Shown in pieces: positions 1-64,000 of a stretch of 64,000 bases of DNA (positions are counted from its first letter, which is position 1; every line of letters starts with the position of its first letter). The translations under genes were made by a program, and so were the position numbers. Below the pieces are notes generated by a model, which saw only the letters and a program-made list of their open reading frames with translations, ran no database searches and was not told the DNA's origin. The stretch is from Xanthomonas codiaei (GTDB taxonomy: Bacteria; Pseudomonadota; Gammaproteobacteria; Xanthomonadales; Xanthomonadaceae), in NCBI RefSeq assembly GCF_002939785.1, contig NZ_MDEC01000025.1:1-64000 (forward strand), written 5' to 3'.

Positions 1-31
1 GCTTGATCTCTTCTTCCATCACTTCGCTCAT
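1..31 (-). CDS. Probable IS3-type transposase OrfA, N-terminal fragment (runs off window)
   Basis: Ten codons are visible from an ATG at position 31 running off the left edge: MSEVMEEEIK plus one base. An AAGGAG-like ribosome binding site lies about seven bases upstream of the ATG. From memory, this acidic N-terminus resembles the start of small OrfA proteins of IS3-family elements common in Xanthomonas, which bind DNA and are followed by a frameshifted OrfB integrase. The short leader from the putative element end at position 81 to the ATG fits an IS. Only ten residues can be seen, so the family call is tentative. What is firm is that a minus-strand gene starts here. Confidence 0.45.
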   Translation of the reverse strand, partial: MSEVMEEEIK

Positions 32-81
32 CGGTGTCTCCTTCGGGGAAAGTAACACCTGAGCAGGAAATCAGTGGGTCA
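1..81 (-). mobile_element. Possible terminal part of an IS3-family insertion sequence
   Basis: Read on the minus strand, the stretch starting at position 81 begins TGACCCACTGATTTCCTGCT and leads after 50 bases to the OrfA-like start codon at 31. IS3-family elements typically begin with TG and have inverted repeats of 20-30 bp followed by a short leader to orfA. The other end lies outside the window, so neither the inverted repeat partner nor a target duplication can be tested here. Confidence 0.35.
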
Positions 82-127
82 TTACAGCTTATGCCGCCAA
101 AATCCTTAAAAATCATCAACAGATACT

Positions 128-427
128 TTAGAAACCCAAACGCATGGTTCCAAATTTATCGTTGATGCGTTTACCCTCGCCTGTCGTTTCCGAGCTGCAA
201 GAATCTAGATATGCCTGCCGGGCATTTTTTGTCTTACTTTCACTGTAACCGTGACGATCAAATTGAACGATTTTGAAATAATCTGCCATCGGACCTGCAC
301 AACTTTTGCCAGTGCTGGCCCCTACTAATTTTCCTGACATGCACATCAACGTCGCACATGAATCTCCCGCATAAGCTGGTCCAACACCAAGCATCACTAA
401 TAAAAGCGCTACATGCAAAAGCCTCAT
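128..427 (-). CDS. TrbM/KikA-like small secreted protein at the end of the T4SS locus
   Basis: 99 residues with a clear signal peptide (hydrophobic run MRLLHVALLLVMLGVGPAYA, cleavage after AYA). The mature part starts with a Cys-rich segment, CATLMCMSGK followed by SCAGPMADYFKIVQF, which resembles the TrbM/KikA/MpfK family of periplasmic conjugation proteins. Four Cys in the mature part could form disulfides. Its exact role in the transfer machinery is not known. It lies downstream of virB6 and a DUF4189 gene in the same orientation, and the locus is AT-rich like its neighbours. The family call rests on the motif and the context only. Confidence 0.6.
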   Translation of the reverse strand: MRLLHVALLLVMLGVGPAYAGDSCATLMCMSGKLVGASTGKSCAGPMADYFKIVQFDRHGYSESKTKNARQAYLDSCSSETTGEGKRINDKFGTMRLGF

Positions 428-478
428 AAGACAAACTCCGGATTTGTACTCGTTATGCTAAAAGCCTGATGAAGTGCT

Positions 479-997
479 TTAATATTTAAAAAAAACAGGC
501 TGACTGCAAGCAGAATATATTACTTTGCAATCTCCACCACTGTCATTACAATTATTGATGGCACGGATCTTCGCATAATTTTCCTCTTTTGCTAGCCCGG
601 TTGAAGCAGGCCTTCCCTTAACAGATGGCCAAGCTAGCGCAATGCATTGATTGCTATAAGTTGTTATAAGCTTGCATTTTTTTGAATCTTCCACCGCACA
701 AGTGCTAATTGCTTCGGAAGCAGCAGCTGACTTACTTTTTAGGTCAAATGAAGTCCCGACGCTTCCAGTCAGACTGTCGATAGCAATAGCACCCCAACGC
801 GACTCCCACTTACCGGTAGGTACGGCCCTAGGAGCAGGCACCTCATTATTATTGTAACCACCGCCACCAGTCTCGGTAGGGCCGCACACTGCTGAGCCTG
901 CTGCAGTGCCAATTGGACAAGCAGTTTGCGCGTCCGCCTCACCAATTAAAAAAGCGTAAAAACCAATGATGTAAAAAAAACAAAAAATAACATTCAT
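479..997 (-). CDS. DUF4189-domain secreted protein
   Basis: 172 residues. An N-terminal signal peptide ends near GEADA, followed by a short low-complexity Gly/Asn linker and then the DUF4189 pattern. That pattern is WGAIAIDSLTGSVGTSFDLKS near residue 68, then repeated Ala-rich helices and Cys pairs (STCAVEDSKKC, NQCIALAW, NNCNDSGGDCKVIYSACS). The domain is found in exported proteins, often beside T4SS genes in xanthomonads, and has no assigned biochemistry. The start at 997 lacks a strong ribosome binding site. It sits 26 bp after the virB6 stop, probably co-transcribed. It could be a system component, a cargo or an immunity-type protein; the sequence does not decide. Confidence 0.75.
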   Translation of the reverse strand: MNVIFCFFYIIGFYAFLIGEADAQTACPIGTAAGSAVCGPTETGGGGYNNNEVPAPRAVPTGKWESRWGAIAIDSLTGSVGTSFDLKSKSAAASEAISTCAVEDSKKCKLITTYSNQCIALAWPSVKGRPASTGLAKEENYAKIRAINNCNDSGGDCKVIYSACSQPVFFKY

Positions 998-1023
998 ATT
1001 AAACTACCGGTTTATGACATTTA

Positions 1024-2199
1024 CTAGGCTTGGTCATTGCGATTATAAACGCCTTTCGAACCAGCTAACATTTCCTGACCTCCCTGTCGACCTCTAACGA
1101 CTGGCGAATTCATTCCAGAGTTGACATTTCGCTCTTCTCGGCCCACATCAGCCGGCTGCTGGGGATTGTAGCCATACGACCCCGGCGGTTGCCCCTGCGG
1201 ACCCGGCCGATTTGCAGCACCAGAAGCGCCGGTGGCTGCTCCCATCGCTGCATACGGCGTAAACGCTCCAAGCGTTCCTTGGAAGAACATCGCAGCCATG
1301 GGAGGTGCGGTCAAGATCAATGTGGTCAGGATCAGGCCCATACCCCCTTGCTGCAGGGCTTGGCTGCTGATACCCGAGTTGAAATCCTGGCCTAAAACGC
1401 TGCCTATCAGCGAAGAGCCCCAGAAGGCCAAAGACACCTTGCTGACCATGTCCAACGCGATGGACGTCATGACCGCAAGGACTGACATTGAGAAAAATGT
1501 GCCGATCCCATAGAACAACCACCGTTGAAACAAGGATTTTGTCTGCTCAAATAACAGACACAAAATGAACAACGGCCCAAAGCCGACAAACAATGCCATC
1601 GCAATGCGATACAGCAACATCATGGAACCGGCTACGACCGCCGGCCCGCCCGTTCCAACGCCGACCATCCACATTGCGCGGGACTTCTGCGAGTCCAACG
1701 TCGGGTCCTGTACAACGTCAAGCACGTCAATGCTAGACAGAGCTACCTGCATCCACCCCAAGCTTTCGTCGACTTGATCTTCCGGAGTCTTGTTTTCACC
1801 AGTGATCGCATACGCGATTTCTTTCTTGACATCGTCGTTGACGAACTTCTGGATAAAGGGACTCGACATGCCGATCGAAGCGGCTATCGTGACGATCAGT
1901 GCGCTTTTGCACATCGTCACAATGAAGGCAGCCATCGATTCCCGGCTACGACCCGTGATCATATTGAAGCCTTGGATCATTACCCAAATCGTCAACACGA
2001 TCATCGCGACGCCTGAGACCCAGAGGGTAAACCGCCCCAGAAGATCTGCCTCAAACTCCGAAATTCTATTCGTCAGATAACTCATGATCTGACGATAGAA
2101 CACGAAGTCTCCGACCGATGAAACCGCCGGATATGGACTAAATGCCTGAACACTCAGGTGATTCATCCATTGCCCAAAATTTGAAATTCCATTTGCCAT
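1024..2199 (-). CDS. virB6: VirB6 inner-membrane channel component of the T4SS
   Basis: 391 residues, TrbL/VirB6 family. It has several hydrophobic spans, among them one near residues 58-78 (TLWVSGVAMIVLTIWVMIQG), one near 90-110, two around 185-235 and one near 285-310. The tail of about 70 residues is hydrophilic and rich in Gly, Pro, Gln and Asn. VirB6 is the polytopic inner-membrane protein that passes substrate from VirB11/VirB8 towards the periplasm. A GAGGTG ribosome binding site eight bases before the ATG supports this start. It follows virB5 by 53 bp. Confidence 0.9.
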   Translation of the reverse strand: MANGISNFGQWMNHLSVQAFSPYPAVSSVGDFVFYRQIMSYLTNRISEFEADLLGRFTLWVSGVAMIVLTIWVMIQGFNMITGRSRESMAAFIVTMCKSALIVTIAASIGMSSPFIQKFVNDDVKKEIAYAITGENKTPEDQVDESLGWMQVALSSIDVLDVVQDPTLDSQKSRAMWMVGVGTGGPAVVAGSMMLLYRIAMALFVGFGPLFILCLLFEQTKSLFQRWLFYGIGTFFSMSVLAVMTSIALDMVSKVSLAFWGSSLIGSVLGQDFNSGISSQALQQGGMGLILTTLILTAPPMAAMFFQGTLGAFTPYAAMGAATGASGAANRPGPQGQPPGSYGYNPQQPADVGREERNVNSGMNSPVVRGRQGGQEMLAGSKGVYNRNDQA

Positions 2200-2252
2200 T
2201 ACAACACCTCAATCAACGATTCGGGCAACGACGAACATCTAACCACCGCGGT

Positions 2253-3026
2253 CTAGTCTTCCAGCGCTTTAGCGAGCGCGGCAGTTTTCACCACGGTCCC
2301 TACGATACTCTGCTTTCCGCGCAACATATCTTGCGTAAGCGCACGCTGGTTGTCTTCTAATGCAGCAATGTACGTGTCATAACCCTTGACTTGGTTATTT
2401 ACCTGCTCAAAGGTCTTGGTCATACGGGTGTTTGTATCGTTCAACGAATACATAGATGCACCCAAATCACCAGGGTTTGTGCTGAAATTTCGCAACGACA
2501 TCAATTTATTCAAGCTTTGATCCATCGTCGGCATGGTTTCAGCTAGAAATCCAACAACGTAGTTGTAACGCTGATTCTTCATATACTGAATTGCCACGCA
2601 AAGCTGCTTTTGCTGCTCACGTGGATTAGTGTTCGCAAACCCGGTCGAGCTACTGAGCATGCTTGTGATGGACGACATACTAAAGCTGATGCCGCTACCG
2701 CAACGCTCAAATCCAAAGTTAGGCGCTACAGGCTCAAGTTTGACCCCAGTCGGCAGACCAAATGTGTTGATCATGGACTGTAACTGCACCAAGTTTTTCT
2801 GAAGAAGCTCGAACTGCGCAGTATATTGGCTATATTCAACGCCCCACTGCTTTACAGTGGCAAGCATATTCTTTATAGATTCTCCAATTGCAGCCACGTC
2901 AATAACCGGAACGCCAGTAGCTCCAGCATTAAGCGGCACCAATGTCAAGCCGAGACTGGCATATAGAGACATTGCCAAGATCCGGGCTTTTAGTTTTGGA
3001 AATCCAACCTTCAACTGACGACTCAT
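2253..3026 (-). CDS. virB5: VirB5 minor pilus subunit/adhesin of the T4SS
   Basis: 257 residues when started at the ATG at 3026, which has a well placed AGGAG. The longer open frame upstream overlaps virB4 and is not needed. The signal peptide ends near PLNAGA. The mature protein is largely helical (for example TVKQWGVEYSQYTAQFELLQ), with a single Cys pair in the middle, as expected for the VirB5 family that caps or lines the pilus. It lies 67 bp after the virB4 stop. Family recognition rests on the position between virB4 and virB6 and on the helical TrbJ/VirB5-like pattern. Confidence 0.88.
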   Translation of the reverse strand: MSRQLKVGFPKLKARILAMSLYASLGLTLVPLNAGATGVPVIDVAAIGESIKNMLATVKQWGVEYSQYTAQFELLQKNLVQLQSMINTFGLPTGVKLEPVAPNFGFERCGSGISFSMSSITSMLSSSTGFANTNPREQQKQLCVAIQYMKNQRYNYVVGFLAETMPTMDQSLNKLMSLRNFSTNPGDLGASMYSLNDTNTRMTKTFEQVNNQVKGYDTYIAALEDNQRALTQDMLRGKQSIVGTVVKTAALAKALED

Positions 3027-3093
3027 GGAATTTCTCCTATCATTCATGGTTGCAACAGCAGTGACGACAGCAAAGTTCAAAATCAGTTGCCAA

Positions 3094-5526
3094 CTAGGCA
3101 ACAACCTTTCCTTTACCAGAACCCTTTCTATTCCGATAAAACGCAGGAAGCCATTCTTCCGGCGGCACATCATTTGCGGAAACGTGCAAACGTGCAGCTG
3201 CATCGTTGACTACCGAGTGCATGATTTCGATGTTATCTGTTGACGCCGAAATTACCGCCAATGCGTCGTCCATCCCCCGCAGATTGAGCTGACAGACGCT
3301 GGACGCATGTCCTTGTTTGACCAAGAAGCAACGTGAACGCTCGTCCAGCCCGATCACAACCTGATACTCCGCCTCGCTTAGCTTAAGACCATTGATGTAA
3401 TCATCGCGGTCCGCATTTGGATTAGGCAGGAGGATCAACGTCGCAGTTTGCTCGATCAATGCAGCCGAAATATCGCTTTTTAGCGCATCTTCCGGACTTT
3501 GCGTGGCGAAGATGCCCAAGCCGTTTTGCTTTCGAATGGTCTTCTGTTTGTTTTTTGCGAATTCTTTCAATCCGCCACCACCATCAAGGATCTTCCAGAA
3601 CTCATCCATCACATAGATCAATGGCCGACCATCGATCAACGTCTCCAGCTTATGGAGCAGATAATTGATAACCGGAACACGAACCTCAGGATTATCGATA
3701 ACGTCGGTATAATCGAAACCGATAATATTGGCACGCGACAAATCGATCGTATCGACGGGATTGTCGAATACCCATCCCAGAGAATTACCCGAGGTCCAGC
3801 GACGCATGCGTGCAAATAAACCATCATCGCCCATGTTAGGCAAACTTTTTTGGAAATTTGTCATGCTGCGTAGGTGCATGGGCGTATCAAGCATGTTTTC
3901 AACGGCTCGAAAGATATCCTCTTCTTCACGAGCGCTGTATTCGCGCTTGCCAGCCAGCACCTTGATCAAGTCAGCGAGAAACTGCACATTGCTTTCGTTT
4001 CTTTCACACTGAAAAGGATTGAAACCTGTTGGCATGCCGTTATCGAGTGCAAGATAATTTCCACCACACGCGCGCACAAAGATTTCAGCACCACGGTCTT
4101 TGTCAAAGAAAAAAATGGTCGGCGATGGTTCATACTTTTGAACCTGACTCAGCAGAAAGTTGATGAGTGCAGTCTTGCCGGTACCAGACTTACCAATCAC
4201 CATCGTGTTCGCAATTGCCTTCTCGCCCAGCGAATTCTCGCTCGGGTGAGTTGCGTGAAAATTGAAAAAGTAAGGCTGACCGTTTGTGGTTTGGAGCGTG
4301 GTAACACAATCGCCCCAGGGGTTATTGTTTCGTTTACCAGTCGCAAAGTTATGAAGAGGCGAAAGCCCAAGAAAGTTTAACGAGCTGACATTGGCAATAC
4401 GCGTGCGATATCGCCAGTTACCTGGAAGCTGTGAATAGAATGATGATGCGACAGCAAGATCTTCTTTGGCGGAAACAAACCCTCCATTCGAAAGCTCTGC
4501 GCGCGTAGCAGCGATGTTTTGCGTTAAAGTCTCTTGACTATCAGCATAAACCGCCATTGTGAAATGATATTCTCCAAGCACAAAGTTACCGGATGCGATT
4601 TGATCCATCGCCATGTCCAGCTCTATGATCTGGCTGACTGCCTTGTCCCCGGATGAAATCATCATTCCTTTCGTGCGATCTAGTACACGCAAAGCATCCT
4701 GACGTCCGATCGGGCTAAAAGAGTGCGTAATCACATACTCAAAGTCCAGATACTTCAAACCATTCAAAATCCCCGGGTATGTACCCTCAGCATATTCCTT
4801 GACGTTCAGCAGAGCCCCGAAATGATTCGCTCCATTTGGAGTATTAATTACGTAGTCGCCGCTTTTAGCCGAGAACATGTGCCGGCTGACCGGCAAATAT
4901 TCGTTCACCGGAGCAGTAAGAACCGGAACTGGCTCATCAATCCTATTGATGAGATAAGCAAAAAATTCGAGAGTTTCGGAAAAAACGACGCCGTTCTTTG
5001 CTTCATAGATACCGAGTCGATAAGGTGCATAGTCACGAATGACGGCTTCGACGTTGCCTGCTAGCTCCATCAACTTTGCAACTGCCTGCTCTTGGGCAGC
5101 TTGCAACCGCTTGATGTCGGTCGTTTTCTCTGCAAACCTTTTGCCGCTGACCATGGGGCGATACAACATTGTCAAATACAGCTCATTTTGCATAAGCCGC
5201 TGTGAAGACAACATTTCGAAATATTTTTCGGATAGTTTCTGATTGAACAGATTGCTGTAGCTGCCTTTTTGAGTCAGCTTTCGTCTACGGCGGACGTCAT
5301 GCACCCAAAAAGCTACATTTACAAAGTCGGGAGCACGAAGGGTTTGTAACAACCTGTTAAATGTATTATGCCGATGTTCAAGCTCCCATTCGTCACGACC
5401 GACGAACGGCAGACCTTCCAAGTGCCAGGTAAGCAAGTAGTCGCCACCAGTTGTCTTGACCACATTGGTCGAGACATGGGACGAAAAAGGAATGAATTCG
5501 CTTATGGAAGTATCCGGGTTAAACAT
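3094..5526 (-). CDS. virB4: VirB4 ATPase of the T4SS
   Basis: 810 residues, the usual size of VirB4/CagE ATPases. The N-terminal half is the VirB4 N-domain that contacts the inner-membrane complex. The C-terminal RecA-like motor has Walker A GKSGTGKT at about residues 445-452 and Walker B LIYVMDEF at about 636-643, plus a conserved ATQSPEDAL segment. VirB4 powers pilus assembly and substrate transfer from the cytoplasmic face. A 13-bp perfect hairpin lies in the 93-bp gap after virB3, just before this gene. The ribosome binding site is weak (AGGGG about 11 bases away). Confidence 0.95.
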   Translation of the reverse strand: MFNPDTSISEFIPFSSHVSTNVVKTTGGDYLLTWHLEGLPFVGRDEWELEHRHNTFNRLLQTLRAPDFVNVAFWVHDVRRRRKLTQKGSYSNLFNQKLSEKYFEMLSSQRLMQNELYLTMLYRPMVSGKRFAEKTTDIKRLQAAQEQAVAKLMELAGNVEAVIRDYAPYRLGIYEAKNGVVFSETLEFFAYLINRIDEPVPVLTAPVNEYLPVSRHMFSAKSGDYVINTPNGANHFGALLNVKEYAEGTYPGILNGLKYLDFEYVITHSFSPIGRQDALRVLDRTKGMMISSGDKAVSQIIELDMAMDQIASGNFVLGEYHFTMAVYADSQETLTQNIAATRAELSNGGFVSAKEDLAVASSFYSQLPGNWRYRTRIANVSSLNFLGLSPLHNFATGKRNNNPWGDCVTTLQTTNGQPYFFNFHATHPSENSLGEKAIANTMVIGKSGTGKTALINFLLSQVQKYEPSPTIFFFDKDRGAEIFVRACGGNYLALDNGMPTGFNPFQCERNESNVQFLADLIKVLAGKREYSAREEEDIFRAVENMLDTPMHLRSMTNFQKSLPNMGDDGLFARMRRWTSGNSLGWVFDNPVDTIDLSRANIIGFDYTDVIDNPEVRVPVINYLLHKLETLIDGRPLIYVMDEFWKILDGGGGLKEFAKNKQKTIRKQNGLGIFATQSPEDALKSDISAALIEQTATLILLPNPNADRDDYINGLKLSEAEYQVVIGLDERSRCFLVKQGHASSVCQLNLRGMDDALAVISASTDNIEIMHSVVNDAAARLHVSANDVPPEEWLPAFYRNRKGSGKGKVVA

Positions 5527-5566
5527 CAGCTTGATCTAGCCCCTGTGGCTAATACTGTGAACGCAG

Positions 5567-5596
5567 GGAAGTCGGCGTCTGACGACGCCGACTTCC
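5567..5596 (-). repeat. Perfect hairpin between virB3 and virB4
   Basis: Arms GGAAGTCGGCGTC (5567-5579) and its exact complement (5584-5596) flank a four-base loop. In the direction of transcription it follows the virB3 stop and precedes the virB4 start by about 40 bases. There is no T-run behind it, so it is not a standard intrinsic terminator. It may be an mRNA processing or stability element that sets the ratio of virB3 and virB4. Confidence 0.7.
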
Positions 5597-5619
5597 ACTC
5601 CATCAGAAGCCCAACAATT

Positions 5620-5922
5620 TCACGGTGGTGGGTTCTTCCGATAACTATTGGGTGTAAAAACCCACTTCCCTGAATTTGAACGAACGTTCCTGACTTTAAG
5701 CTTGAACTGCCAACGCAAACCTAACAAGCGGAAAATCATTTCATCACGACGCGCCATCTGACGCATTATGAAAATAATGACAGGAATGAGGAAAAGATAT
5801 AGCAAATTCGTATACATAGAGAATACTAACGTCCCGCCCGCACCGATGAAGAACGGAACATATGGCACGCCCAAGAACATGGCAGGCCTCGTGCAACCGC
5901 GGAAGACGACGTTCTTCTTCAT
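5620..5922 (-). CDS. virB3: VirB3 inner-membrane protein of the T4SS
   Basis: 100 residues, typical for VirB3. The family signature is FRGCTRPAMFLGVPYVP near the N-terminus, followed by two adjacent hydrophobic spans (about residues 20-60) and a basic tail. VirB3 assembles with VirB4 in the inner-membrane complex. It starts one base after the virB2 stop, so translation is probably coupled. Confidence 0.92.
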   Translation of the reverse strand: MKKNVVFRGCTRPAMFLGVPYVPFFIGAGGTLVFSMYTNLLYLFLIPVIIFIMRQMARRDEMIFRLLGLRWQFKLKVRNVRSNSGKWVFTPNSYRKNPPP

Positions 5923-5923
5923 A

Positions 5924-6316
5924 TTAAACGGTCAGGAACGGCACACTGTGAGTAATAAACGCGTTTACAGCTCCGCAGGAGCCGCCCGCGCCGGTGCCCA
6001 GTAGCATACGGGCAATCTGACCTGCCGCTCCGATCAAAACGCCGCCGATCAGAATTGGGGCCACGTCGCCAATCCGCTTGTGCGCGAACGCGATTTGGTA
6101 GCCGGCGAAGATAACTGCGATTGTTACCACCGCAATAGAAGCGATGTTAAGCAATCCAGTGATGCTTGTGAAAAACTCACATGTCTTGGTGTCAGTACCA
6201 CCGAAATTTTGCGCGAAAGCTGAAGACGCGGAGAGGGCTGCAACAAATATTGCAGACTTCACAACAGTCTTCGCAGTGCGCTCAGTTTCCAGTGACATAA
6301 ATTTACCATGCTTCAT
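5924..6316 (-). CDS. virB2: VirB2 major pilin of the T4SS
   Basis: 130 residues from the ATG at 6316, which is preceded by AAGGAG at eight bases; a longer open frame upstream has no such site. The long signal peptide ends near SSAFA before QNFGG. The mature pilin has two hydrophobic helices (LLNIASIAVVTIAVIFAGYQ and the IGGVLIGAAGQIARMLL region) joined by the basic loop AHKRIGD, the standard VirB2 fold. Two Cys in the mature part are outside the helices and could form a disulfide. It lies between virB1 and virB3. Confidence 0.93.
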   Translation of the reverse strand: MKHGKFMSLETERTAKTVVKSAIFVAALSASSAFAQNFGGTDTKTCEFFTSITGLLNIASIAVVTIAVIFAGYQIAFAHKRIGDVAPILIGGVLIGAAGQIARMLLGTGAGGSCGAVNAFITHSVPFLTV

Positions 6317-6378
6317 TGTGACTCTCCTTGTTAAGGCCCAACATGACGATGCACCTACCGGATTGGCCAAACCGGAGG

Positions 6379-7431
6379 CTAGAAAACAAATGCAGCGTCT
6401 CCTGCCTGCACAAGTGGCTGTTGCAGAGAGGGACTTGCCGCAACGTGTGAGGTGGCTGCTTGCGTGGGAGGGGCACCTAGTATCACCGGTGTCCGTGAAC
6501 TCATCAAGACAGCGACCTCCCCATCGCCCGAAAGGCCCGGAGAGGCTCGGGATTCAGCTGACGATCTCGAAGGGGTAGCAGCCCTGCCACCAGACAACTG
6601 CGCGGAAACTTCCGGTCTGCGCATCCCAGAACTGGCTGAACCAGTTGGGTTCTCTTTGTTTGACCGAGAAGTTCCGACCTCTGAGGTAACACTTGTCTGA
6701 GGAAACACCTGCGCGGGATCCTGCTGCGACGCTGAGTTAACACTTTGAGTTCGTTCTTCCAATACACGCGACAACACTCGATCAGGCAAGGACTGTGTGA
6801 ATTCCTTCGTTGACCTGGCCGTCTGCCTGATATGCATCGGACTTTGGCCCACTAAAGGAATAGCGGTAGCTCCCGCCTGTGCCGTGGTTCGTGCCATGGA
6901 ATCAAACACCTTTTGCACATATCCGTGCCGAAAGCCAGTCACGAAGTTCCCTGAGTAGTAGCAACTCAGTGCTTTGCCCCAATCCCTTCCAGAGCGCTGA
7001 TAGCATTCTGAGAGAATGGCTGATCCAGCTTTCAGGTTCGGACACTGCTGGAACGCCTGCTCATAAGACAGCAAGCCATATTTTGAAAGGTTGTAACGAT
7101 TCACTTGTGCAAGCCCAAGAGAAAAGTTGTAGCCTTTTTCCTGAAGCATCTGAACCGTGGATAGAGCTTCGCCCAAGTTTTTCGGCTGTCGCACCAGTCG
7201 CCCGCCCACGACGCCGATGGCGTAAGGATTATAAGAAGACTCTACTTGGACAACATGCTGCATCACAGAAAGCGGCGCTGACATTTCTCCGCAGGCCATC
7301 ATTTCAATTCCGGGCAGCATGAGACTCCCCCCTGGCGCTTCATTTTGGAAGCCAGCTACCGACGCGCACGTGGCAAGACTTGGAGCAAACCAACCCAGAG
7401 ATAAAAAAATCGCTGCGCCTTTTTTTATCAT
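6379..7431 (-). CDS. virB1: VirB1 lytic transglycosylase of the T4SS
   Basis: 350 residues. The N-terminal signal peptide is followed by a soluble lytic transglycosylase (SLT) domain: catalytic Glu in VVQVESSYNPYAIG (about residue 64), FSLGLAQVNRYN (about 103-114), and the PNLKAGSAILSECY helix. It opens peptidoglycan for apparatus assembly. The C-terminal half (about residue 190 on) is long, Ser/Pro/Ala/Gln-rich and unstructured, reminiscent of the processed VirB1 tail in Agrobacterium. Its start overlaps the virB11 stop by 4 bp (ATGA). Confidence 0.93.
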   Translation of the reverse strand: MIKKGAAIFLSLGWFAPSLATCASVAGFQNEAPGGSLMLPGIEMMACGEMSAPLSVMQHVVQVESSYNPYAIGVVGGRLVRQPKNLGEALSTVQMLQEKGYNFSLGLAQVNRYNLSKYGLLSYEQAFQQCPNLKAGSAILSECYQRSGRDWGKALSCYYSGNFVTGFRHGYVQKVFDSMARTTAQAGATAIPLVGQSPMHIRQTARSTKEFTQSLPDRVLSRVLEERTQSVNSASQQDPAQVFPQTSVTSEVGTSRSNKENPTGSASSGMRRPEVSAQLSGGRAATPSRSSAESRASPGLSGDGEVAVLMSSRTPVILGAPPTQAATSHVAASPSLQQPLVQAGDAAFVF

Positions 7432-8465
7432 GATTGAAATTTCCTCTCAGGATTAAAGTCAATACCCGTGATATATCGACGGCCTTCGTGGGCTTTAATG
7501 TGCACAACCACATCGATTGTCATCATCAACAACCGTTTTATCACGTTGAATTCCAGTCCAGAGCCCTCCACGGAAGCCTTTACCATCAAGGCCAGTTGGT
7601 CCCAAGTCTGCTCTGGGCTACCGGCATGACAGCTGGTAATCGACCCGGGATGACCGGAGGCGCAGTTTCTTATAAAATAAAACGCTTCATCGCCGCGCAA
7701 TTCTGCCAAAATTATTCTATCCGGCTTCATACGCAAGCAAGCTTCCATACAACTTTTGGCTGTCACGTTGCTTGCGCTCTGCCCGCCTTTCGAATACAAA
7801 AGATGCACCACATTGGGCTGCGAAATGAAGAGCTCACGTGCATCCTCAATCGTGACCAAACGCTCGCTTCCGGGAATGTGGTTGACAAGCGATTTCATGA
7901 AGGTCGTCTTACCGCTACCGGTCGCACCAGAAACGACAATATTCTTCTTATAAAGCACTGCCTGCTTGAAGAATTCGGCATATTGTCGGCATTGACGGAG
8001 CATTAAGAGCTCTTTATCGTGCTCACTTACTTCACCGCTATGCTCCAAGATTTGATCAAAGAACCCATCTTCCTGGTATTGGGACAGGGTCTTTGTGTGC
8101 TTGGAAGGCAAACGAATAGTGATGGATACCTTTCCGGCATCACAGGCAGGAGGGATCACAAACTGAGCACGTTGACCGGTTGGGAAGGTTAGTGAAACAA
8201 CTGGATCAGCATCAGTAATCCGCTGACCAGTATTACTTTCATTAACCACTGCTGTACAAAACTGACGGGCGCGCTCAAATGTCAGACCGGGCACTTCTAC
8301 ACGCTCCCATCCCCCGCGCGTCTCTAGGTAAACCTCTCCAGGACGATTTATGCAAATTTCTGTCACTTCGGACGACAGCATGTAATCCTGAATACCAAGT
8401 ACGCTGTACTGGTATTCAAGAAACTCGCTAGATGCCTTTGAGACGGGCGAAACTTCTGCGTCCAC
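7428..8465 (-). CDS. virB11: VirB11 hexameric traffic ATPase of the T4SS
   Basis: 345 residues, GTG start at 8465. It belongs to the type II/IV secretion ATPase family: Walker A GATGSGKTT at about residues 180-188, the Asp box (TIEDARELFI), Walker B-like RIILAELRGDEAFYF near 250 and the His box GHPGSITSCHA near 271-281. VirB11 sits at the inner-membrane base and switches between pilus assembly and substrate translocation with VirB4 and VirD4. It is 11 bp downstream of virB10 and overlaps virB1 by 4 bp. Confidence 0.96.
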   Translation of the reverse strand: MDAEVSPVSKASSEFLEYQYSVLGIQDYMLSSEVTEICINRPGEVYLETRGGWERVEVPGLTFERARQFCTAVVNESNTGQRITDADPVVSLTFPTGQRAQFVIPPACDAGKVSITIRLPSKHTKTLSQYQEDGFFDQILEHSGEVSEHDKELLMLRQCRQYAEFFKQAVLYKKNIVVSGATGSGKTTFMKSLVNHIPGSERLVTIEDARELFISQPNVVHLLYSKGGQSASNVTAKSCMEACLRMKPDRIILAELRGDEAFYFIRNCASGHPGSITSCHAGSPEQTWDQLALMVKASVEGSGLEFNVIKRLLMMTIDVVVHIKAHEGRRYITGIDFNPERKFQS

Positions 8466-8476
8466 GTGCGCTCTCG

Positions 8477-9730
8477 TTACCTTCTTGGCAGTACATTCGT
8501 AAAATCAACATCTTTCGCAACATACACATTAACCAATGATCCCTGATTAATGGTGACAGTTGCTGGCCGTCTCATACTTTCCGTAGCGGCGTCATTAGCA
8601 ATACGCTCCATCGTTCTCGCTGTAGCACTTTCATAAGGCGACTGAACTTCTACGCCTGTTTGCGAAACCGTCGTCTGCTCAGGACCGTACTCGGCAGCTG
8701 CGTACTTGAAAGCGTCTGCCAACAGACTAATCATCAATGCCGACGACAGACGCTGCCCCCAATGCGCGTCGTACTGCCCAGGGTGTCCAGCTCCGCCCAA
8801 TCCATCGGTGCCAGGACTTGACATAGTCACGTCTATGCCGTTCGGGGTGGTAATACGATCCCAAATAACAGACACGCGTCGCCCTGTCGGACCGCCGCTG
8901 TAGCTTCCGTAAACTTTTGATCCCTTAGGCAGCAGTAGAGTACGACCATTTATCGAATAAACCGGCTCTGTAATGAGACAAGACGTAAAGCCTGGGATAT
9001 CGGTAATCACCCGAGTCTCCAAAATGCAGCGCAGATACGTTCCCCGTACAAGCAGTGCGTCTGGGTGTCGAATGAATTGCGCATTCGTCACTTTCTGCCT
9101 GTCTGCGTCAGCACTGCCTTCCGAATTTGCAGATCCTGCTTCACCTGCGGGATTAAGTCCGGCAAGGATAGAGTTGGAGTACTCCTCGGCACTCATTGGT
9201 GCACCGCTAGCAGATTCCGGGGCACCTCCAGCTGACGCCATACGTCGCTCAGCTAAAGTGGGACCGGCAGGCCTGCTGCTTGGTGAATAAACCGGCTGCG
9301 GGTAATCGGGGGCTTGCGCCGGAGGCAACGGCGGTGCAGCAAGTGAAATCGGCGGTACATCTTGCTGAACATCGGTCGACGGAGGCGTAGTTGCCATTTT
9401 TGGCAGGCTTGGCGCAGTTACGGCGGCTGTAGGCTCTTTTTTCGCTTCTGCGGAGTTACGATTGGTCGCGCTTTTGTAAAGGAAAAAAGCGAGCACGAGC
9501 AGAACCAAGACAATTGCCCCGAGAAAAAACAACGCTTTCCTGTTAAGGCGCTGATCTTCCACTGAACGAAGCTCAGGGGCTGAGGCATCCAAATTTGGAA
9601 GTGGTTGCGCTTGAGTACGCGCATAGTAGGGGTTATTTGGATCCTGGCCGCTGCCCTGAGCCTGCTCGCGATCCAGATCGCCGCTATCCAAGCGGCCCTC
9701 ATTGTTCCCAGGAGGATTATTTTGGCTCAT
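8477..9730 (-). CDS. virB10: VirB10 envelope-spanning core protein of the T4SS
   Basis: 417 residues. It has a cytoplasmic N-terminus, one membrane span at about residues 66-86, a Pro-rich periplasmic linker (about 100-160) and a C-terminal TrbI/VirB10 beta-barrel domain with QFIRHPDALLVRGTYLRCIL and the hydrophobic antenna region near SSALMISLLADAFKYAA. With VirB7 and VirB9 it builds the outer-membrane core complex and senses ATPase energy from the inner membrane. It overlaps virB9 by 4 bp (ATGA). Confidence 0.96.
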   Translation of the reverse strand: MSQNNPPGNNEGRLDSGDLDREQAQGSGQDPNNPYYARTQAQPLPNLDASAPELRSVEDQRLNRKALFFLGAIVLVLLVLAFFLYKSATNRNSAEAKKEPTAAVTAPSLPKMATTPPSTDVQQDVPPISLAAPPLPPAQAPDYPQPVYSPSSRPAGPTLAERRMASAGGAPESASGAPMSAEEYSNSILAGLNPAGEAGSANSEGSADADRQKVTNAQFIRHPDALLVRGTYLRCILETRVITDIPGFTSCLITEPVYSINGRTLLLPKGSKVYGSYSGGPTGRRVSVIWDRITTPNGIDVTMSSPGTDGLGGAGHPGQYDAHWGQRLSSALMISLLADAFKYAAAEYGPEQTTVSQTGVEVQSPYESATARTMERIANDAATESMRRPATVTINQGSLVNVYVAKDVDFTNVLPRR

Positions 9731-10497
9731 TTTCTCACATTCCTCCGCAGACCAACGACATTACTTCCATGTCTGATGACTAGATAGGGATATGTACCGT
9801 GCACGACGAGCACATTTCCCTCGACTGTTGTATTGACTACAAAATCTTCGCCATGCTCTTTTTCGCGACCGAACACCGCCGGGAAATTTCCGGTTTGGAA
9901 TTTATTTGAATCTGTAAGCTTCAGGTATGTAAAACGACCATCATCATATGCGCTTACAGGCACAAGCCAGCCCAACTTGCTCCTAGTGGCGTAAGAATAG
10001 TCAAAGTAATATTGCCTATCTTTGGACAACTCGGTACTCAGAAGCGGCTTCGCTTCTTCCTCAGTCGTTTCCTTCGCGACTGAGAATTGGGAGTCACTCG
10101 GGTAATTAAAGACAACTTTGTACTGGACTCCTGCGCGACGCGCTTGTTCAAGTTCGCGCCAATCAGTTGCAACCACTTTTAGCTCGAAGATATATGAGTG
10201 CGTTTCAGTTCTCACCATCATGTTAGTATCAACATCGATGTTTTTTGGCTTTAAGTAAAACACATTGTCTCGACGGGTCAGTTCCCACCCGCTACTGAAA
10301 CCTGTGCTGTAGTCCAAAATTTTCTCGTTGGGATTTAGCTCGATTTGAGTTGTAATTCCCAAGCCAGCCCGGATCGGGTAGATTTGATCAGCTTTGTAGT
10401 CGTAGTAATCTACAGCTTGAGCGCCAACGCTTCCTGCCGATCCAACTCCTGTGACTACAGCAAGGAGCCACATTATTAATTTCTGTCTATACTTCAT
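9727..10497 (-). CDS. virB9: VirB9 outer-membrane core complex protein of the T4SS
   Basis: 256 residues. The signal peptide is cleaved near SVGAQA. The N-terminal domain (YPIRAGLGITTQIELNPNE) and C-terminal beta-sandwich (YSYATRSKLGWLVPVSAYDDGRFTYL) are characteristic of CagX/VirB9. The C-terminal domain is the part known in this family to bind the VirB7 N-terminus. It overlaps virB8 and virB10 by 4 bp on each side, consistent with fixed stoichiometry. Confidence 0.95.
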   Translation of the reverse strand: MKYRQKLIMWLLAVVTGVGSAGSVGAQAVDYYDYKADQIYPIRAGLGITTQIELNPNEKILDYSTGFSSGWELTRRDNVFYLKPKNIDVDTNMMVRTETHSYIFELKVVATDWRELEQARRAGVQYKVVFNYPSDSQFSVAKETTEEEAKPLLSTELSKDRQYYFDYSYATRSKLGWLVPVSAYDDGRFTYLKLTDSNKFQTGNFPAVFGREKEHGEDFVVNTTVEGNVLVVHGTYPYLVIRHGSNVVGLRRNVRK

Positions 10498-11414
10498 TGA
10501 CCTCTTGCTCCGTCAGTTCCAATCGAAATCCCTTCGGCCGACCCTGCTACATCTGGCTTGGTCGCTGCTGGCACTGCAACGCCAATCGCCGGGGCGGCTA
10601 GGTCTGAATTCGGAATCGCAACAACCTGAGGCTGTGCTACACCGGCAGCTACACTGGCACCAGCAGCGGGCGCGCCCACGTCTGGCGGAGCCTTATCGTA
10701 ATCATTATCGACGCGGTACTCAGTCACTTGGAATCCCAAGGGATTTTGCAACCGGTCTTGCTCATCCAACTTAAGGTTGTCGTTGTAGTCAAACGCCAAG
10801 GTAACCAGCTTGTTGTCAATGAAAGTCGAGATACCAGTGGTTTTTTCGTACAGATTGCGCTGTATTCTGACAGCAGCCCCTCTGAATCCGCCTCCAGCTC
10901 GCTGACCCAATGGGGTTATACTCAAAATTTTAACCCGAATCGACTTCCCCTTACCGTACTTCAGGAAGGGATTATCAGGGTTATTTTCCATATAGAGCTG
11001 TTTGTGTCCAGCACCCACTTGCGGCGTGGACATAATGAAGACGAGATTCCAATCCCGCAGTGTCATTATCTCTGAGTCATAAGACTCACGCGCCGTCACG
11101 TACTGAGCAACATTACTTCGATTTATTGCTTCGCTAGAGGTAATTTGCTGGTTGTAAAAATCCTCCTGCAACCGAGCGACGGTCGCAGTTCCCGTCGAGG
11201 CATCCGCCATCACCAGATAAGGCACCTTTTCCTTAAGCGGCAGCATGTAGTAGTAACCGCCTGCTAGCATCACGGAAACTGCCAACGAGACGGTAGCAAC
11301 CATCCAAGCACGCTTCTGGCTACGCTGCGCGAGATCTGCAATTGTCAGCTCATAGTTAACCGCTTTGGCGACTACTTGATCGACCTGGCGACTTGGTTCT
11401 TTCTTACGGAACAT
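10494..11414 (-). CDS. virB8: VirB8 periplasmic scaffold of the T4SS
   Basis: 306 residues. A cytosolic N-terminus is followed by a single span at about residues 36-58 and a periplasmic NTF2-like VirB8 domain (PYLVMADASTGTATVARLQ, YVTARESYDSEIMTLRDWNLV, VRIQRNLYEKTTGISTFIDN). The tail of about 60 residues is Ala/Pro/Val-rich and looks disordered, longer than in the Agrobacterium protein. VirB8 nucleates assembly and contacts VirB9 and VirB10. It lies 69 bp after virB7 and overlaps virB9. Confidence 0.94.
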   Translation of the reverse strand: MFRKKEPSRQVDQVVAKAVNYELTIADLAQRSQKRAWMVATVSLAVSVMLAGGYYYMLPLKEKVPYLVMADASTGTATVARLQEDFYNQQITSSEAINRSNVAQYVTARESYDSEIMTLRDWNLVFIMSTPQVGAGHKQLYMENNPDNPFLKYGKGKSIRVKILSITPLGQRAGGGFRGAAVRIQRNLYEKTTGISTFIDNKLVTLAFDYNDNLKLDEQDRLQNPLGFQVTEYRVDNDYDKAPPDVGAPAAGASVAAGVAQPQVVAIPNSDLAAPAIGVAVPAATKPDVAGSAEGISIGTDGARGQ

Positions 11415-11483
11415 AAGTAATCCGCTTCCACCTAATTTACAGAAAAACTGCCTGATTGGTTAGCACCGCGGCAACGACAGTAG

Positions 11484-11894
11484 TTAACCAGCCGCCTTGG
11501 AAACAGGCTGAACTACAATCTGATTTCCAACAACCGAAACGAGCACACCCTGAGTCGCATAAACCGCGCTAAGCTCTTCTACAGCCTGCTTGATACTCGT
11601 CGTATCAACTTTTGCAACGGCAGAATAAAGGGTGTAGTCAGATGTTATGTTGTAAGCGAGGGTCATATTGGAGTCTTTAGCCCACCGCTCCAGCATTGTC
11701 TTCAGTGTCCCGTCCATGGGAGTTGCCTGATAGACGTAAGAAGAATGCAGCGGGAGTTCCATCGGAGTTTCCGCGAAACGATTTACTGGCTTCCATCGCC
11801 CGCCAAAGTCCGCGGCAGGTTTCGTCGCGCAGGACGACAGCGCTGCCGTAGTCACCAGAAGTACTGAAACCTTCAAAAGATGGACCTGTCTCAC
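11484..11894 (-). CDS. virB7: VirB7 lipoprotein with C-terminal N0-like domain
   Basis: 136 residues, GTG start at 11894 with GGAG upstream. The lipobox LSSC places the lipidated Cys at residue 22. A short linker follows with RWKPVNRF (about 33-40), the type of segment that binds the VirB9 C-terminal domain. Residues from about 53 to 130 match the N0 domain of secretins (GTLKTMLERWAKDSNMTLAYNI, then IKQAVEELSAVYATQGVLVSVVGNQIVVQ). Classical VirB7 is only about 40-55 residues; the N0 extension is known from the Xanthomonas citri T4SS. This protein anchors the core complex and probably adds an outer ring. Confidence 0.93.
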   Translation of the reverse strand: MRQVHLLKVSVLLVTTAALSSCATKPAADFGGRWKPVNRFAETPMELPLHSSYVYQATPMDGTLKTMLERWAKDSNMTLAYNITSDYTLYSAVAKVDTTSIKQAVEELSAVYATQGVLVSVVGNQIVVQPVSKAAG

Positions 11895-12237
11895 GCCCTA
11901 ATCTCCATAACAAACAAGTTATTCTGATTCCACGCCGGCGAAAACGCGCATGCAATCCATCGTAAGCCAATTCTTAAAACCTGCTCGCGTCGAGATATTT
12001 CAGAAACGGAAAATCGTTCGCATTTGAAGCGAACGTGGCGGAAAGTTTCTGAATTCGTTTTGTCAAGCATAAAGCCCCTACACTCCATGTACCCCGAGTC
12101 CATAAGAGCAGCCATACTTAGGTATCGCCAGACTGCCAGCTCAAGTGATCAATTTGCCTAGCACCCGACAAGGTGTCAAGTCTGAAGTGATAAAAGTCAC
12201 TAATTTATGAAAAATTATCATAAAATTGTGATAAAAT
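11895..12237. promoter_or_regulatory. virD4-virB7 intergenic region (leader/promoter region of the virB operon)
   Basis: A 343-bp gap inside an otherwise tightly packed locus. It holds no convincing gene; a short frame at 11891-12115 has no ribosome binding site and no family resemblance. The part next to virD4 (12186-12246) carries three AT-rich palindromes. Beside them, on the minus strand, is a perfect TTGACA and a weak -10. The remaining 250 bases form a long potential leader ahead of virB7. Confidence 0.6.
12151..12179 (-). promoter_or_regulatory. Predicted sigma70-type promoter for virB7-virB6
   Basis: On the minus strand TTGACA (12174-12179) is followed after 17 bases by CAAATT (12151-12156). 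The -35 box matches the consensus perfectly and the -10 box is weak, as in activator-dependent promoters. It lies directly downstream of the palindrome cluster. This is pattern matching only. Confidence 0.45.
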
Positions 12238-12246
12238 TCACAATTT
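12186..12246. promoter_or_regulatory. Three evenly spaced palindromes, two of CRP/Clp type
   Basis: Site 1 is AGTGA-N6-TCACT (12186-12201). Site 2 is TTTATGA-N7-TCATAAA (12204-12224). Site 3 is AAATTGTGA-N6-TCACAATTT (12223-12246). Sites 1 and 3 fit the CRP half-site pattern GTGA-N6-TCAC, and site 3 is the full TGTGA-N6-TCACA consensus that Clp, the Xanthomonas CRP homologue, also recognises. Centres are at 12193.5, 12214 and 12234.5, that is 20.5 bp or about two helical turns apart. The virD4 stop codon lies within site 3. Confidence 0.6.
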
Positions 12247-13914
12247 CACACGAAGCGTGGGCACGTCAGCTTTTGTCATTAGACGAGACGTAAAGTGCTT
12301 GTCTTCGTAGTACTTGATTTTTTCGCATTTGACAGGGTGAGGAATGCCTTCGTAGAGGAAGACCTCAGCGTCGCTTCCCATTGCCTTCAGCTCCTGGGGC
12401 AACATCAGCGCCCGACGCTCCTCTGAGACGCTGTGCGTTATCTCACGCCCTCTAGTGACATTCTTCTTCTTGATGGTGGTGTAGCCCAGCATCTCCGAAT
12501 AGTCGTTAGCGTCTTGCTGCTCGCGTGGCGCGTACAGAATCTGCAGGGCATGGTTGGTAATGATGGTGCGCGACAAGTCTTTGCCATAAGTGGCGTCCAG
12601 CTGCGCCATGCTTTGGATGATGGGCAGAAGACGGATGTTGTAGCCAGCCATGTAGGCTACCGCAGTCGCGATGATGTCCACCTTGCCAATCGAGGTGAAC
12701 TCGTCCATCAGCAATAGGCACTGGTACTTTAGCTCAGGGTTGGACTTCGGCAACTCACGGGTATTGAGGTTGATGATCTGACTGAAAAGCAGATTGATGA
12801 TCAGACGGCTTTCGGCCAGCTTGTTTGGCTGGATGCCGATATAAATGGTCATCTTTTTTTTGCGAAGATCGGTCAGCAGGAAATCGTCAGCACTGGTTGC
12901 CGCATCCAGGACAGGATTGATCCATGCATTGAGCGGCTCTTTCAGCGTTCCCATGATGGAGGCGAAGGTCTCATCCGCCTGTGACAGCATGTTGGCAAAG
13001 GCCGACTTGGCATTGCTGCTGAGGAAGCGCCGCTCCGATAGGGATTTCAGGTATTTCTTGAGATCGGTGCCGTCACCTGACGACAGGCGATAGATGCCGC
13101 CAAGCGTCGGGGCCCCTGCCCCGCCAGGGAAACCAAGCGTCAGCTCTTCATCCCAGTTCTCGAACAGATAGAGGGAAAAGGCCATGAACGCATTACGCGC
13201 CTGGCTGACCCAGAATTTCTGATCGTCCGAGCCATCCGGATAGAGCATCGCCGCGATGCTCATAAGATCCGAGACCCGAAATGCCGGATCGCTTGACACG
13301 TAAGTCAGCGGGTTCCAGCGATGCGTCCGCCGATCTTCGGCGAACGGATTGAACAGGAAAACCTCATGCCCCTGGCTAGCGCGCCACCCGCTGGTCAGGT
13401 CGAAGTTCTCCTGCTTGATATCGAGCACGACAACCGATTCCTGATATTCGAGCAGGTTCGGAATGACCACTCCAACGCCTTTGCCGGACCGCGTTGGCGC
13501 AGCGAGAATCACAAACTGCTGACCACTCAGCCGCACCAGCTTGCCATTGAATTTGCCGACGACAATGCCATTAGGGCTCGCCTTGAACAGACCATGCTTG
13601 GAAAGATCAGCCGCTCCTGCAAAACGCGCATCGCCATGCAGAGCCTTCTGCTTGGGTTTGACCAGGATCACCATGCCGATGGCCCAAATGATCCCGGGCA
13701 GGCCGAATCCGAACATACCAGCCAGCTTGATCTTGGTGACATAAGGCGCCACCTGCGGCAGGCCTAGCGCGCTGACGTAACGATAATACGTATCCCACGC
13801 ATACAGCTTGGCATCTAGCCGTAGCAGCAGAAGCGTGAGATAGCCCGACAGGCAATATCCAACGATCAACGTTGCCACTGTGGCGATCGCAGCGATCTTG
13901 AGCTTGGAGGACAC
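12238..13914 (-). CDS. virD4: VirD4 coupling ATPase of the T4SS
   Basis: 558 residues, GTG start at 13914. Two N-terminal membrane spans (about residues 8-32 and 62-86) precede the cytoplasmic motor with Walker A APTRSGKGVG (about 139-148) and Walker B CLLLMDEFTSIG (about 399-410). Between them is an inserted helical region (about 255-345) corresponding to the all-alpha domain. In Xanthomonas, VirD4 recruits effectors carrying the C-terminal XVIPCD signal. Base composition is closer to the host average than that of the virB genes. It is 34 bp downstream of the 80-codon ORF. Confidence 0.96.
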   Translation of the reverse strand: MSSKLKIAAIATVATLIVGYCLSGYLTLLLLRLDAKLYAWDTYYRYVSALGLPQVAPYVTKIKLAGMFGFGLPGIIWAIGMVILVKPKQKALHGDARFAGAADLSKHGLFKASPNGIVVGKFNGKLVRLSGQQFVILAAPTRSGKGVGVVIPNLLEYQESVVVLDIKQENFDLTSGWRASQGHEVFLFNPFAEDRRTHRWNPLTYVSSDPAFRVSDLMSIAAMLYPDGSDDQKFWVSQARNAFMAFSLYLFENWDEELTLGFPGGAGAPTLGGIYRLSSGDGTDLKKYLKSLSERRFLSSNAKSAFANMLSQADETFASIMGTLKEPLNAWINPVLDAATSADDFLLTDLRKKKMTIYIGIQPNKLAESRLIINLLFSQIINLNTRELPKSNPELKYQCLLLMDEFTSIGKVDIIATAVAYMAGYNIRLLPIIQSMAQLDATYGKDLSRTIITNHALQILYAPREQQDANDYSEMLGYTTIKKKNVTRGREITHSVSEERRALMLPQELKAMGSDAEVFLYEGIPHPVKCEKIKYYEDKHFTSRLMTKADVPTLRVKL

Positions 13915-13948
13915 GCGCCCTACTCCTTGGCTAATCTTCTATCGACGT

Positions 13949-14191
13949 CTAGCGACGCAGGGTTGGCTGGTGGTCGAGGGGGCCAAGCTTACGCCCTCCG
14001 CTCTCGCTTTCGACCAGTGAGTCGATCCACATCTTCGCTTGGTCGAGGGACAAATCCGGAGTCAACCGTGCACCCGCATCCGTCACGACGGCATACGCCA
14101 CAACGTTGTCGGCGGAATACACCTCTTCGCGAGTAATGGCCACCACGCGATACTTCCCCCTGCTCAGCACGGTGTGCTGGAACTCGTCCAT
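13949..14191 (-). CDS. Small conserved-looking protein upstream of virD4, function unknown
   Basis: 80 residues, ATG at 14191 with AAGGAAG at a good distance. There is no signal peptide or membrane span. Segments such as RGKYRVVAITREEVYSADNV and LDQAKMWIDSLVESE look like a small alpha/beta cytoplasmic domain. I do not recognise the family. It precedes virD4 by 34 bp in the same direction, so it is probably the first gene of the virD4 transcript and may be a regulator or adaptor of the T4SS. Coding status is supported by the ribosome binding site and the absence of a better frame. Confidence 0.6.
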   Translation of the reverse strand: MDEFQHTVLSRGKYRVVAITREEVYSADNVVAYAVVTDAGARLTPDLSLDQAKMWIDSLVESESGGRKLGPLDHQPTLRR

Positions 14192-14588
14192 CGCCAGTCT
14201 TCCTTTCCGTCAGCGCGGTAGGCGATGCTAAAGCAAGACGCCTGTCGGAGAAAGCGATTTCAGCATGACCCACAAGTGTCTTGCTCAACTGAGGGGGTGC
14301 GGGCCGGGCCGCTGCGTCCGTGGACATGACGGAGCCGCCTCGTTCGTCGTCGAACCGCAGAGGGGAACATCCGCATTGGCATTCGTAGATTCGAGGCCGA
14401 CGCCGCGTGGAGACTAGGCGTCACGCTCCTTGCAAGGAGCAGCTCATGGTCAACCCTGCCTAGCCGGAAGCCAACGACACACGACGCCTGGATTGCCCAC
14501 CGGCAAGGAGACGACAGGCTTTTACCAGCTTCCACGCTTGCTGCCTGCACTAAATCCACCCAAGTCGTCATACCATCTGGACTTGGAG
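14192..14588. other. Intergenic region between the virD4 transcript and tRNA-Val
   Basis: About 400 bp without a convincing gene; short frames on both strands lack ribosome binding sites or plausible composition. It must hold the promoter of the 80-codon ORF and virD4, but I cannot place it with confidence. A perfect 16-bp palindrome GCTCCTTGCAAGGAGC lies at 14425-14440. This is the right boundary of the T4SS locus. Confidence 0.5.
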
Positions 14589-14663
14589 TGGTGGGCGGTA
14601 CAGGGTTCGAACCTGTGACCCCTACCATGTCAAGGTAGTGCTCTACCGCTGAGCTAACCGCCC
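14589..14663 (-). tRNA. tRNA-Val (GAC anticodon)
   Basis: The minus strand folds into a standard cloverleaf: acceptor GGGCGGT/ACCGCCC, D-arm TAGCTCAGCGGTAGAGC, anticodon loop TTGACAT (anticodon GAC) and T-arm GGTTCGAACC. The 3' CCA is encoded (14589-14591). Length is 75 nt including CCA. It lies at the right flank of the T4SS locus. Confidence 0.95.
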
Positions 14664-14761
14664 GAATCCTGCGTCAGCATTGCGCTGTGCAGGGCGCGCA
14701 TTCTAGCGCAGGGTTTTACCGACCACAAGCCCCACTGCACCTGCAGGGCGAGCGACCCGCC

Positions 14762-16783
14762 CTATCCCAGGCTGGCGGCCTTCAACTTCTGGATCTGGTC
14801 GCGGATCTGCGCTGCGGCCTCGAATTCCAGGTCCTTGGCGTGCTGGTACATTTTTTGTTCCAGGCTCTTGAGCTTGCCGGCGATCTCCGCGGGCTTCATT
14901 GCGCGATAGTCGGGAGTCTCTTCTGCAATCTGGCGCGACTTCGAACGGCCCTTGCCCGCCTTCTTCTCGGCCGCATCCTCGCGCGCGCCTTCCATGATGT
15001 CTTCGATCGGGCGCGCCACGGATTTGGGTGTGATGCCGTGCTCGAGGTTGTACTCGACCTGCTTCTCGCGACGGCGGTCGGTCTCGTCGATCGCGGCCTG
15101 CATCGAGCGCGTGATCTTGTCGGCATACAGGATCGCCTTGCCGCGCAGATTGCGTGCGGCGCGACCGATGGTCTGGATCAACGAGCCGGTCGAGCGCAGG
15201 AAGCCCTCCTTGTCCGCATCCAGGATCGCCACCAGCGACACCTCCGGCATGTCCAGGCCTTCGCGCAACAGGTTGATGCCGACCAGCACGTCGAACTTGC
15301 CCAGGCGCAGGTCGCGGATGATCTCCACGCGCTCCACGGTGTCGATGTCCGAGTGCAGGTAGCGTACGCGGATGCCGTGCTCGCCCAGGTATTCGGTGAG
15401 ATTTTCGGCCATGCGCTTGGTCAGCGTGGTGACCAGCACCCGGTCGCCGAGCTTGATGCGCTCGTGCACCTCGGACATCAGGTCGTCGACCTGAGTGCCG
15501 ACCGGCCTGATCTCGACCACAGGATCGATCAGGCCAGTCGGGCGCACCACCAGTTCGGTCACCTCGCCCGCCGACTCGCGCATCTCGTAAGGGCCCGGCG
15601 TGGCCGACACGTAGACACTGCGCGGCGAACGCGCTTCCCATTCCTCGAAGCGCAGCGGCCGATTGTCCAGCGCCGACGGCAGCCGGAAGCCGAATTCCAC
15701 CAGCGTCTCCTTGCGCGAGCGGTCGCCCTTGTACATCGCGCCGATCTGCGGAATGGTCACGTGGGATTCGTCGATGACCAGCAATGCGTCCGGCGGCAGG
15801 TAGTCGAACAGGGTCGGCGGCGGCTCGCCTGGCGCCTTGCCGGTGAGATGTCGCGAGTAGTTCTCGATGCCGTTGCAGAAGCCCACCTCGGCCATCATCT
15901 CCAGATCGAACTGGGTGCGCTGTGCCAGGCGCTGCGCTTCCACCAGCTTGTTCTGCGAATACAACTGCTCCAGCCGCTCCTTCAGCTCTTCCTTGATGGT
16001 ATCGACGGCACTGAGCGTGCGCTCGCGCGTAGTGGCGTAGTGCGTCTTCGGATACACGGTGTAGCGCTGCAGCTTGCGCAGGGTTTCGCCTGTCAGCGGA
16101 TCGAACAAGGTCAGTTGCTCGACATCCCCATCGAACAACTCGATCCGCAAGGCCTCGGTATCGGACTCGGCCGGAAACACGTCCACCACCTCCCCGCGCA
16201 CGCGAAACGCACCGCGGGTGAGCTCGAATTCGTTGCGCGTGTACTGCAGGTCGGTGAGATGCCGGATCAACTGGCGCTGATCGATATGCTCGCCGATCGA
16301 CAGGATCAGACGCAGCGACAGGTAATCTTCCGGCGCGCCCAGGCCATAGATCGCCGACACCGTTGCAACCACCAGCGAGTCGCGCCGCGACAGCAAGGTC
16401 TTCGTCGCCGACAGCCGCATCTGCTCGATATGCTCGTTGATCGAACTGTCCTTCTCGATGAAGGTGTCCGACGACGGCACGTAAGCCTCGGGCTGGTAGT
16501 AGTCATAGTAGCTGACGAAGTACTCGACCGCATTGTTCGGAAAAAACGACTTGAATTCGCCGTACAACTGCGCCGCCAGCGTCTTGTTGGGCGCCATCAC
16601 CAAAGTGGGTTTTTGCACCTGCTGCACGACATTGGCGATGGTGTAGGTCTTGCCCGAGCCGGTCACCCCCAACAGGGTCTGCTTGGCCAGGCCAGCCTCG
16701 AAGTTGGCCACCAGCTTCTCGATGGCAGCGGGCTGGTCGCCGGCTGGAGAGTACGGGGAGACGAGTTCAAAGCGGTCGGTCAT
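14762..16783 (-). CDS. uvrB: UvrB, damage-recognition helicase of the excinuclease ABC
   Basis: 673 residues from the ATG at 16783, exactly the length of the E. coli protein; an open extension of 32 codons upstream is not needed. It begins [21 protein letters not shown] and carries Walker A GVTGSGKT, the beta-hairpin region [29 protein letters not shown] (DExH motif), helicase motifs [19 protein letters not shown] and QTIGRAARN, and a C-terminal UVR domain ([20 protein letters not shown]). UvrB receives lesions from UvrA and directs UvrC incision. It is divergent from the fimT-like gene at 16925. Confidence 0.97.
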
Positions 16784-16924
16784 GGAGCGGATCTCGGGGG
16801 GAGGACGGTACGAAATCTCGTAGGTAGATGCCGGTAAAAGTCTGACGTTCACTTGAGTGAAGTAAGCGTTTCCTGGCATGCGGCCAACACGAAGACTGCT
16901 CGCTCGACCTCAAGGAGAAGCGTG

Positions 16925-17467
16925 ATGGGAGCAGTGTCTCGTTCGAGCGCGAAAGGGTACACCGCAGTGCAGTTGTTGGTCGTGATGGCAGTCATCGCCA
17001 TCACCTCAGCCATCGGCTTACCGAGCTTCCAGGGCGTTCTGGGGTGGCATCGGGCGACAACGCGCGTGCATCTGTTGACGACCTGTCTGGCGATGGCACG
17101 AAGTATGGCCGTCGCGCAGCGCATGCCCGTGAGCGTGTGCCCATCGGCCGATGGCGCGAGTTGCCGAACGGATGGCGACTGGAGCCACGGCTGGATCGTG
17201 TTCAAGGACCCGGACCGCAACGCGCAGCCAGTGGATGCGTCCTCGGTCCTCAGGGTCGAACACTACCCGCTGACCAATGATATCGAAGCCACGGCTACGC
17301 TTGGCAGACCTGTCGTGCGGTTCCTGCCCAGCGGCCTAAACAGTGGTACCAACATCACCATCAGCCTCTGCAGCAACGCCCGGCGCTTGGCCGACGTCAT
17401 CGTGAACAACACGGGACGCACGCGGACAGTCCGCTACACCACGCCCTCCAGCTGCCGACCACGCTGA
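16925..17467 (+). CDS. Stand-alone FimT/GspH-type pseudopilin with atypical N-terminus
   Basis: 180 residues from the ATG at 16925, which has AAGGAG seven bases upstream. The N-terminus carries a prepilin-type segment, KG followed by YTAVQLLVVMAVIAI, then a GspH-like body (MARSMAVAQRMPVSVCPSADGASC, HGWIVFKDPDRNAQ, and ILS-type C-terminal strand region with two Cys). The residue equivalent to the conserved Glu5 of type IV pilins is Gln. It is a single gene divergent from uvrB with its own terminator at 17479-17506, separate from the minor pilin operon 7 kb away. It may be a minor pilin for DNA uptake or a tip-type pseudopilin. Confidence 0.8.
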   Translation: MGAVSRSSAKGYTAVQLLVVMAVIAITSAIGLPSFQGVLGWHRATTRVHLLTTCLAMARSMAVAQRMPVSVCPSADGASCRTDGDWSHGWIVFKDPDRNAQPVDASSVLRVEHYPLTNDIEATATLGRPVVRFLPSGLNSGTNITISLCSNARRLADVIVNNTGRTRTVRYTTPSSCRPR

Positions 17468-17478
17468 CGCACAAAACG

Positions 17479-17506
17479 AAAAAGCCGCGACACGTCGCGG
17501 CTTTTT
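17479..17506. terminator. Bidirectional intrinsic terminator
   Basis: A 12-bp perfect stem (AAAAAGCCGCGA with its complement) around a CACG loop, with A- and T-runs at either side. It lies 11 bp after the fimT-like gene on the plus strand and 8 bp beyond the 3' end of tRNA-Asn on the minus strand, so it can serve both. Confidence 0.9.
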
Positions 17507-17514
17507 CAACATCT

Positions 17515-17591
17515 TGGCGCCCGAAGTTGGACTCGAACCAACGACCCCCTGATTAACAGTCAAGTGCTCTAACCGGCTGAGCTATTCGGGC
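17515..17591 (-). tRNA. tRNA-Asn (GTT anticodon)
   Basis: The minus strand gives a full cloverleaf: acceptor GCCCGAA/TTCGGGC, D-arm TAGCTCAGCCGGTTAGAGC, anticodon loop CTGTTAA (anticodon GTT), T-arm GGTTCGAGTCC, and an encoded CCA. It is 77 nt long and followed by the terminator at 17479-17506. Confidence 0.95.
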
Positions 17592-17643
17592 GGGGAGGCG
17601 TATTCTAGACGCAGGATTGCGATAGTGCAACCCCAAAATTCGA

Positions 17644-18093
17644 CTACCAGCACCCCGGACTGGTCGACGCACTCGGCGTCTTCACCCCGGCCTGGTTCAA
17701 CGAGATCGTGCCGCACGTATCTTTGGTTTGGTTGCCCTGCGGCACTGCGGTGATCGTGAAGGTGGACTGATTACCGACGAACGTTATGGTGTATTGCGCA
17801 GTACCACCCTCACGCGGCGACTGGATAGTTGTTGAACCGTTCCCAAAACGAAAACTTGCATAAGTATTGTTCGTCGTGTGGGAGCGCTCGGCCATCTGAG
17901 CATACTCGACTAGATCTGCCTTCACCTGTGCTCGCCGCGACTTGCGAACATGCTCAGCATAGGACGGATAAGCAACTGCAGCCAGAATTCCCACGATAGC
18001 GACGACCACCATCAACTCGATCAGGGTGAAGCCATTGACTCCGGCTCGCCGTGGTAGCCGACGAGAAAGCGCGCGAGACAAGCGTAGCGACAT
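17644..18093 (-). CDS. pilE: PilE, type IV minor pilin
   Basis: 149 residues. The prepilin signal is VNG followed by FTLIELMVVVAIVGILAAVAYPSYAEHV, with Gly at -1 and Glu at +5. The leader of about 20 residues is basic. The C-terminal globular part has the D-loop Cys pair (DTC near 131 and GCW at the end). It belongs to the PilE/ComP minor pilins that form the priming complex with FimU/FimT, PilV, PilW, PilX and PilY1. A GGAGG ribosome binding site overlaps the end of pilY1; the gap is 12 bp. It is the last gene of the operon. Confidence 0.93.
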   Translation of the reverse strand: MSLRLSRALSRRLPRRAGVNGFTLIELMVVVAIVGILAAVAYPSYAEHVRKSRRAQVKADLVEYAQMAERSHTTNNTYASFRFGNGSTTIQSPREGGTAQYTITFVGNQSTFTITAVPQGNQTKDTCGTISLNQAGVKTPSASTSPGCW

Positions 18094-18105
18094 TGACGAC
18101 CTCCG

Positions 18106-21100
18106 TCACTGAATCTGGCGCCAGGATTGGCGGCCGCAAGGATAAGGAACATACATGGGCGTGGCGCCTGCCACGTTGACGACCATCCAGCAACCTGAAC
18201 CAGCCGGAACAGCTGGGGCAGCTGAGCCATCCTTTGGATTGACCTTGGGTTCAAGCCTGGGCACGACCGATACCCCCACATCCTTGACCGGTGCATTTCC
18301 GCCCGTGTTAAGTGAGATACCGGCAGAACCGCTGGCAAGCGTGGAACCACTGACCCCGCCCATTCGAACACCAGACAATGCACCTATGCCCGTGCGCGGA
18401 TTCAGCCCGAACAGCCAATTCACGCCATCGGGGACGCAGCCGCTACTCGCAGCGAGCGGCGCATATGTAGGCATGAAGAGAATTCCCGAGACAAGCTCCG
18501 GATAACCCACGAATCGCTCGCCGGCGGGCAAATCCACATACCACCCAAGCGCCGTTGTCGGAGCAGTACCTGCTTGCAAGCTGCGCGTCGCGCCGCCCGT
18601 AGCAGTCGTGACCGAATAGGGGGTCAGATTCGCCCTGCTTAGGGTAGTGGCGATCACGCCATCCACCTGATCCGTAAAGCCGTACAGGCTTTGTATGTGT
18701 TGCGCGGAACTTGGCAGGCTGTCGTCGTTGAACGAAAAGCTACCAGTACCAAACAACACGAGGACCCCGCCATTTTCGCCAGAAGCGGCCTGTAGTCCAC
18801 CTGTAATAGGCTGCCGATAGGTCCGCCCACCTTCGGTGTACGTCCCCGTAGTGAAAGCCGGAACGGTCACCAAAGCTGCCGTCGACGTGAGATCGAACTT
18901 CCAGATCGCACCACGAAGATCGGCGGCATAAACCGTGTCTGCATAGCCATCCCGCGTACGAGCCGGCACACCGGACGGGTCGACTGTTAAATTGTCCACG
19001 CGATCCAGGACAATGATATTGCCCAGCCCGTTCCGGCCACTGATCGCGTTCCCCGGCTCCGTCGCCTCGATCATACGGACGACCGGAGTCGAAGACGTTC
19101 CGATATCCACTACGAACAAGACAGCTTTGCCGCTGGCGCTGTCATAGCCGTTACCGAAGATCGCTTTCCAGCTCACCGAGCCATTTGCAGCACGTACCGG
19201 GACAATGACCGGCTTGCCGAGCACATGCCCGATATTGGAACGCACCGCGGCATCACCGCTGAGATCATTGATTTCCCAAAGTCGACTCCCGCTACCGAAC
19301 GCACCCGGATTAGTGACATCCAGCGCGAACGCACCGCGACCACCGGCTCCTGTCGTGCCAACCAGTGTCGTTTTCCAACTGTTGCTGTAGTAGGCATCTC
19401 CCACCGCCAACGGACCATCGACGAAATAACGATGATCGAACGAGGGGATAGTTCCCTTGACTGCCTGGTACGGCAGCAATAAATTGCCCATATGCCCATA
19501 GGATGTTGCGGGAATATAAGCAAAGCGTTCGCGGCCGCCAGTACCTGTCACCGTGCCACCGCTATTAATCCCCCCATCGAAAGCATGTAACATTCCGTCA
19601 TTTGCACCGGCATATACCATGTATCCCCGGTTGGCACGTTTGCTTTCCAAGTAAGCGGTGTAGGTCGTACCCAACGTTCCACTTAGAGCTCTGTATCCAT
19701 AATCATCGGTAGGAGCACTGATCAACGGCGCAGAGTTGATGATATCACCGAGCACGGTGCTGCGATCACGAAACCTGCCTTTCTGCTGAACTTCCCCAGT
19801 CCGATCACCTAATAGATAACTAGCCGCCGTCGCAGCGGTCGCCCCGAGATCGGTCAGGTTCTGTGCTGAACAGAGCGTTTGGCCGCGATAAAGCGTCTGA
19901 GAGAGACCGCAGAGACCGTCGAGACTGATAGCCGTTCCTTCGAACTTTCGTACATTACTGCCATCGTTGAAAAAAACATTGCGGGCATTCGGCGCAGGAA
20001 TCTGCCCGGAAGCCTCCCACAGCTGAGTGAAGCGAGCTTCCCGTGTAGCGGGATCGACCGAGGCCTGGCTTGCTTTAAGTTTACTTGACCAATCGGTTCC
20101 ATTGTTCCTTATCTGATACTCAGGCGCGACCGACAAGGAACCCGTGCCGATTCGTGCCCCCGTCAGCGCCAATGTTCCGGAAGGCGAGCTGGGCGAACTA
20201 GCCGCGGACAGAACACGCTGCATTGCGGCCGTTACTTCTGCCGGACTTTTTGCATTGATGAATTGACCTCGACCATTTACGGTGGCATGCCAAAGCTCAT
20301 CAATTACCCTACCGTCGTCACCATCGTTTGGATCACCATTTGCATTCCAGTCAGGCGCGTTCGTATAAGGGTCGGCGGTAGCGGACTGATTGACTTCATA
20401 AATATTCCCTTGTGCGCCAAGCGTGATTGCATAAAAATTCATATGCAAATCTTTCTGGCAGTCCAGCCGCTTCCAGTCTGGCGATTCTTTTGAGAGTGTT
20501 GCGCACTTGTCATCCACTGGCACCAAACCCGCTTGAAACCCCTGCCCGGATACCAACGGCGTCGACGCTCCCGAATAATATGACGCCGCAATGTCGGCTA
20601 TAGTGTTTGAGTAATCATCGGCAAAAGGCACGGCAGGAAAATCTATGGTACCCACCGAATCCGCATTATCATACCCCGCAACCGCATCTGTACTATTCGT
20701 ATAACCGTCGGTAAACAACATGCCGCCGTTTTTTTGACATGCACGCAATACCGGAGCACCATCCCCGACGCGTAAAAACTGCCTACCCAAGTAATCCACA
20801 GCCGTACGATTCGGCGTTCCTCCAGAGGGTTTCAGCTTATATACGCTATCATACAGCGAGGCCATTTCGGAATCGACACCCACGTCATACATCGTGACAT
20901 TGGTGCGATTATTAATAGTAAAATATCCCACGCGCATTTTTTCGACTGTCGATAGAGCACGCGTCTCCGATCCAATGACAGCAAGAATACGATTACGATG
21001 ATATTGGAACCAGTTTGCAAAGTTCGTACTTGCTGCGTTATAAGCATTTACATTGTTGTCATAATTACGCAAAGTAATTTGATAACGCCTCATATTGCAA

Positions 21101-21999
21101 CCGGGACCGCAGGCGTTTTGAATTACAGGCCGATTAGTATCATTGGCAAGATAATTCGCGGGAGCTGGAGCAGCTTCGGGCAAGTAGAAGGTAGCAGGCA
21201 CATAGCCGATTTGCACTTGACAGTTCGCTGCAACAGTGACGGTCGAAGCCAATGTAGCCCAATTGCCGTTACTACTTGGCAACCCATTATTATTCGGAAA
21301 CCCTTGATTATTGAATGTATTGCACGATCGAGCAGAGGATCGGTAACGGGTGCCTGCCGGTATCCTCATCCCAGTAAGGAACTGAAAGAATTCGTCATTA
21401 GCCTCACGATATGCAAGGTCGTATTTAGTGTTGTAACCAGTGAAAAAGTCGCTGCCGTAAATAGAGGAATCACGGGGATCGACCCGGGCCTCATTAAAAT
21501 TGGCATTTGCCCAAAGAGTTGGGCCGCCCCCTGATTTAGGGGGAAGTGCCCAAGGACTGTAGACAACATCTGGATTATAATAGCTCGCATTGTAGGTTGG
21601 CGATCGCGCAAACCCGAAGATGTCAAGCGGAGGAATCGCATCTCCCGGAGTATAAGCAGCGTTGTAGCCACTGTGCGGATACAAGTAGAGATAGCAATCC
21701 GCCGAGTTATTTGCGCACCCCTGACTGGCATCAAAAAAAGTTCCTGCCGCACTGAAGAAACTGGTGCCATTCCAACGTAAACGACCGTCCCCCCCTTTAA
21801 AGATTCGCTCAAACGTCATCGAATTCGAGTCATCCACAGCCATAATAAAAGCGGGAGGAATCGAGTTCACATTATTGAGCGGGGCCTGCGCCAGGGTACC
21901 TTGACCTTGCGCAGCAATCAGGCTGTAGACGAAGTAGCCGCCAGCTGCGGCAAGCACGATCGCGGAAACGACAGCGGTTCGGAAAATGCGACGGGACAT
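18106..21999 (-). CDS. pilY1: PilY1, type IV pilus tip adhesin and assembly factor
   Basis: 1297 residues from the ATG at 21999; a longer frame into pilX is not needed. An N-terminal membrane/signal segment (RTAVVSAIVLAAAGGYFVYSL) is followed by an N-terminal region with a von Willebrand A-like MIDAS, MAVDDSNSM (DxSxS). The C-terminal half is the PilC/PilY1 beta-propeller: YAGANDGMLHAFDGGI, WKTTLVGTTGAGGRGAFALD, then DGYADTVYAADLRGAIWKFD. PilY1 sits at the pilus tip with the minor pilins, mediates adhesion and counteracts retraction. The N-terminal half of the gene is visibly AT-richer than the propeller-coding half. Confidence 0.95.
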   Translation of the reverse strand: MSRRIFRTAVVSAIVLAAAGGYFVYSLIAAQGQGTLAQAPLNNVNSIPPAFIMAVDDSNSMTFERIFKGGDGRLRWNGTSFFSAAGTFFDASQGCANNSADCYLYLYPHSGYNAAYTPGDAIPPLDIFGFARSPTYNASYYNPDVVYSPWALPPKSGGGPTLWANANFNEARVDPRDSSIYGSDFFTGYNTKYDLAYREANDEFFQFLTGMRIPAGTRYRSSARSCNTFNNQGFPNNNGLPSSNGNWATLASTVTVAANCQVQIGYVPATFYLPEAAPAPANYLANDTNRPVIQNACGPGCNMRRYQITLRNYDNNVNAYNAASTNFANWFQYHRNRILAVIGSETRALSTVEKMRVGYFTINNRTNVTMYDVGVDSEMASLYDSVYKLKPSGGTPNRTAVDYLGRQFLRVGDGAPVLRACQKNGGMLFTDGYTNSTDAVAGYDNADSVGTIDFPAVPFADDYSNTIADIAASYYSGASTPLVSGQGFQAGLVPVDDKCATLSKESPDWKRLDCQKDLHMNFYAITLGAQGNIYEVNQSATADPYTNAPDWNANGDPNDGDDGRVIDELWHATVNGRGQFINAKSPAEVTAAMQRVLSAASSPSSPSGTLALTGARIGTGSLSVAPEYQIRNNGTDWSSKLKASQASVDPATREARFTQLWEASGQIPAPNARNVFFNDGSNVRKFEGTAISLDGLCGLSQTLYRGQTLCSAQNLTDLGATAATAASYLLGDRTGEVQQKGRFRDRSTVLGDIINSAPLISAPTDDYGYRALSGTLGTTYTAYLESKRANRGYMVYAGANDGMLHAFDGGINSGGTVTGTGGRERFAYIPATSYGHMGNLLLPYQAVKGTIPSFDHRYFVDGPLAVGDAYYSNSWKTTLVGTTGAGGRGAFALDVTNPGAFGSGSRLWEINDLSGDAAVRSNIGHVLGKPVIVPVRAANGSVSWKAIFGNGYDSASGKAVLFVVDIGTSSTPVVRMIEATEPGNAISGRNGLGNIIVLDRVDNLTVDPSGVPARTRDGYADTVYAADLRGAIWKFDLTSTAALVTVPAFTTGTYTEGGRTYRQPITGGLQAASGENGGVLVLFGTGSFSFNDDSLPSSAQHIQSLYGFTDQVDGVIATTLSRANLTPYSVTTATGGATRSLQAGTAPTTALGWYVDLPAGERFVGYPELVSGILFMPTYAPLAASSGCVPDGVNWLFGLNPRTGIGALSGVRMGGVSGSTLASGSAGISLNTGGNAPVKDVGVSVVPRLEPKVNPKDGSAAPAVPAGSGCWMVVNVAGATPMYVPYPCGRQSWRQIQ

Positions 22000-22009
22000 G
22001 CCGGCAGCC

Positions 22010-22519
22010 TCAGAGCTTGAAGATGGTGTCGATCGATGCCGATGACGAGGCATCCGTCGCGGCATCGTTGGAGAATGCGGTGATTTGGTACACCGGCGTC
22101 ACGGGGTCAAGTGGGTCACCCATCGCAAGCGATCCTCCGCCGATGATGCACGAGTCGATGCGACGTACATTGACTGCCTCATTCACAGTCGTTGCCTTGC
22201 TGCGTCCCCATGCAACTGGGTCAAATGCAGCGTCACAGTTCTGCTGGATATCGGTATCGACCAAAGGGGCGCCTGTTGGCGCACTCGTACGATTGGCAAT
22301 GGCCTCAATGGCACGCTCGCTCCGACGTGTCACTCCCTCGGCATTCTGGAAGGCGATGTTGGTCGCAAGGTAATTGGATGCCATCTTTTCCTGCATCCCT
22401 GCCACTTGCATCCCGGCAATGCCAATCAAGGCCAGCAGGATCAGCATGATCAGGGCAACGTAGAGCACCGCGCCACGAGGGCGAGCGGACAGAGGTCGCA
22501 TGCGGGCGTATGCATTCAT
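22010..22519 (-). CDS. pilX: PilX, type IV minor pilin
   Basis: 169 residues. The N-terminal pattern RG followed by AVLYVALIMLILLALIGIAG, then MQVAGMQEKMASNYLATNIAFQNAE, is the PilX N-domain, and like other PilX proteins it has no Glu at +5. PilX is needed for the pilus-priming tip complex and for surface display of PilY1. Three bases separate it from pilW, and it lies immediately upstream of pilY1, the usual order. Confidence 0.92.
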   Translation of the reverse strand: MNAYARMRPLSARPRGAVLYVALIMLILLALIGIAGMQVAGMQEKMASNYLATNIAFQNAEGVTRRSERAIEAIANRTSAPTGAPLVDTDIQQNCDAAFDPVAWGRSKATTVNEAVNVRRIDSCIIGGGSLAMGDPLDPVTPVYQITAFSNDAATDASSSASIDTIFKL

Positions 22520-22522
22520 GAG

Positions 22523-23689
22523 TCAGTTTCCGAACAGTCGATTGCGCAAGGCGATCGTGGACTCGTACGTCATTCTGTACCGCCCGTCTGTTTGAGCAGG
22601 TGACGCAAAAGACACTCCTAAGGCGCTTGGATAGCGCACCGCAGTCGTTGGCTTCTCAGCGGTGGAAGGTAAAGGACTACGGGCGAGAATGCCGACCTGG
22701 ACCTGCCCCACGCGTCTCCATTGCCCAGCCGCAGCAACATTTGCGCCGGTGGAGACATCGCTTGCGATGGCTTGGGTGTTGATGTTGCCCAATGGTGGAG
22801 AGGTTGTGGACATATTGGCGGTCTGATCGAGACCAAACAACAACTGCATATTTTCGATACCTTCAACCAGCTCCTCTGGTGTTCCGTAATCGTCAAGACC
22901 GTTCGAGCGCGCACGCATAAGCGCCGGCTCGCCCGTTGTTGCCGAGGTCCCCACGTAGTACACGAGTGATTCGGCTCGGTAAATCAAGGCCTGGCCAGTT
23001 GGCCTTGCGGAGTAGTTCGACAAATTGGTTCCGTTGGCAGTGACTTTGCCACTGGCGTAGACACCCTTGAACACCGTTGCATGTGCGCAATCAGCGATTC
23101 CAAATACAGTGGGAGCGGCCTGGCCGCCCTCGGTCAAGCGTAGGCCACTAGTAGCATTGAAGTTGACCACGCTGTTACTACCCGACGTCAGCCCAGTGAT
23201 CGGCACGCTCTCTGGCGCCAAGTAGCGCAACACCAGGATGTCGCTACCTCCGCGCGGGTTGAGCTTGGAAATCGATGCTGGCAGATTCGTTGGTACCGCC
23301 CAGTTGGCTCCGATCGTCAGGACACCGGTCGGTTTGGTATTGGGCGCTTCGTAGCCCTGCACGCTAACACTGAAATCCAGCGGATGGCCTGAGCCACTAG
23401 CGGCCCCAGTGGTTACCACCGGATCCCCCTCACCACGTACGAAGTGCGCCTGGTCATTGACGCAGCCGAAGTGCCCTGCCATGCGGATGTCGCGCTGCAG
23501 GAACTCCAATGCAAACCGCCCGTTCTCCTGCGCACGCGCACTTCCTTCTGCAAGCATCGATGCGGTACGGGATGCCGAGAAGACCTGAATCACTCCCAGC
23601 ATCAACACCAGGCCGATCACCATGGCGATCATCATTTCGATCAAGCTGATACCGGCAATTGCAGGCTTGGACGGGGAGCGAGGGGTCAT
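22523..23689 (-). CDS. pilW: PilW, type IV minor pilin
   Basis: 388 residues from the ATG at 23689, which overlaps the pilV stop by 4 bp (ATGA). The N-terminus IAG followed by ISLIEMMIAMVIGLVLMLGV is a prepilin class III signal with Glu5, followed by FSASRTASMLAEGSARAQENGRFALEFLQRDIRMAG, the classic PilW segment. It is a large minor pilin that bridges the priming complex. Confidence 0.94.
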   Translation of the reverse strand: MTPRSPSKPAIAGISLIEMMIAMVIGLVLMLGVIQVFSASRTASMLAEGSARAQENGRFALEFLQRDIRMAGHFGCVNDQAHFVRGEGDPVVTTGAASGSGHPLDFSVSVQGYEAPNTKPTGVLTIGANWAVPTNLPASISKLNPRGGSDILVLRYLAPESVPITGLTSGSNSVVNFNATSGLRLTEGGQAAPTVFGIADCAHATVFKGVYASGKVTANGTNLSNYSARPTGQALIYRAESLVYYVGTSATTGEPALMRARSNGLDDYGTPEELVEGIENMQLLFGLDQTANMSTTSPPLGNINTQAIASDVSTGANVAAAGQWRRVGQVQVGILARSPLPSTAEKPTTAVRYPSALGVSFASPAQTDGRYRMTYESTIALRNRLFGN

Positions 23690-24165
23690 AGCTGAGACAC
23701 CAAGGTGAAGGTTGTGAGCGCATTCGGGTTGCTTGCATCCCAGCGCTGATCCCCCCAGCTGATGCCCACGGTGACTTGGCCGTTGGTATTCAGCACTGTC
23801 GCACTGGCGCCCTCTCCCAACGCCTGTACCACCTGACACTTCCAGCGTGCGATGTTGGTTGCGATCGTGAGATCAGTTCCAAGCGGTCGGCTGCAACTGG
23901 CAACGGTGACCGTGTTCGCGGCAAAGGTAGCGTCGGTATACCAGGCCGATTGGAAGCGATTGCTGCGCATCTGGTCTATTAAGTCATAAGCCAGATTGGT
24001 AGCCTGAGTACGATAGTTGGCGCTCTGCACGAACCGCACATTAGCGGTCTGCAATAGCGCAAACCCAAGCAGACCAAACGCGAGAACGACGATGGCGATT
24101 AGCACTTCAAGCAAGCTGAAGCCAGCGGACCGGGAGCGCGATACGAAGGATCGGGGAAGCCTCAT
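23686..24165 (-). CDS. pilV: PilV, type IV minor pilin
   Basis: 159 residues. The prepilin motif SAG followed by FSLLEVLIAIVVLAFGLLGFALLQ and the PilV pattern QTANVRFVQSANYRTQATNLAYDLIDQMRSNR identify it. It overlaps both fimT (ATGA at 24162-24165) and pilW (23686-23689), so translation is coupled. It is part of the tip-initiation complex. Confidence 0.94.
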   Translation of the reverse strand: MRLPRSFVSRSRSAGFSLLEVLIAIVVLAFGLLGFALLQTANVRFVQSANYRTQATNLAYDLIDQMRSNRFQSAWYTDATFAANTVTVASCSRPLGTDLTIATNIARWKCQVVQALGEGASATVLNTNGQVTVGISWGDQRWDASNPNALTTFTLVSQL

Positions 24166-24677
24166 TGGCAGGCGCCTTTCTGGGAGGTGATCTGACCGGC
24201 GCCGTTGACGACCAGCGTGCGGCGCAATGCCTGCCCATCACACGCGGTTGGCTGCAGCGTGATCTGCTGGTTGGTGGAAGCAAGCCTACGCCCCCTCCCA
24301 TCGAACGCAATCGCAGTGCCGGACGGGCCGGAATTGCTCAGCGACCGGTCTATCGAAACGAAACGCAAGACGGTGTCGCCACTCTTGAAAGCGCCATCTC
24401 CATCGGTATCCGCCCAAGCCAGCATCCCGCTCGCCCAGTTATTGTCGCAGGCCGTTCCCGACGCGCTGCCGCAAACCCCCCCACCTCGGCGATTGCGTAT
24501 CGCCTCGCTGCGGGCAAGAGACAGTAGCCCGATGGTCTCATTGGCACTGCTCGCGACGCGATTGGAGCGAATCACTCCACGAAAGCTTGGAAACGCGATG
24601 GTAAGCAAAATCGCCAATACGGCGATCGCAATCATCAATTCGACAAGTGTGAAGCCGGTAGATCGGCGATAAGACAT
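24162..24677 (-). CDS. fimT: FimT/FimU-type minor pilin, first gene of the minor pilin operon
   Basis: 171 residues, ATG at 24677 with GGAG at eight bases. The prepilin signal STG followed by FTLVELMIAIAVLAILLTIAFPSF has Gly-1 and Glu5. It is followed by the GspH domain (RVASSANETIGLLSLARSEAIRNRRG, WASGMLAWADTDGDG) with Cys residues in the C-terminal part. In related bacteria FimT binds DNA during uptake or, as FimU, connects the tip complex to the major pilin. The promoter should lie in the 186 bp upstream. Confidence 0.92.
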   Translation of the reverse strand: MSYRRSTGFTLVELMIAIAVLAILLTIAFPSFRGVIRSNRVASSANETIGLLSLARSEAIRNRRGGGVCGSASGTACDNNWASGMLAWADTDGDGAFKSGDTVLRFVSIDRSLSNSGPSGTAIAFDGRGRRLASTNQQITLQPTACDGQALRRTLVVNGAGQITSQKGACQ

Positions 24678-24863
24678 TGGACGCTCCCCAGCGTGACCTG
24701 CTTAACATGCATTGACCGACATCCCGGAAACAAGTGTCAAGGGGATGAACGGTCGTTCTGAGGGCGCCGACGTACCAACTAGGCGGTGCAACGTCCGCGC
24801 CCCGCACCCAGCGCAAGAGTTTGCGCCCGCCTTGCAGAGAGGGGTCGCGGTACCGGCCAGCCT

Positions 24864-26249
24864 TCAGGTCACAACCCGATAACAAGGCCGGTAATCGCCC
24901 GAGATCTTCATCCGGCGTTGTTCGACGAAGCCGCGTAGCAGCTCGTCCAGGGCCTGCATGATGTCCGGGTCGCCGTGGATCTCGAACGGGCCGAACTCCT
25001 CGATGCGGCGCATGCCGTCTTCCTTCACGTTGCCGGCGACGATGCCGGAGAAGGCGCGGCGCAGGTCGGCCGCCAGGGCGGGCGCGGGGCGGCCGTGGTG
25101 CAGGTCCAGCGCGGCCATGGCTTCGTGGCTGGGCACGAACGGCTGCTGGTACTCCAATGGGATGTGCACCGACCAGTTGAAGTAATAGGAGTCCTTCTGG
25201 TCCTTGCGGTGCGCGCGCACCTCGTGGATGCCTTCGGCCATGCGGCGTGCCACGGCGACCGGGTCGCCGACGATGATCTCGTAACGGGAGGCGGCCGCAT
25301 CGCCCAGGGTCAGGCGGATGAAGCGATCGATCTGCTCGAAGTACGGCGCGGCGATGGTCGGGCCGGTCAGGATCAGCGGGAACGGCAGGCTCGCGTTCTC
25401 CTCGCGCAGCAGGATGCCGAGCAGGTACAGGATCTCTTCGGCCGTACCGACGCCGCCCGGGAACACCAGGATGCCGTGACCGATGCGGACGAATGCCTCC
25501 AGGCGCTTTTCGATGTCCGGCATGATCACCAGATGATTGACGATCGGGTTCGGTGACTCGGCTGCGATGATGCCGGGCTCGGTCACGCCGATGTAGCGCG
25601 TGTGGTGCTTGCGCTGCTTGGCGTGCGCAATGGTGGCGCCCTTCATCGGGCCCTTCATCGCGCCCGGGCCGCAGCCGGTGCAGATGTCCAGGCCACGCAG
25701 GCCGAGCTCGTAGCCCACCTGCTTGGTGTAGAGATATTCATCGCGCGAGATCGAGTGCCCGCCCCAGCACACGACCAGGTTCGGGTCTGACGGCTGCAGG
25801 ATGCGTGCATTGCGCAGTTGGCCGAAGACGGCGTTGGTGATGCCTTCGCTGGTATCCAGGTCGCCGCGCTGGGCTTCGAGTTCGATGGCCATGTAGGCCA
25901 GGTCTCGTACCACGGCGAACAACAGCTCGGCCACGCCGCGAATGATCTCGCCATCGACGAATGCCATCGCCGGGGCGTTGATCAGATCGATGCGGATGCC
26001 GCGGTCCTGCTGGTTCACCTGGATGTCGAAATCCGGGTACAGATCGCGTGCGGCACGCGGGTCGTCCGAAGCGCTGCCGCTGGTGAGCACGGCCAGCGCG
26101 CAACGGCGCAGCAACTCGTGCATGCCGCCACTGGAGGCATCGCGCAGCCGGGCCACTTCCGCCTTGGACAGCACGTCCAGGCCACCACGCGGATAGATCC
26201 GCGCATCCACTACCGGCAGCGCCCGTGCCGCCGTACTGCTGAGTTCCAT
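24864..26249 (-). CDS. ppnN: PpnN, LOG-type nucleotide 5'-monophosphate nucleosidase
   Basis: 461 residues from the ATG at 26249, which has AGGAG upstream; E. coli PpnN (YgdH) is 454. The central lysine-decarboxylase-like/LOG domain has VCWGGHSISRDEYLYTKQVG, GCGPGAMKGPMKGA and the signature PGGVGTAEEILYLLGIL. N- and C-terminal extensions typical of PpnN are present. It cleaves the N-glycosidic bond of purine and pyrimidine nucleoside monophosphates; in E. coli it is stimulated by (p)ppGpp. It is monocistronic between the fimT promoter region and the terminator at 26303-26328. Confidence 0.92.
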   Translation of the reverse strand: MELSSTAARALPVVDARIYPRGGLDVLSKAEVARLRDASSGGMHELLRRCALAVLTSGSASDDPRAARDLYPDFDIQVNQQDRGIRIDLINAPAMAFVDGEIIRGVAELLFAVVRDLAYMAIELEAQRGDLDTSEGITNAVFGQLRNARILQPSDPNLVVCWGGHSISRDEYLYTKQVGYELGLRGLDICTGCGPGAMKGPMKGATIAHAKQRKHHTRYIGVTEPGIIAAESPNPIVNHLVIMPDIEKRLEAFVRIGHGILVFPGGVGTAEEILYLLGILLREENASLPFPLILTGPTIAAPYFEQIDRFIRLTLGDAAASRYEIIVGDPVAVARRMAEGIHEVRAHRKDQKDSYYFNWSVHIPLEYQQPFVPSHEAMAALDLHHGRPAPALAADLRRAFSGIVAGNVKEDGMRRIEEFGPFEIHGDPDIMQALDELLRGFVEQRRMKISGDYRPCYRVVT

Positions 26250-26302
26250 AGCTTGCTCCTGTCGTCTGCGCAGGACTTTAGCGCACTCACGCGCCCAAAA
26301 GA

Positions 26303-26328
26303 AAACGGCCGGGTTGCCCCGGCCGTTT
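26303..26328 (-). terminator. Intrinsic terminator of the TonB receptor gene
   Basis: An 11-bp stem (AAACGGCCGGG and its complement) with a TTGC loop. On the minus strand it is followed by TTTTCTTTT. It lies 27 bp beyond the stop of the Oar-like receptor gene. Confidence 0.88.
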
Positions 26329-26355
26329 CCGCAACACATGCCACGCTAACCGCGA

Positions 26356-29300
26356 TCAGAACTGGTAGCGGAAACCCAGCTGCAGCGCCCAGCGGGAGAT
26401 GCCGCGATCGTCGTAGATCGTGGACTGGTCCGGTGTATTGAAGCGGTACACGTACTTGCCGCTGGCCGCGTCGACACCGCCGTACTCAACGATGCCGCGC
26501 ATGCCTGGGAAGCCATATTCGTCGACACGGCCCCACTTCTTGTTGAGCAGGTTGCCGACGTTCATGACGTCCAGCCAGATGGAGGCCTTGTTGTCCTTGA
26601 AGAAGCCAGGAATTTCCTGCTCGATATGCAGATCGAACTGGTTGATCCAGGAGTTGCGTGCGCCATTACGCTCGGCAACCTGACCACGACGGGCGGCCAG
26701 ATACTCGTTGCCTTCGATGTAGTTCCAGAACGCCTGTTCTTCTGCCGCGGTACCGAACAGCACATCGCCGCGACCGGCCGGGATGTACAGCAGGTCGTTC
26801 AAGCGACCATCGCCATTGGCGTCGTTGTCGAACGCATAGCTGTACGGGCGACCGTTACGACCCTGGTAGATCAGGCCGACCTTGGTCTCGTAATCGCCGA
26901 AAAACGCATGCTTCCAGTTCAAGGTACCGAGGATGCTGTTCTTGACTTCGTACGCGGCGGTCGAGGCGACATTCTCGTTAGCCTGGAACACCGCATTGTT
27001 GCCCAGCTGCGACCCGGAGGTCGAACTGGTCAGACCACTGACTTCATCGGCGTCGGTGTAGGTGTAGTACAGGCCCCACGACCAGTCACCACCATTGAAG
27101 GGCTTGTTCAGGCCGATGGTGAAGCTCTCGCTACCGCCCTTGTCGGTCGGACGCGCGATGATCGCATCGTTGAAGCGCGGATCGCGCGAGCCGCGCGCAT
27201 CGACCACCGAAGCGGTGCCACGCACACATGCCGCCGGAGCGCCTGCACCGGTCGGGTTGCGACCATCGACCAGCCAGCAGGCCGGATTCAGGCCAGGAGT
27301 ATTCCAGTACAGATTACGACCATCCTGACCCACGCGGCTGGTATTGCCCAGATTGAGCTGCTGGTAGTAGATCGCCTCGTTGACCTTGGTCACCACCGCC
27401 TCGGCAGATGCCACGATGCCGTACCAGGGCAGCTCGGTATCGAATGCCAGGTTGGCCTTCCATACAGACGGCTGACCCAGCTTGCTGTCGACGAAATCGA
27501 CGGACTGCGTAGCGCCATTCAACGAACCATTACCGATCGGCTGATTGTTGATGTCAGGCGTGAAGCGAATGCCGTTGGTGTTTACCAGCGTCTGACTGGA
27601 GAAGTTGTAATCGGTATACGCCAGACCGGTGTTGGAGTACGGGTTGGACAACCACACGGTTGCCGCGGCGCCCTGGAACAGGCCCACGCCGCCACGCAGC
27701 TGGGTGGGGCGATCGCTGTTGAAGGTGTAGTTGAAGCCGAAGCGCGGCTCGAACAGGCCATTGCCGTCGATGGTCTGGTCGTTACGGAAGCCGAACAGCG
27801 TCGATGCAGTGGCGTTGTAGGCAGGGCTGTTCTTGACCATCGGCTCGTCGTAACGCACGCCGAACGTCAACGTCAGGTTGTTGTTGACCGCCCAGGTATC
27901 CTGCAAGAACACGCCGACATTGCGCATGCCCCAATCCGCGGCGATATCGTCGATGTTGCCGCTATTGGAACGCGAGTAGCGGTAGTTCAGCGGGCGATTG
28001 GCCGCATAGTCGGCGATCGAGTTAAACGTGTAAGAACCGAAGACACGCTGACCGAACAGGTTGAACAGGTCGTTGTCTTCGTAATCGAAGCCGAACTTGA
28101 CGGTATGGTCGTTCAAGAACAGCGTGCCTGCGAAGAACGCATTCCAGGTCTCGGTGCGCAGCTCGTTGGCCTGGGTGCTCTGCTCGGTGCCCAGATTGAC
28201 GGTGTTGTTGCCAATACGCACGGCCACCGCAGGCAGCTGAGACGCGGCAGTGCGCACTGCCGAATAATCGCGATACGACACCTTGGCTTCAGTCGAGAAG
28301 GTATCGGTCCAGTCGCTGAACAGCTGCGCCGTATAGGTCTTGAGGCTGAAGTCACGCACGTAATGGAAGGAGTTAAGCGACAGCGCCTGATTGCCGAAGC
28401 CGTTGAGGTTGGCGGTGCTCTGCTCGCTCTCGCCGTAGCGCAGCGAGGCGCGGTGCTTGTCGGAGATATTCCAGTCGAGCTTGAAGCCCTTTTCTTCGGA
28501 GTCCGAATCCAGTGCCGGCAGCGCCAGGGTTCCCGGATCGAACCCATAGATGTTGCGCGAGATGTCGATGATCCGATCGACGTCCGCCTGCTGGATCTGC
28601 ACGATGTTGCTTGCGCCCGACCCGATCGGGCCGTAGCCGGAGGCGCCGGTGAACACGCCCTTGCCCTTGTACTTCTCGTAGTTGGCGAAGAAGAACAGCT
28701 TGTCCTTGATGACCGGGCCGCCCAGGGTCAGACCGTAGGTGGTTTCGTTATCGAACAGCTGCGGACGGATATCGTTCTGATTCTTGCCCGACCAGTCGTT
28801 CTCACGGTAGGTGCCGTAGACCGAACCGTGGAATTCATTGGTACCGGACTTGGTGACCGCGTTGATCACGCCGCCGGTCGCGCCGGTGATGGTGACGTCG
28901 TAATTGGCGACGTCGACGGAGATTTCGTCGATGACGTCCATCGAGAACGGCTGACGCGGGGTCGGCAAGCCGTTAGATTCCAGGCCGAAGGCGTCGTTGG
29001 TGCTGATGCCGTCCACGCGGATCAGGTTGAAGCGCGGATTCTGGCCGCCCACCGAGATCTCGTTACGTGCTTTGTCGGTCTGCGCCACGCGCGGATCCAG
29101 GCGCACATAGTCCTGCAGGTTGCGGTTGATCGAGGGCAGCGATTCGATCTGCTCGCGGGTCACGTTGGTACCGGTGCCCATCTTGTTGGCGCTGAACAGC
29201 GCCGAGCCGTAATCGCCACCGATCGCCTGCACCGCACCCAGCGTGGTCACATCACCGCCCAGCGAAGCATCGACGCTGTTGACCTGATTGAGGTTCAGGT

Positions 29301-29601
29301 ACACGCCCTCTTCGGTCTTGGTGCCTTCGCCCGACTTGGTGATGGTGATGGTGTACGGGCCACCCACACGCAGGCCGCGCGCGTTATAGCGTCCGCTGGC
29401 ATCGGTGGTGGCGCGGCTGACCGTCCCGGACTCCACGTGCGTGATGGTGACTTCGGCGTTCGGGACGGGCTGGCCGCCACTGCCGGTCACCAGGCCGGCA
29501 ACGCCAGCCGAGGTGCTTTGCGCAAACACAGGAGCGGCGGCGAGCGCGGCGACAAGGCCAAGCGTGAGCTTGGACATGCGGAGACAACGTGGGTGGGTCA
29601 T
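26356..29601 (-). CDS. oar: Oar-like TonB-dependent outer-membrane receptor
   Basis: 1081 residues from the ATG at 29601, preceded by GAGG at nine bases. The signal peptide is MSKLTLGLVAALAAAPVFAQ. A carboxypeptidase-regulatory-like (CnaB-type) beta domain of about 90 residues (GVAGLVTGSGGQPVPNAEVT to YNARGLRVGGPYTI) precedes the plug domain (NLQDYVRLDPRV, RVDGISTNDAFGLESNG) and a large beta-barrel ending in LQLGFRYQF, with terminal Phe. This family transports or binds peptides or proteins across the outer membrane and is expanded in Xanthomonas; the substrate is unknown. It is monocistronic, with a hairpin in its 5' leader. Confidence 0.92.
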   Translation of the reverse strand: MTHPRCLRMSKLTLGLVAALAAAPVFAQSTSAGVAGLVTGSGGQPVPNAEVTITHVESGTVSRATTDASGRYNARGLRVGGPYTITITKSGEGTKTEEGVYLNLNQVNSVDASLGGDVTTLGAVQAIGGDYGSALFSANKMGTGTNVTREQIESLPSINRNLQDYVRLDPRVAQTDKARNEISVGGQNPRFNLIRVDGISTNDAFGLESNGLPTPRQPFSMDVIDEISVDVANYDVTITGATGGVINAVTKSGTNEFHGSVYGTYRENDWSGKNQNDIRPQLFDNETTYGLTLGGPVIKDKLFFFANYEKYKGKGVFTGASGYGPIGSGASNIVQIQQADVDRIIDISRNIYGFDPGTLALPALDSDSEEKGFKLDWNISDKHRASLRYGESEQSTANLNGFGNQALSLNSFHYVRDFSLKTYTAQLFSDWTDTFSTEAKVSYRDYSAVRTAASQLPAVAVRIGNNTVNLGTEQSTQANELRTETWNAFFAGTLFLNDHTVKFGFDYEDNDLFNLFGQRVFGSYTFNSIADYAANRPLNYRYSRSNSGNIDDIAADWGMRNVGVFLQDTWAVNNNLTLTFGVRYDEPMVKNSPAYNATASTLFGFRNDQTIDGNGLFEPRFGFNYTFNSDRPTQLRGGVGLFQGAAATVWLSNPYSNTGLAYTDYNFSSQTLVNTNGIRFTPDINNQPIGNGSLNGATQSVDFVDSKLGQPSVWKANLAFDTELPWYGIVASAEAVVTKVNEAIYYQQLNLGNTSRVGQDGRNLYWNTPGLNPACWLVDGRNPTGAGAPAACVRGTASVVDARGSRDPRFNDAIIARPTDKGGSESFTIGLNKPFNGGDWSWGLYYTYTDADEVSGLTSSTSGSQLGNNAVFQANENVASTAAYEVKNSILGTLNWKHAFFGDYETKVGLIYQGRNGRPYSYAFDNDANGDGRLNDLLYIPAGRGDVLFGTAAEEQAFWNYIEGNEYLAARRGQVAERNGARNSWINQFDLHIEQEIPGFFKDNKASIWLDVMNVGNLLNKKWGRVDEYGFPGMRGIVEYGGVDAASGKYVYRFNTPDQSTIYDDRGISRWALQLGFRYQF

Positions 29602-30242
29602 TTCGGTGGCCTCGATACAGGTTGGGCAGTGACAAAAAGCGCAGTCAGCCCAACCGTTCCCGGGGTTGGGCTGCCGATGATCTGGGGTCCCTCGCCGCGC
29701 GGCTGGTTGCCGCCGCAACGGTTAACAACAGATTAACACGCTAAAGCCTGATTGTGACGGCGGCGTGACAAAGTTCGCACAGTGCAACATGAACTGCACA
29801 TGCGGCTCCGTAGACGCCAGATTGCGCAAGGTCGCACCGAGAGCGCGATGCAGGTCTCGACTTCCGGCCGTTCTGCCGGGTGGACGCGGGAAAGGGTCTC
29901 TCCAGTGTTTCGGTGCGCTGATCTGGCGACCAGGAAGCTGTCCCGATTGTGACAAGCCGCCTGGACCTGGCTTGGCAACCTTCCGCATGCGTGGAGCTCG
30001 CACTGCTCGACAAGAGTCCGGGGGACGCATTGTCGATGCGTGCGCCCTTTATCGCCCCGCCACCGCCGGTTGGGCCAGACAGCGCACTATTGCTCTCTCC
30101 GGACAGACTCGCCATCAAGGCGCTCGCGGCGCACAAGGCATGGCAATCGAATGCGTCCGAGCAGCGCCATGCCTTCCCCAGCGCATCTACATCCCCAGAG
30201 CGCCCGCATCCAGATGTGCGACGCCCCTACTCCATCAGCGCC
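29602..30242. other. Long intergenic region upstream of the Oar-like receptor
   Basis: About 640 bp between the receptor start and the marC stop. The 130 bases next to the receptor are likely its leader and promoter, with AT-rich stretches at 29720-29760 (TTAACAACAGATTAACACGC). They carry a 10-bp hairpin at 29646-29673. The rest has only short frames with atypical composition and no ribosome binding sites, so I see no gene in it. Confidence 0.5.
29646..29673 (-). promoter_or_regulatory. Hairpin in the 5' leader of the TonB receptor gene
   Basis: Arms CAGCCCAACC (29646-29655) and its complement (29664-29673) flank an eight-base loop. It lies 45-72 bases upstream of the start codon. On the minus strand a TTTTT follows some ten bases after the stem, so an attenuator or a translation-control element is possible. 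Confidence 0.45.
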
Positions 30243-30842
30243 TTAAATCGACACCGGTAACTTGAAATACGTCCCCAGGCCATCCAGGAACATCTGCACC
30301 GAGATCGCCACCAGCAACATGCCCATCAGGCGTTCGACCGCGGTGAGTGCGCGGTGACCCAGCAGCTTGTACAGCAGCGGTGCGGAAGCCAGGATCGAGG
30401 AGGCGCCGATCCAGGCGATCATCAGCGCCAGGCTCCAGTCCCACAGCCGGGTGGGCTCGTTGCTGCCCATCAGCATCACCGCCGCCATGCCCGAGGGACC
30501 GGCCACCAGCGGGATGGCCAGCGGCACGATGAAGGGCTCTCCATCGGGAATCTCGCCCATCAGGCCTTCCGGCCGCGGAAAGATCATGCGGATACCGATC
30601 AGGAACAGCACGATGCCGCCGGCGATCGCCACCGACTCCTGGCGCAGGTGCATCAGCTCCAGCGCGTACTTGCCACCCCATAGGAAGGCCATCAGCACGC
30701 ACAGGGCGATCAGCAGTTCGCGCGCCAGCACGAAGCGTTGTCGCTTGGGCGGCAGCGGTTTGAGCACGCTGAGAAACACCGGGATGTTGCCCAACGGGTC
30801 GAGGATCAGGAACAGCAGCAGGGCTGCCGACAGAATGGTCAT
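30243..30842 (-). CDS. MarC/YhgN family inner-membrane protein
   Basis: 199 residues from the ATG at 30842, overlapping the SDR stop by 4 bp (ATGA). Six hydrophobic spans with the family motifs LILDPLGNIPVFLSVLKPL at the N-terminus, GGIVLFLIGIRMIF, and PLAIPLVAGPSGMAAVMLM in the middle. MarC-family proteins have six helices and no proven transport substrate; the former link to multiple antibiotic resistance has been withdrawn. It is the last gene of the grx-SDR-marC operon. Confidence 0.9.
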   Translation of the reverse strand: MTILSAALLLFLILDPLGNIPVFLSVLKPLPPKRQRFVLARELLIALCVLMAFLWGGKYALELMHLRQESVAIAGGIVLFLIGIRMIFPRPEGLMGEIPDGEPFIVPLAIPLVAGPSGMAAVMLMGSNEPTRLWDWSLALMIAWIGASSILASAPLLYKLLGHRALTAVERLMGMLLVAISVQMFLDGLGTYFKLPVSI

Positions 30843-31579
30843 ACCGAAGGGCTCCAGATCGCACCGCGGTGCGGAGCACCTGCCATGGACAACAAGGTGA
30901 CGCAGGCAGCGGCATAGCGCGCGGGGTCGGCTGCGTCGGCGTCTTCCTGATGGGTGAAGGCACGCGCGCGCAGGGCGGTGCGCATGGGGCCCGGCTGCAG
31001 GCCATGGAGACGCACCGGGCCAGCGGCGGTTTCGTGATGCAGGCTGGCGAGCAGACCACGCTGCGCATGCTGGGCGGCGCCATAGGCGCCCCAATAGGCC
31101 TGGCCGACACGCGCCGGGTCGTCCACGACCAAGACCACCGCCGCGTCGTGCTGCTGACGCAGCAGCGGCAGGCAGGCCTGGGTGAGCCAGGCGCGCGCGG
31201 TGAGGTTGACATGGATGCTGCGGGCGAAGGCATCGGGCGCCGCCAGCTCGGCCGGCGTCAGCCCGGCGAAGTCGGCTGCACAATGCAGCACGCCGGACAC
31301 CCCTCCCAGCTCGGCGTGCAGGCGCTGCGCGAGCGCGGCATAGTCGTCCGGCGTGGCGCCGGCCAGGTCCAGCGGATACAGCAAGGGCTCGACGCCCAGC
31401 GCGGCGACCGTGTCGTAGACGCGTTCGAGCGGGCGCACCTTGCGCCCCAGCAGCACCACCGTGGCACCGGCCTGTGCGCACGCCCGCGCCGCGGCGCTGC
31501 CCAGCCCGCCGGCCGCGCCGGTGATCAGCACCACGCGCCCGGTCAGGCCGGCCGAAGCGGCGGACTGCGCTGCACTCAC
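30839..31579 (-). CDS. YciK-like short-chain dehydrogenase with degenerate active site
   Basis: 246 residues with a GTG start at 31579 overlapping the glutaredoxin stop (GTGA). The Rossmann motif is intact: VVLITGAAGGLGSAAARACA. The overall pattern follows E. coli YciK, including WGAYGAAQHAQRG and LQPGPMRTALRARAFTHQED. In YciK the catalytic elements are TSSS and YAASK. Here the equivalent of the Ser strand reads LVVDDPARVG and the Tyr segment reads YGAAQ, so only Tyr of the Ser-Tyr-Lys triad remains. It may bind nucleotide without dehydrogenase activity. It is translationally coupled to grxD and marC. Confidence 0.85.
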   Translation of the reverse strand: MSAAQSAASAGLTGRVVLITGAAGGLGSAAARACAQAGATVVLLGRKVRPLERVYDTVAALGVEPLLYPLDLAGATPDDYAALAQRLHAELGGVSGVLHCAADFAGLTPAELAAPDAFARSIHVNLTARAWLTQACLPLLRQQHDAAVVLVVDDPARVGQAYWGAYGAAQHAQRGLLASLHHETAAGPVRLHGLQPGPMRTALRARAFTHQEDADAADPARYAAACVTLLSMAGAPHRGAIWSPSV

Positions 31580-31896
31580 GGCTGGTAGGCCTCGCTGACG
31601 ATGCGCTTGAGTTCGCCGGCTTCGAACAGTTCCAGCGTGATGTCGCAGCCTCCGATCAACTCGCCGTGGATGAACAACTGCGGGAAGGTGGGCCAGTTGG
31701 AATAGCGCGGCAGGTTGGCGCGTATTTCTGGCTCTTCCAGTACGTTGACCGTGCGCAGCTGGTCGGCGCCGGCGGCCACCAGGGCCTGCACCGCGCGACT
31801 GGAAAAACCGCACATCGGGTATTGCGGGGTGCCCTTCATGAACAGCACGATCGGGTGCTGCTCGACTTCGGCCTGGATCCGTTCCATCACCGGCAT
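31576..31896 (-). CDS. grxD: GrxD, CGFS-type monothiol glutaredoxin
   Basis: 106 residues from the ATG at 31896, with AGGAG at eight bases. The active site is MKGTPQYPMCGFSSRA (CGFS), followed by the glutathione-binding WPTFPQLFIHGELIGGCDI. This family binds and delivers [2Fe-2S] clusters with BolA-like partners. It is the first gene of a three-gene operon and divergent from the superoxide dismutase gene 120 bp away, which suggests a joint link to iron and oxidative stress. Confidence 0.95.
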   Translation of the reverse strand: MPVMERIQAEVEQHPIVLFMKGTPQYPMCGFSSRAVQALVAAGADQLRTVNVLEEPEIRANLPRYSNWPTFPQLFIHGELIGGCDITLELFEAGELKRIVSEAYQP

Positions 31897-32016
31897 TGAA
31901 CTCTCCTGACTGGGAGCGGCAGGCCCGACCGCCGGGTCGGATAGACTTCCGCAAAGGCGCGCATTGTAAGCCTTCACGCGACCTGCCGCCGGACTCCCTT
32001 CGCTGCCCTGCACACC

Positions 32017-32595
32017 ATGCCGATCGAACACCTTGCCCTGCCCTACTCCCGCGCGGCCCTGGAGCCGCATCTATCGGCCGCGACGCTGCAAGCCCACCAT
32101 GATGTGTGCCACCGCAGCGAGGTCGAGCAACTCAACGCCCGTATCGAAGGCAGCGAGTTCGCCGAGCTGACCCTGGACGAGATCATCGGGCAGGCGCAGG
32201 GCAGCCTGTTCCATCTTGCAGCACAGGTGTGGAACCACAATTTCTATTGGCAGTGCCTGCGCCCGCGCGGCGGTGGCGAACCGCTGGGCAGGCTGGCCGA
32301 GCGCATCGGCAAATCGTTCGGCGATTTCGCGCATTTCAAGCAGGAATTCAACCGCGTGGCGCTAGGCACCTTCGGCTCGGGCTGGGTCTGGCTGGTGCAA
32401 CGCCCGGACGGCACCCTGGCCATCGTCGCCACGCCCAATGCGTCCACTCCATTGACCGGACCGGACACGCCGCTGCTCGCCTGCGACATCTGGGAACACG
32501 CGTATTACCTGGATTACCAGCAGGACCGCGCGCAGTACCTGGACGCGTTCTGGAAGCTGATCAACTGGGATTTCGTGGCCAGCCGATTGGGTTGA
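32017..32595 (+). CDS. Atypical Fe/Mn superoxide dismutase
   Basis: 192 residues, full length for the family. It starts MPIEHLALPYSRAALEPHLS and has FHLAAQVWNHNFYWQCLRP, GTFGSGWVWLV and DIWEHAYYLDYQQDRAQYL, so the four metal ligands (His near residue 27, His in WNHNFYW, Asp and His in DIWEH) are present. The usual helix HHxxHHxxYV reads HHDVCHRSEV: the conserved His30 is Cys and the gateway Tyr34 is Glu (E. coli numbering). Such changes usually lower dismutase turnover and alter anion access, so the activity may be modified. The ribosome binding site is poor. Confidence 0.88.
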   Translation: MPIEHLALPYSRAALEPHLSAATLQAHHDVCHRSEVEQLNARIEGSEFAELTLDEIIGQAQGSLFHLAAQVWNHNFYWQCLRPRGGGEPLGRLAERIGKSFGDFAHFKQEFNRVALGTFGSGWVWLVQRPDGTLAIVATPNASTPLTGPDTPLLACDIWEHAYYLDYQQDRAQYLDAFWKLINWDFVASRLG

Positions 32596-32739
32596 GCTGA
32601 GCTGACCATCGAAGCGGCAACCGAACCGGTTCCCGCGTGCGGCGCAGCCCATGCGCGTCAGCAGCGCACACCCTCGCCTGCGAGCCATCCCCCACACCGC
32701 TTGGCTGGTGCGCCGCGGCGCAGGCGGCAGCGCGATCAC

Positions 32740-33885
32740 TCAACCTTCCTGCAGACGCCCGACAACCGGCGCGACCTGCGCAGTGCGCCGCAATGCCTTG
32801 CCCGCCTGCGCCAATGCAGCCGCCAGCGCCTGCGGCGTATCCGCACGCACGGTGGCATGCCCCACCTTGCGGCCTTCGCGCGCCTGCTTGCCGTAGTCGT
32901 GCCAGTGGGCACCCGGCACGGCCAGGAACGCGCCCGCCTCGGGCATGCTGCCCAGCCAGTTCAGCATGCAGGCATGCCCTCGCATCGCCGTGCTGCCCAA
33001 TGGCAGGCCAAGCACCGCACGCAGATGATTTTCGAACTGCGAAGTCTCGGCGCCTTCGATGGTCCAGTGGCCGGAGTTGTGCACGCGCGGGGCGATCTCG
33101 TTGGCAAGCAGTTCGCCATCGCGCACGAACAGCTCCAGCGCGAACACGCCCACGTAGTCCAGCGCCTGGGCGATTGCGCGCGCATGCGTTTCGGCCAGCG
33201 CCTGCATGGCGGCATCCACCCTGGCCGGTGCCAGGCTCGCCGACAGCACGCCATCCACATGCCAGTTCTCGGTCAGCGGCCAGGCGCGGAATTCGCCGTC
33301 GCGACCACGCACCGCCACCACGCTGACTTCGCGCTGGAACGGCACGAAGGCTTCGAGAATCAGCCCAACCTTCTGCGCCTGCGCGCCGAGCGCGTCCCAG
33401 GCGGCATCGGCATCGGCAAGCGTCCTGATGCGGTACTGGCCCTTGCCGTCGTAGCCGAAGCGGCGGGTCTTGAGCACGCAGGGCGCACCAATATGCGCCA
33501 GCGCGGCATCCAGGCCGGCACGATCGTCGATTGCAGCGAACTCTGGCACCGGGATGCTGAGCTCGCGAAACAGGGTCTTTTCGCTGAGCCGGTCCTGCGC
33601 GACCGCCAACGCCTGCGGTCGCGGAAACACCGGCAGCTGCGCGGCCAGATGCTGCGCGCTGGCCGCCGGTACGTTCTCGAAATCGAAGGTGATCACCTCC
33701 GCCTGCGCGGCGAAGGCCGCAAGCGCTGCGGTATCGTCGAACCCACCAACCTGCAGGGGCGCCAACTGTCCTGCGCAGGCATCGGCGGCCGGGTCGAACA
33801 CCGCAACGCGCAGGCCCAGCGGCGCACCGGCCAGCACCAGCATGCGCGCCAGCTGGCCGCCGCCCAGAATGCCGACCATGGTCAT
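32740..33885 (-). CDS. purK: PurK, N5-carboxyaminoimidazole ribonucleotide synthase
   Basis: 381 residues from the ATG at 33885, overlapping the purE stop by 4 bp; a second ATG two codons later is possible. ATP-grasp enzyme: [19 protein letters not shown] at the start, [36 protein letters not shown] and the metal-binding [24 protein letters not shown] motif. It converts AIR, ATP and bicarbonate to N5-CAIR in purine synthesis, upstream of PurE. Confidence 0.96.
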
Positions 33886-34385
33886 TGGCGCGGGTCGTCG
33901 CTGGCCATGACATCGTCGGTCTGCCTGGCGCGGAACTGCGCCAGCGCGTCGCCGATCTGTACTTGCTCGGGCGCCAGCATGGCCGCCGCGAACAAGGCCG
34001 CGTTTGCGGCGCCGGCGTTGCCGATCGCAAACGTCGCCACCGGGATGCCGGCCGGCATCTGCACGATCGACAGCAGCGAATCCATGCCGTTGAGCGCCTT
34101 GGACTGCACCGGCACGCCCAGTACGGGCACTGCGGTCTTGGCCGCTAGCATGCCCGGCAGGTGCGCCGCGCCGCCGGCGCCGGCAATGATCGCGCGCAGG
34201 CCGCGCGCACCAGCCTGCTCGGCGTAGGTGAACAGCACATCCGGCGTGCGGTGCGCCGAGACCACCTTGACTTCGTAGGGCACGCCCAGCGCATCGAGCT
34301 TCTGAGCCGCGTGTTGCATGGTCTCCCAGTCCGAACGGGAGCCCATCACGATGCCGACCAGCGGCGCGGAGTGGTTGGAGGTCAT
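33882..34385 (-). CDS. purE: PurE, N5-CAIR mutase
   Basis: 167 residues, class I PurE. The phosphate-binding segment [14 protein letters not shown] and [14 protein letters not shown] (catalytic His) are present, followed by [19 protein letters not shown] and [15 protein letters not shown]. It moves the carboxyl group of N5-CAIR to give CAIR. It overlaps purK and is divergent from the Trm112-like gene, with only 58 bp between the two starts. Confidence 0.97.
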
Positions 34386-34443
34386 GGCCCTGCCCTGCGG
34401 TAAAGACGTATTCTAGCCAATCTCCACGCAAGACAAGACTTCG

Positions 34444-34713
34444 ATGGATCGCAAACTGCTCGACCTGCTGTGCTCGCCCGACACCCGCCAGCCGCTTTCG
34501 CTGCTGGATGGCAAGGGGCTGGACGCACTCAACACCGCCATCGCAGGCGGAACCCTGCAGCGCGCCGATGGCAGCGCGCAGTCGCAGCCGCTGCGCGAGG
34601 CGTTGATCACCCGCGACCGCAAGCAGATCTTCCGCGTCGACGACGGCATCCCGGTATTGCTGGCCGAAGAGGCCATCGCCACCGCGCAGATCGCCGACTT
34701 CCCCGAAAAGTGA
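34444..34713 (+). CDS. Trm112/YcaR-like small protein
   Basis: 89 residues. MDRKLLDLLCSPDTRQPLSL at the N-terminus and FRVDDGIPVLLAEEA at the C-terminus are the family ends. Bacterial members such as E. coli YcaR have paired Cys and an unclear role; in eukaryotes and archaea Trm112 activates methyltransferases. Here only one Cys remains, so the zinc site is lost, and the middle is longer than in YcaR. The stop overlaps the likely GTG start of nadC. Confidence 0.85.
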   Translation: MDRKLLDLLCSPDTRQPLSLLDGKGLDALNTAIAGGTLQRADGSAQSQPLREALITRDRKQIFRVDDGIPVLLAEEAIATAQIADFPEK

Positions 34714-35594
34714 GTTCGCCCGTGCGTACCAGCGCGCCAGAGGCGCCCCCGGCGGCCGTGATCGACGCCGATGTGGCGCGCGCGCTGGCCGAGGATATCG
34801 GCAGCGGCGACGTCACCGCCGCATTATTGCCCGACCAGGCCGACAGCGCCTATCTGCTGTGCAAGCAGGAGGCGGTGATCGCCGGTCGCCCCTGGTTCGA
34901 TGCCACCCACCGCGCGCTCGATCCGCACGTGCGCATCGACTGGCACGTCCACGAAGGCCAGCGCGTGAGCGCCGGCACCGTGCTGGCCATCCTGCAGGGC
35001 CGCAGCCGCAGCCTGGTCAGCGCCGAGCGCACCTCGCTGAATTTCCTGCAGACGCTTTCGGCCACCGCCACCACGACCGCAGCCTATGTTGCCGCAGTGG
35101 CCGGCACCGGCACGCGCATCCTGGATACGCGCAAGACCCTGCCGGGCCTGCGCGCGGCGCAGAAGTACGCGGTGCGTTGCGGCGGCGGCGACAATCACCG
35201 CATCGGCCTGTTCGACACGGTGATGCTGAAGGAAAACCACATCCGCGCCGCCGGCTCGCTGAGCGCGGCGGTGCACGCGGCACGTGCGCAACAGCCGCAG
35301 TTGCCGCTGGTGGTGGAAGTGGAAACGCTGGAGCAGCTGCGCGAAGCCTTGCAGGTGGGCTGCACGCGCATCCTCATCGATGATTTCGATCCGGCCATGC
35401 GGCGCGCTGCCGTGCAGCTGGTGGCTGCGCTACCGCACCAACAGCGCATCCCGCTGGAAGTCTCCGGCAGCGTGGATCTGGCAGGCATCCGCGCCATCGC
35501 GCAAGACGGTGTGGACTGCATTTCCATCGGCGGGTTGACCAAGCACGTGCAGGCGGTGGACCTGTCGCTCAAGCTCGGGCCGCCGCCGTACTGA
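34710..35594 (+). CDS. nadC: NadC, quinolinate phosphoribosyltransferase
   Basis: 294 residues from a GTG at 34710 that overlaps the Trm112-like stop (GTGA); a GTG at 34722 is an alternative. Core motifs are EDIGSGDVTA, SAERTSLNFLQTLSATAT, ILDTRKTLPGLRAAQKYAV, RCGGGDNHRIGLFDTVMLKENHI and LEVSGSVDL. The enzyme makes nicotinate mononucleotide from quinolinate and PRPP in NAD synthesis. Length is typical. Confidence 0.95.
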   Translation: MSSPVRTSAPEAPPAAVIDADVARALAEDIGSGDVTAALLPDQADSAYLLCKQEAVIAGRPWFDATHRALDPHVRIDWHVHEGQRVSAGTVLAILQGRSRSLVSAERTSLNFLQTLSATATTTAAYVAAVAGTGTRILDTRKTLPGLRAAQKYAVRCGGGDNHRIGLFDTVMLKENHIRAAGSLSAAVHAARAQQPQLPLVVEVETLEQLREALQVGCTRILIDDFDPAMRRAAVQLVAALPHQQRIPLEVSGSVDLAGIRAIAQDGVDCISIGGLTKHVQAVDLSLKLGPPPY

Positions 35595-35657
35595 TTTCAC
35601 GCCTGCACGCCGGCCGCTCTGGCAGCCTGCCACGATTGATTGCGTGCGGGATGTTCG

Positions 35658-36734
35658 ATGACTGCAAGACCTTGGCCGTGGATCTGTCTGTTGCTTGCCG
35701 GATGGGGCAGCGCCGCTACCGCTGCCGAAGTGTGCGATGTGCCACCACGCTTCGGCACCAGCCCGGCAGCCATCGCCATCGTGCGCAGCGCCTGCAACGA
35801 ACATCGTTTGTGGCAGCGTCCGTTTATCGATGCCAAGGGCCGGCTGGCCAGCCTGGGCGTGACCGAAGCCGAATCCGGTTATCTGGCCGACCACGGGGTG
35901 GTGGCCTGGCAGCGTGTTGCAGGCTACTGGCGCGATAGCGGCACGCTCGATTCGATGGGCGGGCGCCCTGGCGCATCCAGCTGCGCCGCACTGGACGGCA
36001 CGCGCTACACCGCCAGCGATTGCCGTGCGTTCCTGATCGACAACCCATGGTCGGCCGCCTTCATCTCTTGGGTGATGACGCAGGCCGGGCTGAGCGGTTT
36101 CCATCGTTCGGCGCGTCATCTGGACTACATCCGCAGCGCCTACAACGACGGCGCCACCGGCCCCTATCGGTTCACCGACCCGGCCGTGGAAAAACCTGCG
36201 CCCGGCGACATGCTGTGCCTGCTGCGCGGGCGCAGCGTGGCGCTCGGCCACGCAGGCCTGAAAGCCGCGCTGGGCGGCAGCGCACCGATGCCTTGGCAAT
36301 CGCATTGCGATGTGGTGATCGCCGCAAACGTGGGCGGCGATCGCACCCTGTATCTGATCGGCGGCAACGTGTTCAACACGGTGATGATGCGCAAGATGCC
36401 GCTGGACCGCGCCGGCCGCATCGTCCTGCCGACGCCGCAGTCGGACAGCAACCAGGATCAGAACGAGGACAGCCTGGGCATTGCCAGCGAATGCACGCCG
36501 GCCAAGGAAGAATTGTGCGATTTCAACCGACGCGATTGGGCGGCCTTGCTGAAGCTCAGGCCGGATGCGCCCATGATGGCGCCCACGCCAATCGAGGCAG
36601 TGCCCGCACCGCCTGCATCGCCGAGGAACAGGCAATGCCGCCAGGTTTTCCGCGTGTCGTGCCAGCACGCCCGGAGGCACAGCCGGCACCGACGCCACCG
36701 TCTGAATGACAGGCGGAAGCCACGTCCTGGGTGA
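35658..36734 (+). CDS. DUF2272-domain exported protein with probable 3' frameshift
   Basis: 358 residues from the ATG at 35658. A signal peptide (WICLLLAGWGSAATA) is followed by a DUF2272 region: NPWSAAFISWVMTQAGLSGFHR, HLDYIRSAYND, PAPGDMLCLLRG, GHAGL and SHCDVVIAANVGG. The family has a peptidase-like architecture but no proven activity. The last 45 residues are Arg/His-rich and do not look native. In another frame the end reads MPPGFPRVVPARPEAQPAP before a TGA at 36707, in the same style as the Pro/Ala-rich segment before. A one-base indel near 36600-36645 is therefore likely. Confidence 0.75.
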   Translation: MTARPWPWICLLLAGWGSAATAAEVCDVPPRFGTSPAAIAIVRSACNEHRLWQRPFIDAKGRLASLGVTEAESGYLADHGVVAWQRVAGYWRDSGTLDSMGGRPGASSCAALDGTRYTASDCRAFLIDNPWSAAFISWVMTQAGLSGFHRSARHLDYIRSAYNDGATGPYRFTDPAVEKPAPGDMLCLLRGRSVALGHAGLKAALGGSAPMPWQSHCDVVIAANVGGDRTLYLIGGNVFNTVMMRKMPLDRAGRIVLPTPQSDSNQDQNEDSLGIASECTPAKEELCDFNRRDWAALLKLRPDAPMMAPTPIEAVPAPPASPRNRQCRQVFRVSCQHARRHSRHRRHRLNDRRKPRPG

Positions 36735-36853
36735 GGGCGTGGCATGGCTGGGGCGGCGGCGAATCCGCCGTTGACTCGTCAGACCTTGCAGGACGCATGG
36801 TGGGTATTGAGGACGCTCGATGCCGATGCGCCCTCATCCGGCGCTGCGCGCCA

Positions 36854-36877
36854 CCTTCTCCCATGCATGGGAGAAGG
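36854..36877. repeat. Perfect 24-bp palindrome, REP-like
   Basis: CCTTCTCCCATG followed by its exact complement CATGGGAGAAGG. It is preceded by a CCTCATCCGGCGCTGCGCGCCA segment. From memory, similar CTTCTCCC...GGGAGAAG elements with a preceding CCTCATCC are frequent between genes in Xanthomonas, so it is probably one copy of a dispersed intergenic family. Confidence 0.6.
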
Positions 36878-36964
36878 GACAAGCTCCCGGTTGCGGCGAT
36901 GACCGGTGGCCGGCGCGCCCGTTGCGCCGCCCGATCGCACGCGCCTTTCTTGCCTGCATCCGGT

Positions 36965-36994
36965 TCGCTGTTTGCTGTTTGCTGTTTGCTGTTG
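36965..36994. repeat. Tandem TTTGCTG heptamer repeat
   Basis: Positions 36965-36994 read as about four copies of a TTTGCTG heptamer, three of them perfect. The array is non-coding and could change length by slippage. Confidence 0.8.
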
Positions 36995-37008
36995 CAAAAA
37001 TCATCGGC

Positions 37009-37036
37009 AAAAAAAAAGCGGGCCGAAGCCCGCTTT
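37009..37036 (-). terminator. Intrinsic terminator of pnp
   Basis: On the minus strand AAAGCGGGC-TTCG-GCCCGCTTT is followed by a long T-run (A-run at 37009-37017 on the plus strand). It lies 22 bp after the pnp stop and ends the rimP-pnp cluster. Confidence 0.95.
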
Positions 37037-37057
37037 ATCAGTGAACTGCAGTGGCGA

Positions 37058-39172
37058 TTACTCGGCCGAAGCCTGCACGCCCTCGCCTTCTTCCACTGCC
37101 TTGATCGACAGACGGATGCGGCCCTGCTTGTCCACTTCCAGCACCTTTACGCGGACCACGTCGCCTTCCTTCAGCTTGTCGCCGACCTTCTCCACGCGCT
37201 CGCTGGAGATCTGCGAGACGTGCACCAGGCCGTCCTTGCCCGGCAGGATGGTGACGAAGGCGCCGAAGTCCATGATCTTGGCGACCTTGCCTTCGTAGAT
37301 GCGGCCCGGCTCCACGTCCGAGGTGATCTGCTCGATGCGCGACTTCGCCGCCTGCGCAGCGATCGCATTGACCGAGGCGATGATGATGGTGCCATCGTCC
37401 TGGATATCGATCTGGGTGCCGGTTTCCTTGGTGATCGCCTGGATGGTCGAGCCGCCCTTGCCAATCACTTCGCGGATCTTGTCCGGGTGGATCTTGATGG
37501 TCAGCAGACGCGGCGCGTAGTCGCTCAGCTCCTGACGCGGCGTGGTCAGTGCCTTGGACATCTCGCCCAGGATGTGCAGACGGCCGGCCTTGGCCTGCTG
37601 CAACGCCTGCTTCATGATCTCTTCGGTGATGCCTTCGATCTTGATGTCCATCTGCAGCGCGGACACGCCTTCGGCAGTACCAGCCACCTTGAAGTCCATG
37701 TCGCCCAGGTGATCTTCGTCACCCAGGATGTCCGACAGCACCACAAAGCGGTCGTCTTCCTTCACCAGGCCCATGGCGATACCCGCCACCGGCGCCTTGA
37801 CCGGCACGCCGGCGTCCATCAGTGCCAGCGAGGAGCCGCACACCGAAGCCATCGACGAAGAACCGTTGGATTCGGTGATTTCCGAGACCACGCGAATGGT
37901 GTACGGGAATTCTTCCAGGCTCGGCATCACCGCGAGTACGCCGCGCTTGGCCAGACGGCCGTGGCCGATCTCGCGACGCTTCGGCGCACCGAAACGGCCA
38001 CACTCGCCCACCGAGTACGGAGGGAAGTTGTAGTGGAACAGGAAGTTTTCCTTGTACTCGCCGCTGACCGCATCGATCACCTGGCCGTCGCGGGCGGTGC
38101 CCAGCGTGGTGACCACGATCGCCTGCGTCTCGCCGCGGGTGAACAGCGCCGAGCCATGAGTCCGCGGCAGCACGCCGGCCTGCACCGAGATCGGGCGCAC
38201 GGTGTCCAGTGCACGGCCGTCGATACGCACCTTGGTGTCCAGCACCGAGTCGCGCATGGTGCGGTATTCCAGCTCGCCGAATTCCTTCGACAGCTCGGCG
38301 GTGTTCCAGCCTTCGGAAGCGACGCGGCCGGCCAGCGACTCCAGCACGTCCTTCTTGATGGCCGAGATGGCGTCGCGACGCTGCAGCTTGTCGCGCACCT
38401 GGAAGGCGCCAGCCAGCTGGGTGCCGACCGCTTCCTTCAGCGCGTTGATCAGCGCGGTGTTCTTGGCCGGGGCCACCCAGGTGCTGGGCTTGGTGCCGGC
38501 TTCGACGGTCAGCTCGTTGATCGCATTGATGACCTTCTGCATCTCGCGATGACCGAAGGTGACCGCGCCCAGCATCACTTCTTCCGACAGCAGCGCCGCT
38601 TCGGATTCCACCATCAGCACCGCATTGGCGGTACCGGCGACCACCAGCTCCAGCTGCGAATCCTTCAGGTCGGTGACGGTGGGGTTGAGAATGTATTCGC
38701 CGTTCTTGTAGCCCACCTTGGCGGCGCCGATCGGGCCGTTGAAGGGGGTACCGGCCAGCGACAACGCCGCCGATGCGCCGATCAGCGCGGCGATATCGCC
38801 GTCGATGTCCGGGTTCATCGACATCACGGTCGCGATGATCTGTACTTCGTTCTTGTAGTCCTCCGGGAACAGCGGACGGATCGGACGGTCGATCAGGCGC
38901 GAGATCAACGTCTCCTTCTCGGTCGCACGTCCTTCGCGCTTGAAGAAGCCGCCCGGGATGCGGCCGCCGGCATAGAACTTCTCCTGATAATCGACCGTCA
39001 GGGGAAAGAAGTCCTGCCCTTCGCGCGCGGTCTTTGCGGCGACGGCGGTGACCAGCAGTACGGTGTCGTCCATCTTGACGATGACGGCACCGCTCGCCTG
39101 GCGAGCGACTTCGCCCGTCTCCAGGGTGACGGTGTGCTTGCCGTACTGGAAGGTTTTGGTGATTTTTGCCAC
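37058..39172 (-). CDS. pnp: PNPase, polynucleotide phosphorylase
   Basis: 704 residues, GTG start at 39172 with AAGGA about ten bases upstream. It has two RNase PH-like domains (first: [21 protein letters not shown]; second: [19 protein letters not shown] and [20 protein letters not shown] with the catalytic Asp residues), then KH ([19 protein letters not shown]) and S1 ([20 protein letters not shown]) domains. It degrades RNA 3' to 5' by phosphorolysis and is part of the RNA degradosome. It follows rpsO by 167 bp containing a strong hairpin, as in E. coli. Confidence 0.97.
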
Positions 39173-39292
39173 GGAGGTTTTTTCCTTAGGTGTAACTGTC
39201 TGCGTTGGACCGTCGTCGACCCATGCCGAGAACGGGCGGCCGGGAGGCTCCGGCCCTTGAAACTAACGGTGCAATGACATCTTGCGAAAGGC

Positions 39293-39326
39293 CAAAACAA
39301 AACCGCGGCGCATCGCTGCGCCGCGG
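39293..39326 (-). terminator. Hairpin/terminator between rpsO and pnp
   Basis: A 10-bp GC-rich stem (CCGCGGCGCA with its complement, loop TCGC) is followed on the minus strand by TTTTGTTTT. It lies 14 bp after the rpsO stop. In E. coli the equivalent place has a partial terminator and an RNase III site controlling pnp. Confidence 0.85.
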
Positions 39327-39339
39327 CGGTAGGACTCGA

Positions 39340-39600
39340 TCAGCGGCGCAGGCCGAGCTTCTCGATCAACGACTTGTAACGCTCGTTGTCCTTCTTCTTC
39401 AGGTAGTCGAGCAGGCTGCGGCGACGATTGACCATCTGCAGCAGACCACGACGGCTGTGGTGATCCTTCTTGTGGGTCTTGAAGTGACCGGTCAGCAGCT
39501 CGATGCGCGCGGTCAGCAGCGCGACCTGCACTTCCGGCGAACCGGTGTCCTGGGCGCTGCGCTTGTTGTCTTCAATAACTTTCTGGGTGTCGACGGACAT
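39340..39600 (-). CDS. rpsO: Ribosomal protein S15
   Basis: 86 residues from the ATG at 39600. Typical S15 sequence: [39 protein letters not shown] and [18 protein letters not shown]. It binds 16S rRNA early in 30S assembly. The 156-base leader after truB may carry the S15 autoregulation site, which I cannot define here. Confidence 0.97.
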
Positions 39601-39756
39601 GATGTGTTCTCGATAGATGCGTGGTCGACAGGAACGTGCATGACGCACCGTCGGACTCGCCGTTTGCTAGGAATGTGCGCGCTTGGCGCTGAGGTGCCCC
39701 GATCGGGGCCGCGAAATTGTACCGTTGCACAGCGCGGGGAACAAGTTGACTAAACC

Positions 39757-40683
39757 TTAACAACCCGGATCCCGGTTCAGTCCGTTGAACAAGCGCTGCG
39801 GCGACAGCCGCCCCTGCTCGTCCACCAGGCCTAGCCCCGAGGGCGTTCCGTCCGGGCCGAACACGGCGACCTGGCCGACCGGAAAGGCCTCGTCTCGCAG
39901 GCGCTGGCCCATCCGGAACCGGGTGGCGTGGACGTGGTCCAGGGTGATCTGCGCAAAATCAGCCAGCCCGGCCTCGATCGGGAGCAGCAACCGTTCTGCC
40001 GGCGTACCGGCCTCCAGCGCAGCGGCCAGGGACTCCAGCGTCATCATCTGCGGTGTGCGGAAGGGCTCCACCCACAACCGTCGCAACGAGGCGATATGGG
40101 CGCCGCAGCCCAGCGCCTCGCCCAGATCGCGGGCAAGGCTGCGGATGTAGGTGCCCGAGCCACAGGTCACCCGCAACTGCAGGCGCGGCGCCTGGTAGCC
40201 GATCAACTCGATGGCATGCACATCGACCTCGCGCACCGGCGCCTCGATCGCTTCACCGCGGCGCGCCTTGGCATACAACGGCTCGCCGCCCTGCTTGAGT
40301 GCCGAGTAGATCGGCGCCTGCTGCCGGATGCGGCCAGTCAATGGCAGCAGGGCAGCACGCAGCTGCGCCTGACTCAATTCCGGCACTACGCGTTCGCGCA
40401 ACGGTTGACCGTCGGCATCGTCGGTGTCGGTGGTCACGCCCAGCACCACCTCGGCGTCGTAGGCCTTGGCTGCGCCCAGCAATAGTCCGGCGATCTTGGT
40501 GGCTTCGCCGAAGCACAGCGGCAGCAAACCGGTGGCCAGCGGATCCAGGCTGCCGGTGTGGCCACCCTTCTCTGCCCGCAATAGCCGGCGCGCGGCCTGC
40601 AAGGCGTTGTTGGAGCTGAGCCCGGCCGGCTTGTCCAGCAACAGGATGCCGTGCAACGGGCGATAGACGGTGCGGGGTTTCAA
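39757..40683 (-). CDS. truB: TruB, tRNA pseudouridine-55 synthase
   Basis: 308 residues with a TTG start at 40683. The catalytic region is [23 protein letters not shown] (Asp in LDP), with [18 protein letters not shown] and [16 protein letters not shown]. The C-terminal extension (PUA-like) is present. It forms pseudouridine 55 in the T-loop of tRNAs. It is placed between rbfA and rpsO as in E. coli. Confidence 0.95.
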
Positions 40684-40763
40684 AGGATCGGTGCTCGAAT
40701 CAGCGCATGACGCGCCTGCGAAAAATCAGGACCGCCGCGTGGGCGGCCCGTGCGACGCCGCGC

Positions 40764-41156
40764 TCAGCGCTGTTCGGCGTCGTCGTCGCTGGACGCGGCG
40801 TCGGGGCCGACATCGTCCAGGTCACGCAACAGGTTGTCGATGCGTTCCCCACGGTCGACCGAGTCGTCGTAGTGGAAATGCAGCTCGGGCACGTGACGCA
40901 GCTTCATCGCGCGCGCCAGTTGCGTGCGCAGCTGCCCGGCGATTTCCTTCAGCCCCTTGACCGCTTCGGCCGAGCGTTCCTGCTGCAGCGCGGTGACGAA
41001 CACCTTGGCGTGCGCCAGGTCGCGGCTGATTTCGACATCGGACACGCTGACCGACGGCAGGCCGTGGTCGCGTACTGCCGCATGCACGATCGTGCCGAGG
41101 TCGCGACGCACCTGCGCGGAGACGCGGTCAGTGCGATGGAATGATTTGGTTGGCAT
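40764..41156 (-). CDS. rbfA: RbfA, 30S ribosome-binding factor
   Basis: 130 residues from the ATG at 41156. The KH-like fold core is DRVSAQVRRDLGTIVHAAVRD, VSVSDVEISRDLAHAKVFVT and VPELHFHYDDSVDRGERIDNLL. The C-terminal tail is acidic (DDVGPDAASSDDDAE). It matures the 5' end of 16S rRNA and is needed in the cold. A large GC-rich hairpin lies between infB and this gene. Confidence 0.95.
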   Translation of the reverse strand: MPTKSFHRTDRVSAQVRRDLGTIVHAAVRDHGLPSVSVSDVEISRDLAHAKVFVTALQQERSAEAVKGLKEIAGQLRTQLARAMKLRHVPELHFHYDDSVDRGERIDNLLRDLDDVGPDAASSDDDAEQR

Positions 41157-41175
41157 GGCCTGGAACCTTTTGGTT

Positions 41176-41266
41176 CGGGACCGGGGACCGGAGATCGGGG
41201 ACCCGGAAGAGCAAGAGCCTTCGCTTTCGCTTCTCCCGGGTCCCCGGTCCCGGGTCCCCGGTCCCG
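41176..41266. repeat. Nested GC-rich inverted repeat between infB and rbfA
   Basis: An outer pair (41176-41191 with 41251-41266, 15 of 16 matching) encloses an inner perfect 11-bp pair (41196-41206 with 41236-41246) and a loop of 29 bases. The right side is also a perfect tandem 14-bp duplication (CGGGTCCCCGGTCC at 41237-41250 and 41251-41264). It sits inside the transcribed gap between infB and rbfA. Confidence 0.8.
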
Positions 41267-41272
41267 TCTTCG

Positions 41273-43984
<2,712 letters not shown>

Positions 43985-44079
43985 TCGGATCCTATGATCT
44001 GGTTGGCGCCCCCTCGCCCAGAGCAAGGGATACGCTGATTCTAAGCCCTGATGGGGTCAGGGCGCGGTTCATTGCCGGC

Positions 44080-45591
44080 TCATTCGCCGCGCTCCAAACG
44101 GGCGATCTCCTCGGCGCGGGCCGCCAGGATCAGCGCCGCGGCGCGCTCCTGGGTCATGCCCTCGATGCCGAAGTCGACGATCTCGTCCGCGGCCAGGTCG
44201 GACAGGTCCTCGCTGGTACGCACGCCGTGCTCGGCCAGAGCAAAGGCCGTCTCCTCGTCCATCCCCTCCAGCGCCAGCAGGTCCTCGGTGGGCTGAGTTC
44301 CTTCCAGGCCTTCTTCCTCGGCCAGCGCGGCGTTGAGCAACGCATCGCGGGCACGGGCACGCAGCTCCTCGACGATGTCCTCGTCGAAGCCTTCCACCGC
44401 CAGCAACTCGCCGACCGGCACGTAGGCGATTTCTTCGACCGTGTTGAAGCCTTCGGACACCAGGATGGCCGAGATTTCCTCGTCCACTTCCAGGCGGTCC
44501 ATGAACAGCTGGCGCGCCGATGCCTGTTCAGCCTCGGACTTGGCGGCCACCTGGTCGGCGGTCATCACGTTGAGCTGCCAGCCGGTCAGGCGGCTGGCCA
44601 GGCGTACGTTCTGGCCCCCCTTGCCGATCGCCTGGGCCAGGCGATCCTCGGCCACGGCCAGATCCATCGAATGCTTTTCTTCGTCGACGATGATCGACTG
44701 CACTTCGGCAGGCGCCATCGCATTGATCACGAAGTTGGCCGGGTTCTCGTTCCACAATACGATGTCCACGCGCTCGCCGTTGAGCTCGTTGGACACCGCC
44801 TGCACGCGCGAACCGCGCATGCCGATGCAGGCGCCGATGGGATCGGTGCGGGTGTCGTGCGCAATCACCGCGATCTTGGCGCGATCGCCCGGATCGCGTG
44901 CGCAGGCCTTGATCTCGACCAGGCCCTGCCCCACTTCCGGCACTTCCAGCTTGAACAGCTCGATCATGAATTCGGGTGCGGCGCGGCTGATGAACAGCTG
45001 CGGTCCACGCGGCTCGGAGCGCACTTCGGCCAGGTAGCCGCGCACGCGGTCGCCGGGGCGCAGCACGTCGCGCGGAATGCCCTTGTCCTTCGGGATAAAG
45101 GCTTCGGCATTACCGCCGAGATCGACAAAGATGTTGCCGCGCTCGGCGCGCTTGACCACACCGGTGATCAGCTCACCGACACGATCTTTCCACGCATCGA
45201 CCACCTGCTGGCGCTCGGCCTCGCGCACGCGCTGCACGATCACCTGCTTGGCGGCCTGGGCGGCGATACGGCCGAAATCGGGGTTTTCGATCTGCTCTTC
45301 GATGTAGTCGCCCACTTCCACGCCGTCGGCTTCGTCGACGGCATCCATCAGGCGCACCTGGCGGTCAGGCGACTCCATCACGACATCGTCGGCTACCACT
45401 TCCCAACGGCGGAAGGTCTCGTAGTTACCGTCCTTGTGATCGATGGTCACGCGCGTCAGCACGTCCTGGTCGGGATAGCGCTTCTTCGCTGCGGACGCCA
45501 GTGCGGCCTCGATCGCATCGAAGATCACCTCGCGCGGCACGCCCTTCTCGTTGGCCACCGCATCCACTACCAGCAAAAGTTCCTTGCTCAT
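44080..45591 (-). CDS. nusA: Transcription termination/antitermination factor NusA
   Basis: 503 residues. Its domains are the N-terminal RNA polymerase-binding domain (KELLLVVDAVANEKGVPREV), S1 (GVVKRAERGNIFVDLGGNAEAF), two KH domains (GACIGMRGSRVQAVSNELNGE and QAIGKGGQNVRLASRLTGW) and two C-terminal acidic repeats (VEEIAYVPVGELLAVEGFDE and LLALEGMDEETAFALAEHG). It modulates pausing, termination and antitermination. It is four bases after rimP. Confidence 0.97.
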   Translation of the reverse strand: MSKELLLVVDAVANEKGVPREVIFDAIEAALASAAKKRYPDQDVLTRVTIDHKDGNYETFRRWEVVADDVVMESPDRQVRLMDAVDEADGVEVGDYIEEQIENPDFGRIAAQAAKQVIVQRVREAERQQVVDAWKDRVGELITGVVKRAERGNIFVDLGGNAEAFIPKDKGIPRDVLRPGDRVRGYLAEVRSEPRGPQLFISRAAPEFMIELFKLEVPEVGQGLVEIKACARDPGDRAKIAVIAHDTRTDPIGACIGMRGSRVQAVSNELNGERVDIVLWNENPANFVINAMAPAEVQSIIVDEEKHSMDLAVAEDRLAQAIGKGGQNVRLASRLTGWQLNVMTADQVAAKSEAEQASARQLFMDRLEVDEEISAILVSEGFNTVEEIAYVPVGELLAVEGFDEDIVEELRARARDALLNAALAEEEGLEGTQPTEDLLALEGMDEETAFALAEHGVRTSEDLSDLAADEIVDFGIEGMTQERAAALILAARAEEIARLERGE

Positions 45592-45595
45592 TTCG

Positions 45596-46186
45596 TCACT
45601 CCGCGCGCGGCTTGCCGGCCGCCGACTCGTTGGATGGTTTCTTCTTGTCGTGCCCGGGTTTTTTCGGGCCGGGCTTATTCGGTTTTTGCGGTGCCAGACC
45701 CAGCGCGACCCAATCCGGCACGATGCGCGCCTTGTCGATGTTGTCGAAGCCGATCTTCACGTCCTTGCCGTCGATGGCGAACACCACCGCATCGGCGGCG
45801 GGCTCGATCCGCACGATCTGGCCCTGGAAGCGGCGCCGACCATCCTGCGCCAGCTTCAACACGATCTTGGCCGACTCGCCTGCATGGCGGCCGAACTGCT
45901 CGAGGGTGAACAAGGGACGATCGACACCCGGCGAGGACACTTCCAGGGTGTAGTTGCCGCTGATAGGGTCTTCGACATCGAGCTGGGCAGACACTTCCCG
46001 GCTCACGCGCTCGCAGTCGTCGACGTTGATCACGCGCTCGGGCTGTTCGGCCAGCGGCACATCGATGTACAGACGCAATGTCGCGCCACCCGGAGCGGGA
46101 AGATATTCCACGCCCAGCAGCTCCAAGCCCAGGGACTCAACCGTTGGACTCAGCAGATTGGCGATTTCGGTCGCTTTTTCGCTCAC
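45596..46186 (-). CDS. rimP: RimP, ribosome maturation factor
   Basis: 196 residues, GTG start at 46186. The conserved core is [59 protein letters not shown] and [11 protein letters not shown]. The Lys/Pro-rich tail of about 40 residues ([18 protein letters not shown]) is longer than in E. coli. It acts in 30S maturation. It is the first protein gene after tRNA-fMet, the metY-rimP-nusA-infB order known from E. coli. Confidence 0.95.
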
Positions 46187-46252
46187 AGACTGCCCTGATC
46201 AGATGATTGCCAGTAATACCCCGGCAACCGGCAGCAAACTTTCCGGTTCCGG

Positions 46253-46281
46253 AAAAAACAAGGGGCCCGATGGGCCCCTTG
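46253..46281 (-). terminator. Intrinsic terminator between tRNA-fMet and rimP
   Basis: The perfect 10-bp stem CAAGGGGCCC/GGGCCCCTTG with a GAT loop is followed on the minus strand by TTTTTT (46253-46258). It lies about 100 bp after the tRNA and 67 bp before the rimP start, so it may partly separate tRNA from the downstream operon. Confidence 0.9.
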
Positions 46282-46383
46282 CGTGAAAAAAGCCCGACCT
46301 CTCAGGGTCGGCGCAAGGACGGGAACATGCGTCCTTACGATCCAAGACATTGAATCACTGCGGTAAAGCAACAATTCGAAACT

Positions 46384-46460
46384 TGGTAGCGGGGGCAGGA
46401 TTTGAACCTGCGACCTTCGGGTTATGAGCCCGACGAGCTGCCAGACTGCTCCACCCCGCA
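46384..46460 (-). tRNA. Initiator tRNA-fMet (CAT anticodon)
   Basis: The minus strand gives GCGGGG/CCCCGC acceptor pairs, D-arm GGAGCAGTCTGGCAGCTCG, and an anticodon stem with the three G:C pairs of initiators (CGGGCTCATAACCCG, anticodon CAT). The T-arm GGTTCAAATCC and encoded CCA are present. The first pair 1:72 is a T:T mismatch, preserving the unpaired end typical of bacterial initiators. Length is 77 nt. Confidence 0.95.
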
Positions 46461-46659
46461 GCAGAAGCGGAATTATGAAGAACTTGAGCGGCAATTGCAA
46501 GCCCTAGTTTTTCATCTGTTGGACACCGTGGCGGCTGTTCAACGTCGCGGCACATGATAACCGCAATGCAACAAAAACGAAACACTCATCACGACATCGA
46601 TTCATTGCGCCATACATCGGCCGAGCACGACGCGCATGGCCGGATGCGCACGCAAGACG

Positions 46660-48123
46660 CTATGCGAGGCCTGCGAATGCGCGCTGGCACCACACCATGA
46701 TCGGGTTCCATGCCACGCCCAGCGCAAGCAAGGCCAGCGCATTGACGCCCAGCACGGTGCCCAGCACGCGGTCGTTGTTGGCCGGCAGCGGCTCGCCGAC
46801 CGGCTCATCGAAGTACATGACCTTGATGACGCGCAGATAGTAGTAGGCGCCGATCACTGCACAGATCACACCGACCAGGGCCAGCCACAACATGTCGCCC
46901 CGCACCGCGGCGCCGAGCACGGCCAGCTTGGTCCAGAAGCCGAGGAACGGCGGGATGCCTGCCAGCGACGCCATGATGCACAGCACCAGGCCGGCCATCC
47001 ACGGGTTACGCGCGTTGAGGCCTTTGAAGTCGTCGATGTTCTCGGCTTCGAAGCCATTGCGCGACAGCGCAATGATGGCCCCGAACGAGGCGGTCGACAT
47101 GATGGTGTAGCTCACCGCATAGAACATCGCGGCCGAATAGCCCTCTTCTCCGCCACCGGCCACACCCATCAGCAGGAAGCCGATGTGGGAAACGGTGGAA
47201 TAAGCCAGCATGCGCTTGAGGTTGCTCTGCGCAATGGCCATCAGGTTGCCGATCACCAGCGACACCGCCGACAGACCGCCGATCAACAGGTGCCATTGCG
47301 GCGACAACGGGCCCATGCCTACTTCCAGAAGGCGATACGCCATCCCGAACGCGGCCAGCTTGGGTGCCGAGCTGATGAACAGCGCAATCGGCGCAGGTGC
47401 GCCCTGGTAGACGTCGGGCAGCCACATATGGAACGGCGCGGCGCCCAGCTTGAAGGCCACGCCGGCAATCATGAAGATGGTGCCGGTCAGCAACAGGGTA
47501 CGCTCGCCCGAGCCTTCGATGGCGTCGTGGATGCCGGCCAGGCTCAAGGTGCCGGTGGCACCGTAGACCAGCGACATACCGTACAGCAGCAGGCCCGAGG
47601 CCAGCGAACCGAGCACGAAATACTTCATCGCCGCTTCGGTGGCCAGCCCGTTGTCGCGGTTGGACGCGACCAGCGCATACGAACACAGCGCCAGCAACTC
47701 CAGACCCAGATACACCATGAGCAGGCTGCCGGCCGAGGCCAGCAGCATCATGCCGGCAGTGGCGAACAGCACCAGCACCGGGATTTCGCCCTGATAGAGA
47801 TTGCGTTCACGCAGGTAGCTCCAGCCGTACACCAGGCTCAGGCCACTGACGAGCACGATCACGGTCTTCATCACGTCGGCGGCGGTATCGCGCACGAACA
47901 TGCCACTGAAGATCTCGCCCTGCCCGCCCGTACCGGTCGCCAGCAGTACGAGCACCACGGCCAGGACGGCAACGGAGAACAGGTGGGTCCAGACCTTGTT
48001 CCGCTGGCTCACGAACAGGTCGAGCATCAGCAGGGCGAAGGCGCCGCCGATCAACACCAGCTCCGGTACGAGCGGAGCCAGGTCAGCGGTGGTCAACGGC
48101 GCGAGCGTTGGCGTGGTCATCAT
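46660..48123 (-). CDS. nuoN: NuoN, complex I membrane subunit
   Basis: 487 residues, ATG at 48123 with AGGA five bases upstream. It is a proton-pumping antiporter-like subunit of about 14 helices: LELLALCSYALVASNRDNGLATEAAMKYFVLGSLASGL, FKLGAAPFHMWLPDVYQGAP and LAYSTVSHIGFLLMGVAGG with key Lys and His residues. It is the last gene of the nuoA-N operon. Confidence 0.96.
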   Translation of the reverse strand: MMTTPTLAPLTTADLAPLVPELVLIGGAFALLMLDLFVSQRNKVWTHLFSVAVLAVVLVLLATGTGGQGEIFSGMFVRDTAADVMKTVIVLVSGLSLVYGWSYLRERNLYQGEIPVLVLFATAGMMLLASAGSLLMVYLGLELLALCSYALVASNRDNGLATEAAMKYFVLGSLASGLLLYGMSLVYGATGTLSLAGIHDAIEGSGERTLLLTGTIFMIAGVAFKLGAAPFHMWLPDVYQGAPAPIALFISSAPKLAAFGMAYRLLEVGMGPLSPQWHLLIGGLSAVSLVIGNLMAIAQSNLKRMLAYSTVSHIGFLLMGVAGGGEEGYSAAMFYAVSYTIMSTASFGAIIALSRNGFEAENIDDFKGLNARNPWMAGLVLCIMASLAGIPPFLGFWTKLAVLGAAVRGDMLWLALVGVICAVIGAYYYLRVIKVMYFDEPVGEPLPANNDRVLGTVLGVNALALLALGVAWNPIMVWCQRAFAGLA

Positions 48124-48156
48124 CAAATCCTGGAAATCAAAACGGACGGCAAGCCG

Positions 48157-49659
48157 TTAGAGCTTGGTCGCAGCAATCTGGGTCGCCAGCTTGGCGATCG
48201 ATGGTTCCATCAGATCGGTCAGCGGCTTCGGATACACGCCCAGGGCCAGCACGCCAGCGGCGAACACCCCAAGCACGAAGACCTCGCGACCGTTGATGTC
48301 CTTCAACTCGGCCACGTGCGCATTGGCCACTTCACCGAAGAACACGCGCTTGTACAGCCACAGCGTATAGGCGGCGGTGATCACCAGCGTGGTGGCGGCG
48401 GCAAGGGCCACCAGCGGGTGTTTCTGGAAGCTGGCCAGGATCACCATGAACTCGCCGACGAAACCGCTGGTACCCGGCAGGCCGGCATTGGCCATGAAGA
48501 ACAGCATGGCGAAGGTGGCGAACCACGGCATCACGTTGACCACGCCGCCGTAATCGGCGATGCGCCGGGTATGCATGCGGTCGTACAGCACACCAATGCA
48601 GGAGAACATCGCGCCGGAGACGAAGCCGTGCGAGATCATCTGCACCATCGCACCCTGCAGGCCCAGGCGGGCAGCGTCTGTGCTGCCGTACTCGCGCACC
48701 AGGGTAAACGCGATGAAGGTGCCGAGGGTGACGAAACCCATGTGCGCGATAGACGAATAGGCCACCAGCTTCTTCATGTCGTCCTGGACCAGTGCAACCA
48801 GGCCGACGTAGATCACCGCGATCAGCGAGAGCGTAATGACCAGCCAGGCAAACTCATGACTGGCATCCGGCACGATCGGCAGATTGAAGCGCAGGAAGCC
48901 GTAGCCGCCGATCTTCAGCGCGATCGCCGCCAGGATCACCGAGCCGGCGGTCGGCGCTTCCACGTGCGCATCCGGCAGCCAGGTGTGCACCGGGAACATC
49001 GGCACCTTGACTGCGAAGGCGATCAGGAAGGCGAAGAAGATCCAGGTCTGTTCCTTGGCGGTCAGCTGCAGTGCGTACAGGTCGGCCAGCTGGAAGCTGC
49101 CACCCTTCAGGTACAGGTAGACCAGGCCGACCAACATCAGCACCGAGCCGAGGAAGGTGTACAGGAAGAACTTCATCGCCGCGTAGATACGCCGCGGGCC
49201 GCCCCAGACGCCGATGATCAGGAACATCGGGATCAGCATGGCTTCGAAGAAGACGTAGAACAGCATCGCATCGGTGGCAGCGAAGATACCGACGGTGACG
49301 CCCTCCAGGATCAGGAACGCAGCCACGTACTGGTTGACGCGCTTGTCGATCGAGCGCCAGGCACCGATCAATGCCAGTACCGTCACCAGCGTGGTCAGCA
49401 CGATCAACGCAACCGCAATGCCGTCCACGCCCAGGTTGTAGCCGATGTTGTAGGCCGGGATCCAGGCATGCAGCTCGACGAACTGCAGGGCGTCGTTGGC
49501 CGTGTCGTAGCCCAGCAGCGGCAGGCTGAGCACGAAGGTCGCCACCGCCACCGCCAGCGCCGCCCAGCGGGCAGTCTCGGCGTTGCGCAACGCAAGGATC
49601 AGGGCGCCACCGATAATCGGCAGCCAGATCAAGATAGACAGTAAAGGCCAGTTCGACAC
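48157..49659 (-). CDS. nuoM: NuoM, complex I membrane subunit
   Basis: 500 residues, GTG start at 49659. The antiporter-like subunit pattern includes EAMLIPMFLIIGVWGG (key Glu), VKVPMFPVHTWLPDAHVEAPTAGSVILA and VAYSSIAHMGFVTLGTF. It forms one of the proton channels in the membrane arm. It lies 20 bp after nuoL and 33 bp before nuoN. Confidence 0.96.
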   Translation of the reverse strand: MSNWPLLSILIWLPIIGGALILALRNAETARWAALAVAVATFVLSLPLLGYDTANDALQFVELHAWIPAYNIGYNLGVDGIAVALIVLTTLVTVLALIGAWRSIDKRVNQYVAAFLILEGVTVGIFAATDAMLFYVFFEAMLIPMFLIIGVWGGPRRIYAAMKFFLYTFLGSVLMLVGLVYLYLKGGSFQLADLYALQLTAKEQTWIFFAFLIAFAVKVPMFPVHTWLPDAHVEAPTAGSVILAAIALKIGGYGFLRFNLPIVPDASHEFAWLVITLSLIAVIYVGLVALVQDDMKKLVAYSSIAHMGFVTLGTFIAFTLVREYGSTDAARLGLQGAMVQMISHGFVSGAMFSCIGVLYDRMHTRRIADYGGVVNVMPWFATFAMLFFMANAGLPGTSGFVGEFMVILASFQKHPLVALAAATTLVITAAYTLWLYKRVFFGEVANAHVAELKDINGREVFVLGVFAAGVLALGVYPKPLTDLMEPSIAKLATQIAATKL

Positions 49660-49679
49660 GTTTTCTTATTCCGTACAGG

Positions 49680-51860
49680 TCAACGCCAGAAATGCATCAG
49701 TACCGCCAACAAGGCGATCAAACCGATGATCATTGCGAAGGCGTAGTGATAGAGGAAACCGGATTGCGTGCGACGCAGCACATTTGCAGCCAGGTCGATC
49801 AGTCGGGCAGAACCATTGACGACCGCACCGTCGACCACATGGGTATCGACCGCACGTGACGCCTTGCCAAGGACAACGCCGCCACCGGCGAAGCCATTGA
49901 TCCAGAGCTTGTCGAAGCCGTACTTGTTCTCCAGCAGCCACACGAGCGGTGCGAACGCCTTGCGCGACCTGGTGGCCAGTTCCGGCTTCCACAGGTAGAA
50001 CAGCGCCGCCAGCAACAGCCCGGCAACGGTCAGGAAGAACGGCGCCGCCGTCATGCCGTGCAGTGCGAAGGCCACCGGGCCGTGGAATTCCTCGGCCAGG
50101 GCGCCAACGGTATCGCGCGCCGGGTCGTAGAAATCGACGATGCCGGTGAAGAACGAGACTGCCTGGCCCTGGATCGCATGCGCCGCGTGATGCCCCTGCC
50201 AATCGGTGCCGAACAACATCGGGCCGATGGTAAAGAAGCCGATCGCGATCGACGGGATCGCCAGCAGGATCAACGGCAGCGTGACCACCCACTTGGACTC
50301 GTGCGGCTCGTGCGCACCGTGGTGGCCATGGCCATGGCCGTGGTCGTCGTGGCTATGCGTCACGTGGGCATGCGCGTCATGTGCATGACTGTCGTGCGCG
50401 TGTACCTGAGCCTCGGCATCCGCATGCGCGCTGTCGTGGTGGGCATGGGCGTCGTGCGCATGCGCATCACGGAAACGTTCCTTGCCATGGAAGGTCAGGA
50501 ACAGCAGGCGGAAGCTGTAGAAGCTGGTCACCAGCACGCCGCCGAGCACCGCCCAGTAGCCATAGGTCGCGACCCAGCTATGCGACTCATGCGCGTGGTG
50601 CGCGGCTGCCTCGATGATGGTGTCCTTGGAGTAGAAGCCGGAGAAGAACGGCGTACCGACCAGGGCCAGGGTACCGATCACGCTGGTCCAGTAGGTCACC
50701 TTCATGTACTTGCGCAGGCCACCCATCTTGCGCATGTCCTGCTCGTGGTGCATGCCGATGATGACCGAGCCGGCCGCCAGGAACAGCAGCGCCTTGAAGA
50801 ACGCGTGGGTCATTAGGTGGAACACGGCCGCCGAATAGGCCGACACACCCAGCGCCACAGTCATGTACCCGAGCTGCGACAGCGTGGAATACGCGACCAC
50901 GCGCTTGATGTCGTTCTGCACGATGCCGATCAGACCGGTGAAGAAGGCCGTGGTCGCACCGATGAACAGGATGAAGTTCAGCGCGGTCTCCGACAGCTCG
51001 AACAGCGGCGACATGCGCGCCACCATGAAGATGCCGGCGGTGACCATGGTTGCGGCGTGGATCAGTGCCGAGATCGGGGTCGGGCCTTCCATCGAGTCGG
51101 GCAGCCACACGTGCAACGGCACCTGCGCCGACTTGCCCATCGCACCGATGAACAGGCAGATGCAGATCAGCGTCATCACGCTCCATTCGTGGCCGGCGAA
51201 CAGCTGCACCTTGGCACCGGCCATGGTGGTGGCGTTGGCGAACACGGTGGAGTAATCCAGCGAGCCAAACCACAGCAGCACACCAGCGATACCCAGGATG
51301 AAGCCGAAGTCGCCGACGCGGTTGACCAGGAACGCCTTCATGTTGGCGAACACCGCGGTCGGACGCTTGAACCAGAAACCGATCAACAGGTAGGACACCA
51401 GACCCACCGCTTCCCAGCCGAAGAACAGCTGCAGGAAGTTATTGCTCATCACCAGCGTGAGCATGGAGAAGGTGAATAACGAGATATAGCTGAAGAAGCG
51501 TTGGTAGCCCGGGTCTTCTTCCATGTAGCCGATCGTGTAGATGTGCACCAGCAGCGACACGAAGGTCACCACCACCATCATCATCGCAGTCAGGCGATCG
51601 ACCATGAAACCGACGTGTGCGGAATAGTTGCCGACGTCGAAGAAGGTGTACAGGTTCTGGTTGAAGGGGCTGGCGCCCTGCTCCACCAGTTGGTACAGCG
51701 TCAGGCACGACAGTACGCAGCTGACCGCCACACCGAGGATGGTGACGTACTGTGCGCCCTTGCGCCCCACCTGACGACCGAACAGGCCGGCGATGATGCT
51801 ACCGACCAGCGGTGCGAGCACCACTGCGATCAGCAGACTCTTGGAGAGAGTGATTTCCAT
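49680..51860 (-). CDS. nuoL: NuoL, complex I membrane subunit with His-rich loop
   Basis: 726 residues, longer than the E. coli protein (613). It has the antiporter core (FFGWEAVGLVSYLLIGFW, KSAQVPLHVWLPDSMEGPTPISALIHAATMV, VAYSTLSQLGYMTVALG) and the C-terminal lateral helix with final anchor. The extra length lies largely in a His-rich loop at about residues 465-521 (21 His), placed after TSFYSFRLLFLTFHGK. The loop in E. coli at this place is only a few residues (HGKEQIHAHA). It is 7 bp after nuoK. Confidence 0.96.
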   Translation of the reverse strand: MEITLSKSLLIAVVLAPLVGSIIAGLFGRQVGRKGAQYVTILGVAVSCVLSCLTLYQLVEQGASPFNQNLYTFFDVGNYSAHVGFMVDRLTAMMMVVVTFVSLLVHIYTIGYMEEDPGYQRFFSYISLFTFSMLTLVMSNNFLQLFFGWEAVGLVSYLLIGFWFKRPTAVFANMKAFLVNRVGDFGFILGIAGVLLWFGSLDYSTVFANATTMAGAKVQLFAGHEWSVMTLICICLFIGAMGKSAQVPLHVWLPDSMEGPTPISALIHAATMVTAGIFMVARMSPLFELSETALNFILFIGATTAFFTGLIGIVQNDIKRVVAYSTLSQLGYMTVALGVSAYSAAVFHLMTHAFFKALLFLAAGSVIIGMHHEQDMRKMGGLRKYMKVTYWTSVIGTLALVGTPFFSGFYSKDTIIEAAAHHAHESHSWVATYGYWAVLGGVLVTSFYSFRLLFLTFHGKERFRDAHAHDAHAHHDSAHADAEAQVHAHDSHAHDAHAHVTHSHDDHGHGHGHHGAHEPHESKWVVTLPLILLAIPSIAIGFFTIGPMLFGTDWQGHHAAHAIQGQAVSFFTGIVDFYDPARDTVGALAEEFHGPVAFALHGMTAAPFFLTVAGLLLAALFYLWKPELATRSRKAFAPLVWLLENKYGFDKLWINGFAGGGVVLGKASRAVDTHVVDGAVVNGSARLIDLAANVLRRTQSGFLYHYAFAMIIGLIALLAVLMHFWR

Positions 51861-51867
51861 CTACGGG

Positions 51868-52173
51868 TCAGCCCTTCAACGTGTCGACTTCGGCCACATT
51901 GATCGTGCGGCGCGTACGGAACAGAGTCACCAGGATCGCAAGGCCGATGGCGGCCTCCGCGGCGGCAACGGTCAGGATGAAGAACACGAACAGCTGACCG
52001 GCGGTGTCGCCGAGCTCGCGCGAGAACGCGATGAAATTGACGTTGACCGACAGCAGCATCAACTCGATCGACATCAGCAACACGATGACGTTCTTGCGGT
52101 TGAGGAAGATGCCGGCCAGGGAGATGCAAAACAGCACCGCACCCAGTCCAAGCAGGTGGCCCAAGGTAATCAA
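51868..52173 (-). CDS. nuoK: NuoK, complex I membrane subunit
   Basis: 101 residues with a TTG start at 52173 overlapping the nuoJ stop (TTGA). Three helices with the conserved [19 protein letters not shown] segment carrying the membrane Glu. It resembles mitochondrial ND4L and lies between nuoJ and nuoL. Confidence 0.95.
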
Positions 52174-52829
52174 GACTTCGCCTCCTGTCCGTCGATCGCA
52201 TCCGGCTGCGGAGCGACCGGTACCGGCTTTTCAACCGCCATTTTGACCATGCGCAGGCGATCGCCAGCCTTGACCCGCGACTGCTCGGACGCATTCTGCA
52301 TCTTGACGCCGGTGCGCTTACGCAGGGTCAGCATCACTGCCGCCACCACCGCCACGGTGAGGATGACCGCAGCGAATTCGAACGGCAGCAGGAACTCGGT
52401 GTACAGGCTCTTGGCCAGCCAGGTCAGGTTGGAACTGTCGGCGGCCTGCGCCGCAGCGTTGTCGGCCGGGAACGGCGCTGCGCTGCGCGCCTTGACGCCG
52501 ATCAGGGTGACCATCTGCGCCAGCATCGCCACGGCCACGATGACACCGACCGGCATGTACTTGACCCAGCCCTCGCGCAGGCGGCTGGTGTCGATGTCGA
52601 GCATCATCACCACGAACAGGAACAGCACCATCACCGCGCCGACGTAGACCAGCACCAGGGTGACGCCGAGGAACTCGGCCCCGACCAGCAGCCAGATGCA
52701 GGCCATCGAGAAGAAGGTGAGGATCAGGCACAACACCGCGTATACCGGGTTGCGCACGCTGATCACCGCGCCGGCGGAAACGACCGCGATGGCGGAGAAG
52801 GCGTAGAAAGCAATAGAGACCCAGTCCAT
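52170..52829 (-). CDS. nuoJ: NuoJ, complex I membrane subunit
   Basis: 219 residues from the second of two adjacent ATGs (52829), chosen because GAGG then has proper spacing; 52832 is the alternative. Five helices, with [46 protein letters not shown] as the typical ND6 region. The C-terminus is a hydrophilic tail. It is coupled to nuoK by overlap. Confidence 0.95.
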
Positions 52830-52836
52830 CATGACC

Positions 52837-53325
52837 TCAACGGAAGGCGGCATCGGCAGCGCGACGCTCGGCGATCTCGGCTTCAAGCCGGTCTCCGATC
52901 GCCAGCAGCTGCGGCTTGTTGACAATGTTCTCGCCACGCTTCTCGAAGTGATATTCGAGGATGTGCGTCTCGACGATCGAGTCCACCGGGCAGCTTTCTT
53001 CGCAGAAGCCGCAGAAGATGCACTTGAACAGGTCGATGTCGTAGCGCGTGGTGCGACGGGTGCCGTCCTCGCGCTTGGCCGAGTCGATGGTGATCGCCAG
53101 CGCCGGGCAGACCGCTTCGCACAGCTTGCAGGCGATGCAGCGCTCCTCGCCGTTGGGGTAGCGACGCAGCGCGTGCAAGCCACGGAACCGCGGCGACTGT
53201 GGGAACTTCTCCATAGGGTACAGCACGGTGTACTTGGGCTTGAACGTGTATTTCAACGTCAGCCACAAACCGCCGAGCAGTTCGAGCAGCAGCAGGCTCT
53301 TGAAGTAGTGGGTGATCTTGTTCAT
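52837..53325 (-). CDS. nuoI: NuoI, complex I two-[4Fe-4S] subunit
   Basis: 162 residues. Two ferredoxin motifs, [12 protein letters not shown] and [12 protein letters not shown], hold clusters N6a and N6b. The N-terminal amphipathic helix ([21 protein letters not shown]) attaches the protein to the membrane. It lies 3 bp after nuoH. Confidence 0.97.
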
Positions 53326-53328
53326 CGG

Positions 53329-54420
53329 TTACACGCCCTTCTGGATCACGCCGTAAAACACCATCAATGCCGTCACTGCGATCCACACGATCGTGAGCGG
53401 AATGAAGACCTTCCAGCCCAGCCGCATGATCTGGTCGTAGCGGTAGCGCGGGAAGCTGGCGCGGAACCAGATGTAGGCGCTGGCGAAGAAGAACACCTTC
53501 ATCAGCAGCCAGGGCCAACCGCCCTTCCAGACCCAGTCGATCCATGGCGAGACTTCCGCAGTGACCCAGCCCTGGATCGGGCTCAGCCAGCCACCGAGGA
53601 AGAAGATCGAGATCAGGAAGCTGACCAGGATCATGTTGGCGTACTCGGCCAGGAAGAACAGCGCGAACGCGCCGCCCGAGTATTCCACCATGTGGCCGGC
53701 CACGATTTCCGATTCGCCTTCCACCACGTCGAACGGCGCGCGATTGGTTTCGGCAACGCCGGAGACCCAGTACACGATGAACAACGGGAACAGCGGCAGC
53801 AGGAACCAATCGAGGAAGCCGGAATTGCCCGCCTGTGCGAACACGATCTGGCTCAGGTTGACGCTGCCGGAGGCGATCATCACGCCGACCAGGGCAAAGC
53901 CCATCGCGATTTCGTAGCTGACCACCTGTGCGGCCGAGCGCATCGCACCCAGGAACGCGTACTTGGAGTTGGAGGCCCAGCCCGCCAAGATGATGCCGTA
54001 CACGCCCAGCGAGGTCATCGCCAGCAGGTACAGCAGGCCCACGTTGGCATTGGACAACACCAGCTGCGCATCGAAGGGCACCACCGACCATGCGGCGAAG
54101 GCCGGCGCCAGCGTCAGCAGCGGTGCGATGACGAACATCGCCTTGTGCGAGCTGGCCGGTTGCAGGATTTCCTTGAACAGCAGTTTGAAGACGTCGGCGA
54201 AGGCCTGGAAGATGCCCATGCCCACGTACATGGGCCCGTGGCGCACGTGCATCCAGCCGATCAGCTTGCGCTCCCACACCACATAGAAGGCCACTGCCAC
54301 GATCACCGGCACGGCGATCAGCAGGATCTTCAGCACGGTCCAGAGCACCACGCCGCCATCGCCCAGCCCGACGAACCACTGGTGGAGGGGATCGACCACG
54401 TTCAACAGCAATTCGTTCAT
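53329..54420 (-). CDS. nuoH: NuoH, complex I quinone-site membrane subunit
   Basis: 363 residues from the ATG at 54420, overlapping the nuoG stop by 4 bp. ND1 motifs: [32 protein letters not shown] [16 protein letters not shown] and [31 protein letters not shown], the acidic quinone-cavity loop. It connects the peripheral and membrane arms. Confidence 0.96.
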
Positions 54421-56651
54421 GCAGCCACCACCGTTACGCGACCGGCACCGAGCGGCGCGGTTGCGCCATGGCCGGATTCGATCCACACCGTGCCCGGTGC
54501 GACGCGCTTGTCCAGCACCACCGGCAACGTCGCCTTACCGGCGTCGGTACCGACCTTGACCATCTGCCCTTCGCCGACCTGCAACTGCGCGGCCTGCTCC
54601 GGATGCATCGCCACGCAGGGGGCGATGTTGAGCGGATGCGACTGCAGCGCGGCGGCGCGGCGCACGACCGCATCGGTGCGATAGATCGCCGCGGTTGCCG
54701 CTACTTCCAGACCCGTGTCGGAGACAACCGGCTGGGCCGAAGCGACCGGGCTCACCGAGCGGTTCTGCATGCCGGCACGCAGGCCGACCAGATCGATGAA
54801 CTCGAAACCGGCCAGGCCCAACTCGCCGCCGAGCGCACGCAGCACTCGCCAACCTTCGCGCGCCTCGACCGGCAGGCGGCCTGCAGCACGTGCGGTCTGT
54901 ACGCGACCGTCGAGATTGGTCAGCGACGCATCGATTTCCGGCAATGCACCGATCGGCAGGATCACATCGGCCACCTCGCGCGTGGAGGCGCAGGCGAACT
55001 GGCTGAAGGCCACGACCTTGGCACCGGCCAGCGCGCTACGCGCAGCCGCGGCATCGGCAAAATCCAGGCCCGGCTCGATGCCGTACAGCACATACGCCTG
55101 GCGCGGCTGCGCCAGCATGCCGGCCACATCGCGCGCGGTCGGCAGCACGCCTTGCGACACCAGGCCCACGGCGTTGGCACCCTGCGGGATGCGGCACAGC
55201 GAGGCGCCGGTTGCAGTAGCGAAGTCACGTGCAGCTGCACGCAGCGCCGCCGCCTGCGGATGATTCTCGGCCAGTGCGCCGACCACGATCACCGCGCGGG
55301 TCGCACCCTTGACGGCATCACGCAGGGTGGCATCGTCGAGTGCAGCCGCCAGCTGGGAGGGCGCGACTACGGTGCGGCTTGCCTGGGTGAAGGCGAAATC
55401 GAAGTCGACCGGATTGACCGAATGGATCTGCGTGCGGTTCTGGATATGCGCCTTGCGCAAGCGCGCATGCAGCAGCGGCAATTCATGACGCACGTTGCTG
55501 CCGAACAGCACCACCACATCGGCCTGTTCGATCTCGGCCAGCGGCGTGGCAAACGGTTCGGCCACTGCCGCGTCGGAGAAATCGCGGTTCAGCAGGCGAT
55601 GATCCAGATTGCCGCTACCCAGCCCTTCGGCCAGGCGTGCCAGCAGCGCGCCTTCCTCGTTCGAGGTGGACGGATGCACCAGCACGCCAAGCTGATCGCC
55701 AGCGTTGTCGCGCAGGATCTGCGTCGCGGCAGCCAGGCCTTCGGCCCAGCTCACCTCGGCCCACTGCCCGTTGATCTTCTTCAGCGGCTTGACCGCGCGG
55801 TCTTCCGAATACAACCCCTGATGCGAGTAACGGTCGCGATCGGACAGCCAGCATTCGTTGACCGCCTCGTTCTCGCGCGGCACGGTGCGCAGCACTTCGC
55901 CGCGACGCACGTGCAGGAACAGGTTCGAGCCCATCGCGTCGTGATAGCCGAGCGATTCGCGTGCGGTCAGCTCCCACGGACGGGCGCGGAACTGGAACAC
56001 CTTGTTGGTCAGCGCGCCCACCGGGCAGACGTCGATGACGTTGCCGGAAATCTCGGTGGTCAGCGGCTTGCCGTCGTAGGTGCCGATCTGCAGGTTTTCG
56101 CCGCGATACATGCCACCGAGTTCGTAGGTGCCGGCGATGTCCGCGGTGAAGCGCACGCAGCGCGTGCACTGGATGCAGCGGGTCATCTCGGTGGCGACCA
56201 GCGGACCGATGTCCTCGTCGGGCACCACGCGCTTGCGCTCGTTGAAGCGGCTCACCGAGCGGCCGTAACCGAGCGAGACGTCCTGCAGTTCGCACTCGCC
56301 GCCCTGATCGCAGATCGGGCAATCCAGCGGGTGATTGATCAGCAGGAATTCCATCACGCTGCGCTGGTACTTCAGCGCCTTTTCGCTACGCGTGGTGACC
56401 TTCATGCCATCCATCACCGGCGTGGCGCAGGCCGGCGACGGCTTGGGCGATTTTTCGACATCCACCAGGCACATGCGGCAGTTGGCGGCGATCGGCAGCT
56501 TCTCGTGGTAGCAGAAGCGCGGGATGGGAATGCCGGCCTTGTCGGCGGCCTGGATGATCATCGAACCCTTCGGCACGACCAGGCTCTGGCCGTCGATCTC
56601 GACGGTCACATGATCCGGCGGCACGTTCGGGTTCACTGGTTGGGCGCTCAT
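54417..56651 (-). CDS. nuoG: NuoG, complex I iron-sulfur subunit
   Basis: 744 residues from the ATG at 56651. The N-terminal [2Fe-2S] and [4Fe-4S] clusters are marked by [39 protein letters not shown] and [11 protein letters not shown]. The rest is a molybdopterin-oxidoreductase-like fold without cofactor. It is shorter than E. coli NuoG (908) and closer to the mitochondrial/alphaproteobacterial type. It overlaps nuoF and nuoH by 4 bp each. Confidence 0.96.
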
Positions 56652-57982
56652 GCGGCCACTCCGACTTGCGTGTCGACGATCGAACGACCGTTGACGATGT
56701 AGTACTCGAACTCGTCCCAGAACTGGCGCAGGAAGCCCTGGATCGGCCATGCCGCCGCTTCACCGAACGCACAGATGGTGTGGCCTTCGATCTGGCCGGC
56801 GACGGTGCGCAGCTGGTGCAGGTCTTCCATCGTGGCCTTGCCGGCGACGATGCGCTCCAGCACGCGATGCATCCAGCCGGTGCCTTCGCGGCACGGGGTG
56901 CACTGGCCGCAGGATTCCTTGTGGAAGAACTGCGAGATACGGCAGGCGAAACGCACGCAGCACACGCTGTCATCCAGAACCACGATGGCACCCGAACCCA
57001 GGCCGGTGCCCAGCGCACGCAGGGTGTCGTAGTCCATCTGCAGGCCGGCCAGTTGCTCGGCCTTGAGCACCGGCATCGACACGCCGCCGGGAACCGCCGC
57101 CTTCAGCTTGCGACCCGGACGCAGACCGCCGGCCATCTCCAGCAGTTCGTCGAAGGTGGTGCCGAGCGGCACTTCGAAGTTGCCGCCCTTCTGCACGCAA
57201 CCGGACACCGAGAAGATCTTCGGGCCGCCGTTCTTGGTCTTGCTCAGGCCGAGGAACCACTCCGGGCCGTTGCGAATGATCGCCGGCACCGACGCATAGG
57301 TCTCGGTATTGTTGATCGTGGTCGGCTTGCCGTACAGGCCGAAGTTCGCCGGGAACGGCGGCTTGTAGCGCGGCTGGCCCTTCTTGCCTTCCAGCGATTC
57401 CATCAACGCGGTTTCTTCGCCGCAGATGTAGGCACCGGCACCCAGCGCACCGTAGATATCGATATCCACGCCGCTGCCGAGAATGTTCTTGCCCAGCCAG
57501 CCGTTCGCATAGGCGTCAGCCAGCGCCAGCTCGAAGTTCTCGAACGGCTCGTGGTGGAATTCGCCACGCAGGTAGTTGTAGCCCACGGTCGAGCCGGTGG
57601 CGTAGCAGGCGATCGCCATGCCCTCCACTACCGAATGCGGGTTGTAACGCAGGATGTCGCGGTCCTTGCAGGTGCCAGGCTCGGATTCGTCCGAGTTGCA
57701 CAGGATGTACTTCTGCATCGTGCCCTTGGGCATGAACGACCACTTCAAACCGGTCGGGAAGCCCGCGCCGCCACGGCCGCGCAGGTTCGACGCCTTGACC
57801 ATCTCGATGACGTCGGCCGGCGGGATCTTCTCTTCCAGGATCTTGCGCAGCGCCGCGTAGCCACCGGTCTTGAGGTAGCTCTCGTACGACCACGGGGTGT
57901 CGTAGTGCAGGGTCGTGTAGACGACCTGATGCGGCAACGGCGCCGGACCGACCGGACCTGTAGGTGCGTGATGATGTGCCAT
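56648..57982 (-). CDS. nuoF: NuoF, complex I NADH-binding flavoprotein
   Basis: 444 residues. The NADH/FMN-binding segment is [21 protein letters not shown] and [47 protein letters not shown] follows, and the [4Fe-4S] motif is [15 protein letters not shown]. It is the electron entry subunit, forming the NADH dehydrogenase module with NuoE and NuoG. Confidence 0.97.
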
Positions 57983-57985
57983 GTC

Positions 57986-58513
57986 TTATTCCAGCCCGTC
58001 CAGCAGCGCGTCGACCTTCTCTTTCGTCAGGTGCTCGTGGTAATGGCCGTTGATGACCATCATCGGCGCTGCGGAGCAGGCCGCCAGGCACTCTTCTTCG
58101 CGCTTGAGGTAGACGCGGCCATCGGCCGTCGACTGACCCAGCTTGCAACCCAGCTTCTTTTCCGCGTGCGCCAGCAGATCTTCGGCGCCGTTGAGCCAGC
58201 AGCTGATGTTGGTGCAGAACGCCACGTTGTGGCGGCCGACCTTCTCGGTCTCGAACATCGAATAGAAGCTGGCGACCTCGTAGGCCCACACCGGCGGCAG
58301 CTCCAGGTACTTGGCCACACCCACGATCAACTCATCGGTCAGCCAGCCCTGGTTCTGCTCCTGCGCGGCGTGCAGGCCCTGCAGCACCGCCGACCGCTTG
58401 CGGTCGGGCGGGAACTTGGTCAGCCAGTGATCGATGTGCGCGCGCGTCTTGTCGCTCAGCACCACCTGCGGATCGACGTCGCGCGCCGCTTCGAAATTAC
58501 CCGTCGCCTTCAT
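57986..58513 (-). CDS. nuoE: NuoE, complex I [2Fe-2S] subunit
   Basis: 175 residues. Thioredoxin-like fold with cluster ligands in [11 protein letters not shown] and [17 protein letters not shown]; helical N-terminus ([35 protein letters not shown]). It carries cluster N1a and pairs with NuoF, whose gene starts 3 bp later. It overlaps nuoD by 4 bp. Confidence 0.96.
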
Positions 58514-59817
58514 CGGTCAACCTCACCGAAAACCAAATCGTAAGTACCGATCATCGCCACGACGTCGGCCAGCAGATAGCCACGCACCACCGCGTCCATC
58601 GACGACAGGTGCGCAAAGCCAGGCGCGCGCAGGTGCACGCGGAACGGCTTGTTGGCGCCGTCGGACATCAGGTAGCAGCCGAACTCGCCCTTGGGCGCCT
58701 CGACCGCGCTATAGGTCTCGCCGGCCGGCACGCAGTAGCCTTCACTGAACAGCTTGAAGTGATGGATCAGCGCTTCCATGTCGTCCTTCATGCCTTCGCG
58801 ACTGGGCGGAGCGACCTTGAAATTGGGCACCATGACCGGGCCTGGGTTGGCCTTGAGCCACTTCACACACTGCTTGATGATGCGGTTGGACTCGCGCATC
58901 TCGGCCACGCGCACCAGGTAGCGGTCGTAGCAGTCGCCGTTGGTGCCGACCGGGATGTCGAACTCCACCGCGTCGTACTTGGCGTACGGCTGCTTCTTGC
59001 GCAGATCCCACTCGATGCCCGAGCCTCGCAGCATCGGACCGGTCATGCCCCAGGCACGCGCCAGGTCCGGGCTGATGATGCCCACGTCCACGGTGCGCTG
59101 CTTCCAGATGCGGTTGTCGGTCAGCAGGGTTTCGTACTCGTCCACCCGCGCCGGGAAGGTGTTGGTGAACTCCTCCAGGAAGTCCAGCATGCTGCCTTCA
59201 CGACCGGCGTTGCGCTTCTTCAGCGCCCCGCCCTTGTGCCAGCACGATTCCTTGTACTGCGGCATGCGATCGGGCAGATCGCGGTAGACGCCGCCCGGAC
59301 GGTAGTAGGCCGCGTGCATGCGCGCGCCACTGACCGCCTCGTAGACGTCCATCAGTTCTTCGCGCTCGCGGAACGCGTACAGCATCACCGCCATCGCGCC
59401 CAGATCGAGGGCATTGGAACCCACCCACATCAGGTGGTTCTTGATGCGGGTGATCTCGTCGAACATGGTGCGGATGTACTGCGCACGCTCCGGCGCCTCG
59501 ATGCCCATCAGCGACTCGATGGCGCGCACGTAGGCGTGCTCGTTGCACATCATCGACACGTAGTCCAGCCGGTCCATGTACGGGACCGACTGGTTGAACG
59601 GCTTGGACTCGGCCAGCTTCTCGGTGCCACGGTGCAGCAGGCCGATATGCGGATCGGCACGCACCACGGTCTCGCCGTCCATCTCCAGGATCAGGCGCAA
59701 CACGCCGTGCGCCGCAGGATGCTGCGGGCCGAAGTTCATCGTGTAATTGCGGATTTCCTGCTTGCTTTCGGCAGGATTGCTCGCGAAGGCATCGGTTGCC
59801 TGGCGGAACTCACTCAC
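58510..59817 (-). CDS. nuoD: NuoD, complex I 49-kDa quinone-module subunit
   Basis: 435 residues, GTG start at 59817 overlapping the nuoC stop (GTGA). Conserved [19 protein letters not shown] with the quinone-site His, [32 protein letters not shown] and C-terminal [17 protein letters not shown]. nuoC and nuoD are separate genes here, unlike the fused E. coli nuoCD. Confidence 0.97.
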
Positions 59818-60566
59818 TTGGCAGTCTCCGACTTGCCCACTTCACCGGCGGCAGTCTCATAACGGGCGTCGTCGCGGATCACGCGCGGCACACCGACGCG
59901 CGGCTCGACCGATGTCACCGGCTCGTACACCACACGCTTGCGCTCTTCGTCGTAGCGCACTTCGACGTTGCCGATCAGCGGGAAATCCTTGCGGAACGGA
60001 TGGCCGACGAATCCATAGTCGGTCAGGATGCGGCGCAGGTCCGGGTGACCATCGAAGACGATGCCGAACAGGTCGAAGGCTTCGCGCTCGAACCAGTTCA
60101 CGCCCGGCCAGATATCGGTCACCGACTTCACCACCGGCACCTGTTCGTCGGGTGCGAAGCACCGAACGCGCAGACGCTGGTTGTGCTGGTAGGAGATCAG
60201 TTGGGCGACCACCGCAAAGCGCTGCTTGGGCAGCTGCTGCGGCTGGGCGCCATTGGAACTTTCCTGGCTGGGGAATTCGCCCCAGGCGAAACGGCCGACG
60301 GCCTTGCCTTCGACGCCACGGCTGAAGCCCTGCGAGGACACATCGGCGGTGTCCCATTCGTCGCTGCCATAACCCAGGTAGTCGACGCCGCACAGGTCGC
60401 TGAGCTGTTCGAAACCGAGCTCATCGCGCAGGGCCAGGCAGGTCGCGTGCCAATCGGCGGCAGCGACTTCCAGCGTCACCTCGCCGCGTGGCAGGGCCAC
60501 GGCGATCTGCGCACCGGCGAAACGTGCCGCAAGTCGGTCAGTGAAGGAGGATGCTTGCTCTGCCAT
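59814..60566 (-). CDS. nuoC: NuoC, complex I 30-kDa subunit
   Basis: 250 residues from the ATG at 60566 ([16 protein letters not shown]); a GTG six codons upstream at 60584 is possible. The family motif is [41 protein letters not shown]. An insertion of about 30 residues between the N-terminal strands ([20 protein letters not shown]) is notable. It connects NuoD and NuoI in the peripheral arm. Confidence 0.95.
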
Positions 60567-60602
60567 GGGGGCTTGGCTGCTCACGATAGGAGAAGACGGG
60601 TG

Positions 60603-61157
60603 TCAGCGTGCGATCGTCTGGGTTCGCCAGATCTTCTTCTGCAGCTGCAGGATGCCGTAGACCAGCGCCTCGGCGGTCGGCGGGCAGCCCGGGACATAGA
60701 TGTCCACCGGCACGATGCGATCGCAACCGCGCACCACCGAATACGAATAGTGATAGTAGCCGCCGCCGTTGGCGCAGCTGCCCATCGAGATGACCCACTT
60801 CGGGTCCGGCATCTGGTCGTAGACCTTGCGCAGCGCCGGAGCCATCTTGTTGACCAGCGTACCGGCCACGATCATCACGTCGGACTGGCGCGGCGACGGA
60901 CGGAACACCACCCCGTAGCGGTCTAGGTCCAGGCGCGCGGCGCCGGCATGCATCATCTCGACCGCGCAGCACGCCAGGCCGAAGGTCATCGGCCACATCG
61001 AGCCGGTGCGTGCCCAGTTCAGCAGCGCATCGACGCTGGTGGTCACATAGCCCTTTTCCAGCAGCGGGTTTTCGCCTTCCGGGCGCAGGATGTCTTCCAC
61101 CCGGCCTTCCGGCATCGGGTTGGTCATCAGACGATCCAGGGTCTGAATCACTCCCAT
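60603..61157 (-). CDS. nuoB: NuoB, complex I N2-cluster subunit
   Basis: 184 residues from the ATG at 61157, overlapping nuoA by 10 bp. The terminal cluster N2 is held by [30 protein letters not shown] and [15 protein letters not shown]. It passes electrons to quinone with NuoD. Confidence 0.97.
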
Positions 61158-61504
61158 TCCAGCGCTCCCTTCTTCCACACGTAGATAAAGCCGAGGAACA
61201 ACATGCCGACGAACAGACCCATGGTGACCAGCGAGCGTGCGCCGATCTCCATGAACACCTGCGTCCACGGCACGATGAAGATGATTTCCAGGTCGAACAC
61301 GATGAACTGGATCGCGATGAGGTAGTAGCGCACATCGAACTTCATGCGCGCGTCTTCGAATGCCTCGAAGCCACACTCGTACGGCGAGAGCTTGCGCGCG
61401 TCCGGGCTGCGCGGAGCGAGGAACCGGCCAATCAGCATCAACACGATGCCGATGCCAGTGGCGACAACCAGAAACAGCAGACTCGGCAAATATTCGGCCA
61501 GCAC
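61148..61504 (-). CDS. nuoA: NuoA, complex I membrane subunit, first gene of nuoA-N
   Basis: 118 residues with a GTG start at 61504 and GAGAG upstream; a longer frame into the tRNA-Leu flank is not needed. Three helices with [40 protein letters not shown], the ND3 loop that senses the active/deactive state. The operon promoter must lie near or upstream of tRNA-Leu; no clear match was seen. Confidence 0.95.
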
Positions 61505-61609
61505 AGCGATTCTCTCTTGCCTCTGCCCGCACGCGCCGCGTGCCGGCATGGGGTATAGGCAGGCCCCGCGCGCGACATGCCGCGATGCGCGGGAACTGCA
61601 GCCAAACAA

Positions 61610-61694
61610 TGGTGCCCAAGAGGGGACTCGAACCCCTACGACCTAAGTCGCTACCACCTCAAGGTAGTGCGTCTACCAATTCCGCCACCTGGGC
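61610..61694 (-). tRNA. tRNA-Leu (GAG anticodon)
   Basis: A class II cloverleaf on the minus strand: acceptor GCCCAGG/CTTGGGC, anticodon loop TTGAGGT (anticodon GAG) in stem CTACC/GGTAG, a long variable arm (CGACTTAGGTCG), T-arm GGGGTTCGAGTCCCC and encoded CCA. Length is 85 nt. It lies between secG and nuoA, all on one strand. Confidence 0.96.
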
Positions 61695-61743
61695 ATACGT
61701 TGCGCCGCTGGGCATCCCAGTGCGCAGCGTATTGTAACCGGCT

Positions 61744-62217
61744 TCAGCGTTTTTGTGCTGGTTCTGAAGCGTTTTCTTCGCCTGCCGCAGGCGTCGGCTG
61801 CGTGGCCGCGGGCGGTGCAGGCGTTGCGGCCGGTGCCGCGACGGGCGCCGGCTGCGACGGAGCGGTCGGCACCGCACCGCTGGCGGGCGCCTGCGGCAGC
61901 GGCTGGGCCAGCTCACCGGCGGCGGCCGGTGCCGGGCTTGCCGCCTGCGACATCACGCCCAGGTTCTGGTCGGTGGGACGGGCGCCATGGGTGGCGTACC
62001 AGGCCATGAACAGGCTGATGCTGAAGAACACCACGGCCAGCCACTTGGTCGACTTGGACAGGAAGTTCGACGCACCCTGCGACCCGAACACCGTGCCCGA
62101 TGCACCCGCGCCGAAGCCGGACCCGGCCGCAGCACCGGCGCCGCGCTGCATCAGGATCAGCGCGATCATCGCCAGCGCGACCAGTACGTAGACCACATTG
62201 AGGATCAACATCAGCAT
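61744..62217 (-). CDS. secG: SecG, protein translocase subunit
   Basis: 157 residues. Two helices, LILNVVYVLVALAMIALILM and WLAVVFFSISLFMAWYATHG, flank the conserved QRGAGAAAGSGFGAGASGTVFGSQGASNFL loop. The C-terminal tail of about 70 residues is almost entirely Pro/Ala/Gln/Thr and longer than in E. coli (110 residues in total). It assists SecYE and the SecA cycle. It lies 33 bp after tpiA. Confidence 0.95.
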   Translation of the reverse strand: MLMLILNVVYVLVALAMIALILMQRGAGAAAGSGFGAGASGTVFGSQGASNFLSKSTKWLAVVFFSISLFMAWYATHGARPTDQNLGVMSQAASPAPAAAGELAQPLPQAPASGAVPTAPSQPAPVAAPAATPAPPAATQPTPAAGEENASEPAQKR

Positions 62218-62250
62218 TTCGAAATCCGTCCCCGGACAAAACTTAATGGG

Positions 62251-63006
62251 TTAACGAGCGGCCGCCGCACGCGCGATGGCCAGGAAGTCTTCGGCAACCA
62301 AGGATGCGCCACCGACCAGCCCGCCGTCGACGTCGGGCTGCGCGAACAGCTCGGCCGCATTGTCGGGCTTGACACTACCCCCGTACAGGATGGGCAGGGA
62401 ATCGGCGATTCTAGCATCCGCTTTCGCGACTTCGCCACGCAGGAAGGCGTGCACGGCCTGGGCCTGGGCGGGACTTGCGGTGCGCCCGGTGCCGATCGCC
62501 CAGATCGGCTCGTACGCGAGCACGGCCCGTTCGAAGCCCTGGCTACCGACCAGGGCAATCACCGGCTCGAGCTGGGCACGTAGGATTGCCTCGGTCTGAC
62601 CGGCTTCACGCTGTTCCAGCGATTCGCCCACGCACAGCACCGGGATCAACCCGGCATGGATGGCGGCGGCGAACTTGCGCGCCACCAGCTCGCTGCTCTC
62701 CTGATGGTACTGGCGGCGCTCGGAATGGCCGACCAGGCCGTACTCGGCGCCGACATCCACCAGCATCGTGGCCGAGACCTCGCCGGTGTAGGCGCCCTTC
62801 TCGTTACTGCTGACGTCCTGGGCTCCGAAGGACAGGTGGTTGGCCTCGAAATCCTCGATCAGGTCGCCGAGGTAAGGCAGTGGCGGCAGGATGACGACAT
62901 CGACACCCTCCAGGGGCATGTGCGCGGCCACCTTGGCCACCAGGTCGGTGGCGAAGGTGCGGCTGCCATGCAGCTTCCAGTTTCCAGCAACGAGTTTGCG
63001 ACGCAT
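62251..63006 (-). CDS. tpiA: Triosephosphate isomerase
   Basis: 251 residues from the ATG at 63006. It starts RRKLVAGNWKLHGS (substrate Asn/Lys), has GHSERRQYHQE (catalytic His), VLAYEPIWAIGTG (catalytic Glu), and phosphate-binding YGGSVKPDNAAEL and DGGLVGGASL. It interconverts dihydroxyacetone phosphate and glyceraldehyde 3-phosphate. The tpiA-secG-tRNA-Leu-nuo order is common in gammaproteobacteria. Confidence 0.97.
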   Translation of the reverse strand: MRRKLVAGNWKLHGSRTFATDLVAKVAAHMPLEGVDVVILPPLPYLGDLIEDFEANHLSFGAQDVSSNEKGAYTGEVSATMLVDVGAEYGLVGHSERRQYHQESSELVARKFAAAIHAGLIPVLCVGESLEQREAGQTEAILRAQLEPVIALVGSQGFERAVLAYEPIWAIGTGRTASPAQAQAVHAFLRGEVAKADARIADSLPILYGGSVKPDNAAELFAQPDVDGGLVGGASLVAEDFLAIARAAAAR

Positions 63007-63118
63007 CAGGCGCAGGTTCCTGAGTTGAAGACGGGCGACAGAATAGCCCATGGCCTGTCGGCAACCGGCACACTTGTGTCCAACAACTGTCCTATGCCTC
63101 CCTCAGCAGGAATCCACC

Positions 63119-63919
63119 ATGTCCGATTCGCCTGTCTTCGCCCTGATCACCGGCGCCTCCAGCGGCATCGGCCGCGAGATCGCACGGGCGTACGCCAGGC
63201 GGGGCGTGCCGTTGATCCTGACCGCGCGACGGGTGGATCGGCTGCAGGCGCTGGCCGCCGAACTGGGTACGCGGGTGCGCGTGGAAATCCTGCCCGCCGA
63301 CCTGGCCGACCCGGACGCTGCGCAGACGCTGGTGGCGCAGATCCAGCGCGAGGGCTGGACCGTGGGCACCCTGGTCAACAATGCCGGCTACGGCGTGCCG
63401 GGCCGCTATCTGCACAACGACTGGGCCACGCATGCGCGCTTCCTGCAGGTGATGATTGGTGCGGTATGCGAACTCACCTGGCGGTTGCTGCCGATGATTC
63501 GCGCCAGCGGCCAGGGGCGCATTCTCAACGTGGCCTCGTTCGCTGCGCTCACGCCCAGTGCCGACGGGCAGACCCTGTATGCGGCCAGCAAGAGCTTCCT
63601 GCTGCGCTTCAGCGAATCGCTGGCACTGGAAAACGCCGACTGCGCGGTGAAGGTCTGCGCGCTGTGCCCGGGCTTTGCATGGTCGGAATTCCACGACGTC
63701 ACCGGCACCCGTGCAGCGATGTCCACCCTGCCCCGCTGGGCCTGGCTGCAGGCCGATGCGGTGGCCGAGTACGGCATTGCCGCGCTGGAGCGCGGGCAGG
63801 TGCTGGCGGTGCCGGGCTGGCGCTATCGCCTGGTCAATGCCGCCCTGCGTGTGTTGCCGCATGCGCTGGCCTTGCGCCTGATGGCGCGCGGCTCGCATCG
63901 GGTACGTCCGCTGGAGTGA
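63119..63919 (+). CDS. Short-chain dehydrogenase/reductase (DltE/SadH-like)
   Basis: 266 residues from the ATG at 63119, with AGGA upstream. The classical SDR set is complete: ALITGASSGIGREIARAYA (NADP-binding), NNAGYG, the Ser in LNVASFAALTP and YAASK with catalytic Tyr and Lys, then CPGFAWSEFHDV. The C-terminus has a hydrophobic basic segment (LVNAALRVLPHALALRLMARG) typical of the DltE-type group. The substrate is unknown. It is divergent from tpiA with 112 bp between starts. Confidence 0.92.
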   Translation: MSDSPVFALITGASSGIGREIARAYARRGVPLILTARRVDRLQALAAELGTRVRVEILPADLADPDAAQTLVAQIQREGWTVGTLVNNAGYGVPGRYLHNDWATHARFLQVMIGAVCELTWRLLPMIRASGQGRILNVASFAALTPSADGQTLYAASKSFLLRFSESLALENADCAVKVCALCPGFAWSEFHDVTGTRAAMSTLPRWAWLQADAVAEYGIAALERGQVLAVPGWRYRLVNAALRVLPHALALRLMARGSHRVRPLE

Positions 63920-64000
63920 GCCGGCGATGGCCGGTGGTTCATCGTGCTGCAGCGCAGGCGCGGGAACCGTGCAATGCATCCGGCGGTAGCGCAAGGCGCA

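What the first reader, a model, noticed from the sequence alone, without database searches (positions are those of the whole stretch)
12186..12246. Three palindromes at exact two-turn spacing between virD4 and virB7, two of CRP/Clp type
Two GTGA-N6-TCAC palindromes and a central ATGA-N7-TCAT palindrome have centres at 12193.5, 12214 and 12234.5, each 20.5 bp apart, so all three lie on one face of the helix. The outermost has nine-base arms and full TGTGA-N6-TCACA. They lie just upstream of a minus-strand TTGACA, separating virD4 from virB7-virB6. This suggests cooperative control of the virB part, independent of virD4, by Clp or another CRP/FNR-family protein. I know of no description of this array.
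Basis: partly seen in the sequence, partly recalled or inferred. Interest (0 to 1): 0.7.

Follow-up and report, generated by a model that had tools for sequence, protein, structure and literature searches.

The report
Clp-type operator array before virB7
Three evenly spaced mirror-image DNA motifs sit just upstream of the start of a bacteria-killing secretion machine's genes in a Xanthomonas; the outer one looks like a binding site for the global regulator Clp that relatives share, while the full three-motif set is a rarer variant seen in four species.

Summary
Palindromes centred at 12193.5, 12214 and 12234.5 precede the virB7 promoter of a Xanthomonas X-T4SS; 0 of 20000 shuffles gave such an equally spaced triple. 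The predicted start (about 12143) agrees with the X. citri virB7 start, mapped 249 nt upstream of virB7. The outer motif, one of three perfect TGTGA-N6-TCACA in the genome, is the broadly kept element: 25 of 26 genus loci have at least 8/10 in the 75 bp before the -35, against 4.7% of shuffles. It lies 36.5-38.5 bp from the -35 in 19 of 20 single-site loci and 55.5 bp in the array loci, near class I CRP positions. Clp is encoded. The array aligns without gaps in four species, arms conserved, spacers not; the exact central motif occurs nowhere else in 35 genus genomes. The four are one clade for VirB7+VirB8, not in the best VirD4 tree. Best reading: a Clp-type class I promoter, expanded in one virB allele into a three-protein array whose central protein is unknown. 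Binding is untested.

The parts
12223..12246 (-). Outer palindrome, perfect Clp/CRP-type site TGTGA-N6-TCACA (core 12227-12242, centre 12234.5), overlapping the virD4 stop codon; about -90.5 to -92.5
   Evidence: at least 8/10 in 25 of 26 genus loci; right arm outside the ORF conserved
12204..12224 (.). Central palindrome TTTATGA-N7-TCATAAA, centre 12214 (about -70 to -72); arms 14/14 invariant in the four array species; protein unknown
12187..12200 (-). Inner GTGA-N6-TCAC site, centre 12193.5 (about -49.5 to -51.5); 8/8 core in the window and G032, 7/8 in X. pisi and X. sp. 3793
12174..12179 (-). -35 hexamer TTGACA of the virB7 promoter
   Evidence: TTGAC present at the corresponding place in 26 of 26 genus loci used
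12151..12156 (-). Putative -10 hexamer CAAATT, 17-bp spacer; CAGATT, CAAAGT and similar in relatives
   Evidence: promoters set side by side
12142..12146 (-). Predicted transcription start, by comparison with X. citri (249 nt upstream of the virB7 start)
11895..12141 (-). virB7 5' untranslated region (about 250 nt); holds GGA motifs, as does the CsrA-bound X. citri leader
   Evidence: GGA at 5 places; CsrA binding is from PMC7286519 for X. citri, not shown here
11484..11894 (-). virB7 (136 aa, TcpQ-like domain just below cut-off), first gene of the virB operon
12238..13914 (-). virD4 coupling ATPase, upstream gene; its stop codon lies inside the outer site

Best explanation
[quoted passage not shown] A Clp dimer is expected to bind the outer TGTGA-N6-TCACA site and recruit RNA polymerase as a class I activator. 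That outer Clp-type site is the broadly conserved element of this promoter in Xanthomonas and, in mostly weaker form, in Stenotrophomonas. In the virB allele carried here and in three other species, the stretch between it and the -35 has become two further palindromes in phase: a unique central one, probably for a different dimeric regulator, and an inner Clp-type one. Three side-by-side dimers on one DNA face could then act together. SHOWN: sequence, positions, conservation pattern, presence of Clp, association with the virB allele. INFERRED: Clp binding, activation rather than repression, gating by c-di-GMP (known for Clp itself), cooperativity, a separate central protein.
For: The mapped X. 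citri virB7 start and separate virD4 start (PMC7286519) put the window start at about 12143. The outer site scores at least 8/10 in 25 of 26 genus loci against 4.7% of shuffles, at a near-fixed distance from TTGAC: 36.5-38.5 bp in 19 of 20 single-site loci, 55.5 in 4 of 4 array loci, 54.5-55.5 in 6 of 6 other Xanthomonas loci (two of these six are also among the 26). In Stenotrophomonas the site keeps 52.5-54.5 bp in 20 of 22 loci although it lies up to some 50 bp beyond the virD4 stop codon, so virD4 coding does not explain it. Its non-coding right arm is conserved and its spacer is not. E. coli CRP activates strongly from -71.5 and -72.5 (alpha 105 and 83; 1.3 at -76.5; PMC6301791), and class I positions include -92.5 (PMC11894529). 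Clp is encoded and matches 3iwz over its whole length. Clp binds TGTGA-type sites, two in tandem at engXCA, one spanning -80 to -59 (PMC6430473). Arms of the array are invariant at 28 of 32 positions, spacers at 7 of 19. Window and array relatives are 72-75% identical over the array and 54-64% over the non-coding DNA after it.
Against: No binding or expression data. In L083, the locus whose leader best matches the published X. citri GGA pattern, the right arm is lost (7/10), and X. citri T4SS output was constant over the growth conditions tested, so strong Clp control is not evident there. S. maltophilia-type sites score only 7-8/10, and 28% of the Xanthomonas shuffles reach 7; where a Stenotrophomonas locus has two TTGAC, one search took the one that fits best. 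L029 has 9/10 matches but not at that distance, L059 has no TTGAC. The two distance classes differ by 18 bp, not 21, so one is 1-2 bp off the ideal face. A dimer at about -50 is not a standard activating position. At engXCA the site near -70 is the low-affinity one. Clp can also repress (xagA, PMC3528676). The four array loci share one ancestor, so their kept spacing is one event with later constraint, not four.
Confidence: 0.62

Rival explanations
1. Only the outer site is a working Clp operator; the central and inner palindromes are inherited AT-rich sequence acting at most as an UP-like element or intrinsic bend for RNA polymerase.
For: Local GC falls to 22% (12180-12239). The 20 single-site loci manage with one site. 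The inner site has lost one arm base in 2 of 4 array species.
Against: The central arms are 14/14 invariant and the array is more conserved than the leader and the promoter core; AT-richness alone would not keep palindromic arms while spacers drift. (The central spacer is itself 5/7 invariant.)
Confidence: 0.2
2. The central palindrome is the recognition site of a LysR-type regulator: ATGA-N7-TCAT has the 4-7-4, T-N11-A layout and lies near -70, where such regulators usually bind; the flanking Clp sites modulate it.
For: Layout and position; the LysR rule itself is recalled, from no call. The 7-bp spacer is wrong for Clp.
Against: T-N11-A is a weak motif and follows from any such palindrome. 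No candidate regulator was sought: of the locus and its neighbours only 8 proteins were scanned, none a regulator.
Confidence: 0.12
3. RNA-level element: the palindromes are hairpins at the 3' end of virD4 mRNA, for termination or stability.
For: In the 101-nt RNA all three palindromes fold as hairpins, z -3.8, 0 of 200 shuffles as stable.
Against: In 23 distinct outer-site sequences, 0 of 115 pair cells show compensatory two-sided change, 11 are one-sided G-U and 9 are broken. The stems are A-U rich with no terminator call there, no Rfam match, and in Stenotrophomonas the distance to the -35, not to the stop codon, is kept.
Confidence: 0.05
4. The outer site belongs to a Rex-type redox repressor (TTGTGAA-W4-TTCACAA), not Clp.
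For: The outer site differs from the Rex consensus quoted in the abstract of PMC2883068 (seen in the listing) by one base.
Against: The only PF06971 match in the genome is just below the family cut-off (25.8 against 27 bits; not examined further); relatives keep TGTGA and most of TCACA but not the Rex-specific inner bases.
Confidence: 0.02

Closest known systems
engXCA promoter of X. campestris with tandem Clp sites CBS I (-80 to -59) and CBS II (-53 to -32), the latter shared with HpaR1 (PMC6430473; outline and three sections read)
   Same: Xanthomonas promoter with two Clp sites upstream of or at the -35, one centred near -70, and a second regulator involved
   Different: engXCA sites are about 27 bp apart, one overlaps the -35, and the one near -70 is the weaker; here the two Clp-type sites are 41 bp apart with a separate palindrome exactly between, and the target is a secretion operon
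X. citri virB7 promoter and CsrA-bound leader (PMC7286519; passages, outline and Discussion read)
   Same: Same operon, promoter position and roughly 250-nt leader
   Different: No Clp or CRP control of virB in the passages seen (Clp occurs once, in a reference title); L083, the closest leader match, has one degenerate site and no array
E. coli class I CRP promoters (PMC6301791, PMC11894529; passages only)
   Same: CRP-type site at face-of-helix distances upstream of the -35
   Different: Here three palindromes, one not of CRP type; E. coli data are used only as a yardstick
deoP2-type CRP-CytR-CRP arrangement in E. coli (recalled, from no call)
   Same: Two CRP-type sites with another protein's site between them
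   Different: Spacing and motif differ; no CytR-like protein shown here

Membership tests
Clp (CRP-family) operator | TGTGA-N6-TCACA dyad | tested here: met
   Outer site 10/10; inner 8/10 with an 8/8 core. The central site fails
Clp (CRP-family) operator | Cognate Clp encoded in the same genome | tested here: met
   L116 ORF matches 3iwz over 230 of 230 residues, E 9.4e-147
Clp (CRP-family) operator | Protein binding, lost with c-di-GMP | not testable with these tools
   Needs gel shift or footprint
Class I CRP-type promoter | Site centred near -61.5, -71.5, -82.5 or -92.5 | tested here: inconclusive
   -71.5 to -72.5 for the single-site loci; -90.5 to -92.5 for the window, depending on the predicted start
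Class I CRP-type promoter | Conserved position in relatives | tested here: met
   Two tight distance classes in Xanthomonas and Stenotrophomonas; not found in 5 Luteimonas and Pseudoxanthomonas loci
Three-site array as a general xanthomonad feature | Three sites and 20.5-bp spacing kept across xanthomonad T4SS loci | tested here: not met
   4 of 26 genus loci; a DNA search of 395 family genomes found it in the same 4
LysR-type recognition site (central palindrome) | T-N11-A dyad | tested here: met
   ATGA-N7-TCAT; weak test, definition recalled
LysR-type recognition site (central palindrome) | Cognate regulator | not tested
   No candidate sought
Rex operator | Rex protein encoded | tested here: not met
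   Single PF06971 match, below cut-off, not examined further

The most novel reading that the evidence does not exclude
The array is a composite switch: two Clp dimers flank a dedicated, still unknown regulator at a site that occurs once per genome, so that assembly of a bacteria-killing secretion machine is gated jointly by c-di-GMP (through Clp) and by a second signal, and the switch spreads between species together with the virB operon allele.
Probability: 0.3. Interest if true: 0.72.

Novelty: new variant of a known kind. Interest (0 to 1): 0.5.

Why it matters
How the X-T4SS is switched on is poorly known: CsrA acts on the leader, PhoP loss raises expression by an unexplained route (PMC6562643, passages), and no activator of the virB promoter turned up in what I searched. 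A conserved Clp-type operator would link the killing machine to the DSF and c-di-GMP signalling that already controls exoenzymes and biofilm, and would make that link directly testable. The array also suggests a promoter region exchanged with the virB allele.

Tried and rejected
RNA hairpin or terminator reading: rejected, no compensatory change. Rex: rejected, though the one sub-threshold match was not examined. Conservation forced by virD4 coding: rejected, because the right arm is outside the ORF and the site keeps its distance to the promoter in Stenotrophomonas. Stenotrophomonas 'inner site' at 13.5 bp: on reading it is a different palindrome (TCAGAC-TT-GTCTGA), not counted. A gapped whole-array pattern in the own genome had one spacer wrong by a base (7 for 6), so its 7 hits mean nothing and were not used. 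Array search in 395 family genomes: the three hits outside the genus were short matches with no virD4, virB7 or virB8 on the roughly 3-kb loci fetched. One TTATGA-N7-TCATAA in another genus (G350, L170) was not followed. Of 7 CRP-domain matches in the genome I read the three over the cut-off (L115-L117); four weaker ones were not read. X. citri itself was not identified: no locus had 6 of 7 GGA motifs at exactly the published positions; L083 has 7 of 7 within 1 base.

Papers opened: 13. Sections read of PMC7286519 (Discussion) and PMC6430473, passages only of PMC10432156 and PMC6759196 (no Clp or CRP), PMC7577485, PMC10989847, PMC6637768, PMC13274925, PMC4657364, PMC6562643, PMC3528676, PMC6301791, PMC11894529. 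He 2007 (Clp regulon) and Alkhateeb 2016 (start sites) were not seen beyond citations. The seven literature searches listed 20 of 45, 20 of 68, 15 of 40, 13 of 13, 15 of 89, 15 of 108 and 8 of 8 papers.

Rows dropped: of 35 genus genomes, 26 gave a usable virD4-virB7 locus. Four had no VirD4 match at E 1e-100 (G009, G012, G024, G029); one is cut off inside virD4 (G008, L110); four had only 44-74% VirD4 relatives (G011, G013, G018, G019). In one search L105 was left out because its site sits 5 bp further on. Of the 80 loci (best of 227), 33 went into (6 other Xanthomonas, 22 Stenotrophomonas, 5 Luteimonas and Pseudoxanthomonas); named Xanthomonas loci repeating genus genomes were not counted twice, and loci without virB7 and virB8 shortly after virD4 (Lysobacter, Rhodanobacter, Dyella, Luteibacter, L064 and others) were not used. 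L048 and L049 have 8/10 and 9/10 matches, but 75.5 and 71.5 bp from TTGAC.

Full report
WHAT IS THERE. The window belongs to a Xanthomonas (VirD4 up to 92% identical to named Xanthomonas) and carries an X-T4SS locus read on the minus strand: virD4 (13914-12238), then virB7 (11894-11484), virB8, virB9 and onward. In the 343-bp gap, and running into the end of virD4, three palindromes are centred at 12193.5, 12214 and 12234.5. The outer one, AAATTGTGA-N6-TCACAATTT, holds a perfect TGTGA-N6-TCACA and the virD4 stop codon. The central one is TTTATGA-N7-TCATAAA, the inner one GTGA-N6-TCAC. Steps are 20.5 bp. A minus-strand TTGACA (12179-12174) follows, 17 bp before CAAATT.

CHANCE. 0 of 20000 dinucleotide shuffles of the local 91 bp gave an equally spaced triple of RTGA-type palindromes; 5 of 20000 gave at least two of them. 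No other place in the 64 kb has such a triple. TGTGA-N6-TCACA occurs 3 times in the 5.04-Mb genome and its reversed control 0 times; over the genus it occurs 0 to 5 times per genome, the control 0 to 2. Exact TTATGA-N7-TCATAA occurs once in the genome, here.

THE PROMOTER. In X. citri two starts were mapped, one 249 nt upstream of virB7 and one 303 nt upstream of virD4 (PMC7286519). L083 carries all 7 published GGA motifs of the X. citri leader within 1 base, with the start codon in the expected place. This puts its -35 first base at about -35 and its Clp-type position at -71.5 to -72.5. Carried over by the -35, the window start is about 12142-12146 (11894 + 249 = 12143).

CONSERVATION OF THE OUTER SITE. 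26 of 35 genus genomes gave a usable locus (drops under Tried and rejected). In the 75 bp upstream of the -35, 25 of 26 hold a match of at least 8/10 (6 of 26 perfect) against 4.7% of shuffles. The position is tight: 36.5-38.5 bp from TTGAC in 19 of 20 single-site loci, 55.5 in 4 of 4 array loci, 54.5-55.5 in 6 of 6 other Xanthomonas loci (two of them also among the 26), and 52.5-54.5 in 20 of 22 Stenotrophomonas loci, where scores are 7-9/10 and where, of two TTGAC, the better-fitting one was taken. L029 and L059 do not fit, and 5 of 5 Luteimonas and Pseudoxanthomonas loci have no such site at these distances. Of the dyad, the left arm is partly dictated by the virD4 stop codon; the right arm is non-coding and still conserved (two C positions 23 of 23, T 21, A 18, last A 11 of 23 distinct sequences), while no spacer position exceeds 14 of 23. 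The exception in the genus, L083, has lost the right arm.

THE ARRAY. They align without gaps from the outer site to the -10. Invariant positions: outer arms 7 of 10, spacer 0 of 6; central arms 14 of 14, spacer 5 of 7; inner arms 7 of 8, spacer 2 of 6. The array is 72-75% identical between window and relatives; the end of virD4 (58-61%), the promoter core (54-60%) and the leader (55-64%) are lower. A DNA search of 395 family genomes found it in these four only.

DESCENT. The four form one clade in a VirB7+VirB8 tree (support 99/97). In the best VirD4 tree they do not: the window joins two single-site species and the other three lie in another group; none of 200 bootstrap trees unites them, but the well-supported branches alone do not exclude one origin, and that bootstrap had not settled. 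So the array appears to follow the virB allele, and virD4 and virB have partly separate histories. L095 carries the same virB7-virB8 type with the common single-site promoter, so promoter and operon can also be parted.

HOW IT PROBABLY WORKS. Clp is encoded at G000:C19 and matches PDB 3iwz over its whole length. Of the two other CRP-domain matches over the cut-off, L115 looks FNR-like by its recognition helix and L117 is no CRP protein (my reading). c-di-GMP inhibits DNA binding by Clp (review passages, PMC6637768). At about -72 in the single-site relatives a CRP-type dimer would be in a strong activating position by E. coli standards; at about -91 in the window it is near the further class I position. 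The inner site at about -50 is not a standard activating position and may serve cooperative binding or repression. The central palindrome lies at about -70, where the single-site species place Clp, yet its sequence does not fit Clp. I take it as the site of another dimeric protein. Three dimers so closely set on one face suggest a joint complex. All binding and direction of control is inference; at xagA Clp represses.

WHAT IS KNOWN. Tandem Clp sites with a second regulator are known at engXCA. CsrA control of the X. citri virB leader is known, and PhoP loss raises T4SS gene expression. In the listed rows of seven searches of the open library and the papers opened I saw no report of Clp or CRP control of an X-T4SS promoter. 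Five of those lists were cut, most subscription papers are not held, and the 2007 Clp regulon paper was not available to me.

VERDICT. Observation confirmed; interpretation partly supported: a Clp-type operator is likely and broadly kept, the three-site array is a lineage-specific variant with an unknown central partner.

Noticed in passing
window 12015-12035 (-): A 7-bp hairpin followed by a T-rich tail in the virB7 leader, about 108-128 nt after the predicted start; the array-type relatives have a similar hairpin at the matching place. Possible attenuator or CsrA-related structure.
   Followed up: partly
L095 (G003) and L011: Locus of an X. arboricola strain (CFBP 7645) with the array-type virB7-virB8 allele but the common single-site promoter: an apparent promoter swap by recombination between promoter and virB7.
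   Followed up: partly
window 1-14000: The T4SS region is 48-54% G+C against 57-68% for most of the rest of the window (20001-22000 dips to 50.5%), as for horizontally acquired DNA.
   Followed up: no
L026, L031, L032, L036, L038, L040, L043, L046, L047, L053 (variants in L030, L034, L037): In 10 of 22 Stenotrophomonas loci a palindrome TCAGAC-TT-GTCTGA sits just upstream of the virB7 -35, where the window has its inner site: a possible different regulator.
   Followed up: no
G000:C6:155758-155773 and G000:C31:14516-14531: The other two perfect TGTGA-N6-TCACA sites of the genome: one beside genes of NlpC/P60-like proteins, one just upstream of a mnmG/gidA-like gene (names by my reading).
   Followed up: no
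L170 (G350:C44:40143-40161): The only exact TTATGA-N7-TCATAA outside this promoter in the 395 family genomes searched.
   Followed up: no
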